Notes under the pieces: generated by a model
The model's input: the letters and a program-made list of their open reading frames with translations, nothing else
Database searches by the model: none
Told to the model about the DNA's origin: nothing
Translations under genes and position numbers: made by a program
DNA from: Bacteroidaceae bacterium
GTDB taxonomy: Bacteria; Bacteroidota; Bacteroidia; Bacteroidales; Bacteroidaceae
Reading direction: 5' to 3'
Length of the DNA stretch: 57,199 nucleotides
Assembly (NCBI GenBank): GCA_017617235.1
Contig: JAFZWQ010000002.1
Location: 1 to 57,199 of the forward strand
Shown: positions 1 through 57,199 of the stretch, piece by piece
Layout of the letters: each line of letters opens with the position of its first letter
Position numbering within the stretch: the stretch's first letter is position 1

Positions 1-120
1 GCAAGTAATCGACTCAGTCGCTTGCGTAACAACGTGGAGCAAGTAATCGACTCAGTCGCTTGCGTAACAACGTGGAGCAAGTAATCGACTCAGTCGCTTG
101 CGTAACAACGTGGAGCAAGA
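1..120. repeat. 38-nt tandem direct repeat, three full copies plus a partial fourth
   Basis: Three identical 38-nt units start at 1, 39 and 77, and the first five bases of a fourth follow at 115. Each unit carries an odd-centred palindrome CGACTcAGTCG, bracketed by GCAAG upstream and CTTGC downstream, so single strands could fold into hairpins. The array starts at the window edge and may extend further left. A diverged copy in the same orientation lies just after the next gene, at 2603-2643. There are no unique spacers, so this is not a CRISPR array. Its function is unknown. Confidence 0.9.
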
Positions 121-179
121 AATCACTAAACTTCAAAATCACTAAATCACTATTTTTTTATAAAAAAGGTGGAGGAAAA

Positions 180-211
180 TTTGGAGGAACGGGAAAAATG
201 TTGTATCTTTG
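180..211 (+). promoter_or_regulatory. Bacteroidota-type promoter for the C10 peptidase gene
   Basis: TTTG at 180-183 is followed after 20 nt by TATCTTTG at 204-211. This matches the Bacteroidota sigma-factor consensus TTTG-N19/21-TAnnTTTG. The start codon of the peptidase lies about 68 nt downstream of the -7 box. The promoter sits just after the 38-nt repeat array. Confidence 0.75.
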
Positions 212-279
212 CATCAAAGATGCAAAACACAACACGCATTACGAGCTAATGTTAAATTTGGAATAAAGGAAAAAGAAAT

Positions 280-2604
280 ATGAGAAGGATATTTGGAATT
301 TGGTTGTTGCTGCTACCGATGGTGCTGATGGCAGCGCCTGTGACACAGGAACAGGCCATGCAGAGGGCACGCGAGTTTGTGAACAAGCGTCCGCAAATGG
401 CACAAGGTGGAAAGCTGAGGGCGGCACGCGCCCCGCTGAAGTTACAAAGCGCACAAGCCACCGCCAGTTACTACGTGTTCAACGTGGGCGAACAGCAGGG
501 CTTTGTGATTGCCTCGGGCGACGACCGCACGCCTGCCATTCTGGGATATGCCGATGACGGCCAGTTCGATGCTGACAACATCCCCACGAACATGCAGGCG
601 TGGCTGGAGGACTACGAACGGCAAATCAGTCTGCTCGACAAATATCCTGCAGCCCAGGCGACGAGTTACGAGGCCGTTGACCCGCTGCTGATAACCACGT
701 GGAGCCAAGATGCACCTTATAATCTGTTGTGTCCTATGGTGGACGGCATACAGGCTCCGACGGGATGTGCGGCTACAGCACTGGCACAGGTGCTTAACTA
801 TTACAAATATCCGGCCCAGACAACAAAACCCATCCCTGCCTATACCACTATGACCAGTGAAATCGATATGCCCGAGATTCCCGTAACGGACATCGACTGG
901 GACAATATACTCGATAACTACAACGGAGGCGCAACGGCAGCACAGTATGAGGCCGTAGCCACCCTGATGATGCTCTGCGGACAGGCCCTGGAGATGGACT
1001 ATTGTGCTGATGCCAGCGCTAGCAATATGTATAAGGAATTCATTGCACTGCGCAACTATTTCGGCTACGACGAGACTGCACGATACGTTATGCGCTCAGA
1101 TTTCAGTGCCAGTGAGTGGGAGAATCTCATCTATGACGAACTGTACAACGGCCGGCCTGTAATCTATGGCGGACAATCGACCACTCTGGGACATGGATTC
1201 ATCGTTGACGGCTACGACGGCGACGGTCTGTTCCACATCAACTGGGGCTGGGGCGGAATATATGACGGATACTTCCTGCTGTCGGTGCTGAACCCTTATA
1301 ACGACGCATCTATCGGCACCAGCGGCACCCGCGATGGGTTTAGCATAGGCCAAGAGGCCGTCGTGGGCATACAGCACAGCACGGGCGAGAAGTTTGACGA
1401 GCGTTTTTACGTAGGGGCCATCACCAATAATGGAGAAAAAAGCTACACCCGAACATCCCCGTCGGTCGATTTTCCGGAGTTAGCTATCAGCATCAAAGGA
1501 GATGTGGTGACGAGCGAACCGCAGGTGTTCAGTTTTGGCCTTGAACTGTATAAGTCTGATGGAGAGGCCGTACAATTGTTGGCATCATGCTCGACAGAGC
1601 TTTCATCCTATTTAATAGAAAATCATGAAGTAGCATTCGAACCTTTCAGCTTTGGAGCAGATCTGGCAGATGGTGACTATTACCTCACGCCGGTGAGTCG
1701 TCCTGAAAACGCTGAAGACTGGGAACCCTGCTGGGGAGCGAACGTCAGTCGCATCAAAGCCACCATCAGCGGCAATACGCTGACACTGACGGAGCCCAGG
1801 ATCGACCTGAGTGGAAAATTTATTCCCGCCGACAGCATAATGGCCTATACCACGGTGAGGGTAGAGGCACAGATTACGAACAACGGTACAGACTTCAACA
1901 AATATATCTTTCTGAGCGTTGACAGTACAATAGTAGGCGGACGGATACTTGAGCTGAAAGCAGGTGAAACGGCAACGTTCAGCATCGAATTTGTACCAAC
2001 AACTACAGGAACTAAAGCATTGACATTATACTATAGAATGAATGGCGAGTATGTACCCTTTGTCACAGACAGCATAAACATCGTGGGACAAGTGGAAGGA
2101 GAACCACAGATGACAGGCAGCATCACGCTGACCAATGTCAACAGTGAGGGTAACGTGGAAGAGCCCACAATCAACATGTCGGTAGAGTTCCAGAATATTG
2201 GTGATGGTCCACTTGTAAATTCCTGGGGCCTTGTTGTTTTAATGAAACATGACCCGGAGACCCAAGAGAACCAAATCTTGACATACGAAGCAAAACCGAT
2301 AACCCTAGCCGCAGGCTGCACCACCTCATTCAATGCATCATTTAAAAACCTGGAGTTTGGCAGCAGTTATAGAGTGGCACTAAGCTATTTGCCAACCGGT
2401 AGCTATGCCTATTTATTCATAATTGAAAGCATGGTTCCATTTGATGTCGTAGATCCCACGAGTATCAACACGCTTCCGACCACCACCCTGCCCTTCGATG
2501 TCTATACCACAGCTGGCGCCAAAGTGAGAAGCCAAGTGACCACGCTGGAGGGATTGCCCAAAGGTGTGTATATCGTTAACAAGAAGAAGATATTGAGAGA
2601 ATGA
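280..2604 (+). CDS. Secreted C10-family (streptopain-like) cysteine peptidase with C-terminal sorting tail
   Basis: This 774-residue protein starts with a signal peptide (about residues 1-19, hydrophobic WLLLLPMVLMA). Next comes a Spi-type propeptide region (about 60-100, with 'FVIASGDDRTPAILGY'), which in this family blocks the active site until processing. The peptidase core carries the predicted nucleophile Cys163 in 'TGCAATALAQ' and His305 in 'GHGFIVDGYDG', followed by 'FHINWGWGG'. The C-terminal half looks like beta-sandwich domains, and the last ~35 residues ('VYTTAGAKV...LPKGVYIVNKKK') resemble a type IX secretion sorting tail. It probably acts outside the cell on protein substrates. 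It has its own promoter, and its stop codon falls at the edge of a diverged 38-nt repeat copy. Confidence 0.9.
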   Translation: MRRIFGIWLLLLPMVLMAAPVTQEQAMQRAREFVNKRPQMAQGGKLRAARAPLKLQSAQATASYYVFNVGEQQGFVIASGDDRTPAILGYADDGQFDADNIPTNMQAWLEDYERQISLLDKYPAAQATSYEAVDPLLITTWSQDAPYNLLCPMVDGIQAPTGCAATALAQVLNYYKYPAQTTKPIPAYTTMTSEIDMPEIPVTDIDWDNILDNYNGGATAAQYEAVATLMMLCGQALEMDYCADASASNMYKEFIALRNYFGYDETARYVMRSDFSASEWENLIYDELYNGRPVIYGGQSTTLGHGFIVDGYDGDGLFHINWGWGGIYDGYFLLSVLNPYNDASIGTSGTRDGFSIGQEAVVGIQHSTGEKFDERFYVGAITNNGEKSYTRTSPSVDFPELAISIKGDVVTSEPQVFSFGLELYKSDGEAVQLLASCSTELSSYLIENHEVAFEPFSFGADLADGDYYLTPVSRPENAEDWEPCWGANVSRIKATISGNTLTLTEPRIDLSGKFIPADSIMAYTTVRVEAQITNNGTDFNKYIFLSVDSTIVGGRILELKAGETATFSIEFVPTTTGTKALTLYYRMNGEYVPFVTDSINIVGQVEGEPQMTGSITLTNVNSEGNVEEPTINMSVEFQNIGDGPLVNSWGLVVLMKHDPETQENQILTYEAKPITLAAGCTTSFNASFKNLEFGSSYRVALSYLPTGSYAYLFIIESMVPFDVVDPTSINTLPTTTLPFDVYTTAGAKVRSQVTTLEGLPKGVYIVNKKKILRE

Positions 2605-2643
2605 GTAATCGACGCAGTCGCTTGCGTAATGAAGAGGAGCAAG
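2603..2643. repeat. Diverged downstream copy of the 38-nt repeat
   Basis: The sequence right after the peptidase stop codon shares 'GTAATCGAC' and 'CAGTCGCTTGCGTAA' and ends in 'GGAGCAAG', as the array at 1-120 does. Only a few substitutions separate them, including T to G in the palindrome core. It lies in the same orientation, so the C10 peptidase gene sits between direct repeats. Confidence 0.8.
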
Positions 2644-2706
2644 AAAATGAGTAAGCGTTAAGCTGTAAGCAAAAAGGGGTTTTTAGTGAAACAAAGTGGA
2701 ACGGGG

Positions 2707-3411
2707 TTATTCCAACAAGATGTCATATAACGCCTGTAATTGATGCTTCAGTTTTATAAATCCTAATGTCCTCTGTAGTTTTTTTTCATTCATATACAAT
2801 CTCTTGTTCACTTCTATCATCACTGAGTGATACTCCACAGGAACAGGGAATGTTTTGCTGTTTGAGAATGGCTCATTGATACCAACCTTATACCCAAACG
2901 ATTCGAAGAAACGAACCATGTTTTCAATAACGTTCTTTCTCGGACGGGTCTCATCATCATTATATCCTATACATATATCTATATCAGGAGGATTTGAGTT
3001 GAGGAGATTTGGTAGGTTCGAAAAACTATGGCAGTCAATAAGTAATGTGCTACCTGAACTATCTACGATTTTCTTCGATACCAATGCGTGGAAATCCGCA
3101 TATAATCTGAACGATTCAGATAACGTACTAAACGAATGCTTACGAGAATACGAAATACCTAACCCTTCTTCTTCAAGAGGATCCCTAACCAAACGTTCTA
3201 CATCGCAGAACAGACGGCAATATGGGAACACCATACTCTCTACATGATCTCGTTGCTGTTCTGGCATAAAGAGTTCGTCTGTGTAATAATCGATAAGAAG
3301 TCTTTCATCACAGTCCAAGTCACTAAAACCATATCCAGAAAATTCTGGAAATTGTGTTGATGAATGAGGCACATGAAGAATAATGTCTTCGTAAATTCTT
3401 TCTTTTTCCAT
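2707..3411 (-). CDS. N-formylglutamate amidohydrolase-like protein
   Basis: About 234 residues from the ATG at 3411; a longer frame opens at 3456, but its 15 extra residues look like untranslated leader and the protein that follows begins MEKERIYEDIILHVPHSS. Family motifs are visible: HVPHSS (13-18), FCDVERLVRDP (68-78) and LIDCHSF (about 124-130). N-formylglutamate amidohydrolases are zinc hydrolases that release formate and glutamate in histidine breakdown. No hut genes lie nearby, so this member may act on another N-acyl substrate. It is the first gene of an AT-rich minus-strand accessory block and lies about 290 nt downstream of a strong minus-strand promoter, behind a hairpin-rich leader. 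Confidence 0.75.
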   Translation of the reverse strand: MEKERIYEDIILHVPHSSTQFPEFSGYGFSDLDCDERLLIDYYTDELFMPEQQRDHVESMVFPYCRLFCDVERLVRDPLEEEGLGISYSRKHSFSTLSESFRLYADFHALVSKKIVDSSGSTLLIDCHSFSNLPNLLNSNPPDIDICIGYNDDETRPRKNVIENMVRFFESFGYKVGINEPFSNSKTFPVPVEYHSVMIEVNKRLYMNEKKLQRTLGFIKLKHQLQALYDILLE

Positions 3412-3540
3412 AATGTTGTTATTTAAATTGTTAGACAATAAAGTGGCTATCACCAAGTGGGTCTAACGACAAGTAACAACACCTGCTTTATGAGAATAGA
3501 AAAATCCCTATATGCCATTTCTGGACACATAAGGAAATCT

Positions 3541-3702
3541 ACAGTCTTTGAGCTATAATGAGTTTTTGGCGTTTGGCCCACATCTGCTTTTTAGCTCGCC
3601 ACCGTGGCTCTTCGGATTGCTCTTTCCTAAAGCTCGGTTGGCACGCCCTAAGGCGTTCTTGATGTAAATTTCCGTTGACTCAAATCATTGAGTCCTTCAA
3701 TT
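3541..3702 (-). ncRNA. Structured leader or small RNA candidate upstream of the amidohydrolase gene
   Basis: Directly downstream of a consensus minus-strand promoter, the non-coding stretch holds several hairpin-forming inverted repeats. These are GACTCAA/TTGAGTC around ATCA (3677-3694), ACGCC/GGCGT around CTAA (3643-3656) and GCCAC/GTGGC around one base (3598-3608). There is also a CTTT/AAAG pair near 3621-3632. Minus-strand frames here lack a usable start codon, although one reads a basic, Trp-rich peptide ending at 3539. The region could be a long 5' leader, a cis-regulator or an independent small RNA. The remainder of 3412-3540 shows nothing I recognise. Confidence 0.4.
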
Positions 3703-3708
3703 CAGGTG

Positions 3709-3739
3709 CAAAGTTATACAATAATTCTCATTTACCAAA
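3709..3739 (-). promoter_or_regulatory. Bacteroidota-type promoter reading leftward
   Basis: On the minus strand, TTTG (3739-3736) is followed after 19 nt by TAACTTTG (3716-3709), an excellent match to TTTG-N19/21-TAnnTTTG. Transcription would start near 3702, about eight bases before the first perfect inverted repeat, and run through the structured region towards the amidohydrolase-like gene. Confidence 0.7.
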
Positions 3740-3785
3740 ATAAATAGTGATTCATTAACTCTTTTTGCATTCTTTGGTGGTTTTA

Positions 3786-4268
3786 TCAATCATCTTCGTT
3801 TTCTGTATCTTCTTCATAATCGGATTGACCTTCAAAATAACCATTATCATATCCTTCTTCATAACCTTGCTGATATCTAGTTTCGTAATAGTCATAGTAG
3901 CTACTCCCATCATCATAGCCATACCCGTGATTTTTTCCGTGACAACCATCATACTTTCCCTGCTCATAACCTTCATTATACCCATCGTCATAGGCATCAT
4001 CGGGTTTCTTTGTGCTTGAACTAGTTGTAGTGGAAATCTGGGTGTTTAAGTATTGCCGTGTAGCATTCTGAAGTTCAATTTGGCGCTGTTCAATTCTTTG
4101 TTGTTTTTGTTTCGTTTTTTCATACTCCATCCTCTTTTTGTACCAATAATTATTCTTATTGGCTCCAGACGAATCTCTATAATTTCCTTTGGGGATGATA
4201 ACAACAAACAATGCGGACAAACCGATTATTGAGAGTAAGCATCCCCATCCTTCACTTCTTTTACTCAT
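3786..4268 (-). CDS. Small membrane-anchored protein with acidic, tyrosine-rich GX3 repeats
   Basis: The 160-residue protein has one N-terminal hydrophobic segment (about residues 9-26, 'GCLLSIIGLSALFVVIIP'). A Gln- and Lys-rich stretch that may be helical follows, then a C-terminal region rich in Asp, Glu, Tyr and Gly. Two runs have glycine every fourth residue: 'GYNEGYEQGKYDG' and 'GYEEGYDNGYFEG'. This pattern recalls the deca-GX3 motif of Yae1-type proteins, but the similarity is only in pattern and no function follows from it. The start lies 14 nt after the stop of the DUF2971 gene, so the two are probably co-transcribed. Confidence 0.6.
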   Translation of the reverse strand: MSKRSEGWGCLLSIIGLSALFVVIIPKGNYRDSSGANKNNYWYKKRMEYEKTKQKQQRIEQRQIELQNATRQYLNTQISTTTSSSTKKPDDAYDDGYNEGYEQGKYDGCHGKNHGYGYDDGSSYYDYYETRYQQGYEEGYDNGYFEGQSDYEEDTENEDD

Positions 4269-4282
4269 AACAAATATAAATG

Positions 4283-5032
4283 TTAAAAGGCAAACTGATA
4301 ATCCACATCAGGAAGTGGCCATAATTCTTCGTCACTTGCAATATCTGTAAGGGTTTTATTACCTAAACTCGTATGATAATGTAATATAGGAACACCTGTT
4401 AATTTCTTTAGTAGATTATACTCATAGCTATCCTTTACTTTGTTTTGCAGAGGAAGACATAAAATCACAGCAACAAGAGCATCTTCAATATTAAGAAACG
4501 GCAGCGTTAAAGTCTCATTCTTTGTTAATAAACGATATTCATTTTCTTTTGTCCAATCTAACGACTTGGTGAAAAAGATATCCTTATACTTAGTTTCGAT
4601 TTCTTTTACAGCCTCCCCCCTTGTCTTTGCGCTTAAAAATAAAGCGTTTGTAAAATTACGAAGATATTGAATTTTTCCTCTCTTATGAAAATCGTCAAAG
4701 TGGTTGAATTCTTTAAATATCTTGTTTTTTTCAAAAACCAGACATGCACCGTTTCCTTTTTCTCCATAGTAGCCCCATAAAGAATCTATCTCAAAAGCTC
4801 TTTTACCCTTTGTGTCAAAGGTAAAGCTCAAGGATTTATACTTTTTGAGTTCTTCTTCTGCCAACTCATTATACACTTCTCGGCTAGATTCTGATATGTC
4901 ATTCATTTTAGAGAAATCTCCAAATAGTAATTTCTTTGTAGATATTATTTTCAAGGCAGATTCGAATCTAGTATAATGGAAAAGCAAACTTCCATTGTAG
5001 GTCATATAGTTAGGCGAAAACTCTGCTGACAT
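4283..5032 (-). CDS. DUF2971 family protein
   Basis: The 249-residue soluble protein shows the layout typical of DUF2971. An N-terminal 'LFHYTRFESALKII' (HYT at 19-21) is followed by 'FSKMNDISES' (40-49), 'SFTFD' near 69-73, 'LWGYYGEKGNGACLVF' (85-100) and 'DWTKENEYRLL' (159-169). The biochemical role of the family is not established. The spacing of an HYT motif near the N-terminus and a late W...EYR motif loosely recalls ADP-ribosyltransferase-like folds, which is inference only. The gene is AT-rich, lies in an accessory block and is followed at 14 nt by the GX3-repeat protein gene. No convincing promoter was seen directly upstream. Confidence 0.75.
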   Translation of the reverse strand: MSAEFSPNYMTYNGSLLFHYTRFESALKIISTKKLLFGDFSKMNDISESSREVYNELAEEELKKYKSLSFTFDTKGKRAFEIDSLWGYYGEKGNGACLVFEKNKIFKEFNHFDDFHKRGKIQYLRNFTNALFLSAKTRGEAVKEIETKYKDIFFTKSLDWTKENEYRLLTKNETLTLPFLNIEDALVAVILCLPLQNKVKDSYEYNLLKKLTGVPILHYHTSLGNKTLTDIASDEELWPLPDVDYQFAF

Positions 5033-5111
5033 AATTTCTATTGTATTTGTATTTATTCTGATTTAAACATCGCCACAGACACATTGTCTTTTTATGAATT
5101 AAAGTATATGT

Positions 5112-5510
5112 CTAATAATCCATAGCTTCTACCCAAAACTTCCATTGTACTTTGGGGATTTCTTTTATATAATGATCATCCTCTGGTGGCAAAATTAAGA
5201 AAGACGGATGTAAAGATGGTGAATCTGGATAATTGACATAATAATCATATAAATAATAGGTTTGGATTCTCATAAAGGCATATTTAATATAAGCCCAATC
5301 GCCATCACCTGAAACTCTAAGCATTGCATCTTTACAGTATTCTTTAAAATAATCTAGGCCTGTTCTACCTGTATCCATGTGTTTTTCCCACTTGTCATAT
5401 AATTCTTTTAATGATATAGGGTCTTCATATTTTGAACCAGGAAGAATGGTTACTATACGATAATCCTTATATGTATCCCATAAATACAATAATTGACAAT
5501 CTGCAATCAT
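5112..5510 (-). CDS. Hypothetical protein, tyrosine-rich
   Basis: The 132-residue frame has no signal peptide or membrane segment. It is rich in Tyr, Asp and Trp ('AFMRIQTYYLYDYYVNY'). I do not recognise a family. Size, AT-rich composition and location between a DUF2971 gene and a kinase-like gene would fit a small accessory protein such as an immunity or antitoxin partner, but nothing in the sequence shows this. The start at 5510 is the only good ATG near the 5' end. Confidence 0.5.
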   Translation of the reverse strand: MIADCQLLYLWDTYKDYRIVTILPGSKYEDPISLKELYDKWEKHMDTGRTGLDYFKEYCKDAMLRVSGDGDWAYIKYAFMRIQTYYLYDYYVNYPDSPSLHPSFLILPPEDDHYIKEIPKVQWKFWVEAMDY

Positions 5511-5593
5511 AAAATCAATTTATTATTATCAAAAAAGTTTTATAAAATCTAATTTGGTTCATTTTACTCAACGGATGTACGGTATAAATCCAA

Positions 5594-6415
5594 TTATTCT
5601 GAGAAATAGACTTCTGTTGATAATGCTCTGGTTCCGCCTTGGCGAAGCTCTGGGGTATTGATGCGGATATCGCAATCAACGACAAAGAGAGTATCGGACT
5701 TATTGGAACGGATAACGTTCTCATCGTGCATATCGCTGAGATAGATGTCTGGTGTGGCGTAGGTCCAATTGCGAGGATTTTTCAGTTCAAAGCCCATTTG
5801 GCGCATGTAATCGGCAATCTCTTCATCGCTTACAGGCTGGCCCTCAATATAAGGTTGCTCCGCTATAATCTTGAATTCGCCACATTTATTGCGACCAAAT
5901 CCAAGAACAGTGAGTTTTGTTTCTGGGAAATAAGTATTATGAAGTGAAATTCTGTCGAGGGCAAAGATGGGCTGGATGAAATAGTCGAGCCCAATAGATT
6001 TGATAAGCGTGGAGCCATGATCATAAACGACAGCCTCGCCCCCTTCGGCTATCTGTTCTCCAAGACTCTTGGGCAGCGACTCTTCGACACACTCCGTCCA
6101 AAGTCCAACAGCCTTAGCCCATTGCTCGATTACAGCTTCTTGCTGCGCTCCAAGTTGGCACTCTCTTTGGTAATCGCTGAGTGCTCCTTGATTCGGCGAA
6201 TCTGTGCCAGCTTCCGCTCCCGCGAGCAAGGATGCAATGACATTTGTTGTACCTCCCGCTGAGCAGCCATGCTGTTCCTGCGGTGAAAATCGTTGGTAAA
6301 CCAACTTCCCACTGATGAATTGTTCTGCATAACCATCCAGTTTTAGCAGACCTTCAGGCGTGAAGCCATCGGTGATAATACTGTGCATAGATGCCCAAAA
6401 ATCTGCGTTTTTCAT
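5594..6415 (-). CDS. Polyvalent protein kinase-like protein
   Basis: The C-terminal two thirds of this 273-residue protein look like a compact kinase fold. A glycine-containing loop 'GGEAVVY' (125-131) is followed by a candidate ATP-binding Lys139 in 'LIKS', a catalytic-loop-like 'LSDMHDENV' (226-234; Asp228, Asn233) and a metal-binding 'VVDCDI' (245-250) in place of DFG. This matches the pattern annotated in Bacteroidota as 'putative polyvalent protein kinase', a family found in phages and mobile elements. The N-terminal ~115 residues are unassigned. The gene closes the AT-rich minus-strand block next to htpG. A -7 box lies 34-41 nt upstream of the start. Confidence 0.65.
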   Translation of the reverse strand: MKNADFWASMHSIITDGFTPEGLLKLDGYAEQFISGKLVYQRFSPQEQHGCSAGGTTNVIASLLAGAEAGTDSPNQGALSDYQRECQLGAQQEAVIEQWAKAVGLWTECVEESLPKSLGEQIAEGGEAVVYDHGSTLIKSIGLDYFIQPIFALDRISLHNTYFPETKLTVLGFGRNKCGEFKIIAEQPYIEGQPVSDEEIADYMRQMGFELKNPRNWTYATPDIYLSDMHDENVIRSNKSDTLFVVDCDIRINTPELRQGGTRALSTEVYFSE

Positions 6416-6448
6416 TTTCTAAAAAATATTATTAATAGATTTACGCCC

Positions 6449-6456
6449 CAAAGATA
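6449..6456 (-). promoter_or_regulatory. Probable -7 box for the kinase-like gene
   Basis: TATCTTTG reads on the minus strand at 6456-6449, about 34 nt before the start codon at 6415. No matching TTTG lies at the expected distance, so only half of the promoter is supported. The rest of 6416-6635, up to htpG, shows only a weak AATATTTG-like box near 6574-6581 for htpG and nothing else I can name. Confidence 0.45.
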
Positions 6457-6635
6457 GTAAATTAATTCCATATTCTCGCATTTTCGGTTAAAACTTCGTT
6501 CGAAATGGGAAATGGGGAATCTGCGTAAGTGGCTAGAAAAAGTTTAAAATGTAGTAACCAGCCTTTGGCACAATATTTGTATGGAGCGTTTTGTATTGGA
6601 AAATTTGGAATGGAACATTAAATTGAAATAGCACT

Positions 6636-8726
6636 ATGCAAAAAGGTAACATTGGGGTTACGACAGAGAACATCTTCCCCGTAATCAAAAAGTTTCTCTA
6701 CAGCGACCACGACATTTTCATCCGCGAGATAGTGAGCAATGCCGTTGATGCCACGCAGAAGCTGAAGACGCTGGCAGGCAAGGGCGACTTCAAGGGCGAA
6801 CTGGGTGAGCTGAAGGTGACCGTGAGCATCGACAAGGAGGCTGGCACCATCACCGTCAGCGACCGCGGTATCGGTATGACAGCCGAGGAGATAGACAAGT
6901 ACATCAACCAGATTGCCTTCTCGGGTGCCAACGACTTCCTGGACAAGTACAAGGAGGATGCCAACGCCATCATCGGACACTTCGGACTGGGCTTCTACTC
7001 CAGCTTCATGGTTTCGAATCGTGTGGACATCATCACAAAGAGCTATCAGGAAGGGGCTGTGGCACAGAAATGGTCGTGCGACGGCAGTCCCGAATTCACC
7101 CTGGAAGAGACCACGAAGGAGGACCGCGGAACGGACATCGTGATGCACATCGACGACGACTGCAAGGAGTTCCTGGAGAAGGACAAGATGATGGGCCTGC
7201 TCTCGAAATACTGCCACTTCCTGCCCATCCCCGTAGTCTTCGGCAAGAAGACCGAATGGAAGGAAGGCAAGCAGGTGGAGACCGAGGAGGACAACGTCAT
7301 CAACGACACTGAGCCCCTGTGGACAAAGAAGCCTGCCGACCTGAAGGACGAGGACTACAAGGAGTTCTATCGCAAGCTCTACCCCATGAGCGACGAGCCC
7401 CTGTTCTGGATTCACCTGAATGTGGATTACCCCTTCAACCTGACGGGTATCCTGTACTTCCCCAGAATCAAGAACAACCTGGACCTGCAGCGCAACAAGA
7501 TTCAGCTGTATTGCAACCAGGTGTTCGTGACTGACCAGTTGGAGGGTACAACAGAACCGGATGGAACAGTCAAGACAGCAGGCATTGTACCGCAGTTCCT
7601 GACACTGCTGCACGGCGTCATCGACTCGCCCGACATTCCCCTGAACGTAAGCCGCAGCTACCTGCAGAGCGACCAGAACGTAAAGAAAATCAGCGGATAC
7701 ATCACGAAGAAGGTGAGCGACCGACTGAAGGCACTCTTCAACGAAGACCGCAAGGGGTTCGAGGAGAAGTGGGACAACCTGAAGCTCTTCATCAACTACG
7801 GAATGCTCTCGGAGGAGGATTTCTACGACAAGGCAAAGGCATACGCCCTGCTGAAGGATGTGGATGGCAAGTACTACACCTTCGACGAGTACCAGACCCT
7901 CATCAAGGACAACCAGACGAACAAGGAAGGACAGTTGGTCTATCTGTATGCCCAAGACCCCGAAAGCCAATATACCTACATCCAGGCCGCTAAGGACAAG
8001 GGTTACAACGTGCTGCTGATGAACGGACAGCTGGATACCCCGTTGATATCCATGTTGGAGCGTAAGCTGGAGAAGACCACCTTTACCCGTGTGGATGCCG
8101 ACGTCATCGACCGCCTCATCCAGAAGGAGGAGACAAAGCGCGATGTGCTGGAGGCTGAACGCAGCGACCGTCTGTCCACCATCTTCAACAGCCAGATGCC
8201 CAGAACGGACAAACTGGAGTTCCACGTAGAGGCACAGGCACTGGGCGAGGATGCACTGCCCGTGATGCTGACACAGAGCGAATACATGCGTCGAATGAAG
8301 GAGATGTCACGCCTGCAGCCCGGTATGAACTTCTATGGCGAGATGCCCGACATGATGACCCTCGTGCTGAACACCGATGCACCCCTGATTAAGAGCGTGC
8401 TGGAGGACAGCGAGAAAGAGACGTCGGAACAGCTACGTCCCATCGAGGCCGAAATAAAGGGTCTGACCGCACGTCAGAGCGTACTGCGTCAGGAACAAGG
8501 CAAGAAGAAAGCAGAGGAAATTACGCAGGAGGAAAAGGACGACCTGAAGAAATGCGGCGACGACATCCAGGCCGAGCGCGACAAGAAGAACGAGATTCTG
8601 TCGGCCTATGGCAAGCAGAGCGAACGTGTACACCAGCTCATCGACCTGGCCCTGCTGCAGAATGGCATGTTGCGCGGCGAAGCACTTACGAAGTTCGTAA
8701 AGCGCAGCGTGGAATTCATCAAGTAA
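6636..8726 (+). CDS. htpG: Molecular chaperone HtpG (bacterial Hsp90)
   Basis: HtpG is a cytosolic ATP-driven dimeric chaperone. The 696 residues match the usual length in this phylum. The N-terminal GHKL ATPase domain shows 'REIVSNAVDA' (30-39; Glu31 and Asn35 expected for catalysis and Mg binding), 'SDRGIGM' (75-81) and 'GHFGLGFYSSF' (114-124). The middle domain follows (about 215-440, with 'NVSRSYLQSD'), then a C-terminal dimerisation domain rich in Lys and Glu. The gene is GC-richer than the accessory block to its left. It converges with the oxidoreductase gene, with 16 nt between the two stop codons. Confidence 0.97.
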   Translation: MQKGNIGVTTENIFPVIKKFLYSDHDIFIREIVSNAVDATQKLKTLAGKGDFKGELGELKVTVSIDKEAGTITVSDRGIGMTAEEIDKYINQIAFSGANDFLDKYKEDANAIIGHFGLGFYSSFMVSNRVDIITKSYQEGAVAQKWSCDGSPEFTLEETTKEDRGTDIVMHIDDDCKEFLEKDKMMGLLSKYCHFLPIPVVFGKKTEWKEGKQVETEEDNVINDTEPLWTKKPADLKDEDYKEFYRKLYPMSDEPLFWIHLNVDYPFNLTGILYFPRIKNNLDLQRNKIQLYCNQVFVTDQLEGTTEPDGTVKTAGIVPQFLTLLHGVIDSPDIPLNVSRSYLQSDQNVKKISGYITKKVSDRLKALFNEDRKGFEEKWDNLKLFINYGMLSEEDFYDKAKAYALLKDVDGKYYTFDEYQTLIKDNQTNKEGQLVYLYAQDPESQYTYIQAAKDKGYNVLLMNGQLDTPLISMLERKLEKTTFTRVDADVIDRLIQKEETKRDVLEAERSDRLSTIFNSQMPRTDKLEFHVEAQALGEDALPVMLTQSEYMRRMKEMSRLQPGMNFYGEMPDMMTLVLNTDAPLIKSVLEDSEKETSEQLRPIEAEIKGLTARQSVLRQEQGKKKAEEITQEEKDDLKKCGDDIQAERDKKNEILSAYGKQSERVHQLIDLALLQNGMLRGEALTKFVKRSVEFIK

Positions 8727-8736
8727 AAGCGGAAAC

Positions 8737-8750
8737 GGGGGGCTATCCCC
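8737..8750. terminator. Short GC hairpin between convergent genes
   Basis: GGGG and CCCC flank a short loop between the htpG stop and the end of the convergent oxidoreductase gene. There is no clear T-tract on either strand, so a terminator role is only suggested by the position. Confidence 0.25.
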
Positions 8751-9711
8751 TCTGATTCAACAGATCAACCGTCTGCATGACTGCCAAAGAGTGGTCGAGC
8801 AGGCGGTTCATCGTTTCATAGTCCCTGCGCTGCAGGATGTCGGCAAAAGCCGCAAACTCGGGTGCCAACCGATGAGCGACAGGTGCCAGGGGGATTTCGC
8901 GAGGCTGTTCGCCACGCAGACACAGCGTGATGGCGGACATCGTGCTCACAGGCCCGTCGATACGCAACCACCCGTTGTCGGCCTGCAGCAAACCATAGCT
9001 GGGGGCATCCGTATCTTTGGCGCCCGTACAGAGGGCCGTCAGTCCGTCGTATTCCAACACCGCTGTACCAGACAAATCAACACCATTGAACCCACGTCGG
9101 CACAGGTAATGGGATTGCAGCGGTCGCCCCAACAGCGTGTGTACAAAATGCAGATTATAGATATTGATGTCCATCAGTGCTCCACCCCCTGCTGCTGGGT
9201 CGAAGGCTGGCAGCACCTCGCCCCTCAGGTAGGCATCGAGCCGACTGGAACGCTGGCTGTAGTTGCACTCGATATGGCGCAGCGTGCCCAATTGCGGCAG
9301 AAGTTCCGTTTTCAGTAATTGGAAAGCAGGAAGGTGCAAGAGGGTTACGGCCTCGAACAGCATCAGTCCCCTACCCCGTGCCTCATCGGACAGCCGTTTC
9401 AGTTCGCTGTGGCACAGACAGGCAGGCTTTTCCAGAACGACATGTTTCCCAGCCTGCAAGGCACGCAGGGTATAGTCGAAATGAACGCTGTTGATGAGAG
9501 CGATGTACACGGTATCCACCGACGGGTCGGACAAAGCGTCATCGAAGGATGCAGTAGCCTGTGGAATCCCGTATTTTCGAGCCAACGTCTGCGCCTTTTC
9601 CAACGAATGTTCGCGAGCCACGATGCTGCGCACCTCTATCCCACGGGTTCCAACAATCACAGGCAGAGCCTCGTGGACAATCTTCCCAGTTCCTATGACA
9701 CTTAACTTCAT
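8743..9711 (-). CDS. Gfo/Idh/MocA family NAD(P)-dependent oxidoreductase
   Basis: The 322-residue protein has an N-terminal Rossmann fold with the nucleotide-binding 'GTGKI' (7-11) and the family's 'EKP' motif (94-96, in 'VVLEKPA'). A C-terminal alpha/beta domain of the GFO_IDH_MocA type follows. 'GGGALMDINIYN' corresponds to the region where the catalytic Asp/His usually sit. Such enzymes oxidise or reduce sugars, inositols or related substrates; which one cannot be told here. It is a single gene, convergent with htpG, and starts just after the terminator of the minus-strand operon to its right. Confidence 0.9.
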   Translation of the reverse strand: MKLSVIGTGKIVHEALPVIVGTRGIEVRSIVAREHSLEKAQTLARKYGIPQATASFDDALSDPSVDTVYIALINSVHFDYTLRALQAGKHVVLEKPACLCHSELKRLSDEARGRGLMLFEAVTLLHLPAFQLLKTELLPQLGTLRHIECNYSQRSSRLDAYLRGEVLPAFDPAAGGGALMDINIYNLHFVHTLLGRPLQSHYLCRRGFNGVDLSGTAVLEYDGLTALCTGAKDTDAPSYGLLQADNGWLRIDGPVSTMSAITLCLRGEQPREIPLAPVAHRLAPEFAAFADILQRRDYETMNRLLDHSLAVMQTVDLLNQRG

Positions 9712-9737
9712 CTGATTATGGGGTTGAGGACAAAATA

Positions 9738-9759
9738 AGGGGACTCCGCAGAGCCCCCT
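9738..9759 (-). terminator. Rho-independent terminator of the 9772-16891 operon
   Basis: On the minus strand, AGGGGgCTC and GAGtCCCCT form a nine-position stem with one mismatch around a four-base loop, followed by TTATTTTG. It lies 12 nt after the last stop codon of the leftward operon, in the right orientation. Confidence 0.7.
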
Positions 9760-9771
9760 ATGATGCAGGAA

Positions 9772-10416
9772 TTACTTCAGACAACGTTTGACAACACGAC
9801 CATCGGACAGACGGACAAGGGCCATTCCACGAGGACGCGAGGAAAGACGCTGACCGCTGAGGGAGTAGTATGCCACAGGAGTAGCAACGGATGTCGATGC
9901 GGAAGAGATGCGCGTAGCTGGGTCGGCATAGACGAATTGCAACGTAATGGTGGGACCTTCATCGATAACCTCGTAACCACCAATAACATTCACCACCGTC
10001 TGCAGGCTCAGTTTGGCCGCACATTTCCCATAGGCTGTGGGGAACCACTCCGTAGCGATAGATTGCTGCTGATTGTTCATCTTACCAGGATTCGTGGCAG
10101 AGGCCGATACTCTGTCAATATTTATACAGGCCGAAGGGAAGCAGATTTGCATGCTGCCGTTATCCATCTGGGTAACATCGTAGGCAATTCGCAACAGGTC
10201 ATCGACATCGCCATCGCGACGGAAAGCGCCAAGACCTGAGTTCATGACGATATCGCCAGAACCGTCATCGGCTACTTCGGCATTTGTTATAGTGACCAGA
10301 CTGCCATTGGGAACGATGGAGCCATCGGATTTAACAAACTCGTAGGAAAAATCCTCTGCGGATGAAAATTGAGCTACGCCCCAGAACAGAGCGATTATTG
10401 ACAATACTTTCTTCAT
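9772..10416 (-). CDS. Exported hypothetical protein with sorting-type tail
   Basis: The 214-residue protein has a signal peptide ('MKKVLSIIALFWGVAQFSSA') and a beta-rich body. Its C-terminal stretch 'YYSLSGQRLSSRPRGMALVR' resembles the type IX-like tail of other exported proteins in this window, but ends in a less typical Arg-rich sequence. I recognise no catalytic motif. It is the last gene of a leftward operon of exported proteins, five bases after the previous stop and just before a terminator. Confidence 0.7.
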   Translation of the reverse strand: MKKVLSIIALFWGVAQFSSAEDFSYEFVKSDGSIVPNGSLVTITNAEVADDGSGDIVMNSGLGAFRRDGDVDDLLRIAYDVTQMDNGSMQICFPSACINIDRVSASATNPGKMNNQQQSIATEWFPTAYGKCAAKLSLQTVVNVIGGYEVIDEGPTITLQFVYADPATRISSASTSVATPVAYYSLSGQRLSSRPRGMALVRLSDGRVVKRCLK

Positions 10417-10421
10417 ATCGC

Positions 10422-11993
10422 TTACTTGATTAAGTATTTCTTACCATTAATGATGTACAGACCCTTTGTGGGTTTCGAGATGCGACGACCACTAGGGTCA
10501 TAACAACTCTGAACTTTGGACTCTGCACTCTGAACTTCACAGACACCGTCCGACACATCGCCATCGTTGTAATAGATGGGCGTCTCGTGGCGTTCGTCGC
10601 CTCCGTAATAGATGCTCTTGATACCAATACGGTCGAATCCGTTCTGATAGAGATAAAGTCCCGTACTCTTGGGATAGATATCCTTGTTGTTCGTAAAGAG
10701 ATAGGGCAGTTCGTCGATTTCATCGAAAGGCAGACCCTCGTATTCATCCTGATAGAACAGATAGGGTTCGTCGTTGTCGATGTAAAGGGCATAGAAGAGT
10801 TTGGACGGATCTATGAAATCGCCCTTATCATCGTAGCAGGGAACACTAATCGCCAATGTGGACAGGTTGTAGCCCCATTGCCAGAAGCGGGTGTCGAGTT
10901 CCAAAATAGCGGGAGCAGCAGGTGTTGCGGCCTTCTCGGTATAAGGACGGAACACGGGTTTGGGGAAACGTTCGAAGGTCTTGAGGCTGTCCTTGCTGTT
11001 GTTAACAATGAGTGCACGGTCGTTGCACCAGAAACTGCGGGTTTCGGGGTCGTAGTCGAAAACAATATCCAGTTTTTCGGGATTGAAGGTATAATCATAA
11101 CGACCGCCATAGTAATCATCGCGTTTCTCGATATCGGCACCCATGAAGTAATAGAGGTAGGTCTGATAGGAACCGGCCATCTGCATGGGGAAGGTGATTT
11201 TGTTGGTGCTCTCGTCGAAGGTGCCTTTCATCCATGCACTGGGAACGTAGTCCTCGGATACACCAGAGATGTACACCTCGTTGCGAGAGAAACCGACATT
11301 CACGAAGTGACCATAGATGCCATGAGTGATGGAATAGCGCTCCGTTACGAGGTCCTCGGGAGGAGTTACCGGCTTGTCGGTTACCTCGGTATATACGGTC
11401 TCGTAATCCATGTAATAACTCCACTCGCCATCATAGGCATCGGTGTACACAAGGCCAAGACCCACGATAGTGTCCGTAGCAAGGTCTGCATGAGTATTCT
11501 CGAGCACCAGTCGGCTCCAGTCGCCATCGATGCGGAAGACAGCCTTGCCCGTAGTATTTACCGTATAGTCGGCATGAGAGCCCTTCATGGTTATTTCGGC
11601 AATCTTCAGACCATACTCGGGCTCATCAATTTTCTCGAACCAATAGTACAGCTGACCATAGGGAATCTCGATTTTGTTGTCCTTGATTTGTCCGCGAACC
11701 CAAGCACCCGTAGCAGCACGGGAAATGATATTCTGGAAATAGGCGGTCTTCTTGTCTGGCGAGATAACCACACGGGCAAAACCACCATCCTGCTTCAGGT
11801 CGCTGACGAACATGCTGCCATACAACACATCGGTGCAGCCACCAGAGCGCACATAGGTGTGCAATTCACCCTCGGGCTGAGTGAGGATGATGTCGGATTT
11901 AGCCCTGTTCATGGAGGCTAATTTGCGACTGGGCTGGGCATAAGTCGTTGTGCCCAACAGAAGTGTAAGTAGAATGAGTAAAAGTTTTTTCAT
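10422..11993 (-). CDS. Exported beta-rich protein with a duplicated domain and sorting-type tail
   Basis: The 523-residue protein begins with a signal peptide ('MKKLLLILLTLLLGTTTYAQ'). Two similar segments (about 75-135 and 225-290) share the order 'AYF..I...GAWVRGQI...NKIEIP' and 'VYI.GV..SAWMKGTF..NKITFP', which suggests an internal duplication. The tail 'CYDPSGRRISKPTKGLYI' followed by a basic end is a type IX-like sorting tail. Just before it lies a repeat-encoded linker (10507-10540 in DNA). The function is not recognised; it belongs to the leftward operon of exported proteins. Confidence 0.75.
   Translation of the reverse strand: MKKLLLILLTLLLGTTTYAQPSRKLASMNRAKSDIILTQPEGELHTYVRSGGCTDVLYGSMFVSDLKQDGGFARVVISPDKKTAYFQNIISRAATGAWVRGQIKDNKIEIPYGQLYYWFEKIDEPEYGLKIAEITMKGSHADYTVNTTGKAVFRIDGDWSRLVLENTHADLATDTIVGLGLVYTDAYDGEWSYYMDYETVYTEVTDKPVTPPEDLVTERYSITHGIYGHFVNVGFSRNEVYISGVSEDYVPSAWMKGTFDESTNKITFPMQMAGSYQTYLYYFMGADIEKRDDYYGGRYDYTFNPEKLDIVFDYDPETRSFWCNDRALIVNNSKDSLKTFERFPKPVFRPYTEKAATPAAPAILELDTRFWQWGYNLSTLAISVPCYDDKGDFIDPSKLFYALYIDNDEPYLFYQDEYEGLPFDEIDELPYLFTNNKDIYPKSTGLYLYQNGFDRIGIKSIYYGGDERHETPIYYNDGDVSDGVCEVQSAESKVQSCYDPSGRRISKPTKGLYIINGKKYLIK
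10507..10540. repeat. GAACTT-type microrepeat encoding a linker before the sorting tail
   Basis: Near-repeats of GAACTTTG / GACTCTG / GAACTTC encode the linker 'EVQSAESKVQS' in the minus-strand gene. A related repeat at 15130-15162 encodes 'EVQSTKFKVQG' at the same place in another gene of the operon, directly before the tail. Confidence 0.65.
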
Positions 11994-12008
11994 AAGCCTT
12001 TATTTAGT

Positions 12009-12045
12009 TCATAATTTTAAATCTTCAATTTTCAATATTCAATTT
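12009..12045. repeat. AT-rich microrepeat overlapping the end of the Omp28-like lipoprotein gene
   Basis: Repeated TTCAATTTTCAATATTCAATTT-like sequence covers the last codons (encoding LNIEN), the stop codon and the following spacer of the leftward gene. It belongs to the same general AT-rich class as the stretches at 14473-14502 and 14966-14987. Confidence 0.6.
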
Positions 12046-12858
12046 CCCCGTTGTTACTTGCTCGACTCCTTTCGAGGTATAGACAAAGGCCACAACGTGC
12101 ATGTTCTCGACCTTCCAGTCTTTATCCTCGGCAATGGTATAAGTAAAAGTATCGCTCTTGTTATCGCCTCTATCCAGGTGGAAATCGGTCCCCCACTGCC
12201 CATTCACAGCATCGCGAAACACGTGGTTGTGCAAGTAGGCGCTGTTCCAATCTCCCTCGGGCATACATTGGCGCTCCATGATGCTATCCTCGGTGAGCCA
12301 CAGCTGTAACTTTCCGTCCACAGTCCCATCCTGTGCCGTAGAGTTAACCGTTATCGTTATCGTGCGGTCGGATGTATCGAACTGGGCGGAGGCAAGCAAT
12401 TGCACCAGAGCCGTATCTTGCATCTGGGTATAGACCTGTGTGCCCCACGACTCGTAGTCGCTGGGACTCTGACGATTGACCATTCCGACAGGCTGACTGG
12501 AAAGATTCCAATACGTAAAATAATCGTCGCCCATCGCTGTAGTCAATGAATACGGACGATTGCGGTCGCCACGGATATAGCCAAAATCGCCGGAATAGAT
12601 AGCAACAGCCACCACAGCATCCTGACCATAGGCATCCTGAAGCTTATGGATTTCCTGGGTTGCCTTGGGACAATTTATGCAAGCCTGACCCGTAAAATCT
12701 TCGATGAGGACATTGCGCCCAATAGCAGCCGGTTGAACATAGATGAACTGTTCGCTTTCGTCAACGTGGTCGCAAGAGACACAGAGCAAAAGCAACCCCA
12801 CCCCCATACCCCTCCCGAGGGAGGGTAGTATATTGTTTCGAAGATTAGAAAAAAACAT
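12025..12858 (-). CDS. Omp28-like lipoprotein with thioredoxin-fold CxxC
   Basis: The 277-residue protein carries an N-terminal hydrophobic segment ending in 'LLLLCVSC', so Cys29 is a likely lipidation site. Then comes the Omp28/thioredoxin-like motif 'LIEDFTGQACINCPKA', with a CxxC-type pair. Such proteins sit in the outer membrane or on the cell surface; the redox role is not proven. The signal-peptide part 'LPSLGRGMGVG' is encoded by a GC-rich microrepeat, and the last codons by an AT-rich microrepeat. A later start at Met18 is possible. It lies in the leftward operon after the beta-barrel gene. Confidence 0.8.
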   Translation of the reverse strand: MFFSNLRNNILPSLGRGMGVGLLLLCVSCDHVDESEQFIYVQPAAIGRNVLIEDFTGQACINCPKATQEIHKLQDAYGQDAVVAVAIYSGDFGYIRGDRNRPYSLTTAMGDDYFTYWNLSSQPVGMVNRQSPSDYESWGTQVYTQMQDTALVQLLASAQFDTSDRTITITVNSTAQDGTVDGKLQLWLTEDSIMERQCMPEGDWNSAYLHNHVFRDAVNGQWGTDFHLDRGDNKSDTFTYTIAEDKDWKVENMHVVAFVYTSKGVEQVTTGKLNIEN

Positions 12859-12922
12859 ATTACTTAATACTTATTATATTTGTGACCACTCCCCTCCCCC
12901 GGGAGGGGGAAAGGGGGTGGAA
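12796..12922. repeat. Inverted pair of GC-rich microrepeats
   Basis: A ~33-nt element with a CTCCC...CGGGAGGGG core and a following GGGGGTGG lies at about 12796-12830. An inverted copy lies at about 12889-12922. The first encodes part of the lipoprotein signal peptide of the leftward gene; the second is in the spacer upstream. A third relative is inside iorA at 46837-46870. Each copy contains its own small palindrome (CCCTCCCGAGGGAGGG; CTCCCCCGGGAG). Confidence 0.75.
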
Positions 12923-12924
12923 TC

Positions 12925-14517
12925 TTAGAAATTATAATTATACGACAACGTCACACCCCTACTGGCAGGAACACGACGACAGACACCACCCGAACAATTG
13001 AAGCCAGCACGGTTACGTACATATCCCAACTGAATGCGGTGTGACTTGATGTTATAGGTAACACTTCCCTGATAGTAATGGGTGTTGGTCTTACCCACAT
13101 TATACATATCGGCCAAAGAAATCATCCAATGGGGAACGATGGAGAGTTCGGCCAATCCATAAAGCCAGTCGCCATCGTCCTGGGGCGTATGCAGATACTG
13201 GAGTTCGGCACGCAGGGTGTATTTCTTGTTGAATTGATAACGTCCCTCGACAATGCCGATGTTGGAATGTATCATTCCACCGTGCCCCTCCATCACCGTT
13301 TGGTTGTATTTCTGATTCATGTACATCAGGTTCATTTTGAACTTCTTGGTCAACTTCCGCTCCAATTGGACATTGATATCCTGATAGTATGTCCTGCCGT
13401 CATTGCGTACATGCGAGACGTTCAGTTTCGCCGTCATTCCATATTTGCCACCCAGTTTCGACTTCTTTTTAAAGGTGTAAGCTGCAGAACCCTGTACCGC
13501 CCATTCACCATCGGGTTGCGTGGCATAGGGATAGAGGGCCGCCAGCGCGTAAGTATGGTCCATCGTAAAGGCCGGCAGATGATTGATATATGCCGCACGC
13601 GAAAGACGGGGGATGTTGCGTTGACTGCGGAAATCCATCAGTTCCGAACGACGTGCCTGCGCCAGAAAACTCATTCCCTTCTTGGAATACGAAGCCGAAA
13701 GCATGCCCACCTGACCGCTACTGTAGTCATAGCTGTTGATGAGTGTGGGGTCTTGTGTCTTAAAAGCATATTCTGCCAAGAAACCAAAGCCATGAGTCTG
13801 CAGATTGGTACGGAAATCGAAGGCGTTGACAAACTTAGGGAAATTGTAACGATGTGTAGGGTCGGCCATAACGAACTCGTCCTTTTCGTATTTGTTGACC
13901 CACGAACCGCCCACAGAAAGGCGGACATCCTTCTCCTGCATCTTCTTGGCCCACTCCTCAAGGTTCAACTCCACATCGGCGCCACTAACGGTGTTCGTCT
14001 TCAAGGTCCAATAGGTGCGCTGTAAACCGGAAAGAGCCTTCAGGGTGATACCTTTATAAGGAGTGTAAACGATGCGACCACCCAATAAGGAATTGTCGAT
14101 ACCCAAAGAGCGCTCTTCATAAGTTCGCAGGATGAAGCCAGAACCGAACTGTTCGTAGAACGAGCCTCCCGTAATCTCTACGTTCTTCAGTTTTCCCTTC
14201 ACATAAATGTTTGGGAAACCCCAGCCCTTGAAATCATTAGCATTATCGTTGAAACCGGGCATAGGGAACTGTGTAAACTCGAAACGGACACCTGCATCGA
14301 CGTATTTCGACTGCAAAGCGACATCGGCATAGGTGTTTGTCATAAAGTAGTCGTCGTATCCCGTCGGACTCCCTTTCACGAATCCTGTCTCCGTATCCTT
14401 GTTGGGAACCAACATATCGCTTTGCACACTACCGGAAACCACAACTTTGTCCTGGGCCACGCCCTGCGTGGCAATTAAAAATGAAAAATTAAAAATTAAA
14501 AGTGCTATGCGCTTCAT
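12925..14517 (-). CDS. Outer-membrane beta-barrel protein, DUF6029-like
   Basis: The 530-residue protein has an N-terminal signal peptide (ending 'TQGVAQ') and many alternating beta-strands with aromatic girdles. It ends in a terminal Phe ('GVTLSYNYNF'), as expected of a beta-barrel. It resembles Bacteroidota barrels annotated DUF6029; that assignment is from memory of pattern, not a search. The hydrophobic core of the signal peptide ('LLIFNFSFLI') is encoded by an AT-rich microrepeat. It lies 11 nt downstream of the TlpA-like gene, and may form an export or redox assembly with the neighbouring Omp28-like and thioredoxin proteins. Confidence 0.7.
   Translation of the reverse strand: MKRIALLIFNFSFLIATQGVAQDKVVVSGSVQSDMLVPNKDTETGFVKGSPTGYDDYFMTNTYADVALQSKYVDAGVRFEFTQFPMPGFNDNANDFKGWGFPNIYVKGKLKNVEITGGSFYEQFGSGFILRTYEERSLGIDNSLLGGRIVYTPYKGITLKALSGLQRTYWTLKTNTVSGADVELNLEEWAKKMQEKDVRLSVGGSWVNKYEKDEFVMADPTHRYNFPKFVNAFDFRTNLQTHGFGFLAEYAFKTQDPTLINSYDYSSGQVGMLSASYSKKGMSFLAQARRSELMDFRSQRNIPRLSRAAYINHLPAFTMDHTYALAALYPYATQPDGEWAVQGSAAYTFKKKSKLGGKYGMTAKLNVSHVRNDGRTYYQDINVQLERKLTKKFKMNLMYMNQKYNQTVMEGHGGMIHSNIGIVEGRYQFNKKYTLRAELQYLHTPQDDGDWLYGLAELSIVPHWMISLADMYNVGKTNTHYYQGSVTYNIKSHRIQLGYVRNRAGFNCSGGVCRRVPASRGVTLSYNYNF
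14473..14502. repeat. AT-rich microrepeat serving as signal-peptide coding sequence
   Basis: Units of AATTAAAAATGAAAAATT type, made of A/T plus a single G, encode the hydrophobic h-region of the beta-barrel protein's signal peptide on the minus strand. The stretch is in frame with the gene. Confidence 0.6.
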
Positions 14518-14529
14518 AATCTCTAATCC

Positions 14530-15034
14530 TTACTTTGTAAGTTCGCGAACTTTCTCAATCAGTTCCGTTTCAGCCCCATCGGTATAGCCGTTGTGCTTGT
14601 ATACGATTTTTCCTTTGCCATCGATAATGAGGGTGAAGGGTATCATCTGGATGCCCAATGCACGACGGAAGTCGCTGTTGGGATCGAGCAATACATCATA
14701 TTCCCACTCGTGTTCATCGACCAAAGGTTTTACCTTATTGATATTCTGGGCTTGGTCTGTGCTGACGGCTATCAACTTTACACCCGTCTCCTCCTGCCAG
14801 TCCTCATACACCTCCTGAATAGCACTCAGCTCGCGGTTGCAAGGTTTGCACCATGTGGCAAAAAACGAGATGATAAAGGGTTTCCCATTGTTGCTCAACG
14901 TATCGGTCTTCACCGTCTGACCGTCCATCGTCTTCAGCGTAATAGCAGGAAGCTGAGCATGGACTTCGCCAATTGAAAATTGATAATTGGACTACGCAGA
15001 TAAGCAGGACGGCTGTTAACAATATCCTTTTCAT
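14530..15034 (-). pseudogene. TlpA-like thioredoxin, separated from its signal peptide by a frame-shifting 22-nt insertion
   Basis: From Met at 14928 the frame encodes a TlpA/ResA-type thioredoxin with 'FFATWCKPCNREL' (CxxC) and 'IQMIPFTLIIDGKGKIVY'. No export signal is in that frame, which is closed upstream by a TAG. In a second frame, the ATG at 15034 starts a good signal peptide, MKRILLTAVLLICVV, that then runs into nonsense. Between them, a 22-nt AT-rich sequence (14966-14987) is flanked by TGGACT at 14960-14965 and 14988-14993. Removing 28 nt on paper joins the frames as LLICVVHAQLPAITLK with a typical signal-peptidase site. So this is either a recent inactivation, a reversible slip, or a sequencing error. 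A cytosolic product from 14928 is possible. The gene lies between Omp28-like and barrel genes, so export is expected. Confidence 0.75.
14960..14993. repeat. 22-nt AT-rich insertion with 6-nt flanking duplication
   Basis: TGGACT occurs at 14960-14965 and 14988-14993, and the 22 nt between them include AATTGAAAATTGATAATT. The inner part is bounded by CCAATT and AATTGG, an inverted repeat. The 28-nt period is not a multiple of three, so it shifts the reading frame of the thioredoxin gene. Confidence 0.7.
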
Positions 15035-15046
15035 AATATTTCGAAT

Positions 15047-16891
15047 TTATTTGATTACTTTTTTACCGTTCCTGATATAAATGCCCTTTCGAGGCTTCTC
15101 CACCTTACGACCACTCAAGTCGTAATAACCTTGAACTTTGAACTTCGTACTTTGAACTTCAATAATGCCATCGGCATTTGTAACGTGTCCCTTGTTGCAG
15201 TTAACGACCTCGCCCGTTTCTGTATTGATGAGGACAGCAATAACTTCGAGTTTGTTTTTATCGACTACGTCCGCCGTTTCTTTATATATGACACCATCCA
15301 CGGTATATGTCCTTGTTACATAAGGGAAGAGTTCATGTTCGGATATGTCGAAAACGTAACTGTATTCATAGGGAATATTTTCCTGAAGGTTGACAGGAAG
15401 ACTTTCCTCCAAACCTGCTCCATACTGAGCCGACTGGGCGAGGACGACCTCGTTGTAGTGGTAGTCATATATATTATATGGTGCAGTAACAAAATAGTCA
15501 AAGTATGAATTTCCAGTCGCGGCATTACCAGAGAATGCATTACTCTGTTTCCATTCTGCATAGTGCACATCGTTGGCAATCAGGATGTAGCCAATACGAT
15601 AGGGGCTGTTGGAGAAATCGCGAATGAAGGTTGTGGTACTGGTGGCCTTGATTTGGGTCTTTTCTTCATTTATCCATTCACCCACCACAGAGATATTGGC
15701 TGGGGCAATAATGTTACGACGCTTTTCCCAATCGCTCTGACCATCCAGGGGAGAAAAAGCAGCTATGCGATCAATGAAGGCTGCAGGCAGTCCACTGGGA
15801 TCTGCAGGCAGGTATGCTGATGGAGTGAAAGACATTTCGTCCAGTGTGTGATAAGCCACACCCACATAGTCGTCGCCATTCTTGTCGGACAGTTGTTCCA
15901 TCCCTGCCAGATATTTCGGACAATACTGGCACCACGTACCCGTATATTCCTCTATCAAAGGCTTGTGCAGAGGGAGCTCGCTAAGGTAAACCACAGGAGT
16001 TTCGGTTTCCGCCAAAGGGTCTTCGTTTTCCACTCCATTTACCTTAGTAATACGGAACTTGGCAGGATAACTGCCAGCTTCGGAAACTGCAGGAATAGTA
16101 GCCGAGAAAGTAGTACTGCGGCCATAATAACCACCTGATAGTGATTTAGTAAGCTGTTTTGTCTCTTTCTTATCTGCCACTTCTATTTCATACTCTATAT
16201 TCTTGATGGCTTCCGTTCCGTGATTCACCAATGTGAGCGTTGTGGAGATACTTTTTCCAATATTTGTGTACAGATTGTCGGGTGCCACAAGCATTGCCGC
16301 ATTCGCCTTCACACGATCGCCACCGATGAGCACAACAAGAGCCGGTGAACCCTGATTGGCTATTCCCACCCATTTCTGATAGGTACGCGAGGTGTGAATA
16401 AGCAATCCATCGGGATTCTCAGTAGCAATTGTCATAACAGGTGTTCGGTTCGGGTCGACATCATTACTGGCATCCAACGAAGTCACCTTGAAGGAATAGC
16501 CTGCATAGAAACCTCCCTCCTGAATCGTGTAGGGTTCGCTGAACCTGGCCTCTGCCCACTTCCCATTGGGCGTAACTTCCACACTGACAATGTCTGGAGT
16601 CATAACTTTGTCAACCAGCGTCAGTTCCTTAGACAGCCATCCCTTGTATTCTTGAGCATTCTTTGCATTGGAATTCACAGGTATACGGATTCCTCTAACT
16701 TCCATACCCACCAATGTAGGGTCGGTAAGATGTAAGGCGATGTCGTAGGTTTCGGCCTTTTTGGTACCATAGGAAGAAAGCGTGCCTGTTCCCTGATAAA
16801 TACCAAAATAGATTTCGCCATCGGCCTTTACCGAGAGAACACACAACAGGCAAAACAGAATTGCCCCAAAACGTTGACCTAAATTGCACAT
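15047..16891 (-). CDS. Omp28-like exported protein with CxxC and sorting-type tail
   Basis: The 614-residue protein begins with a signal peptide ('GAILFCLLCVLSVKA'). Beta-sandwich domains follow (about 25-300), and then an Omp28/thioredoxin-like domain opened by 'IEEYTGTWCQYCPKYLAGM', with a CxxC-type pair. The C-terminus 'GYYDLSGRKVEKPRKGIYI' plus a basic end is a type IX-like sorting tail. The same architecture recurs in the Omp28-like protein between hisG and hisD. It is the first gene of the leftward operon that also holds the thioredoxin, barrel and lipoprotein genes. A -7 box lies 39-46 nt upstream. The substrate is unknown. Confidence 0.85.
   Translation of the reverse strand: MCNLGQRFGAILFCLLCVLSVKADGEIYFGIYQGTGTLSSYGTKKAETYDIALHLTDPTLVGMEVRGIRIPVNSNAKNAQEYKGWLSKELTLVDKVMTPDIVSVEVTPNGKWAEARFSEPYTIQEGGFYAGYSFKVTSLDASNDVDPNRTPVMTIATENPDGLLIHTSRTYQKWVGIANQGSPALVVLIGGDRVKANAAMLVAPDNLYTNIGKSISTTLTLVNHGTEAIKNIEYEIEVADKKETKQLTKSLSGGYYGRSTTFSATIPAVSEAGSYPAKFRITKVNGVENEDPLAETETPVVYLSELPLHKPLIEEYTGTWCQYCPKYLAGMEQLSDKNGDDYVGVAYHTLDEMSFTPSAYLPADPSGLPAAFIDRIAAFSPLDGQSDWEKRRNIIAPANISVVGEWINEEKTQIKATSTTTFIRDFSNSPYRIGYILIANDVHYAEWKQSNAFSGNAATGNSYFDYFVTAPYNIYDYHYNEVVLAQSAQYGAGLEESLPVNLQENIPYEYSYVFDISEHELFPYVTRTYTVDGVIYKETADVVDKNKLEVIAVLINTETGEVVNCNKGHVTNADGIIEVQSTKFKVQGYYDLSGRKVEKPRKGIYIRNGKKVIK
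15130..15162. repeat. GAACTT-type microrepeat encoding a linker before the sorting tail
   Basis: Near-repeats of TTGAACTTTGAACTTC encode 'EVQSTKFKVQG' directly before the 'YYDLSGRK' tail of the leftward gene, paralleling the stretch at 10507-10540. Confidence 0.65.
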
Positions 16892-16929
16892 ATTAGCAGT
16901 AATTACCTTATTATATTATATCACAGGGG

Positions 16930-16937
16930 CAAAGATA
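16930..16937 (-). promoter_or_regulatory. Probable -7 box of the exported-protein operon
   Basis: TATCTTTG reads on the minus strand, about 39 nt before the start codon at 16891. No clear TTTG lies at the expected upstream distance. The region is divergent with the glucokinase promoter. Confidence 0.5.
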
Positions 16938-17001
16938 AACAAAAATCCGTATATATTTCACATTTTTTAGGATAAAAATGGGTGTATATCAAAAGTTTTA
17001 C

Positions 17002-17009
17002 TAACTTTG
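17002..17009 (+). promoter_or_regulatory. Probable -7 box of the ROK kinase gene
   Basis: TAACTTTG lies 30-37 nt before the ATG at 17039. It falls inside the longer in-frame extension that opens at 16982, which argues that translation starts at 17039. The -33 element is not clear. Confidence 0.5.
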
Positions 17010-17038
17010 TAGCGATAATATTAACAAAATCAATCTCA

Positions 17039-18019
17039 ATGAGCGATAATAACAAGCCTTATGTAATTGGTCTCGACCTAGGTGGAACCAATTCCGTTTT
17101 TGGTATCGTTGATGCCAATGCTAATGTGATAGCAGAAACTTCAGTTAAGACAAGAGGACACAACGACGATGCACAGCAGTACGTTGATGACTGCGTTGTG
17201 GAACTTCGCAAAATTATCGACCAAGTGGGCGGTCTCCAGAAGATTCGCGCTATGGGTATCGGTGCCCCTAACGGAAATTATTACACCGGTTGCATAGAGT
17301 TTGCACCCAATCTGGTATGGGCTCACAAGATTGTGCCTCTGGCCAAGATGTTCAGCGATGCGCTGGAGGGACTGCCTGTAGCACTTACGAATGACGCCAA
17401 CGCTGCAGCAATCGGTGAAATGACGTATGGTGCAGCACGTGGCATGAAGAACTTTATCATGATTACCCTGGGTACAGGTGTGGGTAGCGGCATTGTGGTA
17501 AACGGACAGATGGTATATGGTTGCGACGGTATGGCCGGCGAACTGGGACACGTTATTGTAGAGAAAGACGGACGCGACTGCGGATGTGGTCGCAAAGGTT
17601 GTCTGGAAACCTATTGCTCTGCCACAGGTATCACCCGCACAGCACGTGAAGTTTTGGAAACAACCAACAAACCCACCATATTGCGTGATATCCCCATCGA
17701 CCAAGTAGATGGTTTGGCCATTACCCAAGCTGCTCGCAAAGGAGATGCCGTCGCTCTCGAAATCTTCGAGTTTACTGGGCGCAAGTTGGGCGAGGCATGT
17801 GCAAACTTTGCTTGCTTCAACAGCCCCGAAGCCTTTATCTTTTTCGGCGGTCTCAGTAAAGCCGGAGACCTCATCATGGACCCCATCAAACGCGCATACG
17901 ACGAGAACGTATTGAAAATATATCAAGGCAAAGCCAAAATGCTGGTCAGCCAACTCGATGATGCTAAAGCCGCAGTATTAGGCGCGAGCGCCCTGGGATG
18001 GGAAATCGCTCCCGAATAA
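17039..18019 (+). CDS. ROK family glucokinase
   Basis: From the ATG at 17039 the protein has 326 residues and begins MSDNNKPYVIGLDLGGTN, the phosphate-binding ATP motif of ROK kinases. 'TNDANAAAIGE' carries the catalytic Asp region, 'TLGTGVGSGIV' is a second phosphate loop, and 'GELGHV' with 'CGCGRKGCLE' is the ROK zinc-binding signature. It should phosphorylate glucose to glucose 6-phosphate in the cytosol. The upstream in-frame ATG at 16982 is not favoured, because the -7 box lies after it. A lipoprotein and a DUF5723 gene follow in the same direction. Confidence 0.92.
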   Translation: MSDNNKPYVIGLDLGGTNSVFGIVDANANVIAETSVKTRGHNDDAQQYVDDCVVELRKIIDQVGGLQKIRAMGIGAPNGNYYTGCIEFAPNLVWAHKIVPLAKMFSDALEGLPVALTNDANAAAIGEMTYGAARGMKNFIMITLGTGVGSGIVVNGQMVYGCDGMAGELGHVIVEKDGRDCGCGRKGCLETYCSATGITRTAREVLETTNKPTILRDIPIDQVDGLAITQAARKGDAVALEIFEFTGRKLGEACANFACFNSPEAFIFFGGLSKAGDLIMDPIKRAYDENVLKIYQGKAKMLVSQLDDAKAAVLGASALGWEIAPE

Positions 18020-18063
18020 GGGTTAGAAAGTATAATATCAGAATAAACCAAACTAAAAGAGTT

Positions 18064-19293
18064 ATGTTAAAGAAAATCTTTACCCTGCTGGGTATAGCGG
18101 CCACGACCCTTGCCCTGCAATCCTGTTTCGACAAGGACTACGACTTGGAAAACATCGACAAGACGTTTGCCATTGGCTCGAACGACGATATTATCTGGCT
18201 GCCCTATAGCAGTACAGGTGACATCGTAATTGGCGATTTCTTAAAAGTCAAGGATGGTGACTACATCAAGATTTTGAAGGATGCCGATGGAAAAGATTAC
18301 TACTGTTTGGAAGCCGGAGGTGAATTCAACATGCAAGTTATCACACCAACAAGCACGGAATGGGCTTATATGGCCGCCACGGGTGCCACTTTCCCATACT
18401 CCTTCGACATTCCCGATGACCCCAATGCAACAAACATCTCTATCGACCTTTCGAACAGACCCAAAAGTCTGGATGACCTGAAACTTGACCTAAGCAATCC
18501 CCAGATTCGTCTGGTTACCGACAACGGAGCCGATGTGGATATCACATGCGATATGACTTTCGATTGTTTCGACAAGAACAATGTAAAAGAAGCTACAGGC
18601 GTGGACCTTGCTGTCTTTACCGCAACACCAGGAACTTCTTCATTCTACTTTGCTGATGAAAAAGCAACAGAAGAGCCTGCCGGATTCAGTTACATTAAAT
18701 CCACGAACCTGCACAACAAGGTTATTGATATGCCCAACAGAATCGAGTTGAAGAAAGAGAGCATGAAGATGACCTTGAACTCTGCAGCAGCTTTGGACAA
18801 GAGATACGACTTGAAGAATAACTTCAAATTGTATGCCCCCCTTTATTGCGGTCCTAATTTTGAATTTACCAACGAAAGTAATGAAAAGGGACTGTATAAC
18901 GAGTTGGAGATTGATGACGACTTGGACATCAACATCAAGGCTATCTATTTACAAGCGGACATTGTAAACAACATGCCTCTCGATCTGACTCTCGAAGCAG
19001 AGGCTATTGACAATAACGATAAAGTTATCAAAAATATCAAGCCTCTCAAGCCCCAAATGGCAACTGCAGGAACAACGACCAGTATTCAGCTTCAGTTGGA
19101 GACCTTAGATAAGTCCGACATTACAGCGTATTTGAAAGAAGACGCTACCACAAAGTTAGACGGTGTAAAGCTCACTATTAAGGCAAGTGGAAATACCACC
19201 AGTAACATAAAGCCTCTTCGTCCCACCGATAGCCTCAAGGTCAAGAACATGCGCCTGGGTGTTTCTGGCGGTATAGTTATCGACGCAAATTAA
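18064..19293 (+). CDS. Putative surface lipoprotein
   Basis: The 409-residue protein starts with a lipoprotein signal peptide ending 'LALQSC' (Cys21), followed by an acidic, beta-rich body ('DLENIDKTFAIGSNDDIIWL'). I do not recognise a named family with certainty. The start at 18064 was chosen over an earlier in-frame codon at 17998 because the signal peptide begins there. It lies 44 nt after the kinase gene and 26 nt before the DUF5723 gene, with which it probably forms a unit at the outer membrane. Confidence 0.75.
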   Translation: MLKKIFTLLGIAATTLALQSCFDKDYDLENIDKTFAIGSNDDIIWLPYSSTGDIVIGDFLKVKDGDYIKILKDADGKDYYCLEAGGEFNMQVITPTSTEWAYMAATGATFPYSFDIPDDPNATNISIDLSNRPKSLDDLKLDLSNPQIRLVTDNGADVDITCDMTFDCFDKNNVKEATGVDLAVFTATPGTSSFYFADEKATEEPAGFSYIKSTNLHNKVIDMPNRIELKKESMKMTLNSAAALDKRYDLKNNFKLYAPLYCGPNFEFTNESNEKGLYNELEIDDDLDINIKAIYLQADIVNNMPLDLTLEAEAIDNNDKVIKNIKPLKPQMATAGTTTSIQLQLETLDKSDITAYLKEDATTKLDGVKLTIKASGNTTSNIKPLRPTDSLKVKNMRLGVSGGIVIDAN

Positions 19294-19319
19294 TAACCTC
19301 CCCTAAACGACAGAAAGCT

Positions 19320-20807
19320 ATGAAAAAGATATTCAGATTTGCATTAGCATCCATTACATTCCTGTTCGTACAGGGACAGGCATCAGCTCAGAACCTGAGC
19401 AGTGCATATTTCCTCGACGGATATGCACAGGGACACGAACTGAATCCCGCCAAGGAATACGACCGCAAGGGATATTTTGGTTTCCCCTTAAGCAACGTTA
19501 ATGTAGGCGTCAAGGGTAACCTCAGCCTCAAAGATGTTCTTTATGTCCGGAATGGCAATACTGTAACCTATCTGCATCCTGATGTTGATTCAAAAACGGC
19601 GATGAGTGCTTTTAACAAGAACAACAAGATGCTTTCCGACCTCCGCTTAGATCTTATCAATGTGGGATTCCATGCTATGAAAGGTTACAACACCATTACT
19701 GTTGGCGTACGTTCAAACGTGGGAACAAACATTCCCTACGATCTCTTTGACCTTACAAAGAACCTCAGCAATAAAGACTACGACATCAACAACTTTGGTG
19801 CTACAGCTATGGCTTGGGGCGAAATTGGTCTTGGGCACAGCCATCAAATCAACAAATCGTGGCGTGTCGGTGGTAAGTTCAAGATTTTGGTAGGCGGTGC
19901 TTATGCCAAGTTGAAAATGGACAACCTGAAGCTCGAACTGCAGAACCCCAACCAATGGACTGCTACAGCAAACGCTACAGTAGAAGCTGGTGTCAAAGGC
20001 TTCACGTGGGGTGCACCCGAGACTAAGGCGTATTCTCCTCAATATATTGTTGAGCATCCGGGCTCTCCCGCCACCTACCAGCAGATTGACTTCGACAATA
20101 TCGATATTGACAAACCTGGTATTAATGGTTTTGGTGCTGCCTTCGACCTGGGTATGGAATGGGATCTTGAGAAACAGTTCAAGGTTAAGGGTCTGAAGGT
20201 TAGTGCCAGCATTCTCGACCTTGGTTTCATCAAGTGGAAGAACGTATCCTTAGCCCAAAACAATGGTGACTCCTTCACTTTCGACGGATTCGATGACATT
20301 AAAGTAAAGAATGGTAACGGTACAAAGTTCGAAAATCAGGGCGACGACATTAAAGATTGTCTCGCCGACATGTATCGCTTGCAGGATGGTGGTAAGACCA
20401 GCAAGGCCACACCCCTTGGCGCCACGATGAACATCGCTGTCGAATATGCTCTGCCTTCTTATCGTCATTTGAAGTTCGGTTTCCTGAGCACCACTCGCAT
20501 TCAGGGCACATACAGTTGGAACGAGGAACGTTTCGCCGTAACAGTTAGTCCTGCAAAGATGTTCGAAGTAAGTGGTAACTTTGGTGTCGGCACACTGGGT
20601 GCCAACCTTGGTTGGATTCTGAACTTCCACCCCCGCGGCTTCAACCTCTTCCTCGGTTCCGACCATTGTGTTGGCAAGCTCAGCAAGCAGGGTGTACCCT
20701 TGCGTAGCAACTACGACTTCTGCATGGGTATCAACTACCCCATCGGAAAGAGCCGCATTGAAAAGAAGAGCAGTAGTAGCAGCAGCAAATCTAGCAGCAA
20801 AAAGTAA
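19320..20807 (+). CDS. DUF5723 family outer-membrane protein
   Basis: The 495-residue protein has a signal peptide (ending 'QGQASAQ') and a long beta-strand-rich body with 'LDGYAQGHELNPA', typical of DUF5723 barrel-like proteins of Bacteroidota. The C-terminus is a low-complexity Ser/Lys tail ('KSSSSSSKSSSKK'). The function of the family is not established. It follows a lipoprotein gene closely and is followed by a strong terminator. Confidence 0.8.
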   Translation: MKKIFRFALASITFLFVQGQASAQNLSSAYFLDGYAQGHELNPAKEYDRKGYFGFPLSNVNVGVKGNLSLKDVLYVRNGNTVTYLHPDVDSKTAMSAFNKNNKMLSDLRLDLINVGFHAMKGYNTITVGVRSNVGTNIPYDLFDLTKNLSNKDYDINNFGATAMAWGEIGLGHSHQINKSWRVGGKFKILVGGAYAKLKMDNLKLELQNPNQWTATANATVEAGVKGFTWGAPETKAYSPQYIVEHPGSPATYQQIDFDNIDIDKPGINGFGAAFDLGMEWDLEKQFKVKGLKVSASILDLGFIKWKNVSLAQNNGDSFTFDGFDDIKVKNGNGTKFENQGDDIKDCLADMYRLQDGGKTSKATPLGATMNIAVEYALPSYRHLKFGFLSTTRIQGTYSWNEERFAVTVSPAKMFEVSGNFGVGTLGANLGWILNFHPRGFNLFLGSDHCVGKLSKQGVPLRSNYDFCMGINYPIGKSRIEKKSSSSSSKSSSKK

Positions 20808-20827
20808 TCATCCATAACAAATAACAC

Positions 20828-20860
20828 AAAACCGTGAGCTATCCCCTAGTTCACGGTTTT
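20828..20860 (+). terminator. Rho-independent terminator after the DUF5723 gene
   Basis: AAAACCGTGA (20828-20837) pairs perfectly with TCACGGTTTT (20851-20860). The loop contains CTA/TAG and can extend the stem. The T-run closes the hairpin, 20 nt after the stop codon. Confidence 0.85.
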
Positions 20861-20888
20861 GTTCTCCTTCTTAGGACCTTAAAACTAA

Positions 20889-23800
20889 ATGCCCCGTTTC
20901 CAGTTCGAGATATGTGCCAATGGCGTTGAAAGTTGTATAGCCGCCCAACAGGGGGGAGCCGACCGAGTGGAGCTGTGTGCCAATATCCCTGAAGGCGGTA
21001 CTACCCCTTCGTATGGCGAAATAAAGATTGCCCGCCAGATACAGACCACAACACGCTTGCATGTCATTATTCGCCCACGAGGAGGAAATTTTGTATACAC
21101 AGACCTGGAGATAGAGCGTATGATGGCAGACATTGAAGTGTGCCGACAATTGGGTGCCGATGGTGTTGTCTTCGGCTGCCTAACCCCCACTGGTGAAGTC
21201 GATATGCCACGATGCAGGCAGTTGATGGAGGCAGCAAAGGGAATGTCCGTAACCTTCCACAGAGCTTTCGACCGCACAAGAGACCCACATCAAGCACTGG
21301 AGGATATCATAGCACTGGGATGTGACCGTATTCTCACCTCAGGACAACAGCCTACAGCAGACAAAGGAACATCCTTATTGCACGATTTAAACTTGCAAGC
21401 CGAAGGACGCATCATTCTGTTGGCAGGAAGCGGAGTTAACGAGGAAAACATTCTACGCATCCATCGTGAAACAGGTATTCACGAATTCCACTTCTCGGCC
21501 CGTGAGCCCGTAGGCTACGATGACCCCGAATTTGGGAAACGGATGCAAACTACCGCACAACGGGTACGGAACACCATCAAGCGTCTAACGCTAATTCTCA
21601 TTGTACAACTTTCCCTGACAGGTATTCTTCAAGCCCAGGATATTACAAAGGCTTTTCAAGAAAAGGAAAGCGTCATTGGCACGCAATACACCCAAGGCAT
21701 TAGTCAGCTCGAGAATACAGAGGAACAAGAGGCTCTGCGTTTTCTCTATGCCTATATGCCACTGGCAGACATTACAGACTATCCGTTGGAATTTCATCTG
21801 CAAAACGTGCGTGCCAGTTTTCAAGCCCGTCAGGAAATGCCTTGGGGCAAGAAGGTGCCAGACTTGCTGTTCCGCCATTTTGTACTGCCTGTCCGTGTAA
21901 ACAACGAAGCGCTTGACTCATCGCGAGTTGTCTTTTTCCGAGAACTGAAGGAACGTGTCAAAGGAATGGGAATGAAGGAGGCCATACTGGAAGTAAACCA
22001 TTGGTGCCACGAACGGGTTACCTATGCTCCAAGTGACGGACGGACGCTCTCGCCTCTGGCCTGCATCAAGAATGCCCTAGGCCGTTGCGGCGAGGAATCC
22101 ACATTTACGGTATCAGCTTTACGAAGTATCGGCATACCAGCACGTCAGGTTTATACCCCACGTTGGGCACATACCGACGACAACCATGCATGGGTGGAAG
22201 CCTGGGCCGACGGACAATGGTACTTCCTGGGCGCCTGCGAACCCGAACCCGTCCTGAATCTCGGATGGTTCAATGCTCCAGCCTCTCGGGCAATGCTGAT
22301 GCACACCCGCGCCTTTGGCGATTACCGTGGTCCAGAGGAAGTGATGCTTCGTACATCGTGCTTCACCGAAATCAACCTCATCGACAACTACGGTTCCAGT
22401 GCACGCATCGACTTTCGCATTGTCGACGAACGCGGAAAAGCGGTTAACGATGCACGCGTTGATTTCAAACTATACAACTATGCCGAATTCTGCACCGTAG
22501 CTACGAAATACACCGATACGAAAGGACGCACTTTCCTTACCGCTGGCAAAGGCGATATGTTGGTATGGGCAGCGAAAGACGGAAAGTTCGGATGGAAGAA
22601 AGCCTCGTTTGGTAAGGACAAAAGCATAACTATAGCCCTTTCCAAAAGCATAAAGCACGAGGAGACGCTTGACATTGTGCCGCCACCCGAACGTGTACTG
22701 ATACCCGAAGTCCCTGTCGAACTGAAACAAGAGAACCAACGACGGCTGATCAACGAAGATTCGTTGCGACACGCCTACGAGGCAACCTTCATCTCAGGAG
22801 CAACGGCTCAGCAATACGCCCCACGATTCACAAAATTTCTCACCAAGAGCAGAGGAAACTGGCCCGTCATCCTTACCTTTATATATAAGAACCGGAGCCA
22901 AGAAGAACGTGTCTACCAACTGCTGTCCACGCTCAGCGACAAAGACCTGCGCGACATGCCTTTGGAAATTCTGGAAGACAACCTCATGGCCCAAAGCGAC
23001 ATACTTTGTCCGCGTGTAGAAAACGAAATGATACTGCACCCCTACAAGCATTTGTTCCAGGATGCATTCGATGCCGATACGAAAATGAAAATGCAACAAT
23101 CCCCCATGCTGCTGGTAAAGTGGGTGAAGGATAACATTCGGTTGAATCCCGACAAAAAAGCACTACGCATCGCCCAAACTCCTGTGGGCGTATGGCAGTC
23201 ACGACTTACCGACACCCGCAGCCGCGATATATTCTTCGTGGCAATGGCCCGCTCGCTAGGCATCGAAGCACGCAAAGATGTGGTAACTGGGAAAGTACAG
23301 TACAAGACGAACGGTAGCTGGGTAGATGTAGACTTCGAGGCAACGCAACAAGTTATAAGTCCCAAGGGTACGCTTTTATTAACCTATGAGCCGACGAAGT
23401 ATGTCGAAGACCCAAAATACTACAGTCACTTTACGATTACACGCATTACGTCCAATGGAGGAACCAGTCTGCTGAACTTCGAAGAAGGACAAGTCGATAT
23501 GGGCGGCGGAACCAGTTGGAGCAACACTTTCAAGAATGGGACACAACTGGATGCTGGAACCTATCTGCTGACCACAGGAACCCGACTTGCCAACGGAAGC
23601 GTCTTGGCCACAAACCGGCTATTCACCATCGAAGAGGGCAAAACCACCACTCTCCCTCTTATCCTTCGTCGAAGCGATAGCGATGTTAGTGTCATTGGTT
23701 CCTTCGATTCCGAAAGCAAGTACACCCCCATCTCTGCCCCATCCTCGTCGCCGGCCTCCATTTTGAGTCAGACGGGACGTGGATACTTCGTCGTGGGACT

Positions 23801-24143
23801 CGTAGGAATGGGACAGGAACCCACAAATCACGCTCTGCGCGACATCTGCAAAGTCGGCAAAGACTTCGATACATGGGGACGCCCATTGCTGCTCCTCTTC
23901 GAAAGTGAGGGAGAAGCCCGCAAGTTCAATGCCGACGATTACGGAACCCTGCCGCATAATACTCTTCTGGGCATTGATACTGACGGCAACATCCGCCGGC
24001 AAATTATGGAGAACATGAAACTCACAAACCATCAAATGCCCGTCTTCATCATCGCCGACACGTTTAACCGCGTGGTTTTCTGCTCGCAAGGCTACACTAT
24101 CGGACTAGGTGAACAACTGCAACAGACCATCAAAAAGCTATAA
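20889..24143 (+). CDS. CutC-like protein fused in frame to an exported double transglutaminase-like protein
   Basis: Residues 1-229 match CutC, a TIM-barrel family once linked to copper homeostasis ('QGGADRVELCANIPEGGTTPS', 'VTFHRAFDRTRDP', 'TSGQQPTA'). Directly after, 'IKRLTLILIVQLSLTGILQA' (about 230-249) looks exactly like a signal peptide. The rest is an exported transglutaminase-like protein: a first domain with Cys400 in 'GRCGEEST' and His433 in 'DNHAWVEAW', and a second, degenerate domain near 750 ('SRDIFFVAMARSLGIEARK') with Ser in place of the Cys. A thioredoxin-like C-terminus follows. Codon 230 is ATC where a start ATG would be expected, so two genes may have merged by one base change. 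The 1084-residue fusion has a topology problem: a cytosolic domain before an export signal. Confidence 0.85.
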   Translation: MPRFQFEICANGVESCIAAQQGGADRVELCANIPEGGTTPSYGEIKIARQIQTTTRLHVIIRPRGGNFVYTDLEIERMMADIEVCRQLGADGVVFGCLTPTGEVDMPRCRQLMEAAKGMSVTFHRAFDRTRDPHQALEDIIALGCDRILTSGQQPTADKGTSLLHDLNLQAEGRIILLAGSGVNEENILRIHRETGIHEFHFSAREPVGYDDPEFGKRMQTTAQRVRNTIKRLTLILIVQLSLTGILQAQDITKAFQEKESVIGTQYTQGISQLENTEEQEALRFLYAYMPLADITDYPLEFHLQNVRASFQARQEMPWGKKVPDLLFRHFVLPVRVNNEALDSSRVVFFRELKERVKGMGMKEAILEVNHWCHERVTYAPSDGRTLSPLACIKNALGRCGEESTFTVSALRSIGIPARQVYTPRWAHTDDNHAWVEAWADGQWYFLGACEPEPVLNLGWFNAPASRAMLMHTRAFGDYRGPEEVMLRTSCFTEINLIDNYGSSARIDFRIVDERGKAVNDARVDFKLYNYAEFCTVATKYTDTKGRTFLTAGKGDMLVWAAKDGKFGWKKASFGKDKSITIALSKSIKHEETLDIVPPPERVLIPEVPVELKQENQRRLINEDSLRHAYEATFISGATAQQYAPRFTKFLTKSRGNWPVILTFIYKNRSQEERVYQLLSTLSDKDLRDMPLEILEDNLMAQSDILCPRVENEMILHPYKHLFQDAFDADTKMKMQQSPMLLVKWVKDNIRLNPDKKALRIAQTPVGVWQSRLTDTRSRDIFFVAMARSLGIEARKDVVTGKVQYKTNGSWVDVDFEATQQVISPKGTLLLTYEPTKYVEDPKYYSHFTITRITSNGGTSLLNFEEGQVDMGGGTSWSNTFKNGTQLDAGTYLLTTGTRLANGSVLATNRLFTIEEGKTTTLPLILRRSDSDVSVIGSFDSESKYTPISAPSSSPASILSQTGRGYFVVGLVGMGQEPTNHALRDICKVGKDFDTWGRPLLLLFESEGEARKFNADDYGTLPHNTLLGIDTDGNIRRQIMENMKLTNHQMPVFIIADTFNRVVFCSQGYTIGLGEQLQQTIKKL

Positions 24144-24178
24144 CTCCAAACGCAATACAAACAATAAAACACCATACC

Positions 24179-27100
24179 ATGAAGCGAACGATTTTACTAC
24201 TTTTCACATTGTTACTGACAACGGTCTCCTGGGCCGAGAAAGTTGAGAAAGTCAGACAACTCAACAAGCAAGCTGTTGAAGTAATTAGCCAAGAGGGAGA
24301 CGTTATGACGCTGGACTTCTACGGACCAAACATCGTACGTCTGTTCCTCGACCCGCAGGGAGGAATCCTACGCAGCCCGTCGGCAACGCCCCCAGCCGAC
24401 ATTCTTGGTCCCCACCCCCGTAAGGACGCATGCATCAGCATAAAGGAGGAAGGTGGAAAGGCTCTCGTGCAGGCCAAGGACGGCATCCGTATCGAGATTG
24501 ATAAGGGCACAGGCATGCTCACTCTGTACAATGAGAAAGGAAAGGCAGTAGTGTCACAATCCGCCCCCATCGTCTTTGCCAAAGGCGGCTATACTTTGCA
24601 GTTGAGTGCGACTGAGGACGAATATTTCTATGGTGGCGGTGTTCAGAACGGACGCTTCTCGCACCAAGGAGAACGCATAAGCATAGTAAACACCAACTCG
24701 TGGACCGATGGCGGTGTATGTTCGCCAGCCCCCATGTATTGGTCCACAGCAGGTTACGGTGTGCTTTGCCACACGTTCAAACCAGGTTATTACGACTTCA
24801 AGGGGAGTGTAACCATACATCACGACGAACCCTACTTCGATATGTTCCTGTGGACAGGTTGCAACCCTGTTTGTCTGCTCAACGGATACTACCAGTTGAC
24901 GGGCTATCCAGTACTGTTGCCAAAGTTCGCATTCTACGAAGGACACCTCAATGCCTATAACCGCGACTATTGGAAGGAGACGGACGACGAGAAACGAGGC
25001 GTCCTGTTCGAGGACGGGAAGCGCTACATCGAAAACCAAAAGGCTGTGGAGGGAGGAATCCGCGAGAGCCTCAACGGCGACGTTGGCGATTACCAGTTCT
25101 CGGGCCGGGCAGTCATCGACCGTTACCAGAAGGCCGATATGCCATTAGGATGGGTGCTGCCCAACGACGGTTACGGAGCCGGCTATGGACAGACGGAAAC
25201 ACTGGACGGCAACATTGCCAACCTGAAGGCCTTTGGCGACTATGCCCGTGAACGAGGTGTCGAGATAGGTTTGTGGACACAATCCAACCTGCACCCCATC
25301 GATTCCATACCCGCTCTGCTTCAGCGCGACATAGTGAAAGAGGTACGCGACGCAGGTGTTCGTGTCCTGAAAACTGATGTAGCCTGGGTGGGCGCAGGTT
25401 ATTCATTCGGACTTAACGGCATCACAGACGTGGCACAGATTATGCCCTATTATGGCAACCAGGCCCGTCCGTTCATCATTTCCCTCGACGGCTGGGCCGG
25501 TACGCAGCGCTATGCAGGTATCTGGACGGGCGACCAGACAGGCGGCGAATGGGAATATATCCGCTTCCACATCCCCACCTTCATTGGTGCCGGTTTGGCA
25601 GGAATGTCGAACATCACGAACGATATGGACGGAATTTTTGGAGGAAAGAATCTGGCCGTGAACATTCGCGACTTCCAATGGAAGACCTTCACCCCCATGC
25701 AGTTGAATATGGATGGTTGGGGCTCGAATCCCAAATATCCACAGGCCCTTGGAGAACCCGCCACAAGCATCAACCGCTCGTATCTGAAGCTGAAGTCGAT
25801 GCTGTTGCCCTATACCTATACTTACGCCTATGAGGCCATTACCCGAAAGCCCCTCATTCGCGCCATGTTCTTGGATGAACCAAACGCATACACTATGGGG
25901 AAACGTACTCAGTATCAGTTCCTTTACGGCCCCAGCATATTGGTTGCGCCCATCTACGAAGAAAGCGAGGTGCGCAATGGAATCTATCTTCCCAAGGGCA
26001 CATGGTACGACTACTTCACAGGCGAGGCATACGAGGGAGGCCAGGTGCTGAATTCTTTCGATGCTCCGCTGTGGAAACTGCCTGTATTTGTTCGCGAGGG
26101 AGCCATCATCCCCATGAACAATCCCAACAACAATCCCTCGGAGATAGACGCTTCGCAGCGCATCGTCGAGGTTTATCCATCCGCCAAACGCACCAGCATT
26201 GATGTTTACGATGATGATGGGAAAACGGATGCCTACTTGGCTGGCGCATTCCAGACTCAACACATTGAACAGCAAATGACGAAGGGAAAGGCCATCGTTA
26301 CCATTCTGCCAGCAGAAGGCAAGGAGTTCGAGGGTCTGACGAAGGTGAAGAAGACACGCCTTGTGGTGAATCTGATTGGCGAACCTAAGAAGGTTGTGGC
26401 CAAAGTGAACGGCAAGACCGTACAGGCCGACTGGACCTTCGGACAGGAACCCATGATGGCGAAAATTGCCATCCGCAGGCCCCAGCAACTCGTCATCGAT
26501 GTGCCAGAGGCCAGCATCTACGACAAGGTGGAAGTTACCATCGAAAGCAAAAAGGAAGAAGCAAAGAGTCAAAGCGAAGCAACTGTCACGCTGCAAACGC
26601 CCAAGGCTGGCGAATGCAAGGCTACAGCCTATACCCTCACCCCCACGTGGCAGGCTGTGGAGGGAGCCGATTTCTATGAAATGGAATTCGAAGACATGCG
26701 CTACACCAATATACGGCAGACGGTGTATACTTTCGACCTGCTGGAACCTGAAAAAGAATACCACTTCCACCTGCGTGCCGTGGGTAAGCAGGGAACGAGT
26801 GAATGGGCAGATTTGACCTTCAGCACAGCGGCCAATCCGCTGGAGTTCGCGATGAAGGGACTGACTGCCACCTGCAGCGTTGCCGACCAGCCAGGAAACG
26901 GGACACAACGGCTCTTTGACCTCGACGATAGGGGGGAAATCTGGCATACCAATTGGAGTCAGACAAACGCCACTCCGTTCACCATCGACATCGACATGCA
27001 TGCCATAACAGAAATCGAACGCATACAGTATGTTCCACGCGACAATGCAGGCAACGGAACGCTGCTTGCTGGCTCCGTGAGCCTGAGCCTCGACGGTAAG

Positions 27101-27883
27101 AACTGGAGCACACCGCAGCCCTTCCGCTGGCAGCAGAACAACCTGCCAAAGGACCTCGTTATCAACGCCTTACAGTCACCCATCGACACGAAAGAAGTGC
27201 GCTATATCCGCATCGCTGTAGACAAGAGCGTGGGTGGATTCGGTTCTGGTGCAGAACTCTTTGTGTTCCGCAAGCCCGATGCTAAGGTTCTCATCCCAGG
27301 CGACATAAACCAGGATGGCAAAATCGACGAAAACGACCTGACCTCGTATCTCAACTATACGGGTCTGAGGCAGGGCGACGGCGACTTCGACGGCTATGTC
27401 TCTGTGGGCGACGTTAATCGCAATGGACTCATCGATGCACAGGACATCTCCTATGTCGCCACACAGCTCGAGGACGGAGCAGGCCGTTCCAGCGGCACAT
27501 TGGCAGGCAGCATCAGTCTGAAATTTGAAAGCCGCAAGTACAAGGCAGGCGACGAAATCGTGGTTACGGCAGTGGGCAACGGGCTGCAGGCAGTCAACGC
27601 CCTGAACCTGGTGTTGCCCTACAACCAACAGCAGCTGCAGTTCCTGGGTGTAGAGCCGCTGGCCGTTGGCACGATGCACAACATGACCAACGACCGCCTG
27701 CACACCAACGGGGAACGGGTGCTCTACCCCACCTTCGTCAACCTGGGGCGCCAACCCGAACTCAGCGGCGAAAGCGTGGAGCTCTTCCGACTGCGTTTCC
27801 GCGCCAATACGGCACTGAACCTCACTAAGTTCGACGTAAAGGGCATGCTGGTAGACCGCCAGCTTCGTGCCACATCGTTCTAA
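24179..27883 (+). CDS. Secreted multidomain GH31 alpha-glycosidase with CBM-, dockerin- and cohesin-like modules
   Basis: The 1234-residue protein has a signal peptide ('ILLLFTLLLTTVSWA'), an N-terminal galactose-mutarotase-like domain and a GH31 barrel. The predicted nucleophile is Asp400 in 'VLKTDVAW' and the acid/base Asp452 in 'IWTGDQTGG'. A GH31 C-terminal beta domain follows ('LPKGTWYDYFTGEAYEGG'), then a fibronectin III-like domain (about 800-900), an F5/8C-type CBM32-like domain (about 900-1030), a dockerin-like pair ('GDINQDGKIDENDL' near 1041 and 'GDVNRNGLIDAQDI') and a cohesin-like module (about 1105-1234). Substrate: probably alpha-glucosides or alpha-xylosides; not decided here. 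It lies 35 nt after the transglutaminase-like gene. Confidence 0.88.
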   Translation: MKRTILLLFTLLLTTVSWAEKVEKVRQLNKQAVEVISQEGDVMTLDFYGPNIVRLFLDPQGGILRSPSATPPADILGPHPRKDACISIKEEGGKALVQAKDGIRIEIDKGTGMLTLYNEKGKAVVSQSAPIVFAKGGYTLQLSATEDEYFYGGGVQNGRFSHQGERISIVNTNSWTDGGVCSPAPMYWSTAGYGVLCHTFKPGYYDFKGSVTIHHDEPYFDMFLWTGCNPVCLLNGYYQLTGYPVLLPKFAFYEGHLNAYNRDYWKETDDEKRGVLFEDGKRYIENQKAVEGGIRESLNGDVGDYQFSGRAVIDRYQKADMPLGWVLPNDGYGAGYGQTETLDGNIANLKAFGDYARERGVEIGLWTQSNLHPIDSIPALLQRDIVKEVRDAGVRVLKTDVAWVGAGYSFGLNGITDVAQIMPYYGNQARPFIISLDGWAGTQRYAGIWTGDQTGGEWEYIRFHIPTFIGAGLAGMSNITNDMDGIFGGKNLAVNIRDFQWKTFTPMQLNMDGWGSNPKYPQALGEPATSINRSYLKLKSMLLPYTYTYAYEAITRKPLIRAMFLDEPNAYTMGKRTQYQFLYGPSILVAPIYEESEVRNGIYLPKGTWYDYFTGEAYEGGQVLNSFDAPLWKLPVFVREGAIIPMNNPNNNPSEIDASQRIVEVYPSAKRTSIDVYDDDGKTDAYLAGAFQTQHIEQQMTKGKAIVTILPAEGKEFEGLTKVKKTRLVVNLIGEPKKVVAKVNGKTVQADWTFGQEPMMAKIAIRRPQQLVIDVPEASIYDKVEVTIESKKEEAKSQSEATVTLQTPKAGECKATAYTLTPTWQAVEGADFYEMEFEDMRYTNIRQTVYTFDLLEPEKEYHFHLRAVGKQGTSEWADLTFSTAANPLEFAMKGLTATCSVADQPGNGTQRLFDLDDRGEIWHTNWSQTNATPFTIDIDMHAITEIERIQYVPRDNAGNGTLLAGSVSLSLDGKNWSTPQPFRWQQNNLPKDLVINALQSPIDTKEVRYIRIAVDKSVGGFGSGAELFVFRKPDAKVLIPGDINQDGKIDENDLTSYLNYTGLRQGDGDFDGYVSVGDVNRNGLIDAQDISYVATQLEDGAGRSSGTLAGSISLKFESRKYKAGDEIVVTAVGNGLQAVNALNLVLPYNQQQLQFLGVEPLAVGTMHNMTNDRLHTNGERVLYPTFVNLGRQPELSGESVELFRLRFRANTALNLTKFDVKGMLVDRQLRATSF

Positions 27884-27902
27884 TCCCAGCAAACCAATAT
27901 CC

Positions 27903-27938
27903 CAACGGGCGGGGAGCAGCATTGCTTTCCGCCCGTTG
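27903..27938 (+). terminator. Large hairpin after the GH31 gene
   Basis: CAACGGGCGG (27903-27912) pairs perfectly with CCGCCCGTTG (27929-27938). The 16-nt loop contains AGCA/TGCT, which can extend the stem. No T-tract follows, so it may be a terminator or processing structure. Confidence 0.5.
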
Positions 27939-27940
27939 CC

Positions 27941-28141
27941 GCGTTGCAACGCTACCCTCGGAACGATGCGACGCTACCCGCCTAGCGTTGCAACGCTCCC
28001 GACGGAGCGATACTAATCCTATGCGTGGAGGAATAGTAATCCTACAGCCGAAGGATTAGTAATCCTACAAGGGAAGGAATAGTAATCCTCCAGCGGAAGG
28101 ATTGAGACCCTATTGAAGAAGGATTACGACGTTGCAAACGG
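27941..28141. repeat. Palindromic intergenic repeat cluster between GH31 and hisG
   Basis: The 351-nt gap holds two kinds of repeats. The palindrome GCGTTGCAACGC occurs at 27941-27952 and again at 27984-27997 as AGCGTTGCAACGCT. From about 28029, 23-nt units follow at 28029, 28052 and 28075, then diverged ones at 28098 and 28120. They are centred on the odd palindrome AGGATTAgTAATCCT or its near forms. A partial unit precedes them at about 28010. They lie upstream of the hisG -7 box, so they are not part of the his leader. Confidence 0.85.
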
Positions 28142-28192
28142 AGGGAAATGAAAAAATCTGGGAAACAACGCCATTTTTACGTCTTTTTTTCG

Positions 28193-28200
28193 TATCTTTG
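28193..28200 (+). promoter_or_regulatory. Probable -7 box of the his operon
   Basis: TATCTTTG lies 35-42 nt before the hisG start codon. A clear TTTG is missing at the expected distance, although a T-run lies nearby. No histidine-rich leader peptide is visible downstream. Confidence 0.5.
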
Positions 28201-28234
28201 TACGCGCTACTAACAATAAGGTAAAAAAGAAGAT

Positions 28235-29086
28235 ATGCTTAGAATAGCCGTACAATCAAAAGGCCGTCTTTATGAAGACACCATGAGCCTGCTGGCAGAA
28301 GCCGGCATAAAGATTCCCAGCAGCAAACGCACCCTGCTGGTGGAAAGCACCAATTTCCCCATCGAAGTACTGTATTTACGCGACGACGATATACCCCAAA
28401 GCGTAGCTACTGGCGTTGCCGACTTGGGCATCGTGGGACAGAACGAATTTGAGGAACGCCAGGAACAGGCTGACATCATCCGTCCCCTGGGCTTCAGCAA
28501 ATGCCGCCTGTCGCTGGCCATTCCCAAGGCTGTCGACTACCCCGGCCTCTCGTGGTTCGAGGGCAAGAAAATCGCCACCAGCTACCCAGGCATCCTGCGC
28601 CGATTCATGCAGAAAAACGGCATCAATGCCGACATACACGTCATCACCGGCAGTGTGGAAATCAGCCCGGGCATAGGCCTTGCCGATGCCATCTTCGACA
28701 TTGTCTCCAGCGGCAGCACGTTGGTTAGCAACAACCTGCGCGAAGTGGAGGTAGTGATGAAGAGCGAAGCCCTGCTCATCGCCACACCCGGTCTCAGCGA
28801 GGAAAAGCGTGCCACGCTGGACGAGTTGCTGTTCCGCATCGAAGCCGTAAAAAACGCAGAAGACAAGAAATACGTGCTGATGAATGTCCCCACGGAAAGT
28901 CTGGATGCCATCATCAAGGTGCTGCCGGGTATGAAGAGCCCAACCGTAATGCCCCTGGCCACACCCGGATGGAACAGCGTGCACACCGTTATCGACGAGA
29001 AGAGCTTTTGGCAAATCATCAGCCAACTGAAAGAACTGGGAGCCGAAGGCATCCTGGTCATTCCCGTCGAGAAAATGATACTTTAA
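28235..29086 (+). CDS. hisG: ATP phosphoribosyltransferase, long form (HisG)
   Basis: HisG makes phosphoribosyl-ATP from ATP and PRPP, the first step of histidine synthesis, and is inhibited by histidine. The 283 residues are those of the long form, which has a C-terminal ACT-like regulatory domain and does not need HisZ. Visible are 'SKGRLYEDT' near the N-terminus, 'GVADLGIVGQNEFEE', 'GSVEISPGIGLADAI' (the PRPP-binding signature) and a C-terminal 'MPLATPGWNSVHTVI' typical of the long form. It is the first gene of a probable his operon, after a -7 box. Confidence 0.96.
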   Translation: MLRIAVQSKGRLYEDTMSLLAEAGIKIPSSKRTLLVESTNFPIEVLYLRDDDIPQSVATGVADLGIVGQNEFEERQEQADIIRPLGFSKCRLSLAIPKAVDYPGLSWFEGKKIATSYPGILRRFMQKNGINADIHVITGSVEISPGIGLADAIFDIVSSGSTLVSNNLREVEVVMKSEALLIATPGLSEEKRATLDELLFRIEAVKNAEDKKYVLMNVPTESLDAIIKVLPGMKSPTVMPLATPGWNSVHTVIDEKSFWQIISQLKELGAEGILVIPVEKMIL

Positions 29087-29117
29087 GACAACGAATCAAC
29101 TAAAAATAAGTAAAAAG

Positions 29118-31013
29118 ATGAAACGATTCAACCTTATCGCAACCATCCTGCTTGTGGCTTCCCTCAGCGTGAATGCGCAAGTGTTGAGAGTAGAAAGAGA
29201 CAGCCAGCAAGGCCGCCCAGTATCCCATCGCGTACAGCGCAAGGCAGCAAGTCTGGATGGCACCACACCCTTCGGCTACGGTTCCACCACAGATTGGGAA
29301 GGCTTGGGCATTAACGCAGTAGGTGCATCCTTCGACGTTGCCATCTATGTACCAGGCGGATTCAACGCCACCATCAATGGCATCAACATTCCCGTCCTCG
29401 ACGAAGGCATGACAAAGGTCAGCGTATGGCTCAGGTCGCAGCTCAGCGGCAAAGTGCTTGCCAAGAAAGAGGTCAGCGGAACATTCGTTGCCAACGAATA
29501 CTTCCCCGTAGCCTTCGACGAACCCATCGACTTGCCTGCCGAAGGTGTGTATGCAGGATACAGCTTCACATGCAGCATCGCCTTCCCCATTGCCATGGGA
29601 GGTGATATTACCAGCGGTGGCCTCTACCTCAATTACACCTACAATGGCAGTGCCAGCGGATGGGGCGATTACAGCGACCAGTTCGCACCTTCAGCCTTAC
29701 AGGTCCTGCTGAGCAATGTCGTAATTCCCGATTATAGCATTCAGTTGACCAGCGCAGGCCAGTCCACCCAGACTGCCAATGCAACCTATTCGATTCCCGT
29801 AAGCCTTACCAGCAGCAGCGCCAAAGACATCGAGAGTCTGGATGTTGCAGTCACCATAAACGAAGAGACTGAGGACAAGCACATCACATTGGCACAGCCC
29901 ATACCCGGCGGTATCAACCAAAAAGCCCAGTTTGCCATCGAAGGCACGTCACCCGCACAGCCTGGCCGATATGTAGCCGACATCGTCGTGAAGAAGGTAA
30001 ACGGCATTGACTACGAAGAGGAATGTATGATTTCCGCCCAGTTGAAGAACCTCACCCGCATAGTTCCGCGCCAGACCGTCATCGAAGAGTTCACTGGCAC
30101 GGGTTGCGGCTATTGCCCACGCGGATGGGTAGGTATGGAATACATGAAAGCCAACTATCCCGAAAGCTTTGTCGGCATCGCCTTCCACAAGTATAATTCC
30201 AGCGACCCCATGTACTACGAAAACTATCCTTATCTGGGACTTACCGGCGCACCTGGCTGCGTGATAGACCGCAAGGCCGAAGCTGACCCGTACTATGGTT
30301 TCGGAAACGACAATCTCGGTATCGTGGACGCATTCAACCTGATGAACCAGGAACTGCCCGAGGTCGATGTAAGGGTAGCAGCCCAGTGGAACAACGATAT
30401 GACGTCAGTGGACATTGCTGCCGCCATCGAGTTCTTAATAGCCCCTGAATCCCTCTCTCTCATCTATGTCCTCACCGCCGACAGTCTGACGAGCACCGCC
30501 ACCAGTTGGAAACAAAGCAACTACTACTATCAATACACGGCTGCACAAGTAGACAATGGTCCAGGTCTCGTAGACTTCTGCAAGAACGGCAAGTACGGAA
30601 AGAGCAGTGTAAAACTGACCTTCAACGATGTAGTCATTGGCTCTTCCTATCTGTCAGAGACACAAAACGAAGGTCAGAATATTTTCAGCGATGAAGGCTA
30701 CAAGGCCGGTTCGATATACCAGACGACCTACAGCATTCCAGCCTCGACGAAGGCATGGGCAAAGTCTGCCGCCAAGAACGGTCACACAGACATTTCCGTG
30801 CTGGTTATTGACAACACGACAGGTGGCATCTTGAATGCACGCAAGGTACGTGTGGAACTGCCCAGCGCAGTTATCCCCGTTCCCAGCCACAACGGCACCA
30901 CCAACCAAACAGCACGCTACAATGCAGCCGGTCAAGCCATTGCTACACCGCAACGCGGTCTGAACATCATCCGCATGGCCGATGGTTCAGTAAAGAAGGT
31001 GATGATAAAGTAA
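29118..31013 (+). CDS. Omp28-like exported protein with CxxC, inside the his operon
   Basis: The 631-residue protein has a signal peptide (ending 'SLSVNAQ'), beta-sandwich domains (about 30-310), then an Omp28/thioredoxin-like domain opened by 'VIEEFTGTGCGYCPRGWVGM'. Its C-terminal sorting-type tail ('RYNAAGQAIATPQRGLNII') is variant. It resembles the protein at 15047-16891 in architecture. It lies 31 nt after hisG and nine nt before hisD, in the same direction, so it is probably co-transcribed with histidine genes although no link to histidine synthesis is evident. The substrate is unknown. Confidence 0.85.
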   Translation: MKRFNLIATILLVASLSVNAQVLRVERDSQQGRPVSHRVQRKAASLDGTTPFGYGSTTDWEGLGINAVGASFDVAIYVPGGFNATINGINIPVLDEGMTKVSVWLRSQLSGKVLAKKEVSGTFVANEYFPVAFDEPIDLPAEGVYAGYSFTCSIAFPIAMGGDITSGGLYLNYTYNGSASGWGDYSDQFAPSALQVLLSNVVIPDYSIQLTSAGQSTQTANATYSIPVSLTSSSAKDIESLDVAVTINEETEDKHITLAQPIPGGINQKAQFAIEGTSPAQPGRYVADIVVKKVNGIDYEEECMISAQLKNLTRIVPRQTVIEEFTGTGCGYCPRGWVGMEYMKANYPESFVGIAFHKYNSSDPMYYENYPYLGLTGAPGCVIDRKAEADPYYGFGNDNLGIVDAFNLMNQELPEVDVRVAAQWNNDMTSVDIAAAIEFLIAPESLSLIYVLTADSLTSTATSWKQSNYYYQYTAAQVDNGPGLVDFCKNGKYGKSSVKLTFNDVVIGSSYLSETQNEGQNIFSDEGYKAGSIYQTTYSIPASTKAWAKSAAKNGHTDISVLVIDNTTGGILNARKVRVELPSAVIPVPSHNGTTNQTARYNAAGQAIATPQRGLNIIRMADGSVKKVMIK

Positions 31014-31022
31014 ATCCAAAAG

Positions 31023-32303
31023 ATGAGAGTATACAAACATCCGACAAGACAAGAGTGGGCTGAACTGCTGCAGCGCCCCACGAAAGATGCCACACAGTTG
31101 AACGAGACGGTAGCCGGTGTGCTACGTGAGATTCGTCAGCGTGGCGATGCCGCCATTCGCGAATTCGAGGAGCGATTTGACCATGTACAACTGGAGGCAC
31201 TTGCTGTCAGCGAGGAAGAAATGCAGGAAGCTGAGACACTGGTCAGCCCAGAACTCAAGCAGGCTTTGGAACTGGCACACCGCAACATCTATACCTTCCA
31301 TGCTGCCCAGCGCTTCGAAGGAAGAAAATGCGAAGTCACCAACGGCGTTACCTGCTGGCAACGCGCCATTCCCATCGAACGTGTCGGACTATACATCCCA
31401 GGCGGAACCGCACCTCTGTTCAGCACCGTGCTGATGCTGGCTACCCCCGCAAAGATTGCCGGTTGCAGCGAAATTGTACTCTGCACCCCTCCCAACCGCG
31501 AAGGAAAGGTAAATCCCGCCATACTGGTTGCTGCACGCATAGCAGGCGTCAGTAACATCTTCAAGATAGGAGGTGTACAAGCTATCGGCGCAATGGCCTA
31601 CGGTACAGAAAGTGTGCCTAAGGTTTACAAGATATTCGGTCCAGGCAACCAATACGTGATGTGTGCCAAACAGCAGGTATCGCTTCACGACGCAGCTATA
31701 GATATGCCCGCTGGACCCAGCGAGGTGGAGGTGCTGGCGGATCATACAGCGAATCCGGCTTTCGTGGCTGCCGACCTGCTGTCGCAAGCCGAGCATGGTA
31801 TAGACAGTCAAGTACTATTAGTCACCACGTGCGAACAACTCATCCCTCAGGTTGAGGCAGAGGTTGAACGCCAACTGGCCCTATTTCCGCGAAAAGAGAT
31901 TGCCACCCAGGCATTGGAACACAGCAAAATCATCCTTGTGAATGATTGCGACGAGATGATGGAACTGACCAACCAATATGCCCCAGAGCATCTCATCATC
32001 GAAACGGAGAACTATATGGAACTTGCCGATAAGGTGGTGAATGCCGGAAGTGTCTTCCTTGGCCATCTGACGCCGGAAAGCGCAGGCGACTATGCCAGCG
32101 GAACGAACCACACGCTACCCACCAACGGCTATGCAGTAGCCTATAACGGAGTGAACCTGGACAGCTACCAACGCAAAGTAACATTCCAGGAACTGAGTGC
32201 TGAGGGCATTCGTTCCATCGGACACGCTGTAGAACTGATGGCAGCAGGCGAGCAACTGGATGCCCACAAAAATGCAATGAGTATAAGAATTAAAAGCTTA
32301 TGA
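31023..32303 (+). CDS. hisD: Histidinol dehydrogenase (HisD)
   Basis: HisD oxidises histidinol to histidine in two NAD-dependent steps and binds zinc. The 426-residue protein shows '[19 protein letters not shown]', 'FGPGNQYV', 'DMPAGPSEV' and '[15 protein letters not shown]', all characteristic of the family. The start at 31023 follows the Omp28-like gene by nine bases. Its stop overlaps the hisC start by four bases (ATGA), pointing to translational coupling. Confidence 0.96.
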
Positions 32304-33337
32304 ACCTCGAAAAATTAGTACGTCCCAATATACAGCGACTGACCCCGTACAGCTGTGCACGCACCGAATTCAAAGGTGTGAATGCTAGTGTGTACCTCGA
32401 TGCCAACGAGAATCCCTACAACGCCATACTTAACCGTTATCCTGATCCTTTTCAGGAAGAGCTGAAGGCTGAGTTAGCCAAAGTAAAAGGGATACCCGCC
32501 GAGTATATGTTTCTGGGTAACGGTAGCGATGAAGCCATAGATCTCGTCTATCGCATCTTCTGCGAGCCCAAGGAGGACAATGTCGTAGCTATAGCCCCCA
32601 CATACGGTATGTACGAGGTATGTGCCGACATCAACGAGGTGGAATATCGCCCTGTCCTGCTCGACGACGACTTCCAACTCGATGCAGACAAACTGTTGGC
32701 AGCCTGCGATGCTCATACAAAAGTCGTCTGGATGTGCTCGCCCAACAACCCCACAGGCAACTGCATGAAACGCGAAGAAATCATTAAGGTGCTGAACGGG
32801 TTTCAGGGAATCGTTGTCATCGACGAGGCTTATAGCGACTTTACGTTGGAACGTCCCTTCCGCTACGAACTGCCACAGTACCCGAACCTAATTGTACTGA
32901 ACACCATGAGCAAGGCATGGGCCAGTGCTGCCATCCGCTTGGGAATGGCCTTCGCATCGCCTGACATCATTGCCCTGTTCAATAAAGTGAAGTATCCCTA
33001 TAATGTGAACCTGCTCACCCAACAACAGGCTATGGAGATGCTGCACGCACCAGCTAAGTTCCAGCAATGGCTATCTGTCATCACTACCGAACGTAGCCAT
33101 CTGATGCCGGCTGTAGCCGAATTGCCAATATGCAAACGACTCTACCGGACCGATGCAAATTTCTTCTTGGTACGGGTTACGGATGCCGACAGCATATACC
33201 AATATTTGGTGAAACACGGCATCATCGTTCGCAACCGCAATCGTGTAGCACTATGTGGGAACTGCCTGCGCATCACTATTGGAACACCACAGGAAAACTG
33301 TGAATTACTCTCTGCTTTGCGACAATACAAATCATGA
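32300..33337 (+). CDS. hisC: Histidinol-phosphate aminotransferase (HisC)
   Basis: HisC is a PLP enzyme that converts imidazole acetol phosphate and glutamate to histidinol phosphate. The 345-residue protein has class I/II aminotransferase motifs: '[10 protein letters not shown]', '[13 protein letters not shown]', '[10 protein letters not shown]', '[10 protein letters not shown]' and the PLP lysine in '[10 protein letters not shown]'. It overlaps hisD and hisB by four bases each. Confidence 0.96.
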
Positions 33338-34398
33338 AGAAAATACTATTCATAGATCGCGATGGTACCATCCTAAGGGAGCCTGCCGATGAACAAATCG
33401 ACTCGTTCGATAAATTCAGTTTTGTACCTGGAGTTATTTCCGCCTTAAGATTTCTGCGGCAACACACAGATTTCTTGTTCGTTATGGTAAGCAATCAGGA
33501 TGGACTTGGTACGCTATCCTACCCGGAATGCGATTTCTGGCCCACCCATAACCTCATGCTCGAAATACTGCACAGCGAAGGCGTGGAGTTCGATGCACAA
33601 CATATCGACCGATCGTTCCCAGAGAACAATTTGCCTACACGTAAACCGGGTACCGCCATGCTGACTCCCTATCTCGATGGTTCATTCGACATTGCCAACA
33701 GCTACGTCATTGGAGATCGCGAGAGTGATGCACAGTTGGCCAAGAACCTTGGATGCAAGGCACTCATCCTTTCCCAAACAATGGATTGGGAGAAAATATG
33801 CGAAACGGTATATGCCGGCGAACGCACAGCAGAAGTTAAGCGGACAACGAAAGAGACGGACATCCTCGTCAGCGTAAACCTCGATGGCGACGGCAAGGCC
33901 GACATCAATACAGGATTGGGATTCTTCGACCACATGCTGGAACAGATAGCCAAGCACGGCAATATCGACCTTACCGTTCAATGCAAGGGAGACCTACACG
34001 TTGACGAGCACCACACCATCGAGGATACTGCACTGGCACTGGGCGAATGTCTGGCCAAAGCATTGGGCGATAAACGTGGAATAGAACGCTACGGCTACTG
34101 CCTGCCTATGGACGACTGTCTGTGTCAGGTCGCCCTTGACTTCGGTGGCCGTCCTTGGATCGTTTGGAACGCCGAGTTCCATCGCGAACGCATTGGCGAA
34201 ATGCCCACGGAAATGTTCCTGCACTTCTTCAAGAGTTTAAGTGACGCTGCCCGCATGAATCTGAACATCAAAGCCGAAGGAGACAACGAGCACCACAAGA
34301 TAGAAGGCATCTTCAAGGCATTGGCACGTGCCCTTAAGATGGCCATCCGTCGCGATATTAACCACATGCAACTCCCATCGAGCAAAGGCGTCCTATGA
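33334..34398 (+). CDS. hisB: Bifunctional histidinol-phosphatase / imidazoleglycerol-phosphate dehydratase (HisB)
   Basis: The 354-residue protein joins two enzymes. The N-terminal HAD phosphatase (about 1-165) shows the nucleophile motif 'FIDRDGTI' and '[13 protein letters not shown]'. The C-terminal dehydratase (about 170-354) shows '[16 protein letters not shown]', '[14 protein letters not shown]' and ends '[10 protein letters not shown]'. Together they catalyse the sixth and eighth steps of histidine synthesis. It overlaps hisC and recR by four bases each. The remaining his genes (hisA, F, H, IE) are not in this window. Confidence 0.96.
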
Positions 34399-35012
34399 TG
34401 CAGCACTATCCATCACAACTGCTGGAACGGGCCGTCGAGGAGTTCGCCAAGTTACCAGGCATCGGTTCCAAGACCGCCATGCGGCTGGTGTTGCACCTGT
34501 TGCGGCAGGATGTGAAGGCTGTAGAAGCCTTTGGAAACAGCATCATCCGCCTGCGCCAGGAGGTAAAGTTCTGTCACATTTGTCACAACATCTCCGATAC
34601 CGACACTTGCGAAATCTGCGCTAACCCGCGTCGAGACCATGCTACCATCTGTGTGGTGGAAAACATACAGGATGTGATGGCCATCGAAGCCACACAACAA
34701 TATCGTGGCACATATCACGTGTTGGGTGGAGTCATCTCTCCCATTGACGGCATAGGACCCAGCGATTTGCAAATACAAAGTCTAGTGCAACGTGCATCGA
34801 CAGGCGATATCTCAGAGGTCATCCTGGCCCTCAGTCCCACGATGGAAGGCGACACGACAAACTTCTACATCTACCGCAAACTGGCTGATACGGGGGTAAA
34901 AATAAGTGTCATTGCCCGTGGCGTTGCCCAAAATGACGAATTGCAATACACCGACGAAATCACCTTGGGGCGTTCCATTGTCAACCGAACACCTTTCAAC
35001 ATCAACATGTAA
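34395..35012 (+). CDS. recR: Recombination protein RecR
   Basis: RecR works with RecF and RecO to load RecA on gapped DNA. The 205-residue protein has the N-terminal helix-hairpin-helix ('[15 protein letters not shown]'), a four-cysteine zinc finger ('[16 protein letters not shown]'), a Toprim domain ('[15 protein letters not shown]') and a C-terminal Walker B-like region ('[12 protein letters not shown]', 'LGRSIVNRT'). The start overlaps the hisB stop by four bases, so it is probably co-transcribed with the his genes. Confidence 0.95.
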
Positions 35013-35016
35013 GTCT

Positions 35017-35280
35017 ATGAACTCTGACACCTATATCTATCTGGTTATACTTTGTATAGTAACCCTTGTGGCAATTCCCGTTGCACTTACAAGGAAAAAG
35101 TTGCGCAAAAGCATTCGGGCACTCATAGCCTTATGCCCAATTGTTCTTGGCGGCACATATTACTTACTGACGAGAGAAGCAAATGGCATATATGTTATGC
35201 TCATGGCCGTATTTGTATTACTTGCCGTTGTGTTTCACCCCGGACAACAGCCTAACGAGGATAATAACGAAACAGCCTAA
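35017..35280 (+). CDS. Small two-helix membrane protein
   Basis: From the ATG at 35017 the protein has 87 residues and begins MNSDTYIYLVILCIVTLVAI. Hydrophobic segments lie at about 6-23, 37-51 and 58-72, around basic loops, so two to three membrane helices are likely. It ends in an acidic, Asn-rich tail. I do not recognise a family. An earlier in-frame start at 34906 would overlap recR widely and is not favoured. The stop shares one base with the glycosyltransferase start. Confidence 0.6.
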   Translation: MNSDTYIYLVILCIVTLVAIPVALTRKKLRKSIRALIALCPIVLGGTYYLLTREANGIYVMLMAVFVLLAVVFHPGQQPNEDNNETA

Positions 35281-36422
35281 TGAAAGACCTCTCTGTCATC
35301 ATCGTCAGTTATAACGTAAGGTATTACCTCGAACAGTGCCTTTATTCCGTCTTTTCCGCAGAGAAAGAATTGAAGCTAGAGGTTTTCGTGGTGGACAACA
35401 ACTCAACGGATGACAGTGTAGAATACCTATCAGAACGTTTTCCTCAGGTTCGCTTTATTGCCAACGAGGACAATCGAGGTTTCTCGAAAGCAAACAACCA
35501 GGCCATCCGTGAAGCTCAAGGGCGCTATGTGCTGTTGCTGAATCCTGATACAATCGTCACAGAACATACCTTTACGGATTGCATTACCTACCTTGACCAA
35601 CACCCAGAGGTAGGTGCCACAGGTGTGTCAATGTATGGAGCCGACGGTATCTTTGCATGGGAATCGCGACGTGGAGTGCCAACCCCGTGGACTGCATTCT
35701 GCAAAATGACGGGACTCGCTGCCCTATTTCCCCACAGCCGCCATTTTGGACGTTACCACATGCGTTACCTCAATCGTGAGGAAGCCAACTACATCGAAGT
35801 GCTCAGCGGTGCCTTTTTTATGATGCGTGCCGAAGTCATCCAACAGGTAGGTATGCTTGACGAGACTTTCTTTATGTACGGCGAGGACATCGACCTTTCG
35901 TATCGTATTTTGCAGAGCGGCTGGAAAAATGCGTATGTTCCCACCCCCATCATGCATTACAAGGGCGAGAGTACCCAGAAATCCTCATACCGCTACGTGC
36001 AGGTATTCTACGAGGCCATGCTCATCTTTTTCGACAAGCATTTCCGCCACCGCTACCGTTTCACTGCGATGCTCATCCATGCAGCCGTTTACCTACGTGC
36101 CAGTCTAGGCATTCTGAAACGCTTTGGTCATCGGCGGCTGCCGGCTATCACAAAGACATCATCCACTCCCGAATGCGCTTTGTGTCTGGGTTCTGCAGAA
36201 GCACTGCAGCAGATGCACGAAGTCTGCCGACGCAATGGAATCACTGTGGTCTCTGAAATGGAAAAGAATCCCCTGTACATCATATTTGACACTTCGACTT
36301 ATAGTTATGGGGACATACTCTCCAACCTAATCAAGAATGCCAAGAAACGGAACCACCAGTTCCTAGGAACTTACAACCCGGCCACAGGCCTGATGGTGTT
36401 ACCAAACGACATATACCAATAA
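35280..36422 (+). CDS. Family 2 glycosyltransferase
   Basis: The 380-residue protein opens with 'DLSVIIVSYNVRYYLEQCL', the GT2 N-terminal fold. It has 'VVDNNSTDDSVEYL', a DxD-like 'LLNPDTIV', 'LSGAFFMMR' and 'FFMYGEDIDLSYRI', as in rhamnosyltransferase-like enzymes of cell-surface polysaccharide synthesis. A C-terminal extension after about 290 has 'FDTSTYSYGDILSNLI' and is not assigned. It is co-transcribed with its neighbours, with a one-base overlap upstream and an 18-nt gap downstream. Confidence 0.9.
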   Translation: MKDLSVIIVSYNVRYYLEQCLYSVFSAEKELKLEVFVVDNNSTDDSVEYLSERFPQVRFIANEDNRGFSKANNQAIREAQGRYVLLLNPDTIVTEHTFTDCITYLDQHPEVGATGVSMYGADGIFAWESRRGVPTPWTAFCKMTGLAALFPHSRHFGRYHMRYLNREEANYIEVLSGAFFMMRAEVIQQVGMLDETFFMYGEDIDLSYRILQSGWKNAYVPTPIMHYKGESTQKSSYRYVQVFYEAMLIFFDKHFRHRYRFTAMLIHAAVYLRASLGILKRFGHRRLPAITKTSSTPECALCLGSAEALQQMHEVCRRNGITVVSEMEKNPLYIIFDTSTYSYGDILSNLIKNAKKRNHQFLGTYNPATGLMVLPNDIYQ

Positions 36423-36440
36423 CCCCAAAAGGACGGAACA

Positions 36441-36935
36441 ATGGAGAATAGACTGACCCTACGTGCCCTCGAACCAGAAGACCTCGACTTGGTACATCGA
36501 ATCGAGAACGATGCCACATTGTGGGCATGGGGCGCCAGCTGTCAACCCCTATCGCGTTACACCATACGCCAATATCTTTCCGAGCAGCATGCCGATATTT
36601 ACCAAGATGGTCAGTTGCGCCTTGTTATCGAGGTTGACGGAAAATCCATCGGAATGGTGGATCTCAGTTCATTTTGTCCCCACCATCTACGAGCCGAAGT
36701 CGGCATCGTAATTTTACACGAATACCATCGTCAAGGTTGGGGAACTGAAACCCTTCGTCAGCTGGCCGACTACAGTCGCCAAAGACTCCATTTGTGCAGT
36801 CTATATGCCTACGTTGCAGAAATGAATACCGCCGGCCAAAACCTGTTCCGTACAGCAGGTTATCGTCCAGTAGGACAACTGGACCAATGGATTGAAGGCG
36901 AGCACAAAGCTACACTTTTCCAAAAGATACTATGA
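36441..36935 (+). CDS. GNAT family N-acetyltransferase
   Basis: The 164-residue protein shows the GNAT fold: 'LTLRALEPEDLDLVHRIEN', 'EVGIVILHEYHRQGWGTE' with the acetyl-CoA loop R/Q-x-x-G-x-G/A, and 'NTAGQNLFRTAGY'. It resembles RimJ/SpeG-type acetyltransferases acting on amines or N-termini. The substrate is unknown. It lies between the glycosyltransferase and the beta-galactosidase gene. Confidence 0.88.
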   Translation: MENRLTLRALEPEDLDLVHRIENDATLWAWGASCQPLSRYTIRQYLSEQHADIYQDGQLRLVIEVDGKSIGMVDLSSFCPHHLRAEVGIVILHEYHRQGWGTETLRQLADYSRQRLHLCSLYAYVAEMNTAGQNLFRTAGYRPVGQLDQWIEGEHKATLFQKIL

Positions 36936-36967
36936 ACCCTAGCTGAAAACATTAAATCGAAACGCAT

Positions 36968-39900
36968 ATGAAAAAAAGACTCATGATGGTCATTGTCGCC
37001 ACGATATGTGGAGCCTATGCCACTGCACAGACCCTAAAAGAATGGGACGATGTGAACGTTAACAGTTTGAATCGCCAGAGGGCTCACACTTTGGACATTC
37101 CCATGGAAAGTGCCGAAGCCGCCCAATCAGCCTATACGCCGACGAATGCGCTGGAAGCATCTCCCTATTTCCTTAGCCTGAACGGCACATGGAAGTTTAA
37201 ATGGGTTGGAACACCCGACCAAGCCCCCAGCACGTTCTTCCGCGACAACACCTCGGTTTCGGGTTGGGACGATATCGAAGTTCCCTCAGCCTGGCAAGTC
37301 TATGGCATGCGCAACGGAAAATCGTGGGACAAGCCCCTGTACTGTAACACTGGATATCCCTTCAGTTACGACAGCAATACATGGAGTGTGATGGCCGACC
37401 GTCCGGGATGGTTCACCTATAGCGGAACAAAGAAGAACCCCGTAGGTAGCTATCGTCGCGATTTTACCCTGCCTGAGTCTTGGGATGGACGTGATGTATT
37501 TCTGCGTCTCAATGGTGCTGGTCATGGCTACTATGTATGGGTAAATGGAGAGTTCGTAGGCTATGCCGAGGACTCCTACCTACCCAGCGAGTTCAACATA
37601 ACCGATAAGGTACGGTCAGGTGTCAACAATATATCCATCCGCATCTATCGTTTCACCAGCGGTTCGTTCCTCGAATGCCAAGATTACTGGCGTCTGACGG
37701 GTATTACCCGCGACATCTTCCTATGGAGCGCCCCCAAAACCCGCATCCGTGACTTTTTCTTCCGCACTACGGAATTGCGTAACAACAATACAGAAGCTGC
37801 AGCACGCCTCACCATTAGTCTCGCAGGTCAGAAGCCCTCCAACACCACCCTCGAAGCAAAGCTCACCGATGGCGGTAATATATTGGCAAGCAAGCAAATC
37901 AATGTTAGCAGCCTTGCGGATGTAGATATTGACTTCGACCAGATTTCAGGCATAACAGCTTGGAGTGCAGAACTTCCCCGCCTCTACGACCTCACACTCA
38001 CTTTAAAACAAAACGGTAAAGCCACAGACATTCGCAGTCTCAAGGTGGGCCTGCGTACAATCAGCGTCCGCAAAGACGGAGCCTTGCTTGTCAACGGGAA
38101 CCGCGTCATCTTCCATGGCGTAGACCGTCACGACATCAGTGAAAAAGGCGGACGCACTCTGACTAAGGAAGAAATGGAGACTGACCTTTTACAGATGAAA
38201 CGCCTGAATGTGAATGGCATACGCACTAGTCACTACCCCAACAACCCCTACATCTACGACTTGTGTGACCGTCTGGGGCTATATGTATTGGCAGAAGCTA
38301 ATGTGGAATGCCACGGAAATACAGGACTTTCCAGCGTCGAAGCCTTCCGTCCCGCTATGGTGGAACGCTCCGTGCGCCACGTCCTCACCTTCCGCAACCA
38401 CCCAGCCATCGTCATCTGGAGTGCAGGCAACGAAAGTGGTGGCGGCAACAACTTCAGCACAGTCATGGACAGCATCAGAGCCCTCGACCCCACTCGTCTG
38501 ACCCACTACGAAGGCAACAGCACATGGAGTTCTGTCACCAGCACCATGTATGGTGATTTGTGGAGCATGGAGAACACGGGCCGCAGCCGTCTAAACGATT
38601 ACAATAACGGAAAGACCGACATCCGTCCCCACGTACAATGCGAGAACACTCACGCTATGGGCAACTCCATGGGAAACCAGCGCGAATTCTTCGACATCTA
38701 CGAGAAGTATCCTGCTATGGCCGGTGAATTCGTATGGGATTGGAAAGACCAAGGCATCAAGATGAGTGCCTCTGGTAAGTCTCTCACATTCGTTGCCGAA
38801 GGACTAAAGCAGAAGACCGATGTCATCTCCACCCTGAACCCTGCAAAGGGAGAATACTGGGCCTATGGTGGCGACTACGGCGACAACCCCAACGATGGGA
38901 ACTTCTGCTGCAACGGTGTGGTATTGGCAGATGATGCTCCCACCTCCAAGAGTTACAACATGAAGAAAATATACCAGCCGCTGGAATTCTATGCTAAGGA
39001 TCTTGCCAACGGTGTATTCACCCTAAAGAGCAAATTGCAACAGCGTGTGCTTAATGATCTCGATGTTTACTACTCTATCCTCGAGGATGGTATCGAGGTG
39101 GCTCAAGGTAAGCTGGACGACATCAACCTGGGCATTGGAGAAACAACAGATGTCACCATTGCCCAAGCCAAGCAAATGGCCAACCAGCCCCAGAACCCCG
39201 AAGCAGAATACTTCATCCACTTCTCTGCCTGTCAGAAAAAGGCTACAGAATGGGCAGATGCAGGCTTCGAAGTAGCCACCGAAGGCATCCTGCTCCGTGC
39301 CGCCACTGACCGTCAACCCTATACTACCCAAACTGGCAACAACCTCACCATTATCGAAGTCACAAACCAAGTGAAGGTTACAGGTACGAACTTTGAAATA
39401 ACCTTCCGCAATGGTGTACTTAACAGCTACCTGCTGAATGGCGAGAAGCTGCTGGCTGCCCCCCTTACGTTCCAGGCTTTCCGTGTGCCCACCGACAACG
39501 ATGGCAGACAAGCCGAAAGCTGGGACAACCTGGGGCTGCGTAACCTCTCCCTAACTGCCGGCACCTGGACAGTGAAGCGAGCAGAGGACGGAAGGAGCGT
39601 TACCCTGAGCAACACAAACACCTATAAAGCCAACGACGCTGCCCAATTCAAGGTACAACAGAATTTCCTGATACTGACCGATGGCGTTGTGGTTACCAAC
39701 ATCTCCATAGACCCCAGTTGCAAGGGAGTGGAACTACCCCGTTTGGGCATGCGTACAGAACTGCCCAAGGGCACCGAAACCATGCGTTGGCTGGGACGCG
39801 GACCGTGGGACAACTACCGCGACCGTATGGACGCCAGCCGTGTAGGCCTCTACCACAGCACCGTCACCGACCAGTGGACAAACTTCGTAAAACCGCAATC

Positions 39901-41518
39901 CACGGGTAATAAGGAGGATGTACGCTGGCTTGCCCTCACCAACGATGAGGGTCGCGGCATGCTCTTCGTGGCCCCACAACTGATGGCAGCCACTGCCGGT
40001 CACTGGCGCGAGGAAAACATCTACACGAACCGTAACGACCGCAAGAAGCATCCCAACGAGGTAACCTTCTGCCAGGAAACGGTGGTTAGCCTCGATGCCT
40101 ACCAACGAGCTCTTGGCAATGCCAGTTGCGGTCCTGATGTCATTGACAAATACAAGATTAAGGCTGCCAAGACCCAATACTCGTTCATCCTGATGCCATT
40201 AGGCGAGACACAGACCGATGAGCAATTGGCCAAGCGTGCCCGCGTGGCTTCGCCCGTAGCAGCCCCCGTCGACATCACCACCTCGAAAGGCACTGTCACA
40301 CTATCAACGGCCCAAACCGATGCCACCATCTACTACAGCATCGACGGCGGCGAGGAGCAAGTTTACACAAAGCCGTTCTCCCTTACACAGGGAGGTCTGG
40401 TACGCACCTACTGCACAGCCGACGGCCTGCAGCCAAGCCCAGTCAACGAGGAACAAATCAGTCTTTATGTCAGTAAGAGCAAGTGGAAAGTGAGCAGTGT
40501 GAGCAGCGAACAGGGTGGTAACGAGGCTGCGACCAACGCCATCGACGAAAACGCCTCCACCATATGGCACACGCGATACAACCCGTCGACGCCCCAATGT
40601 CCCCACGAGATTGTCGTAGACATGAACACCTACTACCGCGTAGCTAAGTTTGTATATCAAGGACGCGAAGATATGACCAACGGTCGCGTGGCCCAATATG
40701 AGTTCTACGTCAGCAATAGTGCTAGCGTATGGGGCGCTCCCGTATGCTCCGGCACACTGAACAATAGTTCCGAGGTGCAGGAAATCGACATTCCCTCGCG
40801 CCCCGTTGGCCGTTATTTCCGCCTCATCATTAATTCCACACATGATAATCATGGTTATGCCTCAGCAGCCGAGATTGGCATCATTCCAGAGGAGGAAGTT
40901 GCCCGCGAGCAGGCCCCCACTTCGGCCATCGGCAGCTCCACTATGTTCTACTACCTGCGCCATGTCCCCTCGGGCCTCTATCTACACTATACTGAGGGAA
41001 GCAACGAAGGAGCCTTCGCCTTGGGTGAGGTAAATGAATCAAACCTCGAAGACTATAGTTATCGTTTCCAATTCGGCAAGGTCAGCAACTACACAGCATA
41101 CTACACTTTGAAGACTCGCCAACCTGTACGCTACCCTTTTGTTGACGGCTGGCACGTCAATGCCAGCGAAACCCAAGATGCTACAAATCACGCCCAATGG
41201 TTTTTGGTTGAACAATTTTCCAACCAGATTATCCGTCTGCGTGGTGCAGAGAAAGGTATGCTATACCTGAACTTCGACAAGCAGACTCCCGGTTCCTTTG
41301 TCTATGCCGACAAAAAGACGGGTGCTGAGTTCGAAGTCATTCGTCAGAGCCAAATTGGCGATGTGGTTCCCGTCACAGGCATTCAGTCCTCTGCCGCAAG
41401 TCCTCAGGCCTACTATGACCTGAGCGGACGCCATTTGCCTACGACTCCGCAGCAGGGTCTTTGTGTATCAAAAAAAGGTAATAAGACAAAGAAACTATTG
41501 GTTAACAGGAATAAATGA
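36968..41518 (+). CDS. Secreted GH2 beta-galactosidase with C-terminal accessory domains and sorting tail
   Basis: The 1516-residue protein has a signal peptide ('GAYATAQ') and the LacZ-type GH2 order: jelly-roll sugar-binding domain, Ig-like domain and a TIM barrel. Acid/base is Glu489 in 'IWSAGNESGGG', and the predicted nucleophile is Glu587 in 'MAGEFVWDWKDQG'. A second Ig-like domain and a Bgal small-chain domain ('LGRGPWDNYRDR') follow. After about residue 1100 come a chitobiase-C-like module ('ATIYYSIDGGEEQVY'), an F5/8C-type domain ('ASTIWHTRYN') and a sorting-type tail ('YYDLSGRHLPTTPQQGLCV'). It should cleave beta-galactosides at the cell surface. Its stop overlaps the next start by four bases. 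Confidence 0.93.
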   Translation: MKKRLMMVIVATICGAYATAQTLKEWDDVNVNSLNRQRAHTLDIPMESAEAAQSAYTPTNALEASPYFLSLNGTWKFKWVGTPDQAPSTFFRDNTSVSGWDDIEVPSAWQVYGMRNGKSWDKPLYCNTGYPFSYDSNTWSVMADRPGWFTYSGTKKNPVGSYRRDFTLPESWDGRDVFLRLNGAGHGYYVWVNGEFVGYAEDSYLPSEFNITDKVRSGVNNISIRIYRFTSGSFLECQDYWRLTGITRDIFLWSAPKTRIRDFFFRTTELRNNNTEAAARLTISLAGQKPSNTTLEAKLTDGGNILASKQINVSSLADVDIDFDQISGITAWSAELPRLYDLTLTLKQNGKATDIRSLKVGLRTISVRKDGALLVNGNRVIFHGVDRHDISEKGGRTLTKEEMETDLLQMKRLNVNGIRTSHYPNNPYIYDLCDRLGLYVLAEANVECHGNTGLSSVEAFRPAMVERSVRHVLTFRNHPAIVIWSAGNESGGGNNFSTVMDSIRALDPTRLTHYEGNSTWSSVTSTMYGDLWSMENTGRSRLNDYNNGKTDIRPHVQCENTHAMGNSMGNQREFFDIYEKYPAMAGEFVWDWKDQGIKMSASGKSLTFVAEGLKQKTDVISTLNPAKGEYWAYGGDYGDNPNDGNFCCNGVVLADDAPTSKSYNMKKIYQPLEFYAKDLANGVFTLKSKLQQRVLNDLDVYYSILEDGIEVAQGKLDDINLGIGETTDVTIAQAKQMANQPQNPEAEYFIHFSACQKKATEWADAGFEVATEGILLRAATDRQPYTTQTGNNLTIIEVTNQVKVTGTNFEITFRNGVLNSYLLNGEKLLAAPLTFQAFRVPTDNDGRQAESWDNLGLRNLSLTAGTWTVKRAEDGRSVTLSNTNTYKANDAAQFKVQQNFLILTDGVVVTNISIDPSCKGVELPRLGMRTELPKGTETMRWLGRGPWDNYRDRMDASRVGLYHSTVTDQWTNFVKPQSTGNKEDVRWLALTNDEGRGMLFVAPQLMAATAGHWREENIYTNRNDRKKHPNEVTFCQETVVSLDAYQRALGNASCGPDVIDKYKIKAAKTQYSFILMPLGETQTDEQLAKRARVASPVAAPVDITTSKGTVTLSTAQTDATIYYSIDGGEEQVYTKPFSLTQGGLVRTYCTADGLQPSPVNEEQISLYVSKSKWKVSSVSSEQGGNEAATNAIDENASTIWHTRYNPSTPQCPHEIVVDMNTYYRVAKFVYQGREDMTNGRVAQYEFYVSNSASVWGAPVCSGTLNNSSEVQEIDIPSRPVGRYFRLIINSTHDNHGYASAAEIGIIPEEEVAREQAPTSAIGSSTMFYYLRHVPSGLYLHYTEGSNEGAFALGEVNESNLEDYSYRFQFGKVSNYTAYYTLKTRQPVRYPFVDGWHVNASETQDATNHAQWFLVEQFSNQIIRLRGAEKGMLYLNFDKQTPGSFVYADKKTGAEFEVIRQSQIGDVVPVTGIQSSAASPQAYYDLSGRHLPTTPQQGLCVSKKGNKTKKLLVNRNK

Positions 41519-43560
41519 AAATGAGAAAGGCATTCACCACATTATTGCTGTTCCTCGTATGGCATCTTTCCATAGCTCAGGAACTCCCCACGTTACGTGT
41601 ACTGGCTATTGGCAACTCGTTTTCCGAGGATGCTGTGGAACAGAATTTGTGGGAATTAGGACATGAATCTGGCTTCAATTTCGTCATTGGAAATGCATAC
41701 CGTGGCGGACAAGGTCTTGCTTCACATTGGACGGTTGTCAGCCAAGGTGCAAAAGCCTTCGAATACCGAAAAGTCGTAAACGGCGAGCGCACGAACCATA
41801 AGGAAGTTAGTCTCGACAGCATACTCACTGACGAAGCATGGGATGTGGTCACGCTGCAGCAAGTAAGTCAAGATGCCGGTCTTTATGCGACCTACGACCC
41901 TTATATTCAAGATCTCCTAAACTATGTGCGTGCCAGGGTGACAGGGAAGAACGTACGTTACGGCTTCCACCAGACATGGGCCTATGCACGCAATTCTACC
42001 CACTCTGGTTTTGCTAACTATGGTGGTGACCAGGAACGCATGTACGGCAATATCATCGAAACTGTTGGGCGCATTCTTACGGAACACCACGAACTGTTGT
42101 TCGTCATCCCCACCGGTACTGCCATCCAGAATGCACGTACCACTCCCTTGGGCGACCATCTGAATCGCGACGGTTATCATCTCGACAAGACCATCGGCCG
42201 CTACGTTGCCGCCTGCACGTGGCTCGAAGCCCTCACTGGCCATTCACCTGTGGGACTCAACTATCGTCCAACAGGTATCAGCGCCACCATTGCCGCCATA
42301 GCACAACAGGCAGCCCACGATGCCATCCTTACACCCGACCACATTACACCTCAAGATTCATCCTTCCAGTACATCGACACATGCCGAATTTCAGTCTTCG
42401 GCTCCTCTGTTGCACATGGTGTGGGCGCTACGGACCGTCACGGCTATGCATGGCACTATGGTCAACTACTCCAGGAACGTTATGCTGCGAAACAAAGTCT
42501 CTGGCCTTTCACGTTGTCCGACATCAGCGTGGGCGGCGACACCACGGGCAAGTTGTTAGCGCGTTACAACGACCTGATTTTCGACCTAGGACGCTACGTC
42601 ATCATCGCCCTCTCCCTGGGCAACGAGGGCATTCACCACAGCAGCCGCCAGCAAGCTATTGTCCGCCAATGGCACGATAACATGCAGAAGCTCGTCCAAA
42701 TGGCACGTGCCGATGGCAAGATACCAGTGGTCACAAATAACTATGGTCGTGCTGATTTCAATGCCAAAGATTACGCCTGTGTACGCCAACTGAATCTCCA
42801 AATCCACGAATGGGACGTGCCCAGCATCAACCTTTTGGGCGCTGTCGACGACGGACAAGGTCATTGGCCAAAGGGTTACGAAGCCGATATGGGACATCCC
42901 AATACCCAGGGACATCGTGAAATGATGTACACCCTGCCTCCCTCGCTTTTCGATGCACTGGCCTCAGGTAAGCCATTGCCCCAGCGCGACATGAGCCACG
43001 AACTCATGCTCAATCGCGGCAACACGCTAGCGTTTACACCAGAGGGAACCATCCACCCCTTCGCAGTTAGCCTCACCCTTCGTGGCAGCGACCGTGGGCG
43101 TGTGCTAACCCTAATAAGCAACGGACGTAAAGCATGGATTGGCATCAATCGCGACCATAAAGCCTACTACCGTTCTTCTATGGGCGACAGTTTGGTTAGC
43201 TCCATTCCTCTCGAGGAACATGCACGCCACACCATCACCCTGAGCCACCGATATGCCACCAGCCATACCCTATTCTTTGTAGATACTGAATGTATGGAAA
43301 CCGATGAACGTCTACGCCTCAGCCGCATTACCGTGGGTGATGCCGCCAGTCGCAACGTTCGTCGTCGGCTGTCCGAGCTCTTTTTCTGGCGTTCTGCCCT
43401 CAATGCCGACGAGGCAAATGCTCTGGCTCGTGGTCGCATGCTGCGTTCCAGCCTTGAGATTTATACCCCATTGGACGAAGCCAAACGCGACAGCCTCCCC
43501 AACCTGGCACAAACCCTCAACACACTCCGTTTCGTCCCCGCAAAAGCCAAACAACGCTAA
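41515..43560 (+). CDS. Exported double esterase: DUF4886 plus SGNH hydrolase
   Basis: The 681-residue protein has a signal peptide (ending 'WHLSIAQE'). The N-terminal DUF4886 module (about 25-270) opens with 'VLAIGNSFSEDAVEQNLW'. A second SGNH/GDSL-type module (about 285-490) opens with 'ISVFGSSVAHGVGATD' and has a late 'DMGHPNTQGHRE', holding the Asp and His expected of the triad. A C-terminal beta-sandwich (about 500-670) looks LamG-like. Such enzymes deacetylate sugars. The start overlaps the GH2 stop by four bases, so the two are coupled and may act together on an acetylated beta-galactoside. Confidence 0.85.
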   Translation: MKMRKAFTTLLLFLVWHLSIAQELPTLRVLAIGNSFSEDAVEQNLWELGHESGFNFVIGNAYRGGQGLASHWTVVSQGAKAFEYRKVVNGERTNHKEVSLDSILTDEAWDVVTLQQVSQDAGLYATYDPYIQDLLNYVRARVTGKNVRYGFHQTWAYARNSTHSGFANYGGDQERMYGNIIETVGRILTEHHELLFVIPTGTAIQNARTTPLGDHLNRDGYHLDKTIGRYVAACTWLEALTGHSPVGLNYRPTGISATIAAIAQQAAHDAILTPDHITPQDSSFQYIDTCRISVFGSSVAHGVGATDRHGYAWHYGQLLQERYAAKQSLWPFTLSDISVGGDTTGKLLARYNDLIFDLGRYVIIALSLGNEGIHHSSRQQAIVRQWHDNMQKLVQMARADGKIPVVTNNYGRADFNAKDYACVRQLNLQIHEWDVPSINLLGAVDDGQGHWPKGYEADMGHPNTQGHREMMYTLPPSLFDALASGKPLPQRDMSHELMLNRGNTLAFTPEGTIHPFAVSLTLRGSDRGRVLTLISNGRKAWIGINRDHKAYYRSSMGDSLVSSIPLEEHARHTITLSHRYATSHTLFFVDTECMETDERLRLSRITVGDAASRNVRRRLSELFFWRSALNADEANALARGRMLRSSLEIYTPLDEAKRDSLPNLAQTLNTLRFVPAKAKQR

Positions 43561-43587
43561 GGCGGGAGCGACACATCGTCAGGCACT

Positions 43588-43668
43588 GTGCCATACTATG
43601 GAACAGATGTGTGCCATACTATGGAACAACTCTGTGCCATACTATGGCACAATCACATGCCACATGTG
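43588..43668. repeat. Three tandem 23-nt palindromic repeats plus a hairpin, between convergent genes
   Basis: GTGCCATACTATGG starts at 43588, 43611 and 43634, a period of 23 nt. The core CCATAcTATGG is an odd-centred palindrome, and the third copy extends it to GTGCCATAcTATGGCAC. A separate CACATG/CATGTG pair follows at 43654-43668. The unit lies between the convergent esterase and M6 protease genes and could act as a bidirectional terminator, but no T-tract follows. Confidence 0.85.
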
Positions 43669-43735
43669 GTTCCTTCCCCCGTCAGCAGTGGTTCTGCAGC
43701 AAGAGACAGGTAGAAAAATTAAAAGGATATTCCAA

Positions 43736-45862
43736 TCACTTCATTAGGACCTTGCGACCATTGACGATGTACAATCCCTTTCTGGGTTTGCCAACGATAC
43801 GACGCCCGGAAAGGTCGTAAATATCATCAGAAATGGATGACTGCGAGGCAATGGATTCAATAGCATTGGTTCCCTCCACCAACTGCAATTTTACTTCGTC
43901 CAGGAAGAAACGATTGGCTGTGCTGAAGGTAATTCTGACACTACCTGTACCAGTAACATTTGCTTTGAACTCGCCCCATTCGCCCTTAGGCAGGGTGATG
44001 TAAGTGGGAGCGACTGTACCGCCCTGTGCAGAGAGAACCATTTGGGTGTCATCTGCTATGGTATTCCATGCAGCAGCACGGAAAGAGAGAACAGCCTCGC
44101 CGTTTAGAACAATAGCAGGTGTTGTGGCACTTCCTGCCATACTGCTGATGCCAAACTTACCACATTCATCAGCACCCTTTCCTGCAGTTGCTTCCCAACC
44201 TTCATTATCATAGACAATAGTACCATTGCCAGCATTTCCACTCCAGATAGCATCATTTCCGCCACGTCCCATACATTGGTCGAAGGATTCATAGAAAATG
44301 ACGTCACCCTTGGCCACAGGAATATTCACCTGTGTGGTATCTTGTGGCAGCGGAGTATCAGCCACCTTAAAAATGAGACTGATTGTACCATCGCCATTCT
44401 TGACAATCTTCTTTACATCTATATTCTTGCTGGTCCCGCTGAGTGTCTTCAGCGATTCAATAGCGTTCTTTCCATTACCATAAAGATGGCTGGAACGGGC
44501 ATAGGAAGTAATTTTGGAACCGTCGGCAGTAAGTATGCAGGCGCGCTTCTTACTTTGCGTATTATTAACGATGTTCTGTTTCCAATAAGAGGAACTGTAT
44601 GCAATACGCGTAACAAGGACTCCATTGCCAAAACTTGAGGGATACCACGTTCCTGCCTGGCGGTTTTCGAAGATAAACGTCTCGGTACTGCTGTTGCGGA
44701 TAATATAGGCCGAACCTTCTGCAAGACCTAGTGGAGACTGCAGAGTGATAGTATCGGCGTTGCCAATCTCCTTCATATCCAACCATCCCAGGTAGCTCTT
44801 CTCATAGGCAGTATAGCCCATAGGAAAACGGCATTCCGAATTGACATAGGCACCAGCATCCATGATGGACCAATAACCAAAACCATCATCGTTACCATAA
44901 TTATAGTCCGTACAATAGAAATCGGGCAATCCCAGCGCATGACCAAATTCATGACAGAAAACGGACATGCCCATAAGACGATTGCCCAAGAGTTCATTAC
45001 CAATAAAGAAAGAGTTGAAATGAACGCCATCATAATTGCCACCATAACTGTCTTCAACATCGTCCCACTCGCAAGGCCAAAGGAGTTTGGAGTTAGCCGT
45101 TGATTCCTGTTCCGTAGCTTCACCTTTACCCGCATAAAGCATAGCAAGCAAAGGAACTCCCTTCTTGTGGTTACTGTCGCCAGCTGGTACTACATATTTC
45201 GAGAAATCAATTCCCAACTGTTCCTTGGCAGCCTTTGTAACATGCAAGGGGAGTTTATCTAGATTTTTGTCGTTTCCATAACTATCGTTGGTACCATAAT
45301 AGGCGGCAACTGTATCCAAAGTAACAATACCAACCACATCGAATGTAGGAACGAACTGACCACCGCTCTGGGCCTTGAAGTAGTCGCGAACAGAACCAGC
45401 CGTACCCGATTCATCGTGATAGCCCTCCTCGTTGTACATTCGAGTCATCTTAGCCACAGTGGTGCTGGCCTTGAACTTGGTATCCTTGAACTGAACCATT
45501 ACTACAGGAATAGTGAATTCGCCAATGCTTGGACAAGAGCCCATACTCATTTTACCCTTTTTACCAAGCCCATCGGTAGTGGAACTGGTAATGGCGCGAC
45601 GCGCAGCACGAGTCGCAATTCGCGACTGACGCATGGTTTCGAGCACCTCTTCCTCAGCTTTAACATATTTGTCGCCATCTATGGAATAGCATGTACCATC
45701 AGCAGCCTGAAACCAATGCATATGCTCATCACCAACACGCTGAACAAGCACTTGCGTTCCATCGGAAAGAGTTATGGTTGACCATAAGCCTGGTTTGGAA
45801 GGAACAGCCATTAAAATTGTTGCCATTAAGGTTAATGACAGGGATAAAATCAATCTTTTCAT
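43736..45862 (-). CDS. Secreted M6-family zinc metalloprotease with sorting tail
   Basis: The 708-residue protein has a signal peptide ('LILSLSLTLMATILMAV'), a propeptide-like region and an M6 catalytic domain. Its zinc motif is 'CHEFGHALGLPDFY' (His304, Glu305, His308). The C-terminal part (about 500-660) is beta-sandwich ('DVIFYESFDQCMG'), followed by the sorting-type tail 'IYDLSGRRIVGKPRKGLYI'. M6 peptidases (immune inhibitor A type) degrade host or dietary proteins outside the cell. It is a single gene, divergent from iorA, with a -7 box 25-32 nt upstream. Confidence 0.92.
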   Translation of the reverse strand: MKRLILSLSLTLMATILMAVPSKPGLWSTITLSDGTQVLVQRVGDEHMHWFQAADGTCYSIDGDKYVKAEEEVLETMRQSRIATRAARRAITSSTTDGLGKKGKMSMGSCPSIGEFTIPVVMVQFKDTKFKASTTVAKMTRMYNEEGYHDESGTAGSVRDYFKAQSGGQFVPTFDVVGIVTLDTVAAYYGTNDSYGNDKNLDKLPLHVTKAAKEQLGIDFSKYVVPAGDSNHKKGVPLLAMLYAGKGEATEQESTANSKLLWPCEWDDVEDSYGGNYDGVHFNSFFIGNELLGNRLMGMSVFCHEFGHALGLPDFYCTDYNYGNDDGFGYWSIMDAGAYVNSECRFPMGYTAYEKSYLGWLDMKEIGNADTITLQSPLGLAEGSAYIIRNSSTETFIFENRQAGTWYPSSFGNGVLVTRIAYSSSYWKQNIVNNTQSKKRACILTADGSKITSYARSSHLYGNGKNAIESLKTLSGTSKNIDVKKIVKNGDGTISLIFKVADTPLPQDTTQVNIPVAKGDVIFYESFDQCMGRGGNDAIWSGNAGNGTIVYDNEGWEATAGKGADECGKFGISSMAGSATTPAIVLNGEAVLSFRAAAWNTIADDTQMVLSAQGGTVAPTYITLPKGEWGEFKANVTGTGSVRITFSTANRFFLDEVKLQLVEGTNAIESIASQSSISDDIYDLSGRRIVGKPRKGLYIVNGRKVLMK

Positions 45863-45885
45863 TACATTTTTCTTATAAGCGGCTG

Positions 45886-45893
45886 CAAAGATA
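45886..45893 (-). promoter_or_regulatory. Probable -7 box of the M6 protease gene
   Basis: TATCTTTG reads on the minus strand about 24 nt before the start codon at 45862. No TTTG lies at the expected spacing. The gap 45863-46069 otherwise holds only the divergent iorA promoter. Confidence 0.5.
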
Positions 45894-45998
45894 GTGCAAA
45901 TTTTCGATTAAGTGAAGAGAATACAAATAATATTTGCATTCTTTAACGTAAGAAATTTAACTAAATCGAGCGAAAACGTAAATTTTGAAGCCTTGGAA

Positions 45999-46030
45999 TT
46001 TGGTATTGCACACGATTTACACTATCTTTG
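45999..46030 (+). promoter_or_regulatory. Bacteroidota-type promoter of the aromatic-acid module (iorA)
   Basis: TTTG (45999-46002) is followed after exactly 20 nt by TATCTTTG (46023-46030). This matches the consensus and lies 39 nt before the iorA start. Confidence 0.8.
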
Positions 46031-46069
46031 TCAGTCAAAATGGCAAAAAAATCAAAATAAACAAAAATA

Positions 46070-47716
46070 ATGACTGAGAAACGACTATTATTGGGCGACG
46101 AAGCCATAGCGTTGGGAGCACTTCACGCAGGACTTTCTGGCGTGTATGCCTATCCTGGCACTCCCTCAACGGAAATCACAGAATTCATTCAAGGTAGCCC
46201 TCTGGCCAAGGAGCGTAACGTTCATAGCCGCTGGTGTACCAACGAGAAGACGGCTATGGAAGCCGCTCTGGGTATGTCCTTCATGGGCAAGCGTGCTTTG
46301 GTTTGTATGAAGCACGTAGGTTTGAACGTTTGTGCCGACCCCTTCGTGAACAGCGGTATGACGGGTGTAAACGGTGGTGTTGTGGTACTCGTTGCCGATG
46401 ACCCCTCTATGCACTCTTCTCAGGATGAGCAGGACAGCCGTTTCTACGGTAAGTTCGCTTTGATTCCCACGTTCGAGCCCTCGAACCAGCAGGAGGCCTA
46501 TGATATGATGGAGGCTGCCTTCGATTATTCCGAGCAGCAGTGTCTGCCCGTCCTGATGCGTGTCACCACCCGTATGGCACACTCCCGTGCTGTGGTACAG
46601 GTAAAGGAAGAGGCTCGTCCTGAGAACGAGATGAACTACAATGCCGTTGCTGCTAACTGGGTTCTCCTGCCCGCCAATGCCCGTAAACGTAACGATAAGG
46701 TTACTGCTCAGCAGGCACAATTGGAAGAGGATGCAGCTAAATCAAAGTTCAATAGCCTCACCCTTAACGGGAAGGCTCCCTTAGGAATCATCGCCTCTGG
46801 TATAGCATACAATTATGTTCAGGAAACGCTTAATACTCTTCCCCTCGGGGAGGCAGGGAAGGGGGTTCCTGTTTTGAAGATTTCCCAATATCCTTTGCCC
46901 AAGCGCCTGGTACGCCAACTGTTGGACAGCTGCGAGAAGGTGATGATTGTAGAAGAGGGTCAGCCCTTCATCGAGGAGCAGGTTCGTGGTGTCTTCGAGA
47001 GCCAGAATATCCTGGGTCGTCTCACTGGCGAACTTCCTCGCACAGGTGAATTAACTCCCGACTGCGTAAAAAAGGCGCTTTCCGAATACTCCAATTATTC
47101 TGAGAATTCAGAGTACTCAGAAATTCCTGCCTTAGTGGCTGCTCGTCCTCCCCAGCTCTGTCAAGGTTGCGGTCACCGCGATGTATATACCGCATTGAAC
47201 GAAGTGCTGAAGGAGTACGAGAATCCTCGTGTCTTTGGTGATATCGGTTGCTACACACTTGGCTTCCTGCCCCCATACCGTGCTATTCATTCTTGCGTGG
47301 ATATGGGTGCCAGCATCACAATGGCCAAGGGAGCTTCTGATGCAGGTCAGTGGCCAGCTGTTGCTATCATTGGCGACTCTACCTTCACCCACAGCGGTAT
47401 GACCGGTCTCTTGGATGCTGTCAACGAGAAGGCAAACATTACTGTTATCATCTCTGACAACCTCACTACCGCTATGACGGGTGGTCAGGATAGCGCCGGT
47501 ACCAACAAGTTCGAGGCCATCTGCCTGGGTCTTGGTGTAGAGCCCGAGCATCTGCATGTGGTAGTTCCCCTGCCCAAGAATATGCCCGAGATTACACGCA
47601 TCATCCGCGAAGAAATCAACTACAAGGGCGTTTCTGTCATCATCCCTCAGCGCGAATGCATCCAGACCTTCAAACGTCACGCTAAAGAGAAGAAGGCTGC
47701 TGCCAATTCGAAATAA
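46070..47716 (+). CDS. iorA: Indolepyruvate ferredoxin oxidoreductase, alpha subunit (IorA), lacking the ferredoxin domain
   Basis: IorA is the TPP-binding subunit that interconverts arylpyruvates and arylacetyl-CoA with ferredoxin. The 548-residue protein has the pyrimidine-binding N-terminus ('GLSGVYAYPGTPSTEITEF'), 'RPPQLCQGCGHRDVY' (Cys364, Cys367) and the TPP region 'IIGDSTFTHSGMTGLLDAV'. Archaeal IorA carries a C-terminal ferredoxin domain with two 4Fe-4S clusters; here the protein ends at 'RHAKEKKAAANSK' with no cysteine cluster. Two low-complexity segments, 'LPLGEAGKGV' (about 257-266) and 'SEYSNYSENSEYSE' (about 338-351), are encoded by microrepeats and keep the frame. It is the first gene of the module, with its own promoter. 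Confidence 0.92.
   Translation: MTEKRLLLGDEAIALGALHAGLSGVYAYPGTPSTEITEFIQGSPLAKERNVHSRWCTNEKTAMEAALGMSFMGKRALVCMKHVGLNVCADPFVNSGMTGVNGGVVVLVADDPSMHSSQDEQDSRFYGKFALIPTFEPSNQQEAYDMMEAAFDYSEQQCLPVLMRVTTRMAHSRAVVQVKEEARPENEMNYNAVAANWVLLPANARKRNDKVTAQQAQLEEDAAKSKFNSLTLNGKAPLGIIASGIAYNYVQETLNTLPLGEAGKGVPVLKISQYPLPKRLVRQLLDSCEKVMIVEEGQPFIEEQVRGVFESQNILGRLTGELPRTGELTPDCVKKALSEYSNYSENSEYSEIPALVAARPPQLCQGCGHRDVYTALNEVLKEYENPRVFGDIGCYTLGFLPPYRAIHSCVDMGASITMAKGASDAGQWPAVAIIGDSTFTHSGMTGLLDAVNEKANITVIISDNLTTAMTGGQDSAGTNKFEAICLGLGVEPEHLHVVVPLPKNMPEITRIIREEINYKGVSVIIPQRECIQTFKRHAKEKKAAANSK
46837..46870. repeat. GC-rich microrepeat inserted in frame in iorA
   Basis: The element CTTCCCCTCGGGGAGG plus GGGAAGGGGGT is related to the inverted pair at 12796-12922. 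It encodes 'LPLGEAGKGV' in a likely surface loop between domains of IorA. Confidence 0.7.
47081..47125. repeat. GAATACTCC-type microrepeat in frame in iorA
   Basis: Diverged units of TCCGAATACTCC / TATTCTGAG / TACTCAGAA encode the low-complexity stretch 'SEYSNYSENSEYSE', just before the 'RPPQLCQGCGH' domain. Confidence 0.6.
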
Positions 47717-47749
47717 CGAAATATCGTCATAACGTAATAACGAAGAATA
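47709..47749. repeat. AACG-type spacer microrepeat, iorA-iorB junction
   Basis: The spacer holds GAAATATCG and ATAACGTAATAACGAA. Almost the same sequence occurs at 55176-55214, and a related one at 48324-48371, all between genes of the aromatic-acid module. Confidence 0.7.
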
Positions 47750-48322
47750 ATGAAGACCGATATAATTCTATGTGGTGTGGGGGGCCAAGGAATCCTCTCA
47801 ATCGCTACAATCATTGGCGAAGCAGCCATGAACGAGAACCTATATATCAAGCAGGCCGAGGTGCACGGAATGTCTCAGCGAGGCGGCGACGTTCAGTCGA
47901 ACTTGCGCATCTCCAGCAACCCAATTGCCAGCGACCTGATTGCCAAAGGCGGAGCTGATGTCATCATTTCTATGGAGCCAATGGAAGCTCTTCGCTACCT
48001 GCCTTACTTGAATAAAGAAGGTTGGGTTATTACCTCAAGCACTCCTTTTATCAATATACCGAATTATCCTGAGTTAGAGGGTATTAAGAAAGAGCTCAAT
48101 AAACTTCCTCACGTCATTACTATCGACATAGAGCAACTGGCAAAGGAAAACCAAATACCCCGTTCAGCCAACGTCATTCTGCTGGGTGCAGCTCAAAAGG
48201 CTCTTGGTCTCGATTACGCTACGTTGGAGAATGCCATCCGCCGCGTCTTCGGTCGCAAAGGCGATGCCGTAGTAGAAGCCAACATCAAAGCTCTGGCATT
48301 AGGCCGCGAGGCACAGAAATAA
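47750..48322 (+). CDS. iorB: Indolepyruvate ferredoxin oxidoreductase, beta subunit (IorB)
   Basis: The 190-residue protein is the gamma-type subunit of 2-oxoacid:ferredoxin oxidoreductases. It opens with 'DIILCGVGGQGILSIATIIG' and has 'EVHGMSQRGGDVQSNLR', both diagnostic. It pairs with IorA, 33 nt upstream. The spacer between them is a microrepeat also seen before the aminotransferase and ACT genes. Confidence 0.94.
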   Translation: MKTDIILCGVGGQGILSIATIIGEAAMNENLYIKQAEVHGMSQRGGDVQSNLRISSNPIASDLIAKGGADVIISMEPMEALRYLPYLNKEGWVITSSTPFINIPNYPELEGIKKELNKLPHVITIDIEQLAKENQIPRSANVILLGAAQKALGLDYATLENAIRRVFGRKGDAVVEANIKALALGREAQK

Positions 48323-48323
48323 A

Positions 48324-48371
48324 GTCGTTATAACGTCATAACGAAATGTCGAAATAACGAAATATCGTAAA
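48324..48371. repeat. AACG-type spacer microrepeat, iorB-aminotransferase junction
   Basis: Diverged units of the type ATAACGTCATAACGAA, followed by GAAATAACGAAATATCG, fill the spacer between iorB and the aminotransferase gene. Confidence 0.65.
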
Positions 48372-48374
48372 AGA

Positions 48375-49682
48375 ATGGAAGCAACTCCTATAAAGAAAGA
48401 GATTGTGGATGGACTGATCGCCAAGATGGGCATTCAGGATTTTGCTAAGGCAACCATCCGCGAGGTGAAGCAGGTGGCTGCAATGGCCGAGAAAGAATCA
48501 GGCGTTGAGTTTATTAAGATGGAGATGGGAATTCCCGGATTACCTGCCGCTGAGGTGGGTGTAAAGGCGCAGATTAAGGCGCTGCAAGACGGTATTGCCC
48601 ACTCTTACCCCGATATTCAGGGTTACCCCGAGCTGAAGAAGCAGGCATCACGCTTTGTGAAGGCATTCATTGGTGTGGACATAGCTGCTGAGGGTTGTGT
48701 GCCTGTTACAGGCAGTATGCAGGGAACATTTGCTTCGTTCCTGACCTGTTCACAGGCCTGCAAGCAGAAGGATACGGTGCTGTTCATCGACCCGGGCTTC
48801 CCCGTTCAGAAGATGCAGCTGCAGGTACAGGGCGTGAAGTACGAGACGTTCGATGTCTATGACTTTCGTGGCGATAAGCTGCGTGCCAAACTGGAGAGTT
48901 ACCTCCGTAAGGGCAACATCTGCGCCATCGTCTATTCCAACCCCAACAACCCATCGTGGGTCTGTCTGACGGAGAGTGAGCTCCAGACGATTGGCGAGCT
49001 GGCCACTCAGTACGATACCATCATCATGGAAGACCTTGCATACTTTGCTATGGACTTCCGTCAGGATTTGAGTGTTCCGTTCGAGGCTCCCTATCAGCCA
49101 ACCGTTGCCCGCTATACTGATAATTATATGCTGCTGATCAGCGGATCAAAGGCATTCAGCTATGCCGGTGAGCGAATCGGAGTGGTGTGCATCAGCGATA
49201 AGCTGTTCCACCGTCATTACGACGATCTGGCTGCCCGCTACGAGGGTCTGCCCTTCGGATTGGTATTCAGCACGCGTATGCTCTATGCCCTCAGCAGCGG
49301 CACCAGTCATTCTGCCCAGTATGCGCTGGCCGAGATGTTCCGTGCTGCCTGTGATGGCGAATACCGTTTCCGCGATGATATAAAAGTCTATGGCGAGCGT
49401 GCCAAGAAACTGAAGGATATCTTCTGCAAACACGGCTTCTATATTGTATATGATAAAGACGGTGACCAACCCGTTGCTGACGGCTTCTATTTCACCATCG
49501 GTTATCCAGGTATGACCAGCGGACAATTGGCTCAAGAACTGATGTACTATGGAGTGAGTGCCATTTGCCTGATTACCACAGGCTCACATCAGGAAGGACT
49601 GCGCGTGTGCACTTCGTTCATCGAAGACCATCAGTATGAGCAGCTGGAAGAGAGAATGGCAATCTTTGAAAAGAATAACTAA
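48375..49682 (+). CDS. PLP-dependent aminotransferase, class I/II
   Basis: The 435-residue protein has 'PVTGSMQGTFASFL', 'IVYSNPNNPSWVCL', 'IIMEDLAYFAMDF' and the PLP lysine in 'SGSKAFSYAGERIG'. Position between IorAB and the rest of the module suggests that it interconverts aromatic amino acids and arylpyruvates; the amino donor is not known. It could also act in either direction of the pathway. It is preceded by a microrepeat spacer. Confidence 0.88.
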   Translation: MEATPIKKEIVDGLIAKMGIQDFAKATIREVKQVAAMAEKESGVEFIKMEMGIPGLPAAEVGVKAQIKALQDGIAHSYPDIQGYPELKKQASRFVKAFIGVDIAAEGCVPVTGSMQGTFASFLTCSQACKQKDTVLFIDPGFPVQKMQLQVQGVKYETFDVYDFRGDKLRAKLESYLRKGNICAIVYSNPNNPSWVCLTESELQTIGELATQYDTIIMEDLAYFAMDFRQDLSVPFEAPYQPTVARYTDNYMLLISGSKAFSYAGERIGVVCISDKLFHRHYDDLAARYEGLPFGLVFSTRMLYALSSGTSHSAQYALAEMFRAACDGEYRFRDDIKVYGERAKKLKDIFCKHGFYIVYDKDGDQPVADGFYFTIGYPGMTSGQLAQELMYYGVSAICLITTGSHQEGLRVCTSFIEDHQYEQLEERMAIFEKNN

Positions 49683-49724
49683 TAAGGCTCATAGGGCCCA
49701 TTATTAATTTATTAACTAACAACA

Positions 49725-50870
49725 ATGAAACAAAAAACAATTTTCGCGAAAGCGACGCTGGCAGTGGCGTTAGCCATTTTCAGCAGCACAGCGGCCATGG
49801 GACAAAGGCCACGGGTTGACGACGGAACGTCGGGAGTGAGCGACTCTACCGCCACCAAAAGTAAAGGTAAAAAGGTTTTAGAAACACTTGCAGATCACAT
49901 CCAACTACATGGATATGCACAAGGCGGTTACTGTTACACCAACCGCAGTAACACCAACACAAACTCCTTCGAACTTAAACGAGTTCTTTTCTGGGCAAAC
50001 GCCCAAATCACCGACCGTTGGTCGTTCCTATTCATGCACGACTTCTCGAGTGTCGTTCAGGAATTCTACACAGACTATCGCATTACCAAGAACAAGGCCC
50101 TAACCGTCAGGGTAGGACAATTCAAGAATGGTCTGTCACTCGAAAATCCCCTCTCCCCCACTTCTATGGAAGCCATCGACGTCTATTCGGAAGGCGTAAC
50201 TTTCCTTTCTGGTTGCGGCAGCGACCCCCTGATGGGTGTACAATATGGTCGTGACCTGGGTTTGGCCCTGTTTGGCGAAACCAATGATGCCAAACTACGT
50301 TACGAGCTGCAGGTGATGAACGGACAAGGCATCAACAAGAAAGACGGGAACAATTTCAAAGATATTATTGGAAGAATAGAATACCGCCCCGTAAAAGGAT
50401 TGAACCTTGTGGCTACCGGCCAGATAGGCCGTGGGCACTCGGTTGCTGACCCCATTGCAGGAACAGGAACGGGCGGTTCAGTATATAACCCCACTATCAA
50501 TAAGGGCGACGATTATAAGCGCAACCGCTGGACAGCGGGATTTGACTATAAATGTAAGAAAATCAAGTTGCACGGCGAATATCTGGAAGGCTATGATGGC
50601 AACGTTACCAGTCGCGGAGGATATCTGACAGGCTCCGTACCCCTGGGGCGCCCGGATTTGGAGTTCGTGGGTTCGTATGACTATTTCAACTTCAACACCA
50701 CACTCGGCTACGATCAGCACAAGGCCATTGCCGGCATTCAGTACTGGTTCTACCAAAAGTGTCGCGTGCAGTTGCAATATGTCTATAAGAGTGCCTACAC
50801 AGCTGGTGGTGTATTTGTGCGCGACAACAGTCACGCCATCATGTGTCAGTTGCAAGTACGCTTCAATTAA
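49725..50870 (+). CDS. Outer-membrane porin-like protein (phosphate-selective porin O/P-like)
   Basis: The 381-residue protein has a signal peptide ('ALAIFSSTAAMGQ') and strands typical of 16-strand porins ('IQLHGYAQGGYCY', 'FSFLFMHDFSSVVQ' type alternation, 'YRPVKGLNLVATGQIG'). It ends in a terminal aromatic-Asn ('MCQLQVRFN'). It likely lets small anions through the outer membrane. The setting suggests an aromatic acid as cargo, which is inference. It lies 42 nt after the aminotransferase gene. Confidence 0.75.
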   Translation: MKQKTIFAKATLAVALAIFSSTAAMGQRPRVDDGTSGVSDSTATKSKGKKVLETLADHIQLHGYAQGGYCYTNRSNTNTNSFELKRVLFWANAQITDRWSFLFMHDFSSVVQEFYTDYRITKNKALTVRVGQFKNGLSLENPLSPTSMEAIDVYSEGVTFLSGCGSDPLMGVQYGRDLGLALFGETNDAKLRYELQVMNGQGINKKDGNNFKDIIGRIEYRPVKGLNLVATGQIGRGHSVADPIAGTGTGGSVYNPTINKGDDYKRNRWTAGFDYKCKKIKLHGEYLEGYDGNVTSRGGYLTGSVPLGRPDLEFVGSYDYFNFNTTLGYDQHKAIAGIQYWFYQKCRVQLQYVYKSAYTAGGVFVRDNSHAIMCQLQVRFN

Positions 50871-50912
50871 CTGGGGGCATTAATCAGAATTCCTAATTCG
50901 TAATTATACATC

Positions 50913-52439
50913 ATGTTTCTAAAAGTTATATTAACCATTATCTTTCTGGTCGTAATGGTTGGTGTGGGAGTGTACTCCCGTAAGCAGGCCAGTAGTGTAG
51001 AAGGTTTTGTACTGGGCGGACGTGCCGTAGGTCCTTGGTTGACGGCTTTCGCCTTTGGAACCAGTTATTTCTCTGCCGTAGTATTTGTGGGTTATGCCGG
51101 TCAGTTTGGTTGGAAGTATGGTCTTTCTAGCGCTTGGATTGGTATCGGCAATGCCATCATAGGTTCGCTCTTAGCATGGATTATCTTAGGTAGGCGTACC
51201 AAATTAATGACCCAGCACATAGAGAGTCGCACCATGCCCGATTTCTTCGGAACCCGCTTCAGCGATCAGGGTTTGCGTGTAGCAGCTTCCATCATCGCCT
51301 TCGTGTTCCTGATTCCCTATACAGCCGGTGTGTATAGCGGTATCTCGCGTCTCTTCGAGATGGGCTTCGATATCCCCTATGAATACTGTGTGATTATCAT
51401 GTCCATACTGACGGCTGTCTATGTGATTATTGGCGGCTACAAGGCAACTGCCATGAACGACTTCATTCAGGGCATCATCATGCTCTTCGGTATCGTTGCT
51501 GTCATCATTGCCGTGCTGAATGCACAAGGCGGCCTAACAACAGCCGTCGAGAAACTGGCTGCCATTTCCTCTGATGCTAATCCTGCCGTGAACGGTGGCT
51601 TTGCCTCGTGGTTCGGTCCTGATCCTTGGGGATTGCTGGGTGTGGTTATCCTGACCTCTCTGGGTACCATGGGATTGCCTCAGATGGTAGGTAAATTCTA
51701 CAGTATTACCGATGAAAGCGCCATCAAGCGCGGTACCGTCATCAGCACTATCTTCGCCTTTATCGTGGCAGGCGGTTGCTACTTCCTGGGTGGTTTCGGT
51801 CGTCTGTATGAACCCGTCATCAACGAGGCAACCGGCAAGATAGCCTTCGACTCTATTGTACCTGCTATGCTCATCACATTGCCCGATATCCTTATCGCCC
51901 TGGTGGTACTGCTGGTGCTGAGTGCTTCTATGTCGACATTGGCATCTTTGGTGCTGACCTCCAGTTCAACCATGACCCTCGACCTGATCTATCGCGATAA
52001 GAAATCCCTGCCCGGTGAGGTGGAAGAAGGAACCATCGACGATATCGTGGCCGAGAAGATAGAGCGTCGTAAGGTAGTGGTAATGCGTGTGCTGATAGTA
52101 TTCTTCATCGTCATCTCCCTGTTGATAGCCCTGAATCCGCCCACCTTCATTGCCCAACTGATGGGTATCTCTTGGGGTGCTTTGGCTGGTGCCTTCCTGG
52201 CTCCCTTCATGTTGGGTCTCTACTGGCGTGGTGTTACCCCCATTTCCGTATGGGCATGCTTCATCTGGGGCGTAGGCCTTACCGTTGTGAACATGCTGTT
52301 GGGCAACCCCATCAATCCCATCAACTGTGGTGCCATTGCCATGCTGGGAGGATTCCCCGTGGTGCTGCTGGTTAGCCTGTTCACCAAGAAACTACCTGCT
52401 GCCGATGTAAGCCGTATGTTCGAGTGCTATAAGAAATAA
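50913..52439 (+). CDS. Sodium:solute symporter (SSS family)
   Basis: The 508-residue protein is hydrophobic with about 13 membrane helices. It begins with 'VILTIIFLVVMVGVGVYSRK' and has 'FVLGGRAVGPWLTAFAFGTS' with the SSS signature glycine and serine pattern, and 'YVIIGGYKATAMNDFIQGII'. It imports a solute with sodium. The solute is not shown by sequence; the neighbours suggest a carboxylate such as an arylacetate. It lies 42 nt after the porin gene. Confidence 0.9.
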   Translation: MFLKVILTIIFLVVMVGVGVYSRKQASSVEGFVLGGRAVGPWLTAFAFGTSYFSAVVFVGYAGQFGWKYGLSSAWIGIGNAIIGSLLAWIILGRRTKLMTQHIESRTMPDFFGTRFSDQGLRVAASIIAFVFLIPYTAGVYSGISRLFEMGFDIPYEYCVIIMSILTAVYVIIGGYKATAMNDFIQGIIMLFGIVAVIIAVLNAQGGLTTAVEKLAAISSDANPAVNGGFASWFGPDPWGLLGVVILTSLGTMGLPQMVGKFYSITDESAIKRGTVISTIFAFIVAGGCYFLGGFGRLYEPVINEATGKIAFDSIVPAMLITLPDILIALVVLLVLSASMSTLASLVLTSSSTMTLDLIYRDKKSLPGEVEEGTIDDIVAEKIERRKVVVMRVLIVFFIVISLLIALNPPTFIAQLMGISWGALAGAFLAPFMLGLYWRGVTPISVWACFIWGVGLTVVNMLLGNPINPINCGAIAMLGGFPVVLLVSLFTKKLPAADVSRMFECYKK

Positions 52440-52453
52440 TGTAAACCAAATTG

Positions 52454-52485
52454 TTTGTCCAAACGCAGATTTTGTTGTACTTTTG
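52454..52485 (+). promoter_or_regulatory. Bacteroidota-type promoter before the first phenylacetate-CoA ligase gene
   Basis: TTTG (52454-52457) is followed after 20 nt by TACTTTTG (52478-52485), matching the consensus. It lies between the symporter stop and the ligase start, so the ligase-ACT part can be expressed separately from iorA. It argues for the ligase start at 52518 over 52455. Confidence 0.75.
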
Positions 52486-52517
52486 CATGGGACAAAACCT
52501 TAAACAATAGAAAAAAC

Positions 52518-53825
52518 ATGATTTGGAATCCCAATAAAGAATGTATGAGTCGCGACGAGAGGAGCGCGCTGCAAGGTAAACGTCTGCACAAGATTGTGGA
52601 ATATGTCTACCACAACGTTCCCTTCTATCGCAACAAGTTGCAGGAACTGGATATCCGTCCTGATGATATTCAGACCATTGAGGATATCACAAAACTGCCC
52701 TTCACCACCAAGAAAGACCTCAGAGACAATTACCCCTTTGGCTTGCAGGCAGCTCCGCAGAGTGAGATTATCCGTGTACATGCCAGTAGCGGCACAACAG
52801 GTAACCCCACCATTGTGGGATATACCCGCAAGGATATAGGTGTATGGAGCGAGTGTATGGCCCGCTGTCTGACTGCCTATGGTGTGACACGCGATGATAT
52901 CTTTTCGGTGGCTTACGGCTACGGCTTGTTCACGGGCGGCTTGGGCGCTCACTATGGCGTGGAGCACCTGGGTGCCTCTTGTATCCCTGCAGGAACGGGT
53001 AATACAGAGAAGCATCTGAAACTTATTCGCGACCTGGGTATTACCGGTTTGGCTTGTACCCCCTCTTACGCCCTGTATCTGGCAGAGACAATGGATAAGC
53101 TGGGCATCAAGAAGGAAGACCTGAAACTGCGGGTAGGTGCTTTCGGTGCTGAGCCTTGGACAGAAAGCATGCGTAAGGAGATTGAGGCTCGTCTGGGCCT
53201 GAAGGGCTATAATATCTACGGACTTTCCGAGGTGATGGGCCCCAGCGTCAGCTACGAGTGTCAGATGCAGAACGGCTCTCACATCAACGAAGACCATTTC
53301 TTCCCCGAGATTATCAACCCCGTAACCCTAGAGCCACTGCCTGTGGGACAGACAGGTGAGCTTGTGTTCACTACGCTGACCAAGGAAGGTATGCCCGTAC
53401 TGCGTTATCGTACACGCGATCTCTGTTCTCTGTTGCCCGGCACTTGCGACTGCGGTCGTACCAACGTGCGTATGGGACGTATTCAGGGGCGTTCCGACGA
53501 TATGCTAATCATTCGTGGTATCAACGTATTCCCCTCTCAGGTAGAGAGCGTTATTCTCTCGTTGCCCGAGTTTGCACCTCACTACCTGTTGATTGTGGAT
53601 CGCGTCAACAATCTGGACACCCTGCTGGTACAGGCAGAGCTGCGTCAGGAGGTATTTACCTCTACCTTCGATACACCAGCTGCTGTAGAGGCACTGGAGA
53701 AGAAACTGGCCGCCAAGCTAAAGAGCGTGCTCAGTATCGCCGCAAAGGTTCAGCTGAAGGCTCCTGGTACCATAGAACGTAGTCAGGGCAAGAGTGCTCA
53801 TGTTATAGATAATCGTAAACTCTGA
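52518..53825 (+). CDS. paaK: Phenylacetate-CoA ligase family protein, copy 1 (PaaK)
   Basis: PaaK activates aryl acids with ATP and CoA, giving arylacetyl-CoA and AMP; it can also run the other way. The 435-residue protein starts at ATG 52518 (MIWNPNKECM) and shows the AMP-binding signature 'ASSGTTGNPT', 'YGLSEVMGPSVS', 'RYRTRDL' and a C-terminal 'RSDDMLIIRGINVFPSQVES'. It has its own promoter and is followed by a second, divergent copy 23 nt downstream. Which aryl acid each copy prefers is not known. Confidence 0.9.
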   Translation: MIWNPNKECMSRDERSALQGKRLHKIVEYVYHNVPFYRNKLQELDIRPDDIQTIEDITKLPFTTKKDLRDNYPFGLQAAPQSEIIRVHASSGTTGNPTIVGYTRKDIGVWSECMARCLTAYGVTRDDIFSVAYGYGLFTGGLGAHYGVEHLGASCIPAGTGNTEKHLKLIRDLGITGLACTPSYALYLAETMDKLGIKKEDLKLRVGAFGAEPWTESMRKEIEARLGLKGYNIYGLSEVMGPSVSYECQMQNGSHINEDHFFPEIINPVTLEPLPVGQTGELVFTTLTKEGMPVLRYRTRDLCSLLPGTCDCGRTNVRMGRIQGRSDDMLIIRGINVFPSQVESVILSLPEFAPHYLLIVDRVNNLDTLLVQAELRQEVFTSTFDTPAAVEALEKKLAAKLKSVLSIAAKVQLKAPGTIERSQGKSAHVIDNRKL

Positions 53826-53828
53826 TAA

Positions 53829-53850
53829 TTCATAATTTATAATTCATAAT
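53829..53850. repeat. AT-rich spacer microrepeat between the two ligase genes
   Basis: TAATTCATAATTTATAATTC fills most of the gap between the two ligase genes, and the start codon of the second lies at its end. It resembles the AT-rich class elsewhere in the window. Confidence 0.55.
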
Positions 53851-55168
53851 GAGTGAAAAACATGAGGGGTTGTATTTTAACCCCGAAATCGAAACCATGA
53901 CGAGGGAGCAGATAGAAGCGCTCCAACTCGAAAGATTGCAGAAGACGGTGCGCCACTGCATGAACAACGAGTTCTACCGCAAGAAATTTGCGGAGGCAGG
54001 CATCACACCCGATGATATCAAGACCTTGGCAGATGTCCGCAAGCTGCCTTTCACCACCAAACAGGATTTGCGCGAGACCTATCCCTTTGGAATGTCCTGC
54101 GTGCCTATGAAGGATTGCGTCCGTTTGCATTCCTCCAGCGGAACAACAGGTAACCCCACCGTTATCCTGCATACCAAGAAGGACCTTGACGAATGGGCCA
54201 ATCAGGTGGCTCGTAATCTGTGGATGGTGGGCCTTCGTCCTGATGATGTCTTCCAGAACTCCAGCGGTTATGGTATGTTCACCGGCGGCCTTGGTTTCCA
54301 GTACGGAGCCGAGAAGTTGGGAATGCTGACGGTTCCTGCTGCAGCTGGTAACTCGCTGCGTCAGATTAAGTTCATCAAGGACTTCGGCACTACTGCCATT
54401 CATGCTGTACCTTCGTATATCACACGCCTCCATGAGGTGATGAAGGAGGAAGGTGTAGATCCCCGTCGTGATACCAAGCTGAAAGTGTTGGCCATCGGTG
54501 CTGAACCTCACTCTGAGGAACAGCGCAAGCGCATCGAGGATATGATGGGGGTAAAGGCCTACAACTCTTTCGGCATGAGCGAGATGTGCGGTCCTGGCGT
54601 TGGTTTCGAATGTCCTGAGCAGAACGGTATGCACTTCTGGGAGGACTACTACATTGTAGAGATTGTCAACCCAGAGACATTGGAGCCCGTTCCTGATGGC
54701 GAGATTGGCGAGTTGGTACTCACAACGCTCTGTCGTGAGGCAATGCCCCTGTTGCGTTATCGCACACGCGACCTTACCCGTGTCTTGGGCAGAACCTGTC
54801 CCTGTGGTCGTAACCACGTGCGTATCGACCGCATGAAGGGTCGTAGCGATGATATGATGGTGCTGCGTGGCGTGAATATCTTCCCCATCCAGATTGAGAA
54901 GATACTGATGCAGTTCAGCGAACTGGCCAGCAACTACCTTATCACCCTCACCACCGACGAGGAGAACGACAACATGACGGTAGAGGTCGAATTAGCACAA
55001 CCCACCGACGATTACGCACAGTTGAAAGCGCTGGAGAACGAGATTCGTCGTCGCCTAAAGGACGAAATTCTGTTAACGCCCATCGTCAAGTTGGTTCCCC
55101 TTGGTTCACTGCCTGTCAGCGAAGGAAAAGCCATCCGTGTGGTTGACAAGAGAAAGGTCTATCAGTAA
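53849..55168 (+). CDS. paaK: Phenylacetate-CoA ligase family protein, copy 2 (PaaK)
   Basis: The 439-residue protein has 'HSSSGTTGNPT', 'FGMSEMCGPGVG', 'LLRYRTRDLTR' and 'RSDDMMVLRGVNIFPIQIE', the same family signatures as copy 1. The two copies are clearly different sequences and therefore not a recent duplication. They might activate different aryl acids, for example phenylacetate and indoleacetate; this is inference. It lies 55 nt before the ACT-domain gene. Confidence 0.9.
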   Translation: MSEKHEGLYFNPEIETMTREQIEALQLERLQKTVRHCMNNEFYRKKFAEAGITPDDIKTLADVRKLPFTTKQDLRETYPFGMSCVPMKDCVRLHSSSGTTGNPTVILHTKKDLDEWANQVARNLWMVGLRPDDVFQNSSGYGMFTGGLGFQYGAEKLGMLTVPAAAGNSLRQIKFIKDFGTTAIHAVPSYITRLHEVMKEEGVDPRRDTKLKVLAIGAEPHSEEQRKRIEDMMGVKAYNSFGMSEMCGPGVGFECPEQNGMHFWEDYYIVEIVNPETLEPVPDGEIGELVLTTLCREAMPLLRYRTRDLTRVLGRTCPCGRNHVRIDRMKGRSDDMMVLRGVNIFPIQIEKILMQFSELASNYLITLTTDEENDNMTVEVELAQPTDDYAQLKALENEIRRRLKDEILLTPIVKLVPLGSLPVSEGKAIRVVDKRKVYQ

Positions 55169-55175
55169 TCTCCTC

Positions 55176-55214
55176 GTAATAAAGAAATATCGATATAACG
55201 TAATAACGAAAAAC
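55176..55214. repeat. AACG-type spacer microrepeat, ligase-ACT junction
   Basis: GAAATATCG and ATAACGTAATAACGAA repeat the iorA-iorB spacer almost exactly, although the flanking genes differ. Confidence 0.7.
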
Positions 55215-55223
55215 ATAAGAACT

Positions 55224-55652
55224 ATGACAATCCATCAACTTTCCATTTTCATTGAGAACCGTTCAGGTACGCTCATCAAGGTGTTGGACGCCTTGAAGGA
55301 AGCAAAGATTCAGATTATTGCCTCCACCATTGCCGATACGGCAGAGTATGGTATCTATCGCCTCATCTGCAGCGAGCCCCTGCGTGCTTGCGAAGAACTG
55401 AAGAAGGCAGGCGTGGCTGTTGCTCTTAGCGATGTATTCGCCATCGAGATTGACGACCAACCCGGTCGTGCCGCAGAAGCCGTTAAGGTCTTCAGCGAGG
55501 CTGGCATCAGCATCACCTACATGTACTCTTTCCTGTTGCGCGGCAAGGGCATCCTCATCTTCCGCACCGACGACGGAGAGAAGGCTGCAAGTGTCATCAA
55601 AAACAACAACCTCAAGAGTATCGATGAGACCGACCTTACCCAGTGGGCCTAA
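55224..55652 (+). CDS. Double ACT-domain protein
   Basis: The 142-residue protein consists of two ACT domains: 'IHQLSIFIENRSGTLIKVLD' at the N-terminus and 'VFAIEIDDQPGRAAEAVKV' from about residue 71. ACT domains bind amino acids and regulate enzymes. The position after two phenylacetate-CoA ligases suggests it senses an aromatic amino acid and controls the ligases or IorAB. An earlier in-frame start at 55101 would overlap the ligase gene and is rejected. It is followed by a strong terminator. Confidence 0.9.
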   Translation: MTIHQLSIFIENRSGTLIKVLDALKEAKIQIIASTIADTAEYGIYRLICSEPLRACEELKKAGVAVALSDVFAIEIDDQPGRAAEAVKVFSEAGISITYMYSFLLRGKGILIFRTDDGEKAASVIKNNNLKSIDETDLTQWA

Positions 55653-55666
55653 GATTTAAGAATAAG

Positions 55667-55703
55667 AAAAGAGGTGCAACCCAAATTGGATTGCACCTCT
55701 TTT
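55667..55703 (+). terminator. Rho-independent terminator of the aromatic-acid module
   Basis: AAAAGAGGTGCAA (55667-55679) pairs perfectly with TTGCACCTCTTTT (55691-55703), around an 11-nt loop with CCAA/TTGG. A T-tract follows, extending to 55705. The stem is near symmetric and can also stop the convergent dnaK transcript. Confidence 0.95.
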
Positions 55704-55723
55704 TTATTGAGAATTTCTTTACG

Positions 55724-55816
55724 TTATTTGACTTCGTCGAATAAAGGCAGCGCCTCGGTAATGTTCATGCTAGCATGACATTGCTCTCGACTTGCACTTT
55801 ATTTGACTTCCTCGAA
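55724..55816. repeat. Near-perfect 18-nt duplication of the dnaK 3' end, flanking a palindrome
   Basis: TTATTTGACTTCGTCGAA (55724-55741) repeats TTATTTGACTTCCTCGAA (55799-55816) with one mismatch. The latter holds the last codons and the stop of dnaK. The 57 nt between them contain the perfect palindrome CATGCTAGCATG (55766-55777). A tiny minus-strand frame encoding MNITEALPLFDEVK ends in the duplicated sequence. Confidence 0.8.
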
Positions 55817-57199
55817 GTCGGCGTCCTGGATGTCGTCGGCCTTGCCGTTGTTGGCACCGGGCTGAGGACCTGCCTGAGCACCACCCTGGAAGCCTGCATC
55901 GGGACCAGGTTGTGCACCTGCCTGCTGAGCAGCCTGATACATCTTCTGTGCAGCGTTGTTCAGTTCGGCAGTAGCAGCATCGATGGCTGCGATGTCCTGT
56001 GCCTTGTGGGCGTTGCGGAGTTTCTCGAGGGCAGCCTCAACTTCAGCCTTCACGTCAGCGGGCAATTTGTCGCCACTCTCCTTCAGCATGTTCTCCGTCT
56101 GGAAAATCATGCTATCGGCCTGATTGAGCTTGTCAATCTTCTCACGCTCCTTCTTGTCGCTCTCAGCATTGGCCTCTGCCTCTGCCTTCATGCGCTCGAT
56201 TTCCTCCTTAGAGAGGCCAGAAGAAGCCTCGATGCGGATACTCTGTTCCTTACCTGTGGCCTTATCCTTGGCGCTTACATTCAGGATACCGTTGGCATCG
56301 ATGTCGAACGTAACCTCAATCTGAGGAACACCACGGCGTGCGGGTGCAATGCCTTCGAGGTTGAAGTGACCTACGCTCTTGTTCTGGCTGGCCATAGGAC
56401 GCTCGCCCTGCAGCACGTGGATGGTAACTGCCGTCTGGTTGTCGGCTGCAGTAGAGAAGGTTTCGCTCTTCTTGCAAGGGATGGTGGTATTGGCCTCGAT
56501 GAGCTTGGTCATCACGCCACCCAGAGTTTCAATACCCATTGACAGAGGAGTTACATCGAGCAATACGATGTCGCTCTTGTCACCCGTGAGGACGGCACCC
56601 TGGATGCTGGCACCTACGGCTACCACTTCGTCAGGGTTAACACCCTTAGAGGGCTCCTTACCGAAGAACTCGGCAACCATCTTCTGCACAGCGGGGATAC
56701 GGGTGGAGCCACCTACGAGGATGACTTCGTCGATGTCGCTGTTAGAGAGGCCTGCGTCGCGCATAGCGTTCTGGCAGGGAACCTTACAAGCCTGGATGAG
56801 GCTGTCGCAAAGACGCTCGAACTCAGAACGGGTCAGGGTCTTTACCAAGTGCTTGGGCACACCGCCTACGGCAGTGATATACGGCAGGTTGATTTCAGTA
56901 GAGGTGGTGCTGGAAAGCTCAATCTTAGCCTTCTCGGCAGCTTCCTTCAGACGCTGCAGGGCCATAGGATCCTGCTTCAGGTCAACACCTTCTTCAGCCT
57001 TGAAGCTGTTAGCCAGCCAGTCGATAACAACCTGGTCGAAGTCGTCACCACCCAGGTGAGTGTCACCGTTGGTGCTCAGAACCTCGAACACACCGCTACC
57101 GAACTCCAGGATAGAGATATCGAATGTACCACCACCAAGGTCGAATACGGCAATCTTCATGTCCTTGTTGGCCTTATCGACACCGTATGCCAGAGCAGC
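55799..57199 (-). CDS. dnaK: Chaperone protein DnaK, C-terminal part (5' end beyond the window)
   Basis: The window holds the last 466 residues; the reading frame runs off the right edge ('[20 protein letters not shown]'). '[12 protein letters not shown]' is the ATPase phosphate-2 motif and '[13 protein letters not shown]' the adenosine motif. The substrate-binding domain starts after '[16 protein letters not shown]', and the helical lid is followed by a Gly/Gln/Ala-rich tail. The C-terminus '[11 protein letters not shown]' is the standard DnaK end. It is an Hsp70 chaperone working with DnaJ and GrpE. The Met at residue 14 of this fragment is internal, not a start. Confidence 0.97.

Follow-up and report, generated by a model that had tools for sequence, protein, structure and literature searches.

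An eight-gene locus in a Bacteroidaceae bacterium that probably salvages arylacetates for the synthesis of aromatic amino acids

Rumen bacteria have long been known to make aromatic amino acids out of arylacetates. Eight consecutive genes of a Prevotella-like Bacteroidaceae bacterium raise the question of whether they form one module for this conversion and, if so, in which direction such a module would run. The run lies in a window of 57,199 nucleotides, which is the whole stretch of DNA analyzed here, and a first-pass annotation had described it as a complete gene set for converting arylacetates to aromatic amino acids or the reverse. We regard it as moderately probable that the run is an arylacetate salvage module making aromatic amino acids, probably organized in two transcription units. 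The ORF list and profile searches directly revealed eight genes on the plus strand between 46070 and 55652, with the families and the order as first described (Table 1). The intergenic gaps measure 23-78 bp. The start codons of paaK1 (ATG 52518) and of the ACT gene (ATG 55224) were read from the sequence; for both genes, the mechanical ORF list gives a start farther upstream.

Table 1. Features of the eight-gene run and its flanks (positions in the window).
Feature	Positions	Strand	Basis
Bacteroidetes-type promoter before iorA, TTTG-20-TATCTTTG	45999..46030	+	motif scan
iorA, arylpyruvate (indolepyruvate) ferredoxin oxidoreductase (IOR) alpha subunit, without C-terminal ferredoxin domain	46070..47716	+	profiles, alignment
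iorB, beta subunit	47750..48322	+	NF005324 312 bits (cut-off 222)
PLP aminotransferase class I/II (AT)	48375..49682	+	Pfam 89.5 bits; nearest solved chain 3g0t
Beta-barrel porin, Porin_O_P-like	49725..50870	+	Porin_O_P 29 bits (cut-off 20.9)
Sodium:solute symporter (SSS), PutP/PanF-like rather than ActP-like	50913..52439	+	SSF Pfam 173 bits
Bacteroidetes-type promoter before paaK1, TTTG-20-TACTTTTG	52454..52485	+	motif scan
paaK1, AMP-forming arylacetate-CoA ligase type	52518..53825	+	nearest solved chain 2y27
paaK2, AMP-forming arylacetate-CoA ligase type	53849..55168	+	nearest solved chain 4r1l
ACT_8 double-ACT protein, candidate amino-acid sensor	55224..55652	+	ACT_8 231 bits; nearest solved chain 2f06
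Terminator-like 17-pair hairpin, with the ACT and dnaK genes converging on it	55667..55703	.	scan and eye

The oxidoreductase has the architecture of an IOR, with the Pfam domains POR_N and TPP_enzyme_C fused in the alpha subunit and a separate POR beta subunit. IorA scored 549 bits against TIGR03336, below the cut-off of 650.9, and the match reaches profile position 542 of 595. The ferredoxin motif CxxCxxCxxxC was found in none of 95 relatives (loci of sets A and C), and cysteines 364, 367, 394, and 530 are invariant across 96 aligned rows. Judged from its sequence, IorA may be described as a Bacteroidales form of IOR outside the TIGR03336 equivalog. Both ligases carry the Pfam domains AMP-binding and AMP-binding_C_2. 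They scored 564 and 485 bits against TIGR02155, both below the equivalog cut-off of 646.3, and we label them PaaK-type because this cut-off was reached in 0/61 genomes. No named NCBIfam family reached its cut-off for the aminotransferase, and none did so for the symporter.

The promoters that had been noted before iorA and paaK1 were both observed as exact motif matches, and the motif TTTG-N(19-21)-TAnnTTTG occurs four times in the window (57 kb) versus 0.32 expected. In the 250 bp upstream of genes at the related loci (sets A and C; spacer 18-22), it was found in front of iorA in 31/94 and of paaK1 in 12/31 cases, compared to 114/1043 for other ORFs. The corresponding values were 5/64 for the aminotransferase gene and 0/171 for iorB, the porin, symporter, paaK2, and ACT genes taken together. 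Since there are two exact promoters, there are probably two transcription units, namely iorA-iorB-AT-porin-SSS and paaK1-paaK2-ACT. The terminator described at the end of the run is present as a terminator-like hairpin; the scan reports it for the minus strand only, and the T run on the plus strand was read by eye. Overall, the scan returned 16 terminator-like sites in the region versus 8.4 expected. The search for known leader RNAs gave a single sub-threshold match, STnc40 (27.4 bits, gathering threshold 45), overlying the terminator.

Joint gain and loss was analyzed in 37 same-genus genomes, including the window's own, in which IorB was called by the family cut-off, PaaK at E 1e-60, and SSS at E 1e-100. 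PaaK was observed in 27/27 genomes with IorB versus 1/10 without (Fisher p 8e-8), ACT_8 in 27/27 versus 2/10 (p 1.2e-6), and SSS in 22/27 versus 2/10 (p 1.1e-3), all three p values being uncorrected for kinship. As a kinship control, we used a tree of the nifJ-type PFOR covering 30 of the 37 genomes, with seven independent contrasts; G008, G009, G017, G018, G019, G025, and G028, which gave no nifJ-type match, are not part of it. On this tree PaaK follows IorB in 6.0 contrasts, ACT in 5.7, and SSS in 4.2, and none points in the opposite direction. The median sign-test p was 0.031 for PaaK, 0.031 for ACT, and 0.125 for SSS, so that the SSS contrast by itself is not significant. The neighborhood is conserved as well: within 8 kb of iorB, the aminotransferase gene was found in 63/79, 21/27, 3/19, and 14/20 loci of four sets, and a PaaK gene in 27/79, 19/27, 3/19, and 16/20. 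The gene set is thus more than chance, and its reading as one arylacetate/aromatic-amino-acid module is well supported by neighborhood and joint gain and loss.

In Pseudomonas, phenylacetate is taken up by the PhaK porin and the PhaJ/PaaL SSS permease. The window likewise has a porin and an SSS permease adjoining a phenylacetate-CoA ligase-type gene, although the subfamilies appear to be different and, unlike in Pseudomonas, the seven other genes are not those of aerobic paa degradation. The porin immediately precedes the symporter in 22 of the 24 same-genus genomes that have the symporter (window included). As first proposed, the symporter goes with the module in its distribution, being present in 24/29 genomes with ACT_8 versus 0/8 without. 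Alternatively, the porin and symporter might serve another substrate and simply share the locus, which would be compatible with either direction of the pathway. Consistent with this alternative, the symporter resembles PutP and not acetate permeases, it was not seen near other module genes in 10/24 genomes (two of these at contig ends), and in one clade the pair lies next to convergent genes of sugar-acid type (by eye). Against it stand the co-occurrence with ACT_8 and the position of the pair beside or inside the operon in other genera too (L231, L234), and we consider it a serious but rather doubtful option. By eye, no recurrent co-directional partner of the detached pair was seen beyond one near-identical context pair. 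Set A, where SSS occurs at 16 loci and the synthetase at 11 but never together, pointed to a mutual exclusion of the pair and an ADP-forming synthetase; this was rejected at the genome level, because both are present in 5/24 same-genus genomes with the symporter, and a full synthetase was found in 0/13 same-genus genomes without the symporter (one fragment, G022).

The reading arylacetate to aryl-CoA to arylpyruvate to aromatic amino acid is well supported; within it, the substrates, the direction, and the sensing are what we infer. Arylacetates released by other microbes (phenyl-, hydroxyphenyl-, and indoleacetate) would pass the porin and be imported by the sodium symporter. PaaK1 and PaaK2 would then form aryl-CoA, spending ATP to AMP, and IorAB would carboxylate it to arylpyruvate with reduced ferredoxin and CO2. 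The aminotransferase would turn this into Phe, Tyr, or Trp, a product that the ACT pair may sense. Where an omega-amidase family gene precedes iorA, as it does in many relatives, glutamine-driven transamination would run irreversibly to the amino acid. Genes for activation, carboxylation, and transamination are indeed present; "complete", however, was too strong a word, because we infer the substrates of the porin, symporter, ligases, and ACT protein only. The window's own genome also retains genes for prephenate dehydratase and TrpA, markers of the de novo aromatic routes, and the module would therefore be a salvage route and not the sole source. Among same-genus genomes, no association was seen between having the module and lacking the canonical synthesis of Phe or Trp.

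The direction tentatively leans to synthesis. The synthetic direction preferred in the first-pass annotation is favored by the AMP-forming ligases, the omega-amidase in relatives, and the lack of any match to an ADP-forming synthetase in the window's own genome (85.5% complete), with a query that matches 24/61 genomes. An omega-amidase family gene (NF007757) lies on the same strand within 500 bp upstream of iorA in 21/79, 10/27, 2/19, and 5/20 loci of the four sets, and omega-amidases render glutamine transamination irreversible (PMC6302742). The window's own operon and genome gave no full omega-amidase match, which counts against synthesis, as do the retained prephenate dehydratase and TrpA genes; the window contains no yafV remnant. 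Among IorB-positive genomes of other families, prephenate dehydratase was found in 6/6 with PaaK versus 5/13 without (p 0.018), and the ADP-forming synthetase in 2/6 versus 12/13 (p 0.017, or 0.046 once one match of 33% identity is dropped). TrpA did not differ (4/6 versus 6/13, p 0.63), and the synthetase also occurs independently of IorB, since 4/5 IorB-negative genomes of these families carry it. In addition, a Bacteroides ligase adjoining IOR was assayed as an arylacetate-CoA ligase, and a biosynthetic role was suggested (PMC13285125).

In the opposite, oxidative direction, amino acids would be transaminated and IorAB would yield aryl-CoA and reduced ferredoxin, the arylacetate leaving the cell while energy is conserved or CoA recycled. 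B. thetaiotaomicron makes less 4-hydroxyphenylacetate when BT0430 is deleted (PMC10746243), and a related IOR is therefore oxidative in culture. B. fragilis is described as releasing phenylacetate (PMC11304471), and PMC13290082 assayed the aryl-type oxidoreductases of gut acetogens as oxidative enzymes. Some loci also carry an ADP-forming synthetase (11/79), a CoA-transferase after the aminotransferase gene (3/20 same-family and 1/19 other-family loci), or a PaaI-like thioesterase (8/79). On the other hand, PMC13290082 gives quantifiable indoleacetate for 0/66 Bacteroidota strains, while describing low production by some Bacteroides. The ligases, of which two copies are kept, belong to the AMP-forming kind, and the omega-amidase of many relatives is expected to drive toward the amino acid. 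Fermentation with ATP gain, the main alternative at the outset, is thus weakened for this genome by the missing synthetase match, yet the only genetics seen on a related IOR, those of BT0430, are oxidative; we consider the oxidative direction unlikely here.

The chemistry of IOR is reversible. An operon that runs either way by nitrogen and redox state, its direction set by the ACT protein and ligases, would fit this, the activating and releasing enzymes that share the locus in some relatives (e.g., PaaK1 and PaaK2 alongside an ADP-forming synthetase and a PaaI-like thioesterase in L163), and the oxidative genetics in one relative (PMC10746243). Of the enzymes searched, however, those for activation are present in the window's own genome and the ADP-forming synthetase gave no match, and we think such an operon improbable.

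The salvage reading can be compared with known systems. IOR with an arylacetate ligase in Bacteroides, and a proposed biosynthetic role, were already published in 2026 (PMC13285125). The Bacteroides arrangement (BT0430-0429 type) shares iorAB followed by a PaaK2-type ligase, and 6/20 same-family loci have only a paaK2 match after iorAB (L218, a partial match, L219-L222, and L226); the window adds the aminotransferase, second ligase, porin, symporter, and ACT pair. In Methanococcus maripaludis, an aryl-acid pathway is a second pathway to aromatic amino acids, and methanogen IOR was proposed to run in reverse (PMC4162585, PMC13285125). The window similarly unites IOR, acyl activation, and aminotransferase, their function being read from the genes, but it is bacterial, its IorA has no ferredoxin domain, and it has PaaK-type ligases and a candidate uptake pair, with omega-amidase in relatives. 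Oxidative fermentation by IOR or VOR with an ADP-forming ligase or Pta-Ack (PMC13285125) shares the oxidoreductase family and aminotransferase, whereas the window's own genome has AMP-forming ligases and gave no match to an ADP-forming one. The ketoglutaramate ratchet of methionine salvage (glutamine transaminase and omega-amidase, PMC6302742) shares an aminotransferase and an omega-amidase family gene with the relatives' loci; it acts on another oxoacid, the window's own genome has no amidase match, and glutamine use here is putative. In the non-subscription literature searched, we did not come across the omega-amidase link, the transport pair, the second ligase, or the joint gain and loss.

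Taken further, we tentatively propose, as a possibility and not as the expected outcome, that Prevotella-like rumen bacteria and their relatives have a dedicated arylacetate salvage system that includes a pair of uptake proteins, one for the outer and one for the inner membrane. Many species would add an omega-amidase ketoglutaramate ratchet that forces the conversion of the arylpyruvates formed by IOR to Phe, Tyr, and Trp, and this would be the genetic basis of the rumen observation. If true, genes could be named for the conversion of arylacetates to amino acids in the rumen, and Bacteroidota would gain a candidate arylacetate uptake pair. It would also separate the gut and rumen species expected to remove phenylacetate and 4-hydroxyphenylacetate from those expected to release them; both compounds give rise to host metabolites with a link to cardiovascular risk (PMC10746243, PMC11477366).

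The IorA loci most similar to that of the window, among the best 80 of 580 relatives, belong to MAGs titled Prevotellaceae, Prevotella, Bacteroidaceae or Bacteroidales, and many of them come from ruminant stomach. The window itself, contig C18, belongs to a genome of 2.54 Mb in 50 contigs. Its eight-gene set consists of iorA, iorB, AT (PLP aminotransferase), a porin gene, SSS (sodium:solute symporter), paaK1, paaK2 and ACT (double-ACT protein), flanked by an M6-type peptidase gene and dnaK, both on the minus strand. At its end, where the first-pass annotation has a terminator, stands a terminator-like hairpin of 17 pairs.

Features located in the window
Feature	Positions	Strand	Remark
Eight-gene set	46070-55652	+	intergenic gaps 23-78 bp
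C10 peptidase	280-2604		N-terminal Spi inhibitor domain
CutC domain joined to transglutaminase core	20889-24143		one 1084-aa frame

Exact matches to the Bacteroidetes-type promoter motif were found at two sites in the set, before iorA and before paaK1. Promoters had been placed at both sites from the sequence, and in relatives the motif is indeed commoner there (upstream of iorA in 31/94 and of paaK1 in 12/31) than before other ORFs (114/1043). It precedes AT in 5/64 cases, and the search before the remaining five genes in relatives gave 0/171. Since the motifs precede iorA and paaK1, they suggest two units, iorA-iorB-AT-porin-SSS and paaK1-paaK2-ACT.

The window's IorA is an alpha subunit without the ferredoxin domain, and none of the 95 relatives with frames >500 aa in the sets A and C described below has the motif of this domain. 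Cysteines 364, 367, 394 and 530, as well as 79, are invariant in the 96 aligned rows; four of the invariant cysteines presumably hold the core cluster, judging by other oxidoreductases. IorB scores above its family cut-off. For the aminotransferase, none of the 25 NCBIfam matches listed, of 59, reached its cut-off: the best two stood at 76 bits, where 415 and 366 are required. The solved chain nearest to this aminotransferase, 3g0t, carries no name beyond putative aminotransferase. SSS scored best with PutP (186 bits) and PanF (176 bits), each under its cut-off, and low with ActP (45-46 bits). The nearest solved chains are 2y27 for paaK1 (446 bits) and 4r1l for paaK2 (651 bits), so the two ligases are not alike. 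In L221, a 4.9 Mb genome that belongs to the family but to a different genus, the ligase adjoining iorAB scores 897 bits against 4r1l, a structure from B. thetaiotaomicron.

Gene order was compared in four sets of relatives: the best 80 of 580 IorA relatives, 79 of them with a clear iorB match (set A); those genomes of the genus that carry IorB, 27 of 37 with the window's own counted (set B); 19 IorB-bearing genomes from other families of the order (set C); and 20 genomes hand-picked to span genera and to offer long contigs, out of the 110 with IorB in a search of 151 family genomes, where L227 alone shares the genus of the window and the other 19 belong to different genera (set D). Some set A genomes may recur in sets B and D. 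The eight genes are a real, conserved module. AT lies within 8 kb of iorB in 63/79, 21/27, 3/19 and 14/20 loci (sets A to D), any PaaK in 27/79, 19/27, 3/19 and 16/20, ACT in 22/79, 19/27, 2/19 and 10/20, and SSS in 15/79, 10/27, 0/19 and 3/20, all lower bounds because contig ends cut many loci (the full 8 kb on either side was available at 52, 16, 10 and 19). The porin gene stands immediately before SSS in 22 of the 24 SSS-bearing genomes of the genus; of the two exceptions, G006 is cut by a contig end and G005 has no porin at that place.

Within set D, five loci (L228, L229, L232, L233, L235) read yafV-iorA-iorB-AT-paaK1-ACT and L236 the same without yafV, six have iorAB with a paaK2 match only, three iorAB-AT-CoA-transferase, L223 iorAB-AT alone, and L227, L230, L231 and L234 mixed plans with two ligases or SSS. 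A butyryl-CoA:acetate CoA-transferase-like gene replaces paaK after iorAB-AT in L224, L225 and L237 (same family) and in L130 (other family). Two operon types occur within one genus: L167, L173, L178, L183 and L186 have another gene order (identities: iorA ~67%, paaK1 53-54%, AT 55-57%), and L175, L179 and L185 carry window-like copies (AT 80-92%) with porin and SSS. In one clade (L151, L154, L155, L156) a detached porin-SSS pair adjoins convergent genes, near in L149, that by eye resemble a sugar-acid kinase and an aldolase.

Across the 37 genus genomes, PaaK was found in 27/27 with IorB versus 1/10 without, ACT_8 (the double-ACT protein) in 27/27 versus 2/10 and SSS in 22/27 versus 2/10, absences being partly an artefact because the genomes are incomplete (61-92%). 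A quick PFOR (nifJ) tree, which covers 30 of these genomes, has IorB changing state 8 times or more. Among its 7 independent contrasts with support, PaaK goes along with IorB in 6.0, ACT in 5.7 and SSS in 4.2; none of the 7 runs against IorB, and for SSS on its own significance is not reached (median p 0.125).

The direction from arylacetate to amino acid, also proposed in the first-pass annotation, stands only in part: it is favoured by the ligases, by the missing synthetase and by an omega-amidase family gene in relatives, and opposed by a deletion phenotype, by releasing enzymes at the locus in some relatives and by the missing omega-amidase in the window's genome. PaaK1 and PaaK2 are of the AMP-forming kind, which counts toward synthesis, and the window's genome (85.5% complete) gave no match to an ADP-forming synthetase, a query that matches 24/61 genomes. 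In relatives, an NF007757 CN-hydrolase gene lies within 500 bp before iorA in 21/79 (best 80 of 580), 10/27, 2/19 and 5/20 loci of sets A to D. Two full-length copies score 260.6 and 262.1 bits (cut-off 249) and one called short 247.5 bits; E, K and C residues are visible. NCBIfam names the family amidohydrolase only, and PRK10438 is E. coli YafV. YafV is listed with a predicted omega-amidase of methionine salvage (PMC3223725), and omega-amidase removes ketoglutaramate, so that glutamine transamination is irreversible (PMC6302742). This ratchet argument rests on relatives, because the window's genome, at the same completeness, has no omega-amidase match.

The opposite direction, oxidative release of arylacetate, agrees with the finding that BT0430 deletion in B. 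thetaiotaomicron lowers 4-hydroxyphenylacetate (PMC10746243), and with the treatment of aryl oxidoreductases of acetogens as oxidative in PMC13290082. The BT0430 evidence may not transfer to the window's gene plan, since no AT, omega-amidase or ACT match is found nearby at those set D loci whose only ligase is of the PaaK2 type. An ADP-forming synthetase is present at 11/79 set A loci and a PaaI-like thioesterase, under its family cut-off, at 8/79 (best 80 of 580 for both), and a CoA-transferase at 3/20 set D loci. The synthetase gene follows AT on the opposite strand (L015, L016, L017, L022, L024, L025, L032, L036, L043, L053, L058), in 8 of these 11 divergent from paaK1; the window has porin and SSS there.

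In IorB-bearing genomes of other families, prephenate dehydratase (PDT) was found in 6/6 with PaaK versus 5/13 without, and the ADP-forming synthetase in 2/6 versus 12/13, one of the 12 matches being only 33% identical. Seven have neither PDT nor TrpA, all without PaaK; TrpA alone showed no difference (4/6 versus 6/13, p 0.63). The synthetase is not specific to IOR, because 4/5 IorB-lacking genomes of these families have one too. These counts, small and uncorrected for kinship, would be in line with IOR serving two purposes across the order, release in some genomes and, together with PaaK, activation in others.

The core idea is already published: Bacteroides IOR occurs with an AMP-forming ligase, a demonstrated arylacetate-CoA ligase, and a biosynthetic role was proposed (PMC13285125, 2026); aryl acids are cited as precursors in M. 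maripaludis (PMC4162585); and in the rumen phenylacetate can serve for making Phe (PMC7356843). The literature searched gave no account of the transport pair, ACT pair or second ligase in such a module, nor of the promoter arrangement, the omega-amidase link or joint gain and loss. With moderate confidence, we regard arylacetate salvage, from arylacetate through aryl-CoA and arylpyruvate to aromatic amino acid, as the best reading of the module.

What the first reader, a model, noticed from the sequence alone, without database searches (positions are those of the whole stretch)
46070..55652. Complete gene set for converting arylacetates to aromatic amino acids (or the reverse)
On one strand lie iorAB, a PLP aminotransferase, a porin, a sodium symporter, two different PaaK ligases and a double ACT-domain protein, with promoters before iorA and paaK and a strong terminator at the end. 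Seen directly: the families and their order. Known: rumen Prevotella can form phenylalanine and tryptophan from phenylacetate and indoleacetate by reductive carboxylation, PaaK makes arylacetyl-CoA, and Ior enzymes interconvert this with arylpyruvates. Inferred: the genes form a scavenging module with uptake (porin, symporter), activation, carboxylation, transamination and sensing (ACT). A fermentative route from amino acids to arylacetates plus ATP is the main alternative.
Basis: partly seen in the sequence, partly recalled or inferred. Interest (0 to 1): 0.7.

Follow-up and report, generated by a model that had tools for sequence, protein, structure and literature searches.

The report
Arylacetate to aromatic amino acid module
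A bacterium, probably from the rumen, carries side by side the genes to take up aromatic acids such as phenylacetate, activate them and turn them into aromatic amino acids (or run the route backwards); the core is already known from Bacteroides, but the tight pairing of the activating enzyme with a sensor-like protein, and a relative's swap to a different activating enzyme, are new leads.

Summary
In detail: eight same-strand genes (iorA, iorB, aminotransferase, porin, sodium symporter, two PaaK-type ligases, ACT-domain pair), promoter matches before iorA and paaK1, and a strong terminator. The linkage is real but not universal: of 201 family genomes 129 have iorA and paaK, 12 iorA only, 6 paaK only, 54 neither; paaK lies in the stretch read at 94 of 175 other iorA loci, in many reshuffled orders. 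Three results go beyond the finding. (1) All 131 genomes with an ACT relative have paaK, 131 of 135 paaK genomes have it, usually tens of bases away. (2) In 11 of the 12 iorA+/paaK- genomes a CoA-transferase relative follows the aminotransferase, where four genomes of one of those genera have paaK-ACT; none of the 11 has ACT. (3) IorA lacks the model's C-terminal part but keeps four cysteines invariant in 165 of 165. Best reading: ATP-driven arylacetate salvage with ACT as sensor on the ligase. Direction is unproven: deleting the B. thetaiotaomicron iorA homologue lowers 4-hydroxyphenylacetate production, and iorA is not enriched where prephenate dehydratase is missing. The core is known, and a biosynthetic role is already proposed in print.

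The parts
45999..46030 (+). Bacteroidota -33/-7 promoter match before iorA
   Evidence: such matches lie within 300 nt upstream of iorA in 36 of 163 relatives, 22-51 nt before the ATG in 35 of them, 75 in one
46070..47716 (+). iorA: 2-oxoacid (arylpyruvate):ferredoxin oxidoreductase alpha subunit, 548 aa, without the C-terminal part of the family model; Cys 364, 367, 394, 530 invariant
   Evidence: (TIGR03336 549 bits, model 2-542 of 595)
47750..48322 (+). iorB: beta subunit, 190 aa
   Evidence: NF005324 312 bits, cut-off 222
48375..49682 (+). class I/II PLP aminotransferase, 435 aa
   Evidence: nearest solved structure 3g0t, 512 bits
49725..50870 (+). outer-membrane porin (Porin_O_P), 381 aa
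   Evidence: 29 bits, cut-off 20.9; usually next to the symporter in relatives
50913..52439 (+). sodium:solute symporter (SSF), 508 aa
52454..52485 (+). Bacteroidota -33/-7 promoter match before paaK1
52518..53825 (+). paaK1: PaaK-type (AMP-forming family) arylacetate-CoA ligase, 435 aa from ATG
   Evidence: nearest solved 2y27 phenylacetate-CoA ligase, 446 bits
53849..55168 (+). paaK2: PaaK-type arylacetate-CoA ligase, 439 aa, 46% identical to paaK1
   Evidence: nearest solved 4r1l, 651 bits
55224..55652 (+). ACT_8 domain-pair protein, 142 aa from ATG
   Evidence: 231 bits, cut-off 23.5; 2f06, 75 bits
55667..55703 (.). intrinsic terminator-like hairpin between the module and a convergent gene
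   Evidence: - strand; + strand

Best explanation
An arylacetate salvage module. Arylacetates released by other microbes cross the outer membrane through the porin and the inner membrane with sodium through the symporter (inferred). Two PaaK-type ligases, perhaps for different aryl groups, make arylacetyl-CoA at the cost of ATP to AMP (family knowledge; a Bacteroides counterpart is reported as assayed). IorAB adds CO2 with two electrons from reduced ferredoxin, giving the arylpyruvate (family chemistry, direction inferred), and the aminotransferase makes phenylalanine, tyrosine or tryptophan (inferred). The ACT protein senses the amino acid and restrains PaaK, the ATP-consuming step (inferred from its near-obligate pairing with paaK and its absence where paaK is replaced). 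IorAB is reversible, so with amino acids in excess the same enzymes can release arylacetates.
For: Families and order. Co-occurrence of iorA and paaK in 201 genomes, the window's own included. Eight of 175 other iorA loci keep the exact eight-gene order, and 31 gene strings occur in all, truncated loci included. Symporter orthologue in 72 of 201 genomes, one copy each except two fragments in G147; 66 of the 72 have iorA; 36 of 72 lie within 12 kb of iorA or paaK2, against a rough 1.6% per genome by chance. ACT: 131 of 131 ACT genomes have paaK; 79 of the 82 best ACT hits lie within 1 kb of the best paaK, median gap 31 nt. AMP-forming ligation favours CoA-ester formation, an argument also made in print for Bacteroides. 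Phenylalanine from phenylacetate in the rumen is stated in PMC7356843 (passages); many nearest named relatives are MAGs titled rumen, reticulum or omasum.
Against: Deleting BT0430 lowers 4-hydroxyphenylacetate production in B. thetaiotaomicron, and the same IOR is said to take part in phenylalanine-to-phenylacetate conversion: the oxidative direction is the one measured. The window's genome has its own prephenate dehydratase, a TyrA-like domain and chorismate synthase, so salvage is not needed for prototrophy. iorA is not enriched in genomes without prephenate dehydratase: 15 of 25 against 126 of 176; where TyrA is also missing 12 of 19; at 90% completeness or more 8 of 13. In the 80 nearest named loci only 28 hold a paaK in the stretch. 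Substrates of symporter, porin, ligases and aminotransferase are untested. Related genomes are counted as independent.
Confidence: 0.56

Rival explanations
1. Oxidative disposal: amino acids are transaminated and IorAB decarboxylates arylpyruvates to arylacetyl-CoA, making reduced ferredoxin; the CoA ester is split (by PaaK in reverse, a thioesterase or a CoA-transferase) and arylacetate leaves the cell.
For: BT0430 deletion result (PMC10746243 section 7) and the statement that B. thetaiotaomicron IOR takes part in converting phenylalanine to phenylacetate. The CoA-transferase relative in place of PaaK in 11 genomes would conserve the thioester.
Against: PaaK-type ligases run towards CoA esters; there is no kinase or ADP-forming synthetase in the window's cluster (neighbours in other loci were mostly not classified and no genome-wide search was made); a sodium symporter normally imports. 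None of 66 Bacteroidota strains made quantifiable indoleacetate in one survey (PMC13290082 passage), though how many carry iorAB was not seen.
Confidence: 0.24
2. A two-way buffer: no fixed direction; PaaK-ACT gates import when aromatic amino acids are scarce, and IorAB with any CoA-releasing enzyme exports when they are in excess or when ferredoxin must be reduced.
For: Reversible IOR chemistry (family knowledge); the two published indications point opposite ways; two promoter matches could let iorAB and paaK be expressed separately.
Against: No expression data; no dedicated export or hydrolysis gene in the cluster.
Confidence: 0.14
3. The module handles other acids (for example benzoate-like, arylpropionic or branched-chain acids) and the aromatic labels mislead.
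For: Both ligases and IorA score below the curated cut-offs of the phenylacetate-ligase and IOR models, and the symporter reaches no substrate-specific cut-off.
Against: The nearest solved relatives of both ligases are named phenylacetate-CoA ligases; IorB is above its model's cut-off; B. thetaiotaomicron counterparts act on aryl substrates.
Confidence: 0.06

Closest known systems
B. thetaiotaomicron IOR BT0430-0429 with ligase BT_0428 (PDB 4RVN; neighbour by locus number)
   Same: IorAB with a PaaK2-type ligase; window PaaK2 matches 4r1l (same sequence entry as 4rvn) over residues 9-435 with 651 bits
   Different: Unnamed family genomes with an iorAB-paaK layout (L058-L062, L065-L067) show no aminotransferase next to it, no porin, no module-type symporter and no ACT in the stretch; the window adds a second ligase, transport pair, aminotransferase and ACT. 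B. thetaiotaomicron DNA itself was not examined
Methanogen and Pyrococcus IOR (phenyl-, hydroxyphenyl-, indolepyruvate; reverse operation proposed in the methanogen)
   Same: Same reaction; biosynthetic reverse use proposed
   Different: Those enzymes carry a C-terminal ferredoxin part (recalled); 164 of 164 full-length relatives examined and the window lack any extension there
Oxidative Stickland branch for tyrosine in Clostridium scatologenes (HpdDEFG, HpdJ, HpdK)
   Same: Arylpyruvate:ferredoxin oxidoreductase linked to handling of the aryl-CoA
   Different: Uses a phosphotransferase and a kinase, coupled to ATP; the window has ligases of the AMP-forming family
Pseudomonas phenylacetate uptake by permease PhaJ and porin PhaK (recalled; one search was a listing only, nothing read)
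   Same: Porin plus permease beside a phenylacetate ligase
   Different: Aerobic ring-cleavage pathway; relationship of the proteins not tested

Membership tests
IOR (indolepyruvate:ferredoxin oxidoreductase) | IorA with TPP/POR domains and equivalog score | tested here: inconclusive
   POR_N and TPP_enzyme_C above cut-off; TIGR03336 is the best model at 549 bits but its cut-off is 651
IOR (indolepyruvate:ferredoxin oxidoreductase) | C-terminal ferredoxin-like extension of IorA | tested here: not met
   Match ends at model position 542 of 595; no extension in 164 of 164 full-length relatives. That the missing part is the two-cluster domain is recalled
IOR (indolepyruvate:ferredoxin oxidoreductase) | Four cysteines for the proximal [4Fe-4S] cluster | tested here: met
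   C364, C367, C394, C530 in 165 of 165; their role as ligands is by analogy, recalled, not tested
IOR (indolepyruvate:ferredoxin oxidoreductase) | IorB partner | tested here: met
   NF005324 312 bits, cut-off 222
Phenylacetate-CoA ligase PaaK | AMP-binding and AMP-binding_C_2 domains | tested here: met
   Both proteins above cut-off
Phenylacetate-CoA ligase PaaK | Equivalog score TIGR02155 | tested here: not met
   564 and 485 bits, cut-off 646; best model for both, so filed as PaaK-type, not as certified PaaK
Phenylacetate-CoA ligase PaaK | Activity on phenylacetate | not testable with these tools
   Assay needed
Sodium:solute symporter | SSF domain | tested here: met
   173 bits, cut-off 22.8; no substrate-specific equivalog reaches cut-off
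ACT_8 domain pair | Pfam model over cut-off | tested here: met
   230.7 bits, cut-off 23.5

The most novel reading that the evidence does not exclude
In Bacteroidota the arylacetate ligase is a two-part, feedback-gated enzyme: PaaK plus a dedicated ACT-pair protein that reads aromatic amino acids and thereby sets the direction of the reversible IOR between salvage and release of arylacetates. One lineage has given up this irreversible, sensed entry for a reversible CoA-transferase in the same operon position, changing the energetics of the whole pathway.
Probability: 0.35. Interest if true: 0.65.

Novelty: new variant of a known kind. Interest (0 to 1): 0.45.

Why it matters
4-Hydroxyphenylacetate from gut Bacteroides feeds p-cresol and thrombosis risk (PMC10746243 passages), and phenylacetate feeds host phenylacetylglutamine (papers seen only as listings); phenylalanine from phenylacetate in rumen anaerobes has been a claim since 1965 (reference title). 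Whether the Bacteroidota enzyme set is a source or a sink of these acids decides how such bacteria should be counted. The ACT-PaaK pairing gives a handle for asking it directly, and the CoA-transferase lineage is a natural comparison with different energetics.

Tried and rejected
Phenylalanine auxotrophy as proof of the biosynthetic direction: searched prephenate dehydratase and chorismate synthase in 201 genomes and, in the 25 genomes without the first plus the window's own, TyrA. It gave no enrichment of iorA and is reported as evidence against. One genus (g8) lacks both prephenate dehydratase and a TyrA match in 5 of 5 genomes (completeness 87-94%) and keeps iorAB-aminotransferase-CoA-transferase; suggestive, but 7 of the 19 genomes without both enzymes also lack iorA.

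Several independent gains of the CoA-transferase: not supported. The 11 IorA form one clade (support 0.999), so this is one event, or transfer of a whole operon, since genus g9 holds both versions.

Obligate linkage of the symporter: rejected. 34 of 72 symporters lie on other contigs than iorA/paaK2 (drafts) and 2 far away on the same contig. Of 20 symporter regions read (18 away from the module, 2 near it), 16 have a porin relative next to it or one small ORF away (14 of the 18).

Literature: ten searches. No listed paper held both 'ACT domain' and 'phenylacetate-CoA ligase'; this covers only the held open-licence library. Papers searched inside without use: PMC6167468, PMC9007349, PMC9493321 (no hits). 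Structure prediction, fold search and covariance models of my own were not used.

Strong means best E below 1e-100 for IorA and PaaK (G059 at 4.5e-111 counts as having PaaK; a partial hit in G019 at 1.1e-94 and G109 at 1.2e-13 count as lacking it); symporter E at most 1e-60; ACT E at most 1e-5. Five of the 25 genomes without prephenate dehydratase were found by subtraction because the table did not list them; genomes without an ACT match were partly found the same way. Many genomes are incomplete drafts, and many loci are cut by contig ends. In some searches both ligase models gave one label, so PaaK1 and PaaK2 are told apart only. One duplicate locus (L126, same as L013) was dropped. One search kept the best 80 of 580 loci.
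Full report
What is there. Eight genes lie on the + strand from 46070 to 55652: iorA, iorB, a class I/II aminotransferase, a Porin_O_P porin, an SSF symporter, two PaaK-type ligases and an ACT_8 pair. The ATG of paaK1 is 52518 and that of the ACT gene 55224. Bacteroidota-type promoter matches lie just before iorA and just before paaK1 (5 in the window, 0.85 expected, none of 100 shuffles reaching 5), and a strong hairpin terminator ends the module. The cluster thus reads as two transcription units in one block (inference). Upstream is a divergent M6-type peptidase gene, downstream a convergent gene that reads as dnaK (recognised by eye, not scanned). The window lies in a 2.54 Mb draft genome, 85.5% complete. 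Its nearest named relatives by IorA are Prevotellaceae/Bacteroidaceae, nearly all MAGs and many titled rumen, reticulum or omasum; one is an isolate, Prevotella sp. OH937_COT-195 (best 80 of 580 loci).

Is the clustering meaningful? Of 201 genomes of the family, the window's own included, 141 have a strong IorA hit and 135 a strong PaaK hit; 129 have both, 12 IorA only, 6 PaaK only, 54 neither (relatives are not independent). Among 175 non-redundant other iorA loci, 94 hold a paaK in the stretch read, and 8 keep the window's exact order of eight genes (in the table these are L069, L070, L083, L092, L094, L100, L109, L110). It is not universal: in the 80 named loci iorB is present in 80, the aminotransferase in 64, a paaK in 28, ACT in 24, porin and symporter in 17 each, and the commonest string is iorA-iorB-aminotransferase alone (40 of 175). 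Thirty-one gene strings occur, among them porin-symporter before iorA, paaK-ACT before iorA and aminotransferase after paaK. Sub-blocks that move but come together again are better evidence of shared function than one frozen order. The symporter orthologue occurs in 72 of 201 genomes, once each (G147: two fragments), 66 of them with iorA; 36 of 72 lie within 12 kb of iorA or paaK2. Away from the module it keeps a porin relative beside it in 14 of 18 regions read.

The ACT protein belongs to PaaK. The window's ACT protein finds relatives in 131 of 201 genomes, and all 131 have paaK, while 131 of 135 paaK genomes have an ACT relative (exceptions G004, G039, G059, G086). Of the 82 best ACT hits (149 bits and above), 79 lie within 1 kb of the best paaK, median gap 31 nt. 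In G022 and G182, which have two separated paaK genes, an ACT gene lies beside each. In G121, G135 and G163, whose iorAB-paaK has no ACT in the stretch read (L067, L060, L066), an ACT gene sits beside the other paaK copy. In the PaaK loci read, ACT is present in 54 of 94; of the 40 without, 24 come from other families of the phylum and 8 have the plain iorAB-paaK layout.

A replacement. Eleven of the 12 IorA+/PaaK- genomes carry, directly after the aminotransferase, a protein of the acetyl-CoA hydrolase/transferase family (Pfam PF13336 and PF02550 over cut-off in the three scanned; best NCBIfam model TIGR03948, butyryl-CoA:acetate CoA-transferase, 285-294 bits against a cut-off of 675, so the acyl specificity is open). 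It stands where four genomes of genus g9 have paaK1-ACT (L048, L201, L202, L203, against L023, L024, L196, L197, L199, L200 of the same genus). The twelfth, G025, has neither in the 16 kb read (L064). None of the 11 has an ACT relative. Their IorA form one clade, so this is a single change or an operon transfer. The step kept in both versions is the link between free arylacetate and its CoA ester; what changes is cost and reversibility, and the ACT gene goes with the costly version. That is the best clue that the ACT protein controls the ligase; it is still inference.

IorA. The TIGR03336 match ends at model position 542 of 595. In 164 full-length relatives, from the family and from other families of the phylum (28 of 148 genomes of the phylum sample had a match, the window's own included), the protein ends within 20 residues of the aligned end, and four cysteines (364, 367, 394, 530 in the window) are invariant in 165 of 165. 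From general knowledge of this enzyme superfamily these would bind the single proximal cluster, and the missing part would be the two-cluster ferredoxin domain; neither was tested.

How it works. The ligases consume ATP to AMP (family knowledge), which favours arylacetyl-CoA; IorAB with reduced ferredoxin and CO2 can then give the arylpyruvate, and the aminotransferase the amino acid. PMC13285125 (section 14 read whole) proposes a biosynthetic role for Bacteroides IOR on this ground, reporting that the colocalised ligase was confirmed as an arylacetate-CoA ligase (figure in a supplement, not seen). PMC7356843 (passages) states that phenylalanine can also be made from phenylacetate, citing Allison 1965 on rumen anaerobes (title seen only). 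Against: PMC10746243 (section 7 read whole) shows that deleting BT0430 lowers 4-hydroxyphenylacetate production, with residual production, and that complementation nearly restores it; the window's genome keeps prephenate dehydratase and a TyrA-like domain on contig 49 and chorismate synthase; and iorA is not more common where prephenate dehydratase is missing (15 of 25 against 126 of 176). I therefore hold salvage as the likelier main role, at moderate confidence, with reversal possible.

Standing. The core is known and its biosynthetic use already proposed. New here, as far as ten searches of an open-licence library show, are the genome-scale ACT-PaaK pairing, the CoA-transferase version, the linked porin-symporter pair and the shortened form of IorA across the sample. 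Substrates are untested throughout.

Noticed in passing
window 3552-3670 (-): SAM-I/IV riboswitch (48.5 bits, gathering 41.1) with a -33/-7 promoter match just upstream at 3739-3709.
   Followed up: no
window 43736-45862 (-): M6-family metalloprotease domain protein divergent from iorA, with a later stretch (520-674) resembling a T9SS surface endonuclease model below its cut-off.
   Followed up: no
window 41515-43560 (+): DUF4886 fused to a GDSL-lipase-like domain.
   Followed up: no
L009 7168-10491 (-): A 1108-aa ORF lies between iorB and the aminotransferase of an otherwise similar module; by eye it looks like a secreted glycosidase, family not tested.
   Followed up: no
L027: A locus with two PaaK genes, ACT and, further on, a CoA-transferase relative, the only one of 12 CoA-transferase loci with both; not examined.
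   Followed up: no
genus g8 genomes (G007, G035, G057, G076, G093): Five of five lack prephenate dehydratase and a TyrA match but keep chorismate synthase and the iorAB-aminotransferase-CoA-transferase operon: candidates for dependence on arylacetates or on supplied Phe/Tyr. Completeness 87-94%.
   Followed up: partly
L029 8128-8886 (-) and other loci: A carbon-nitrogen hydrolase gene lies directly upstream of iorA in this locus, and ORFs of similar length precede iorA in several others (only this one was scanned).
   Followed up: partly
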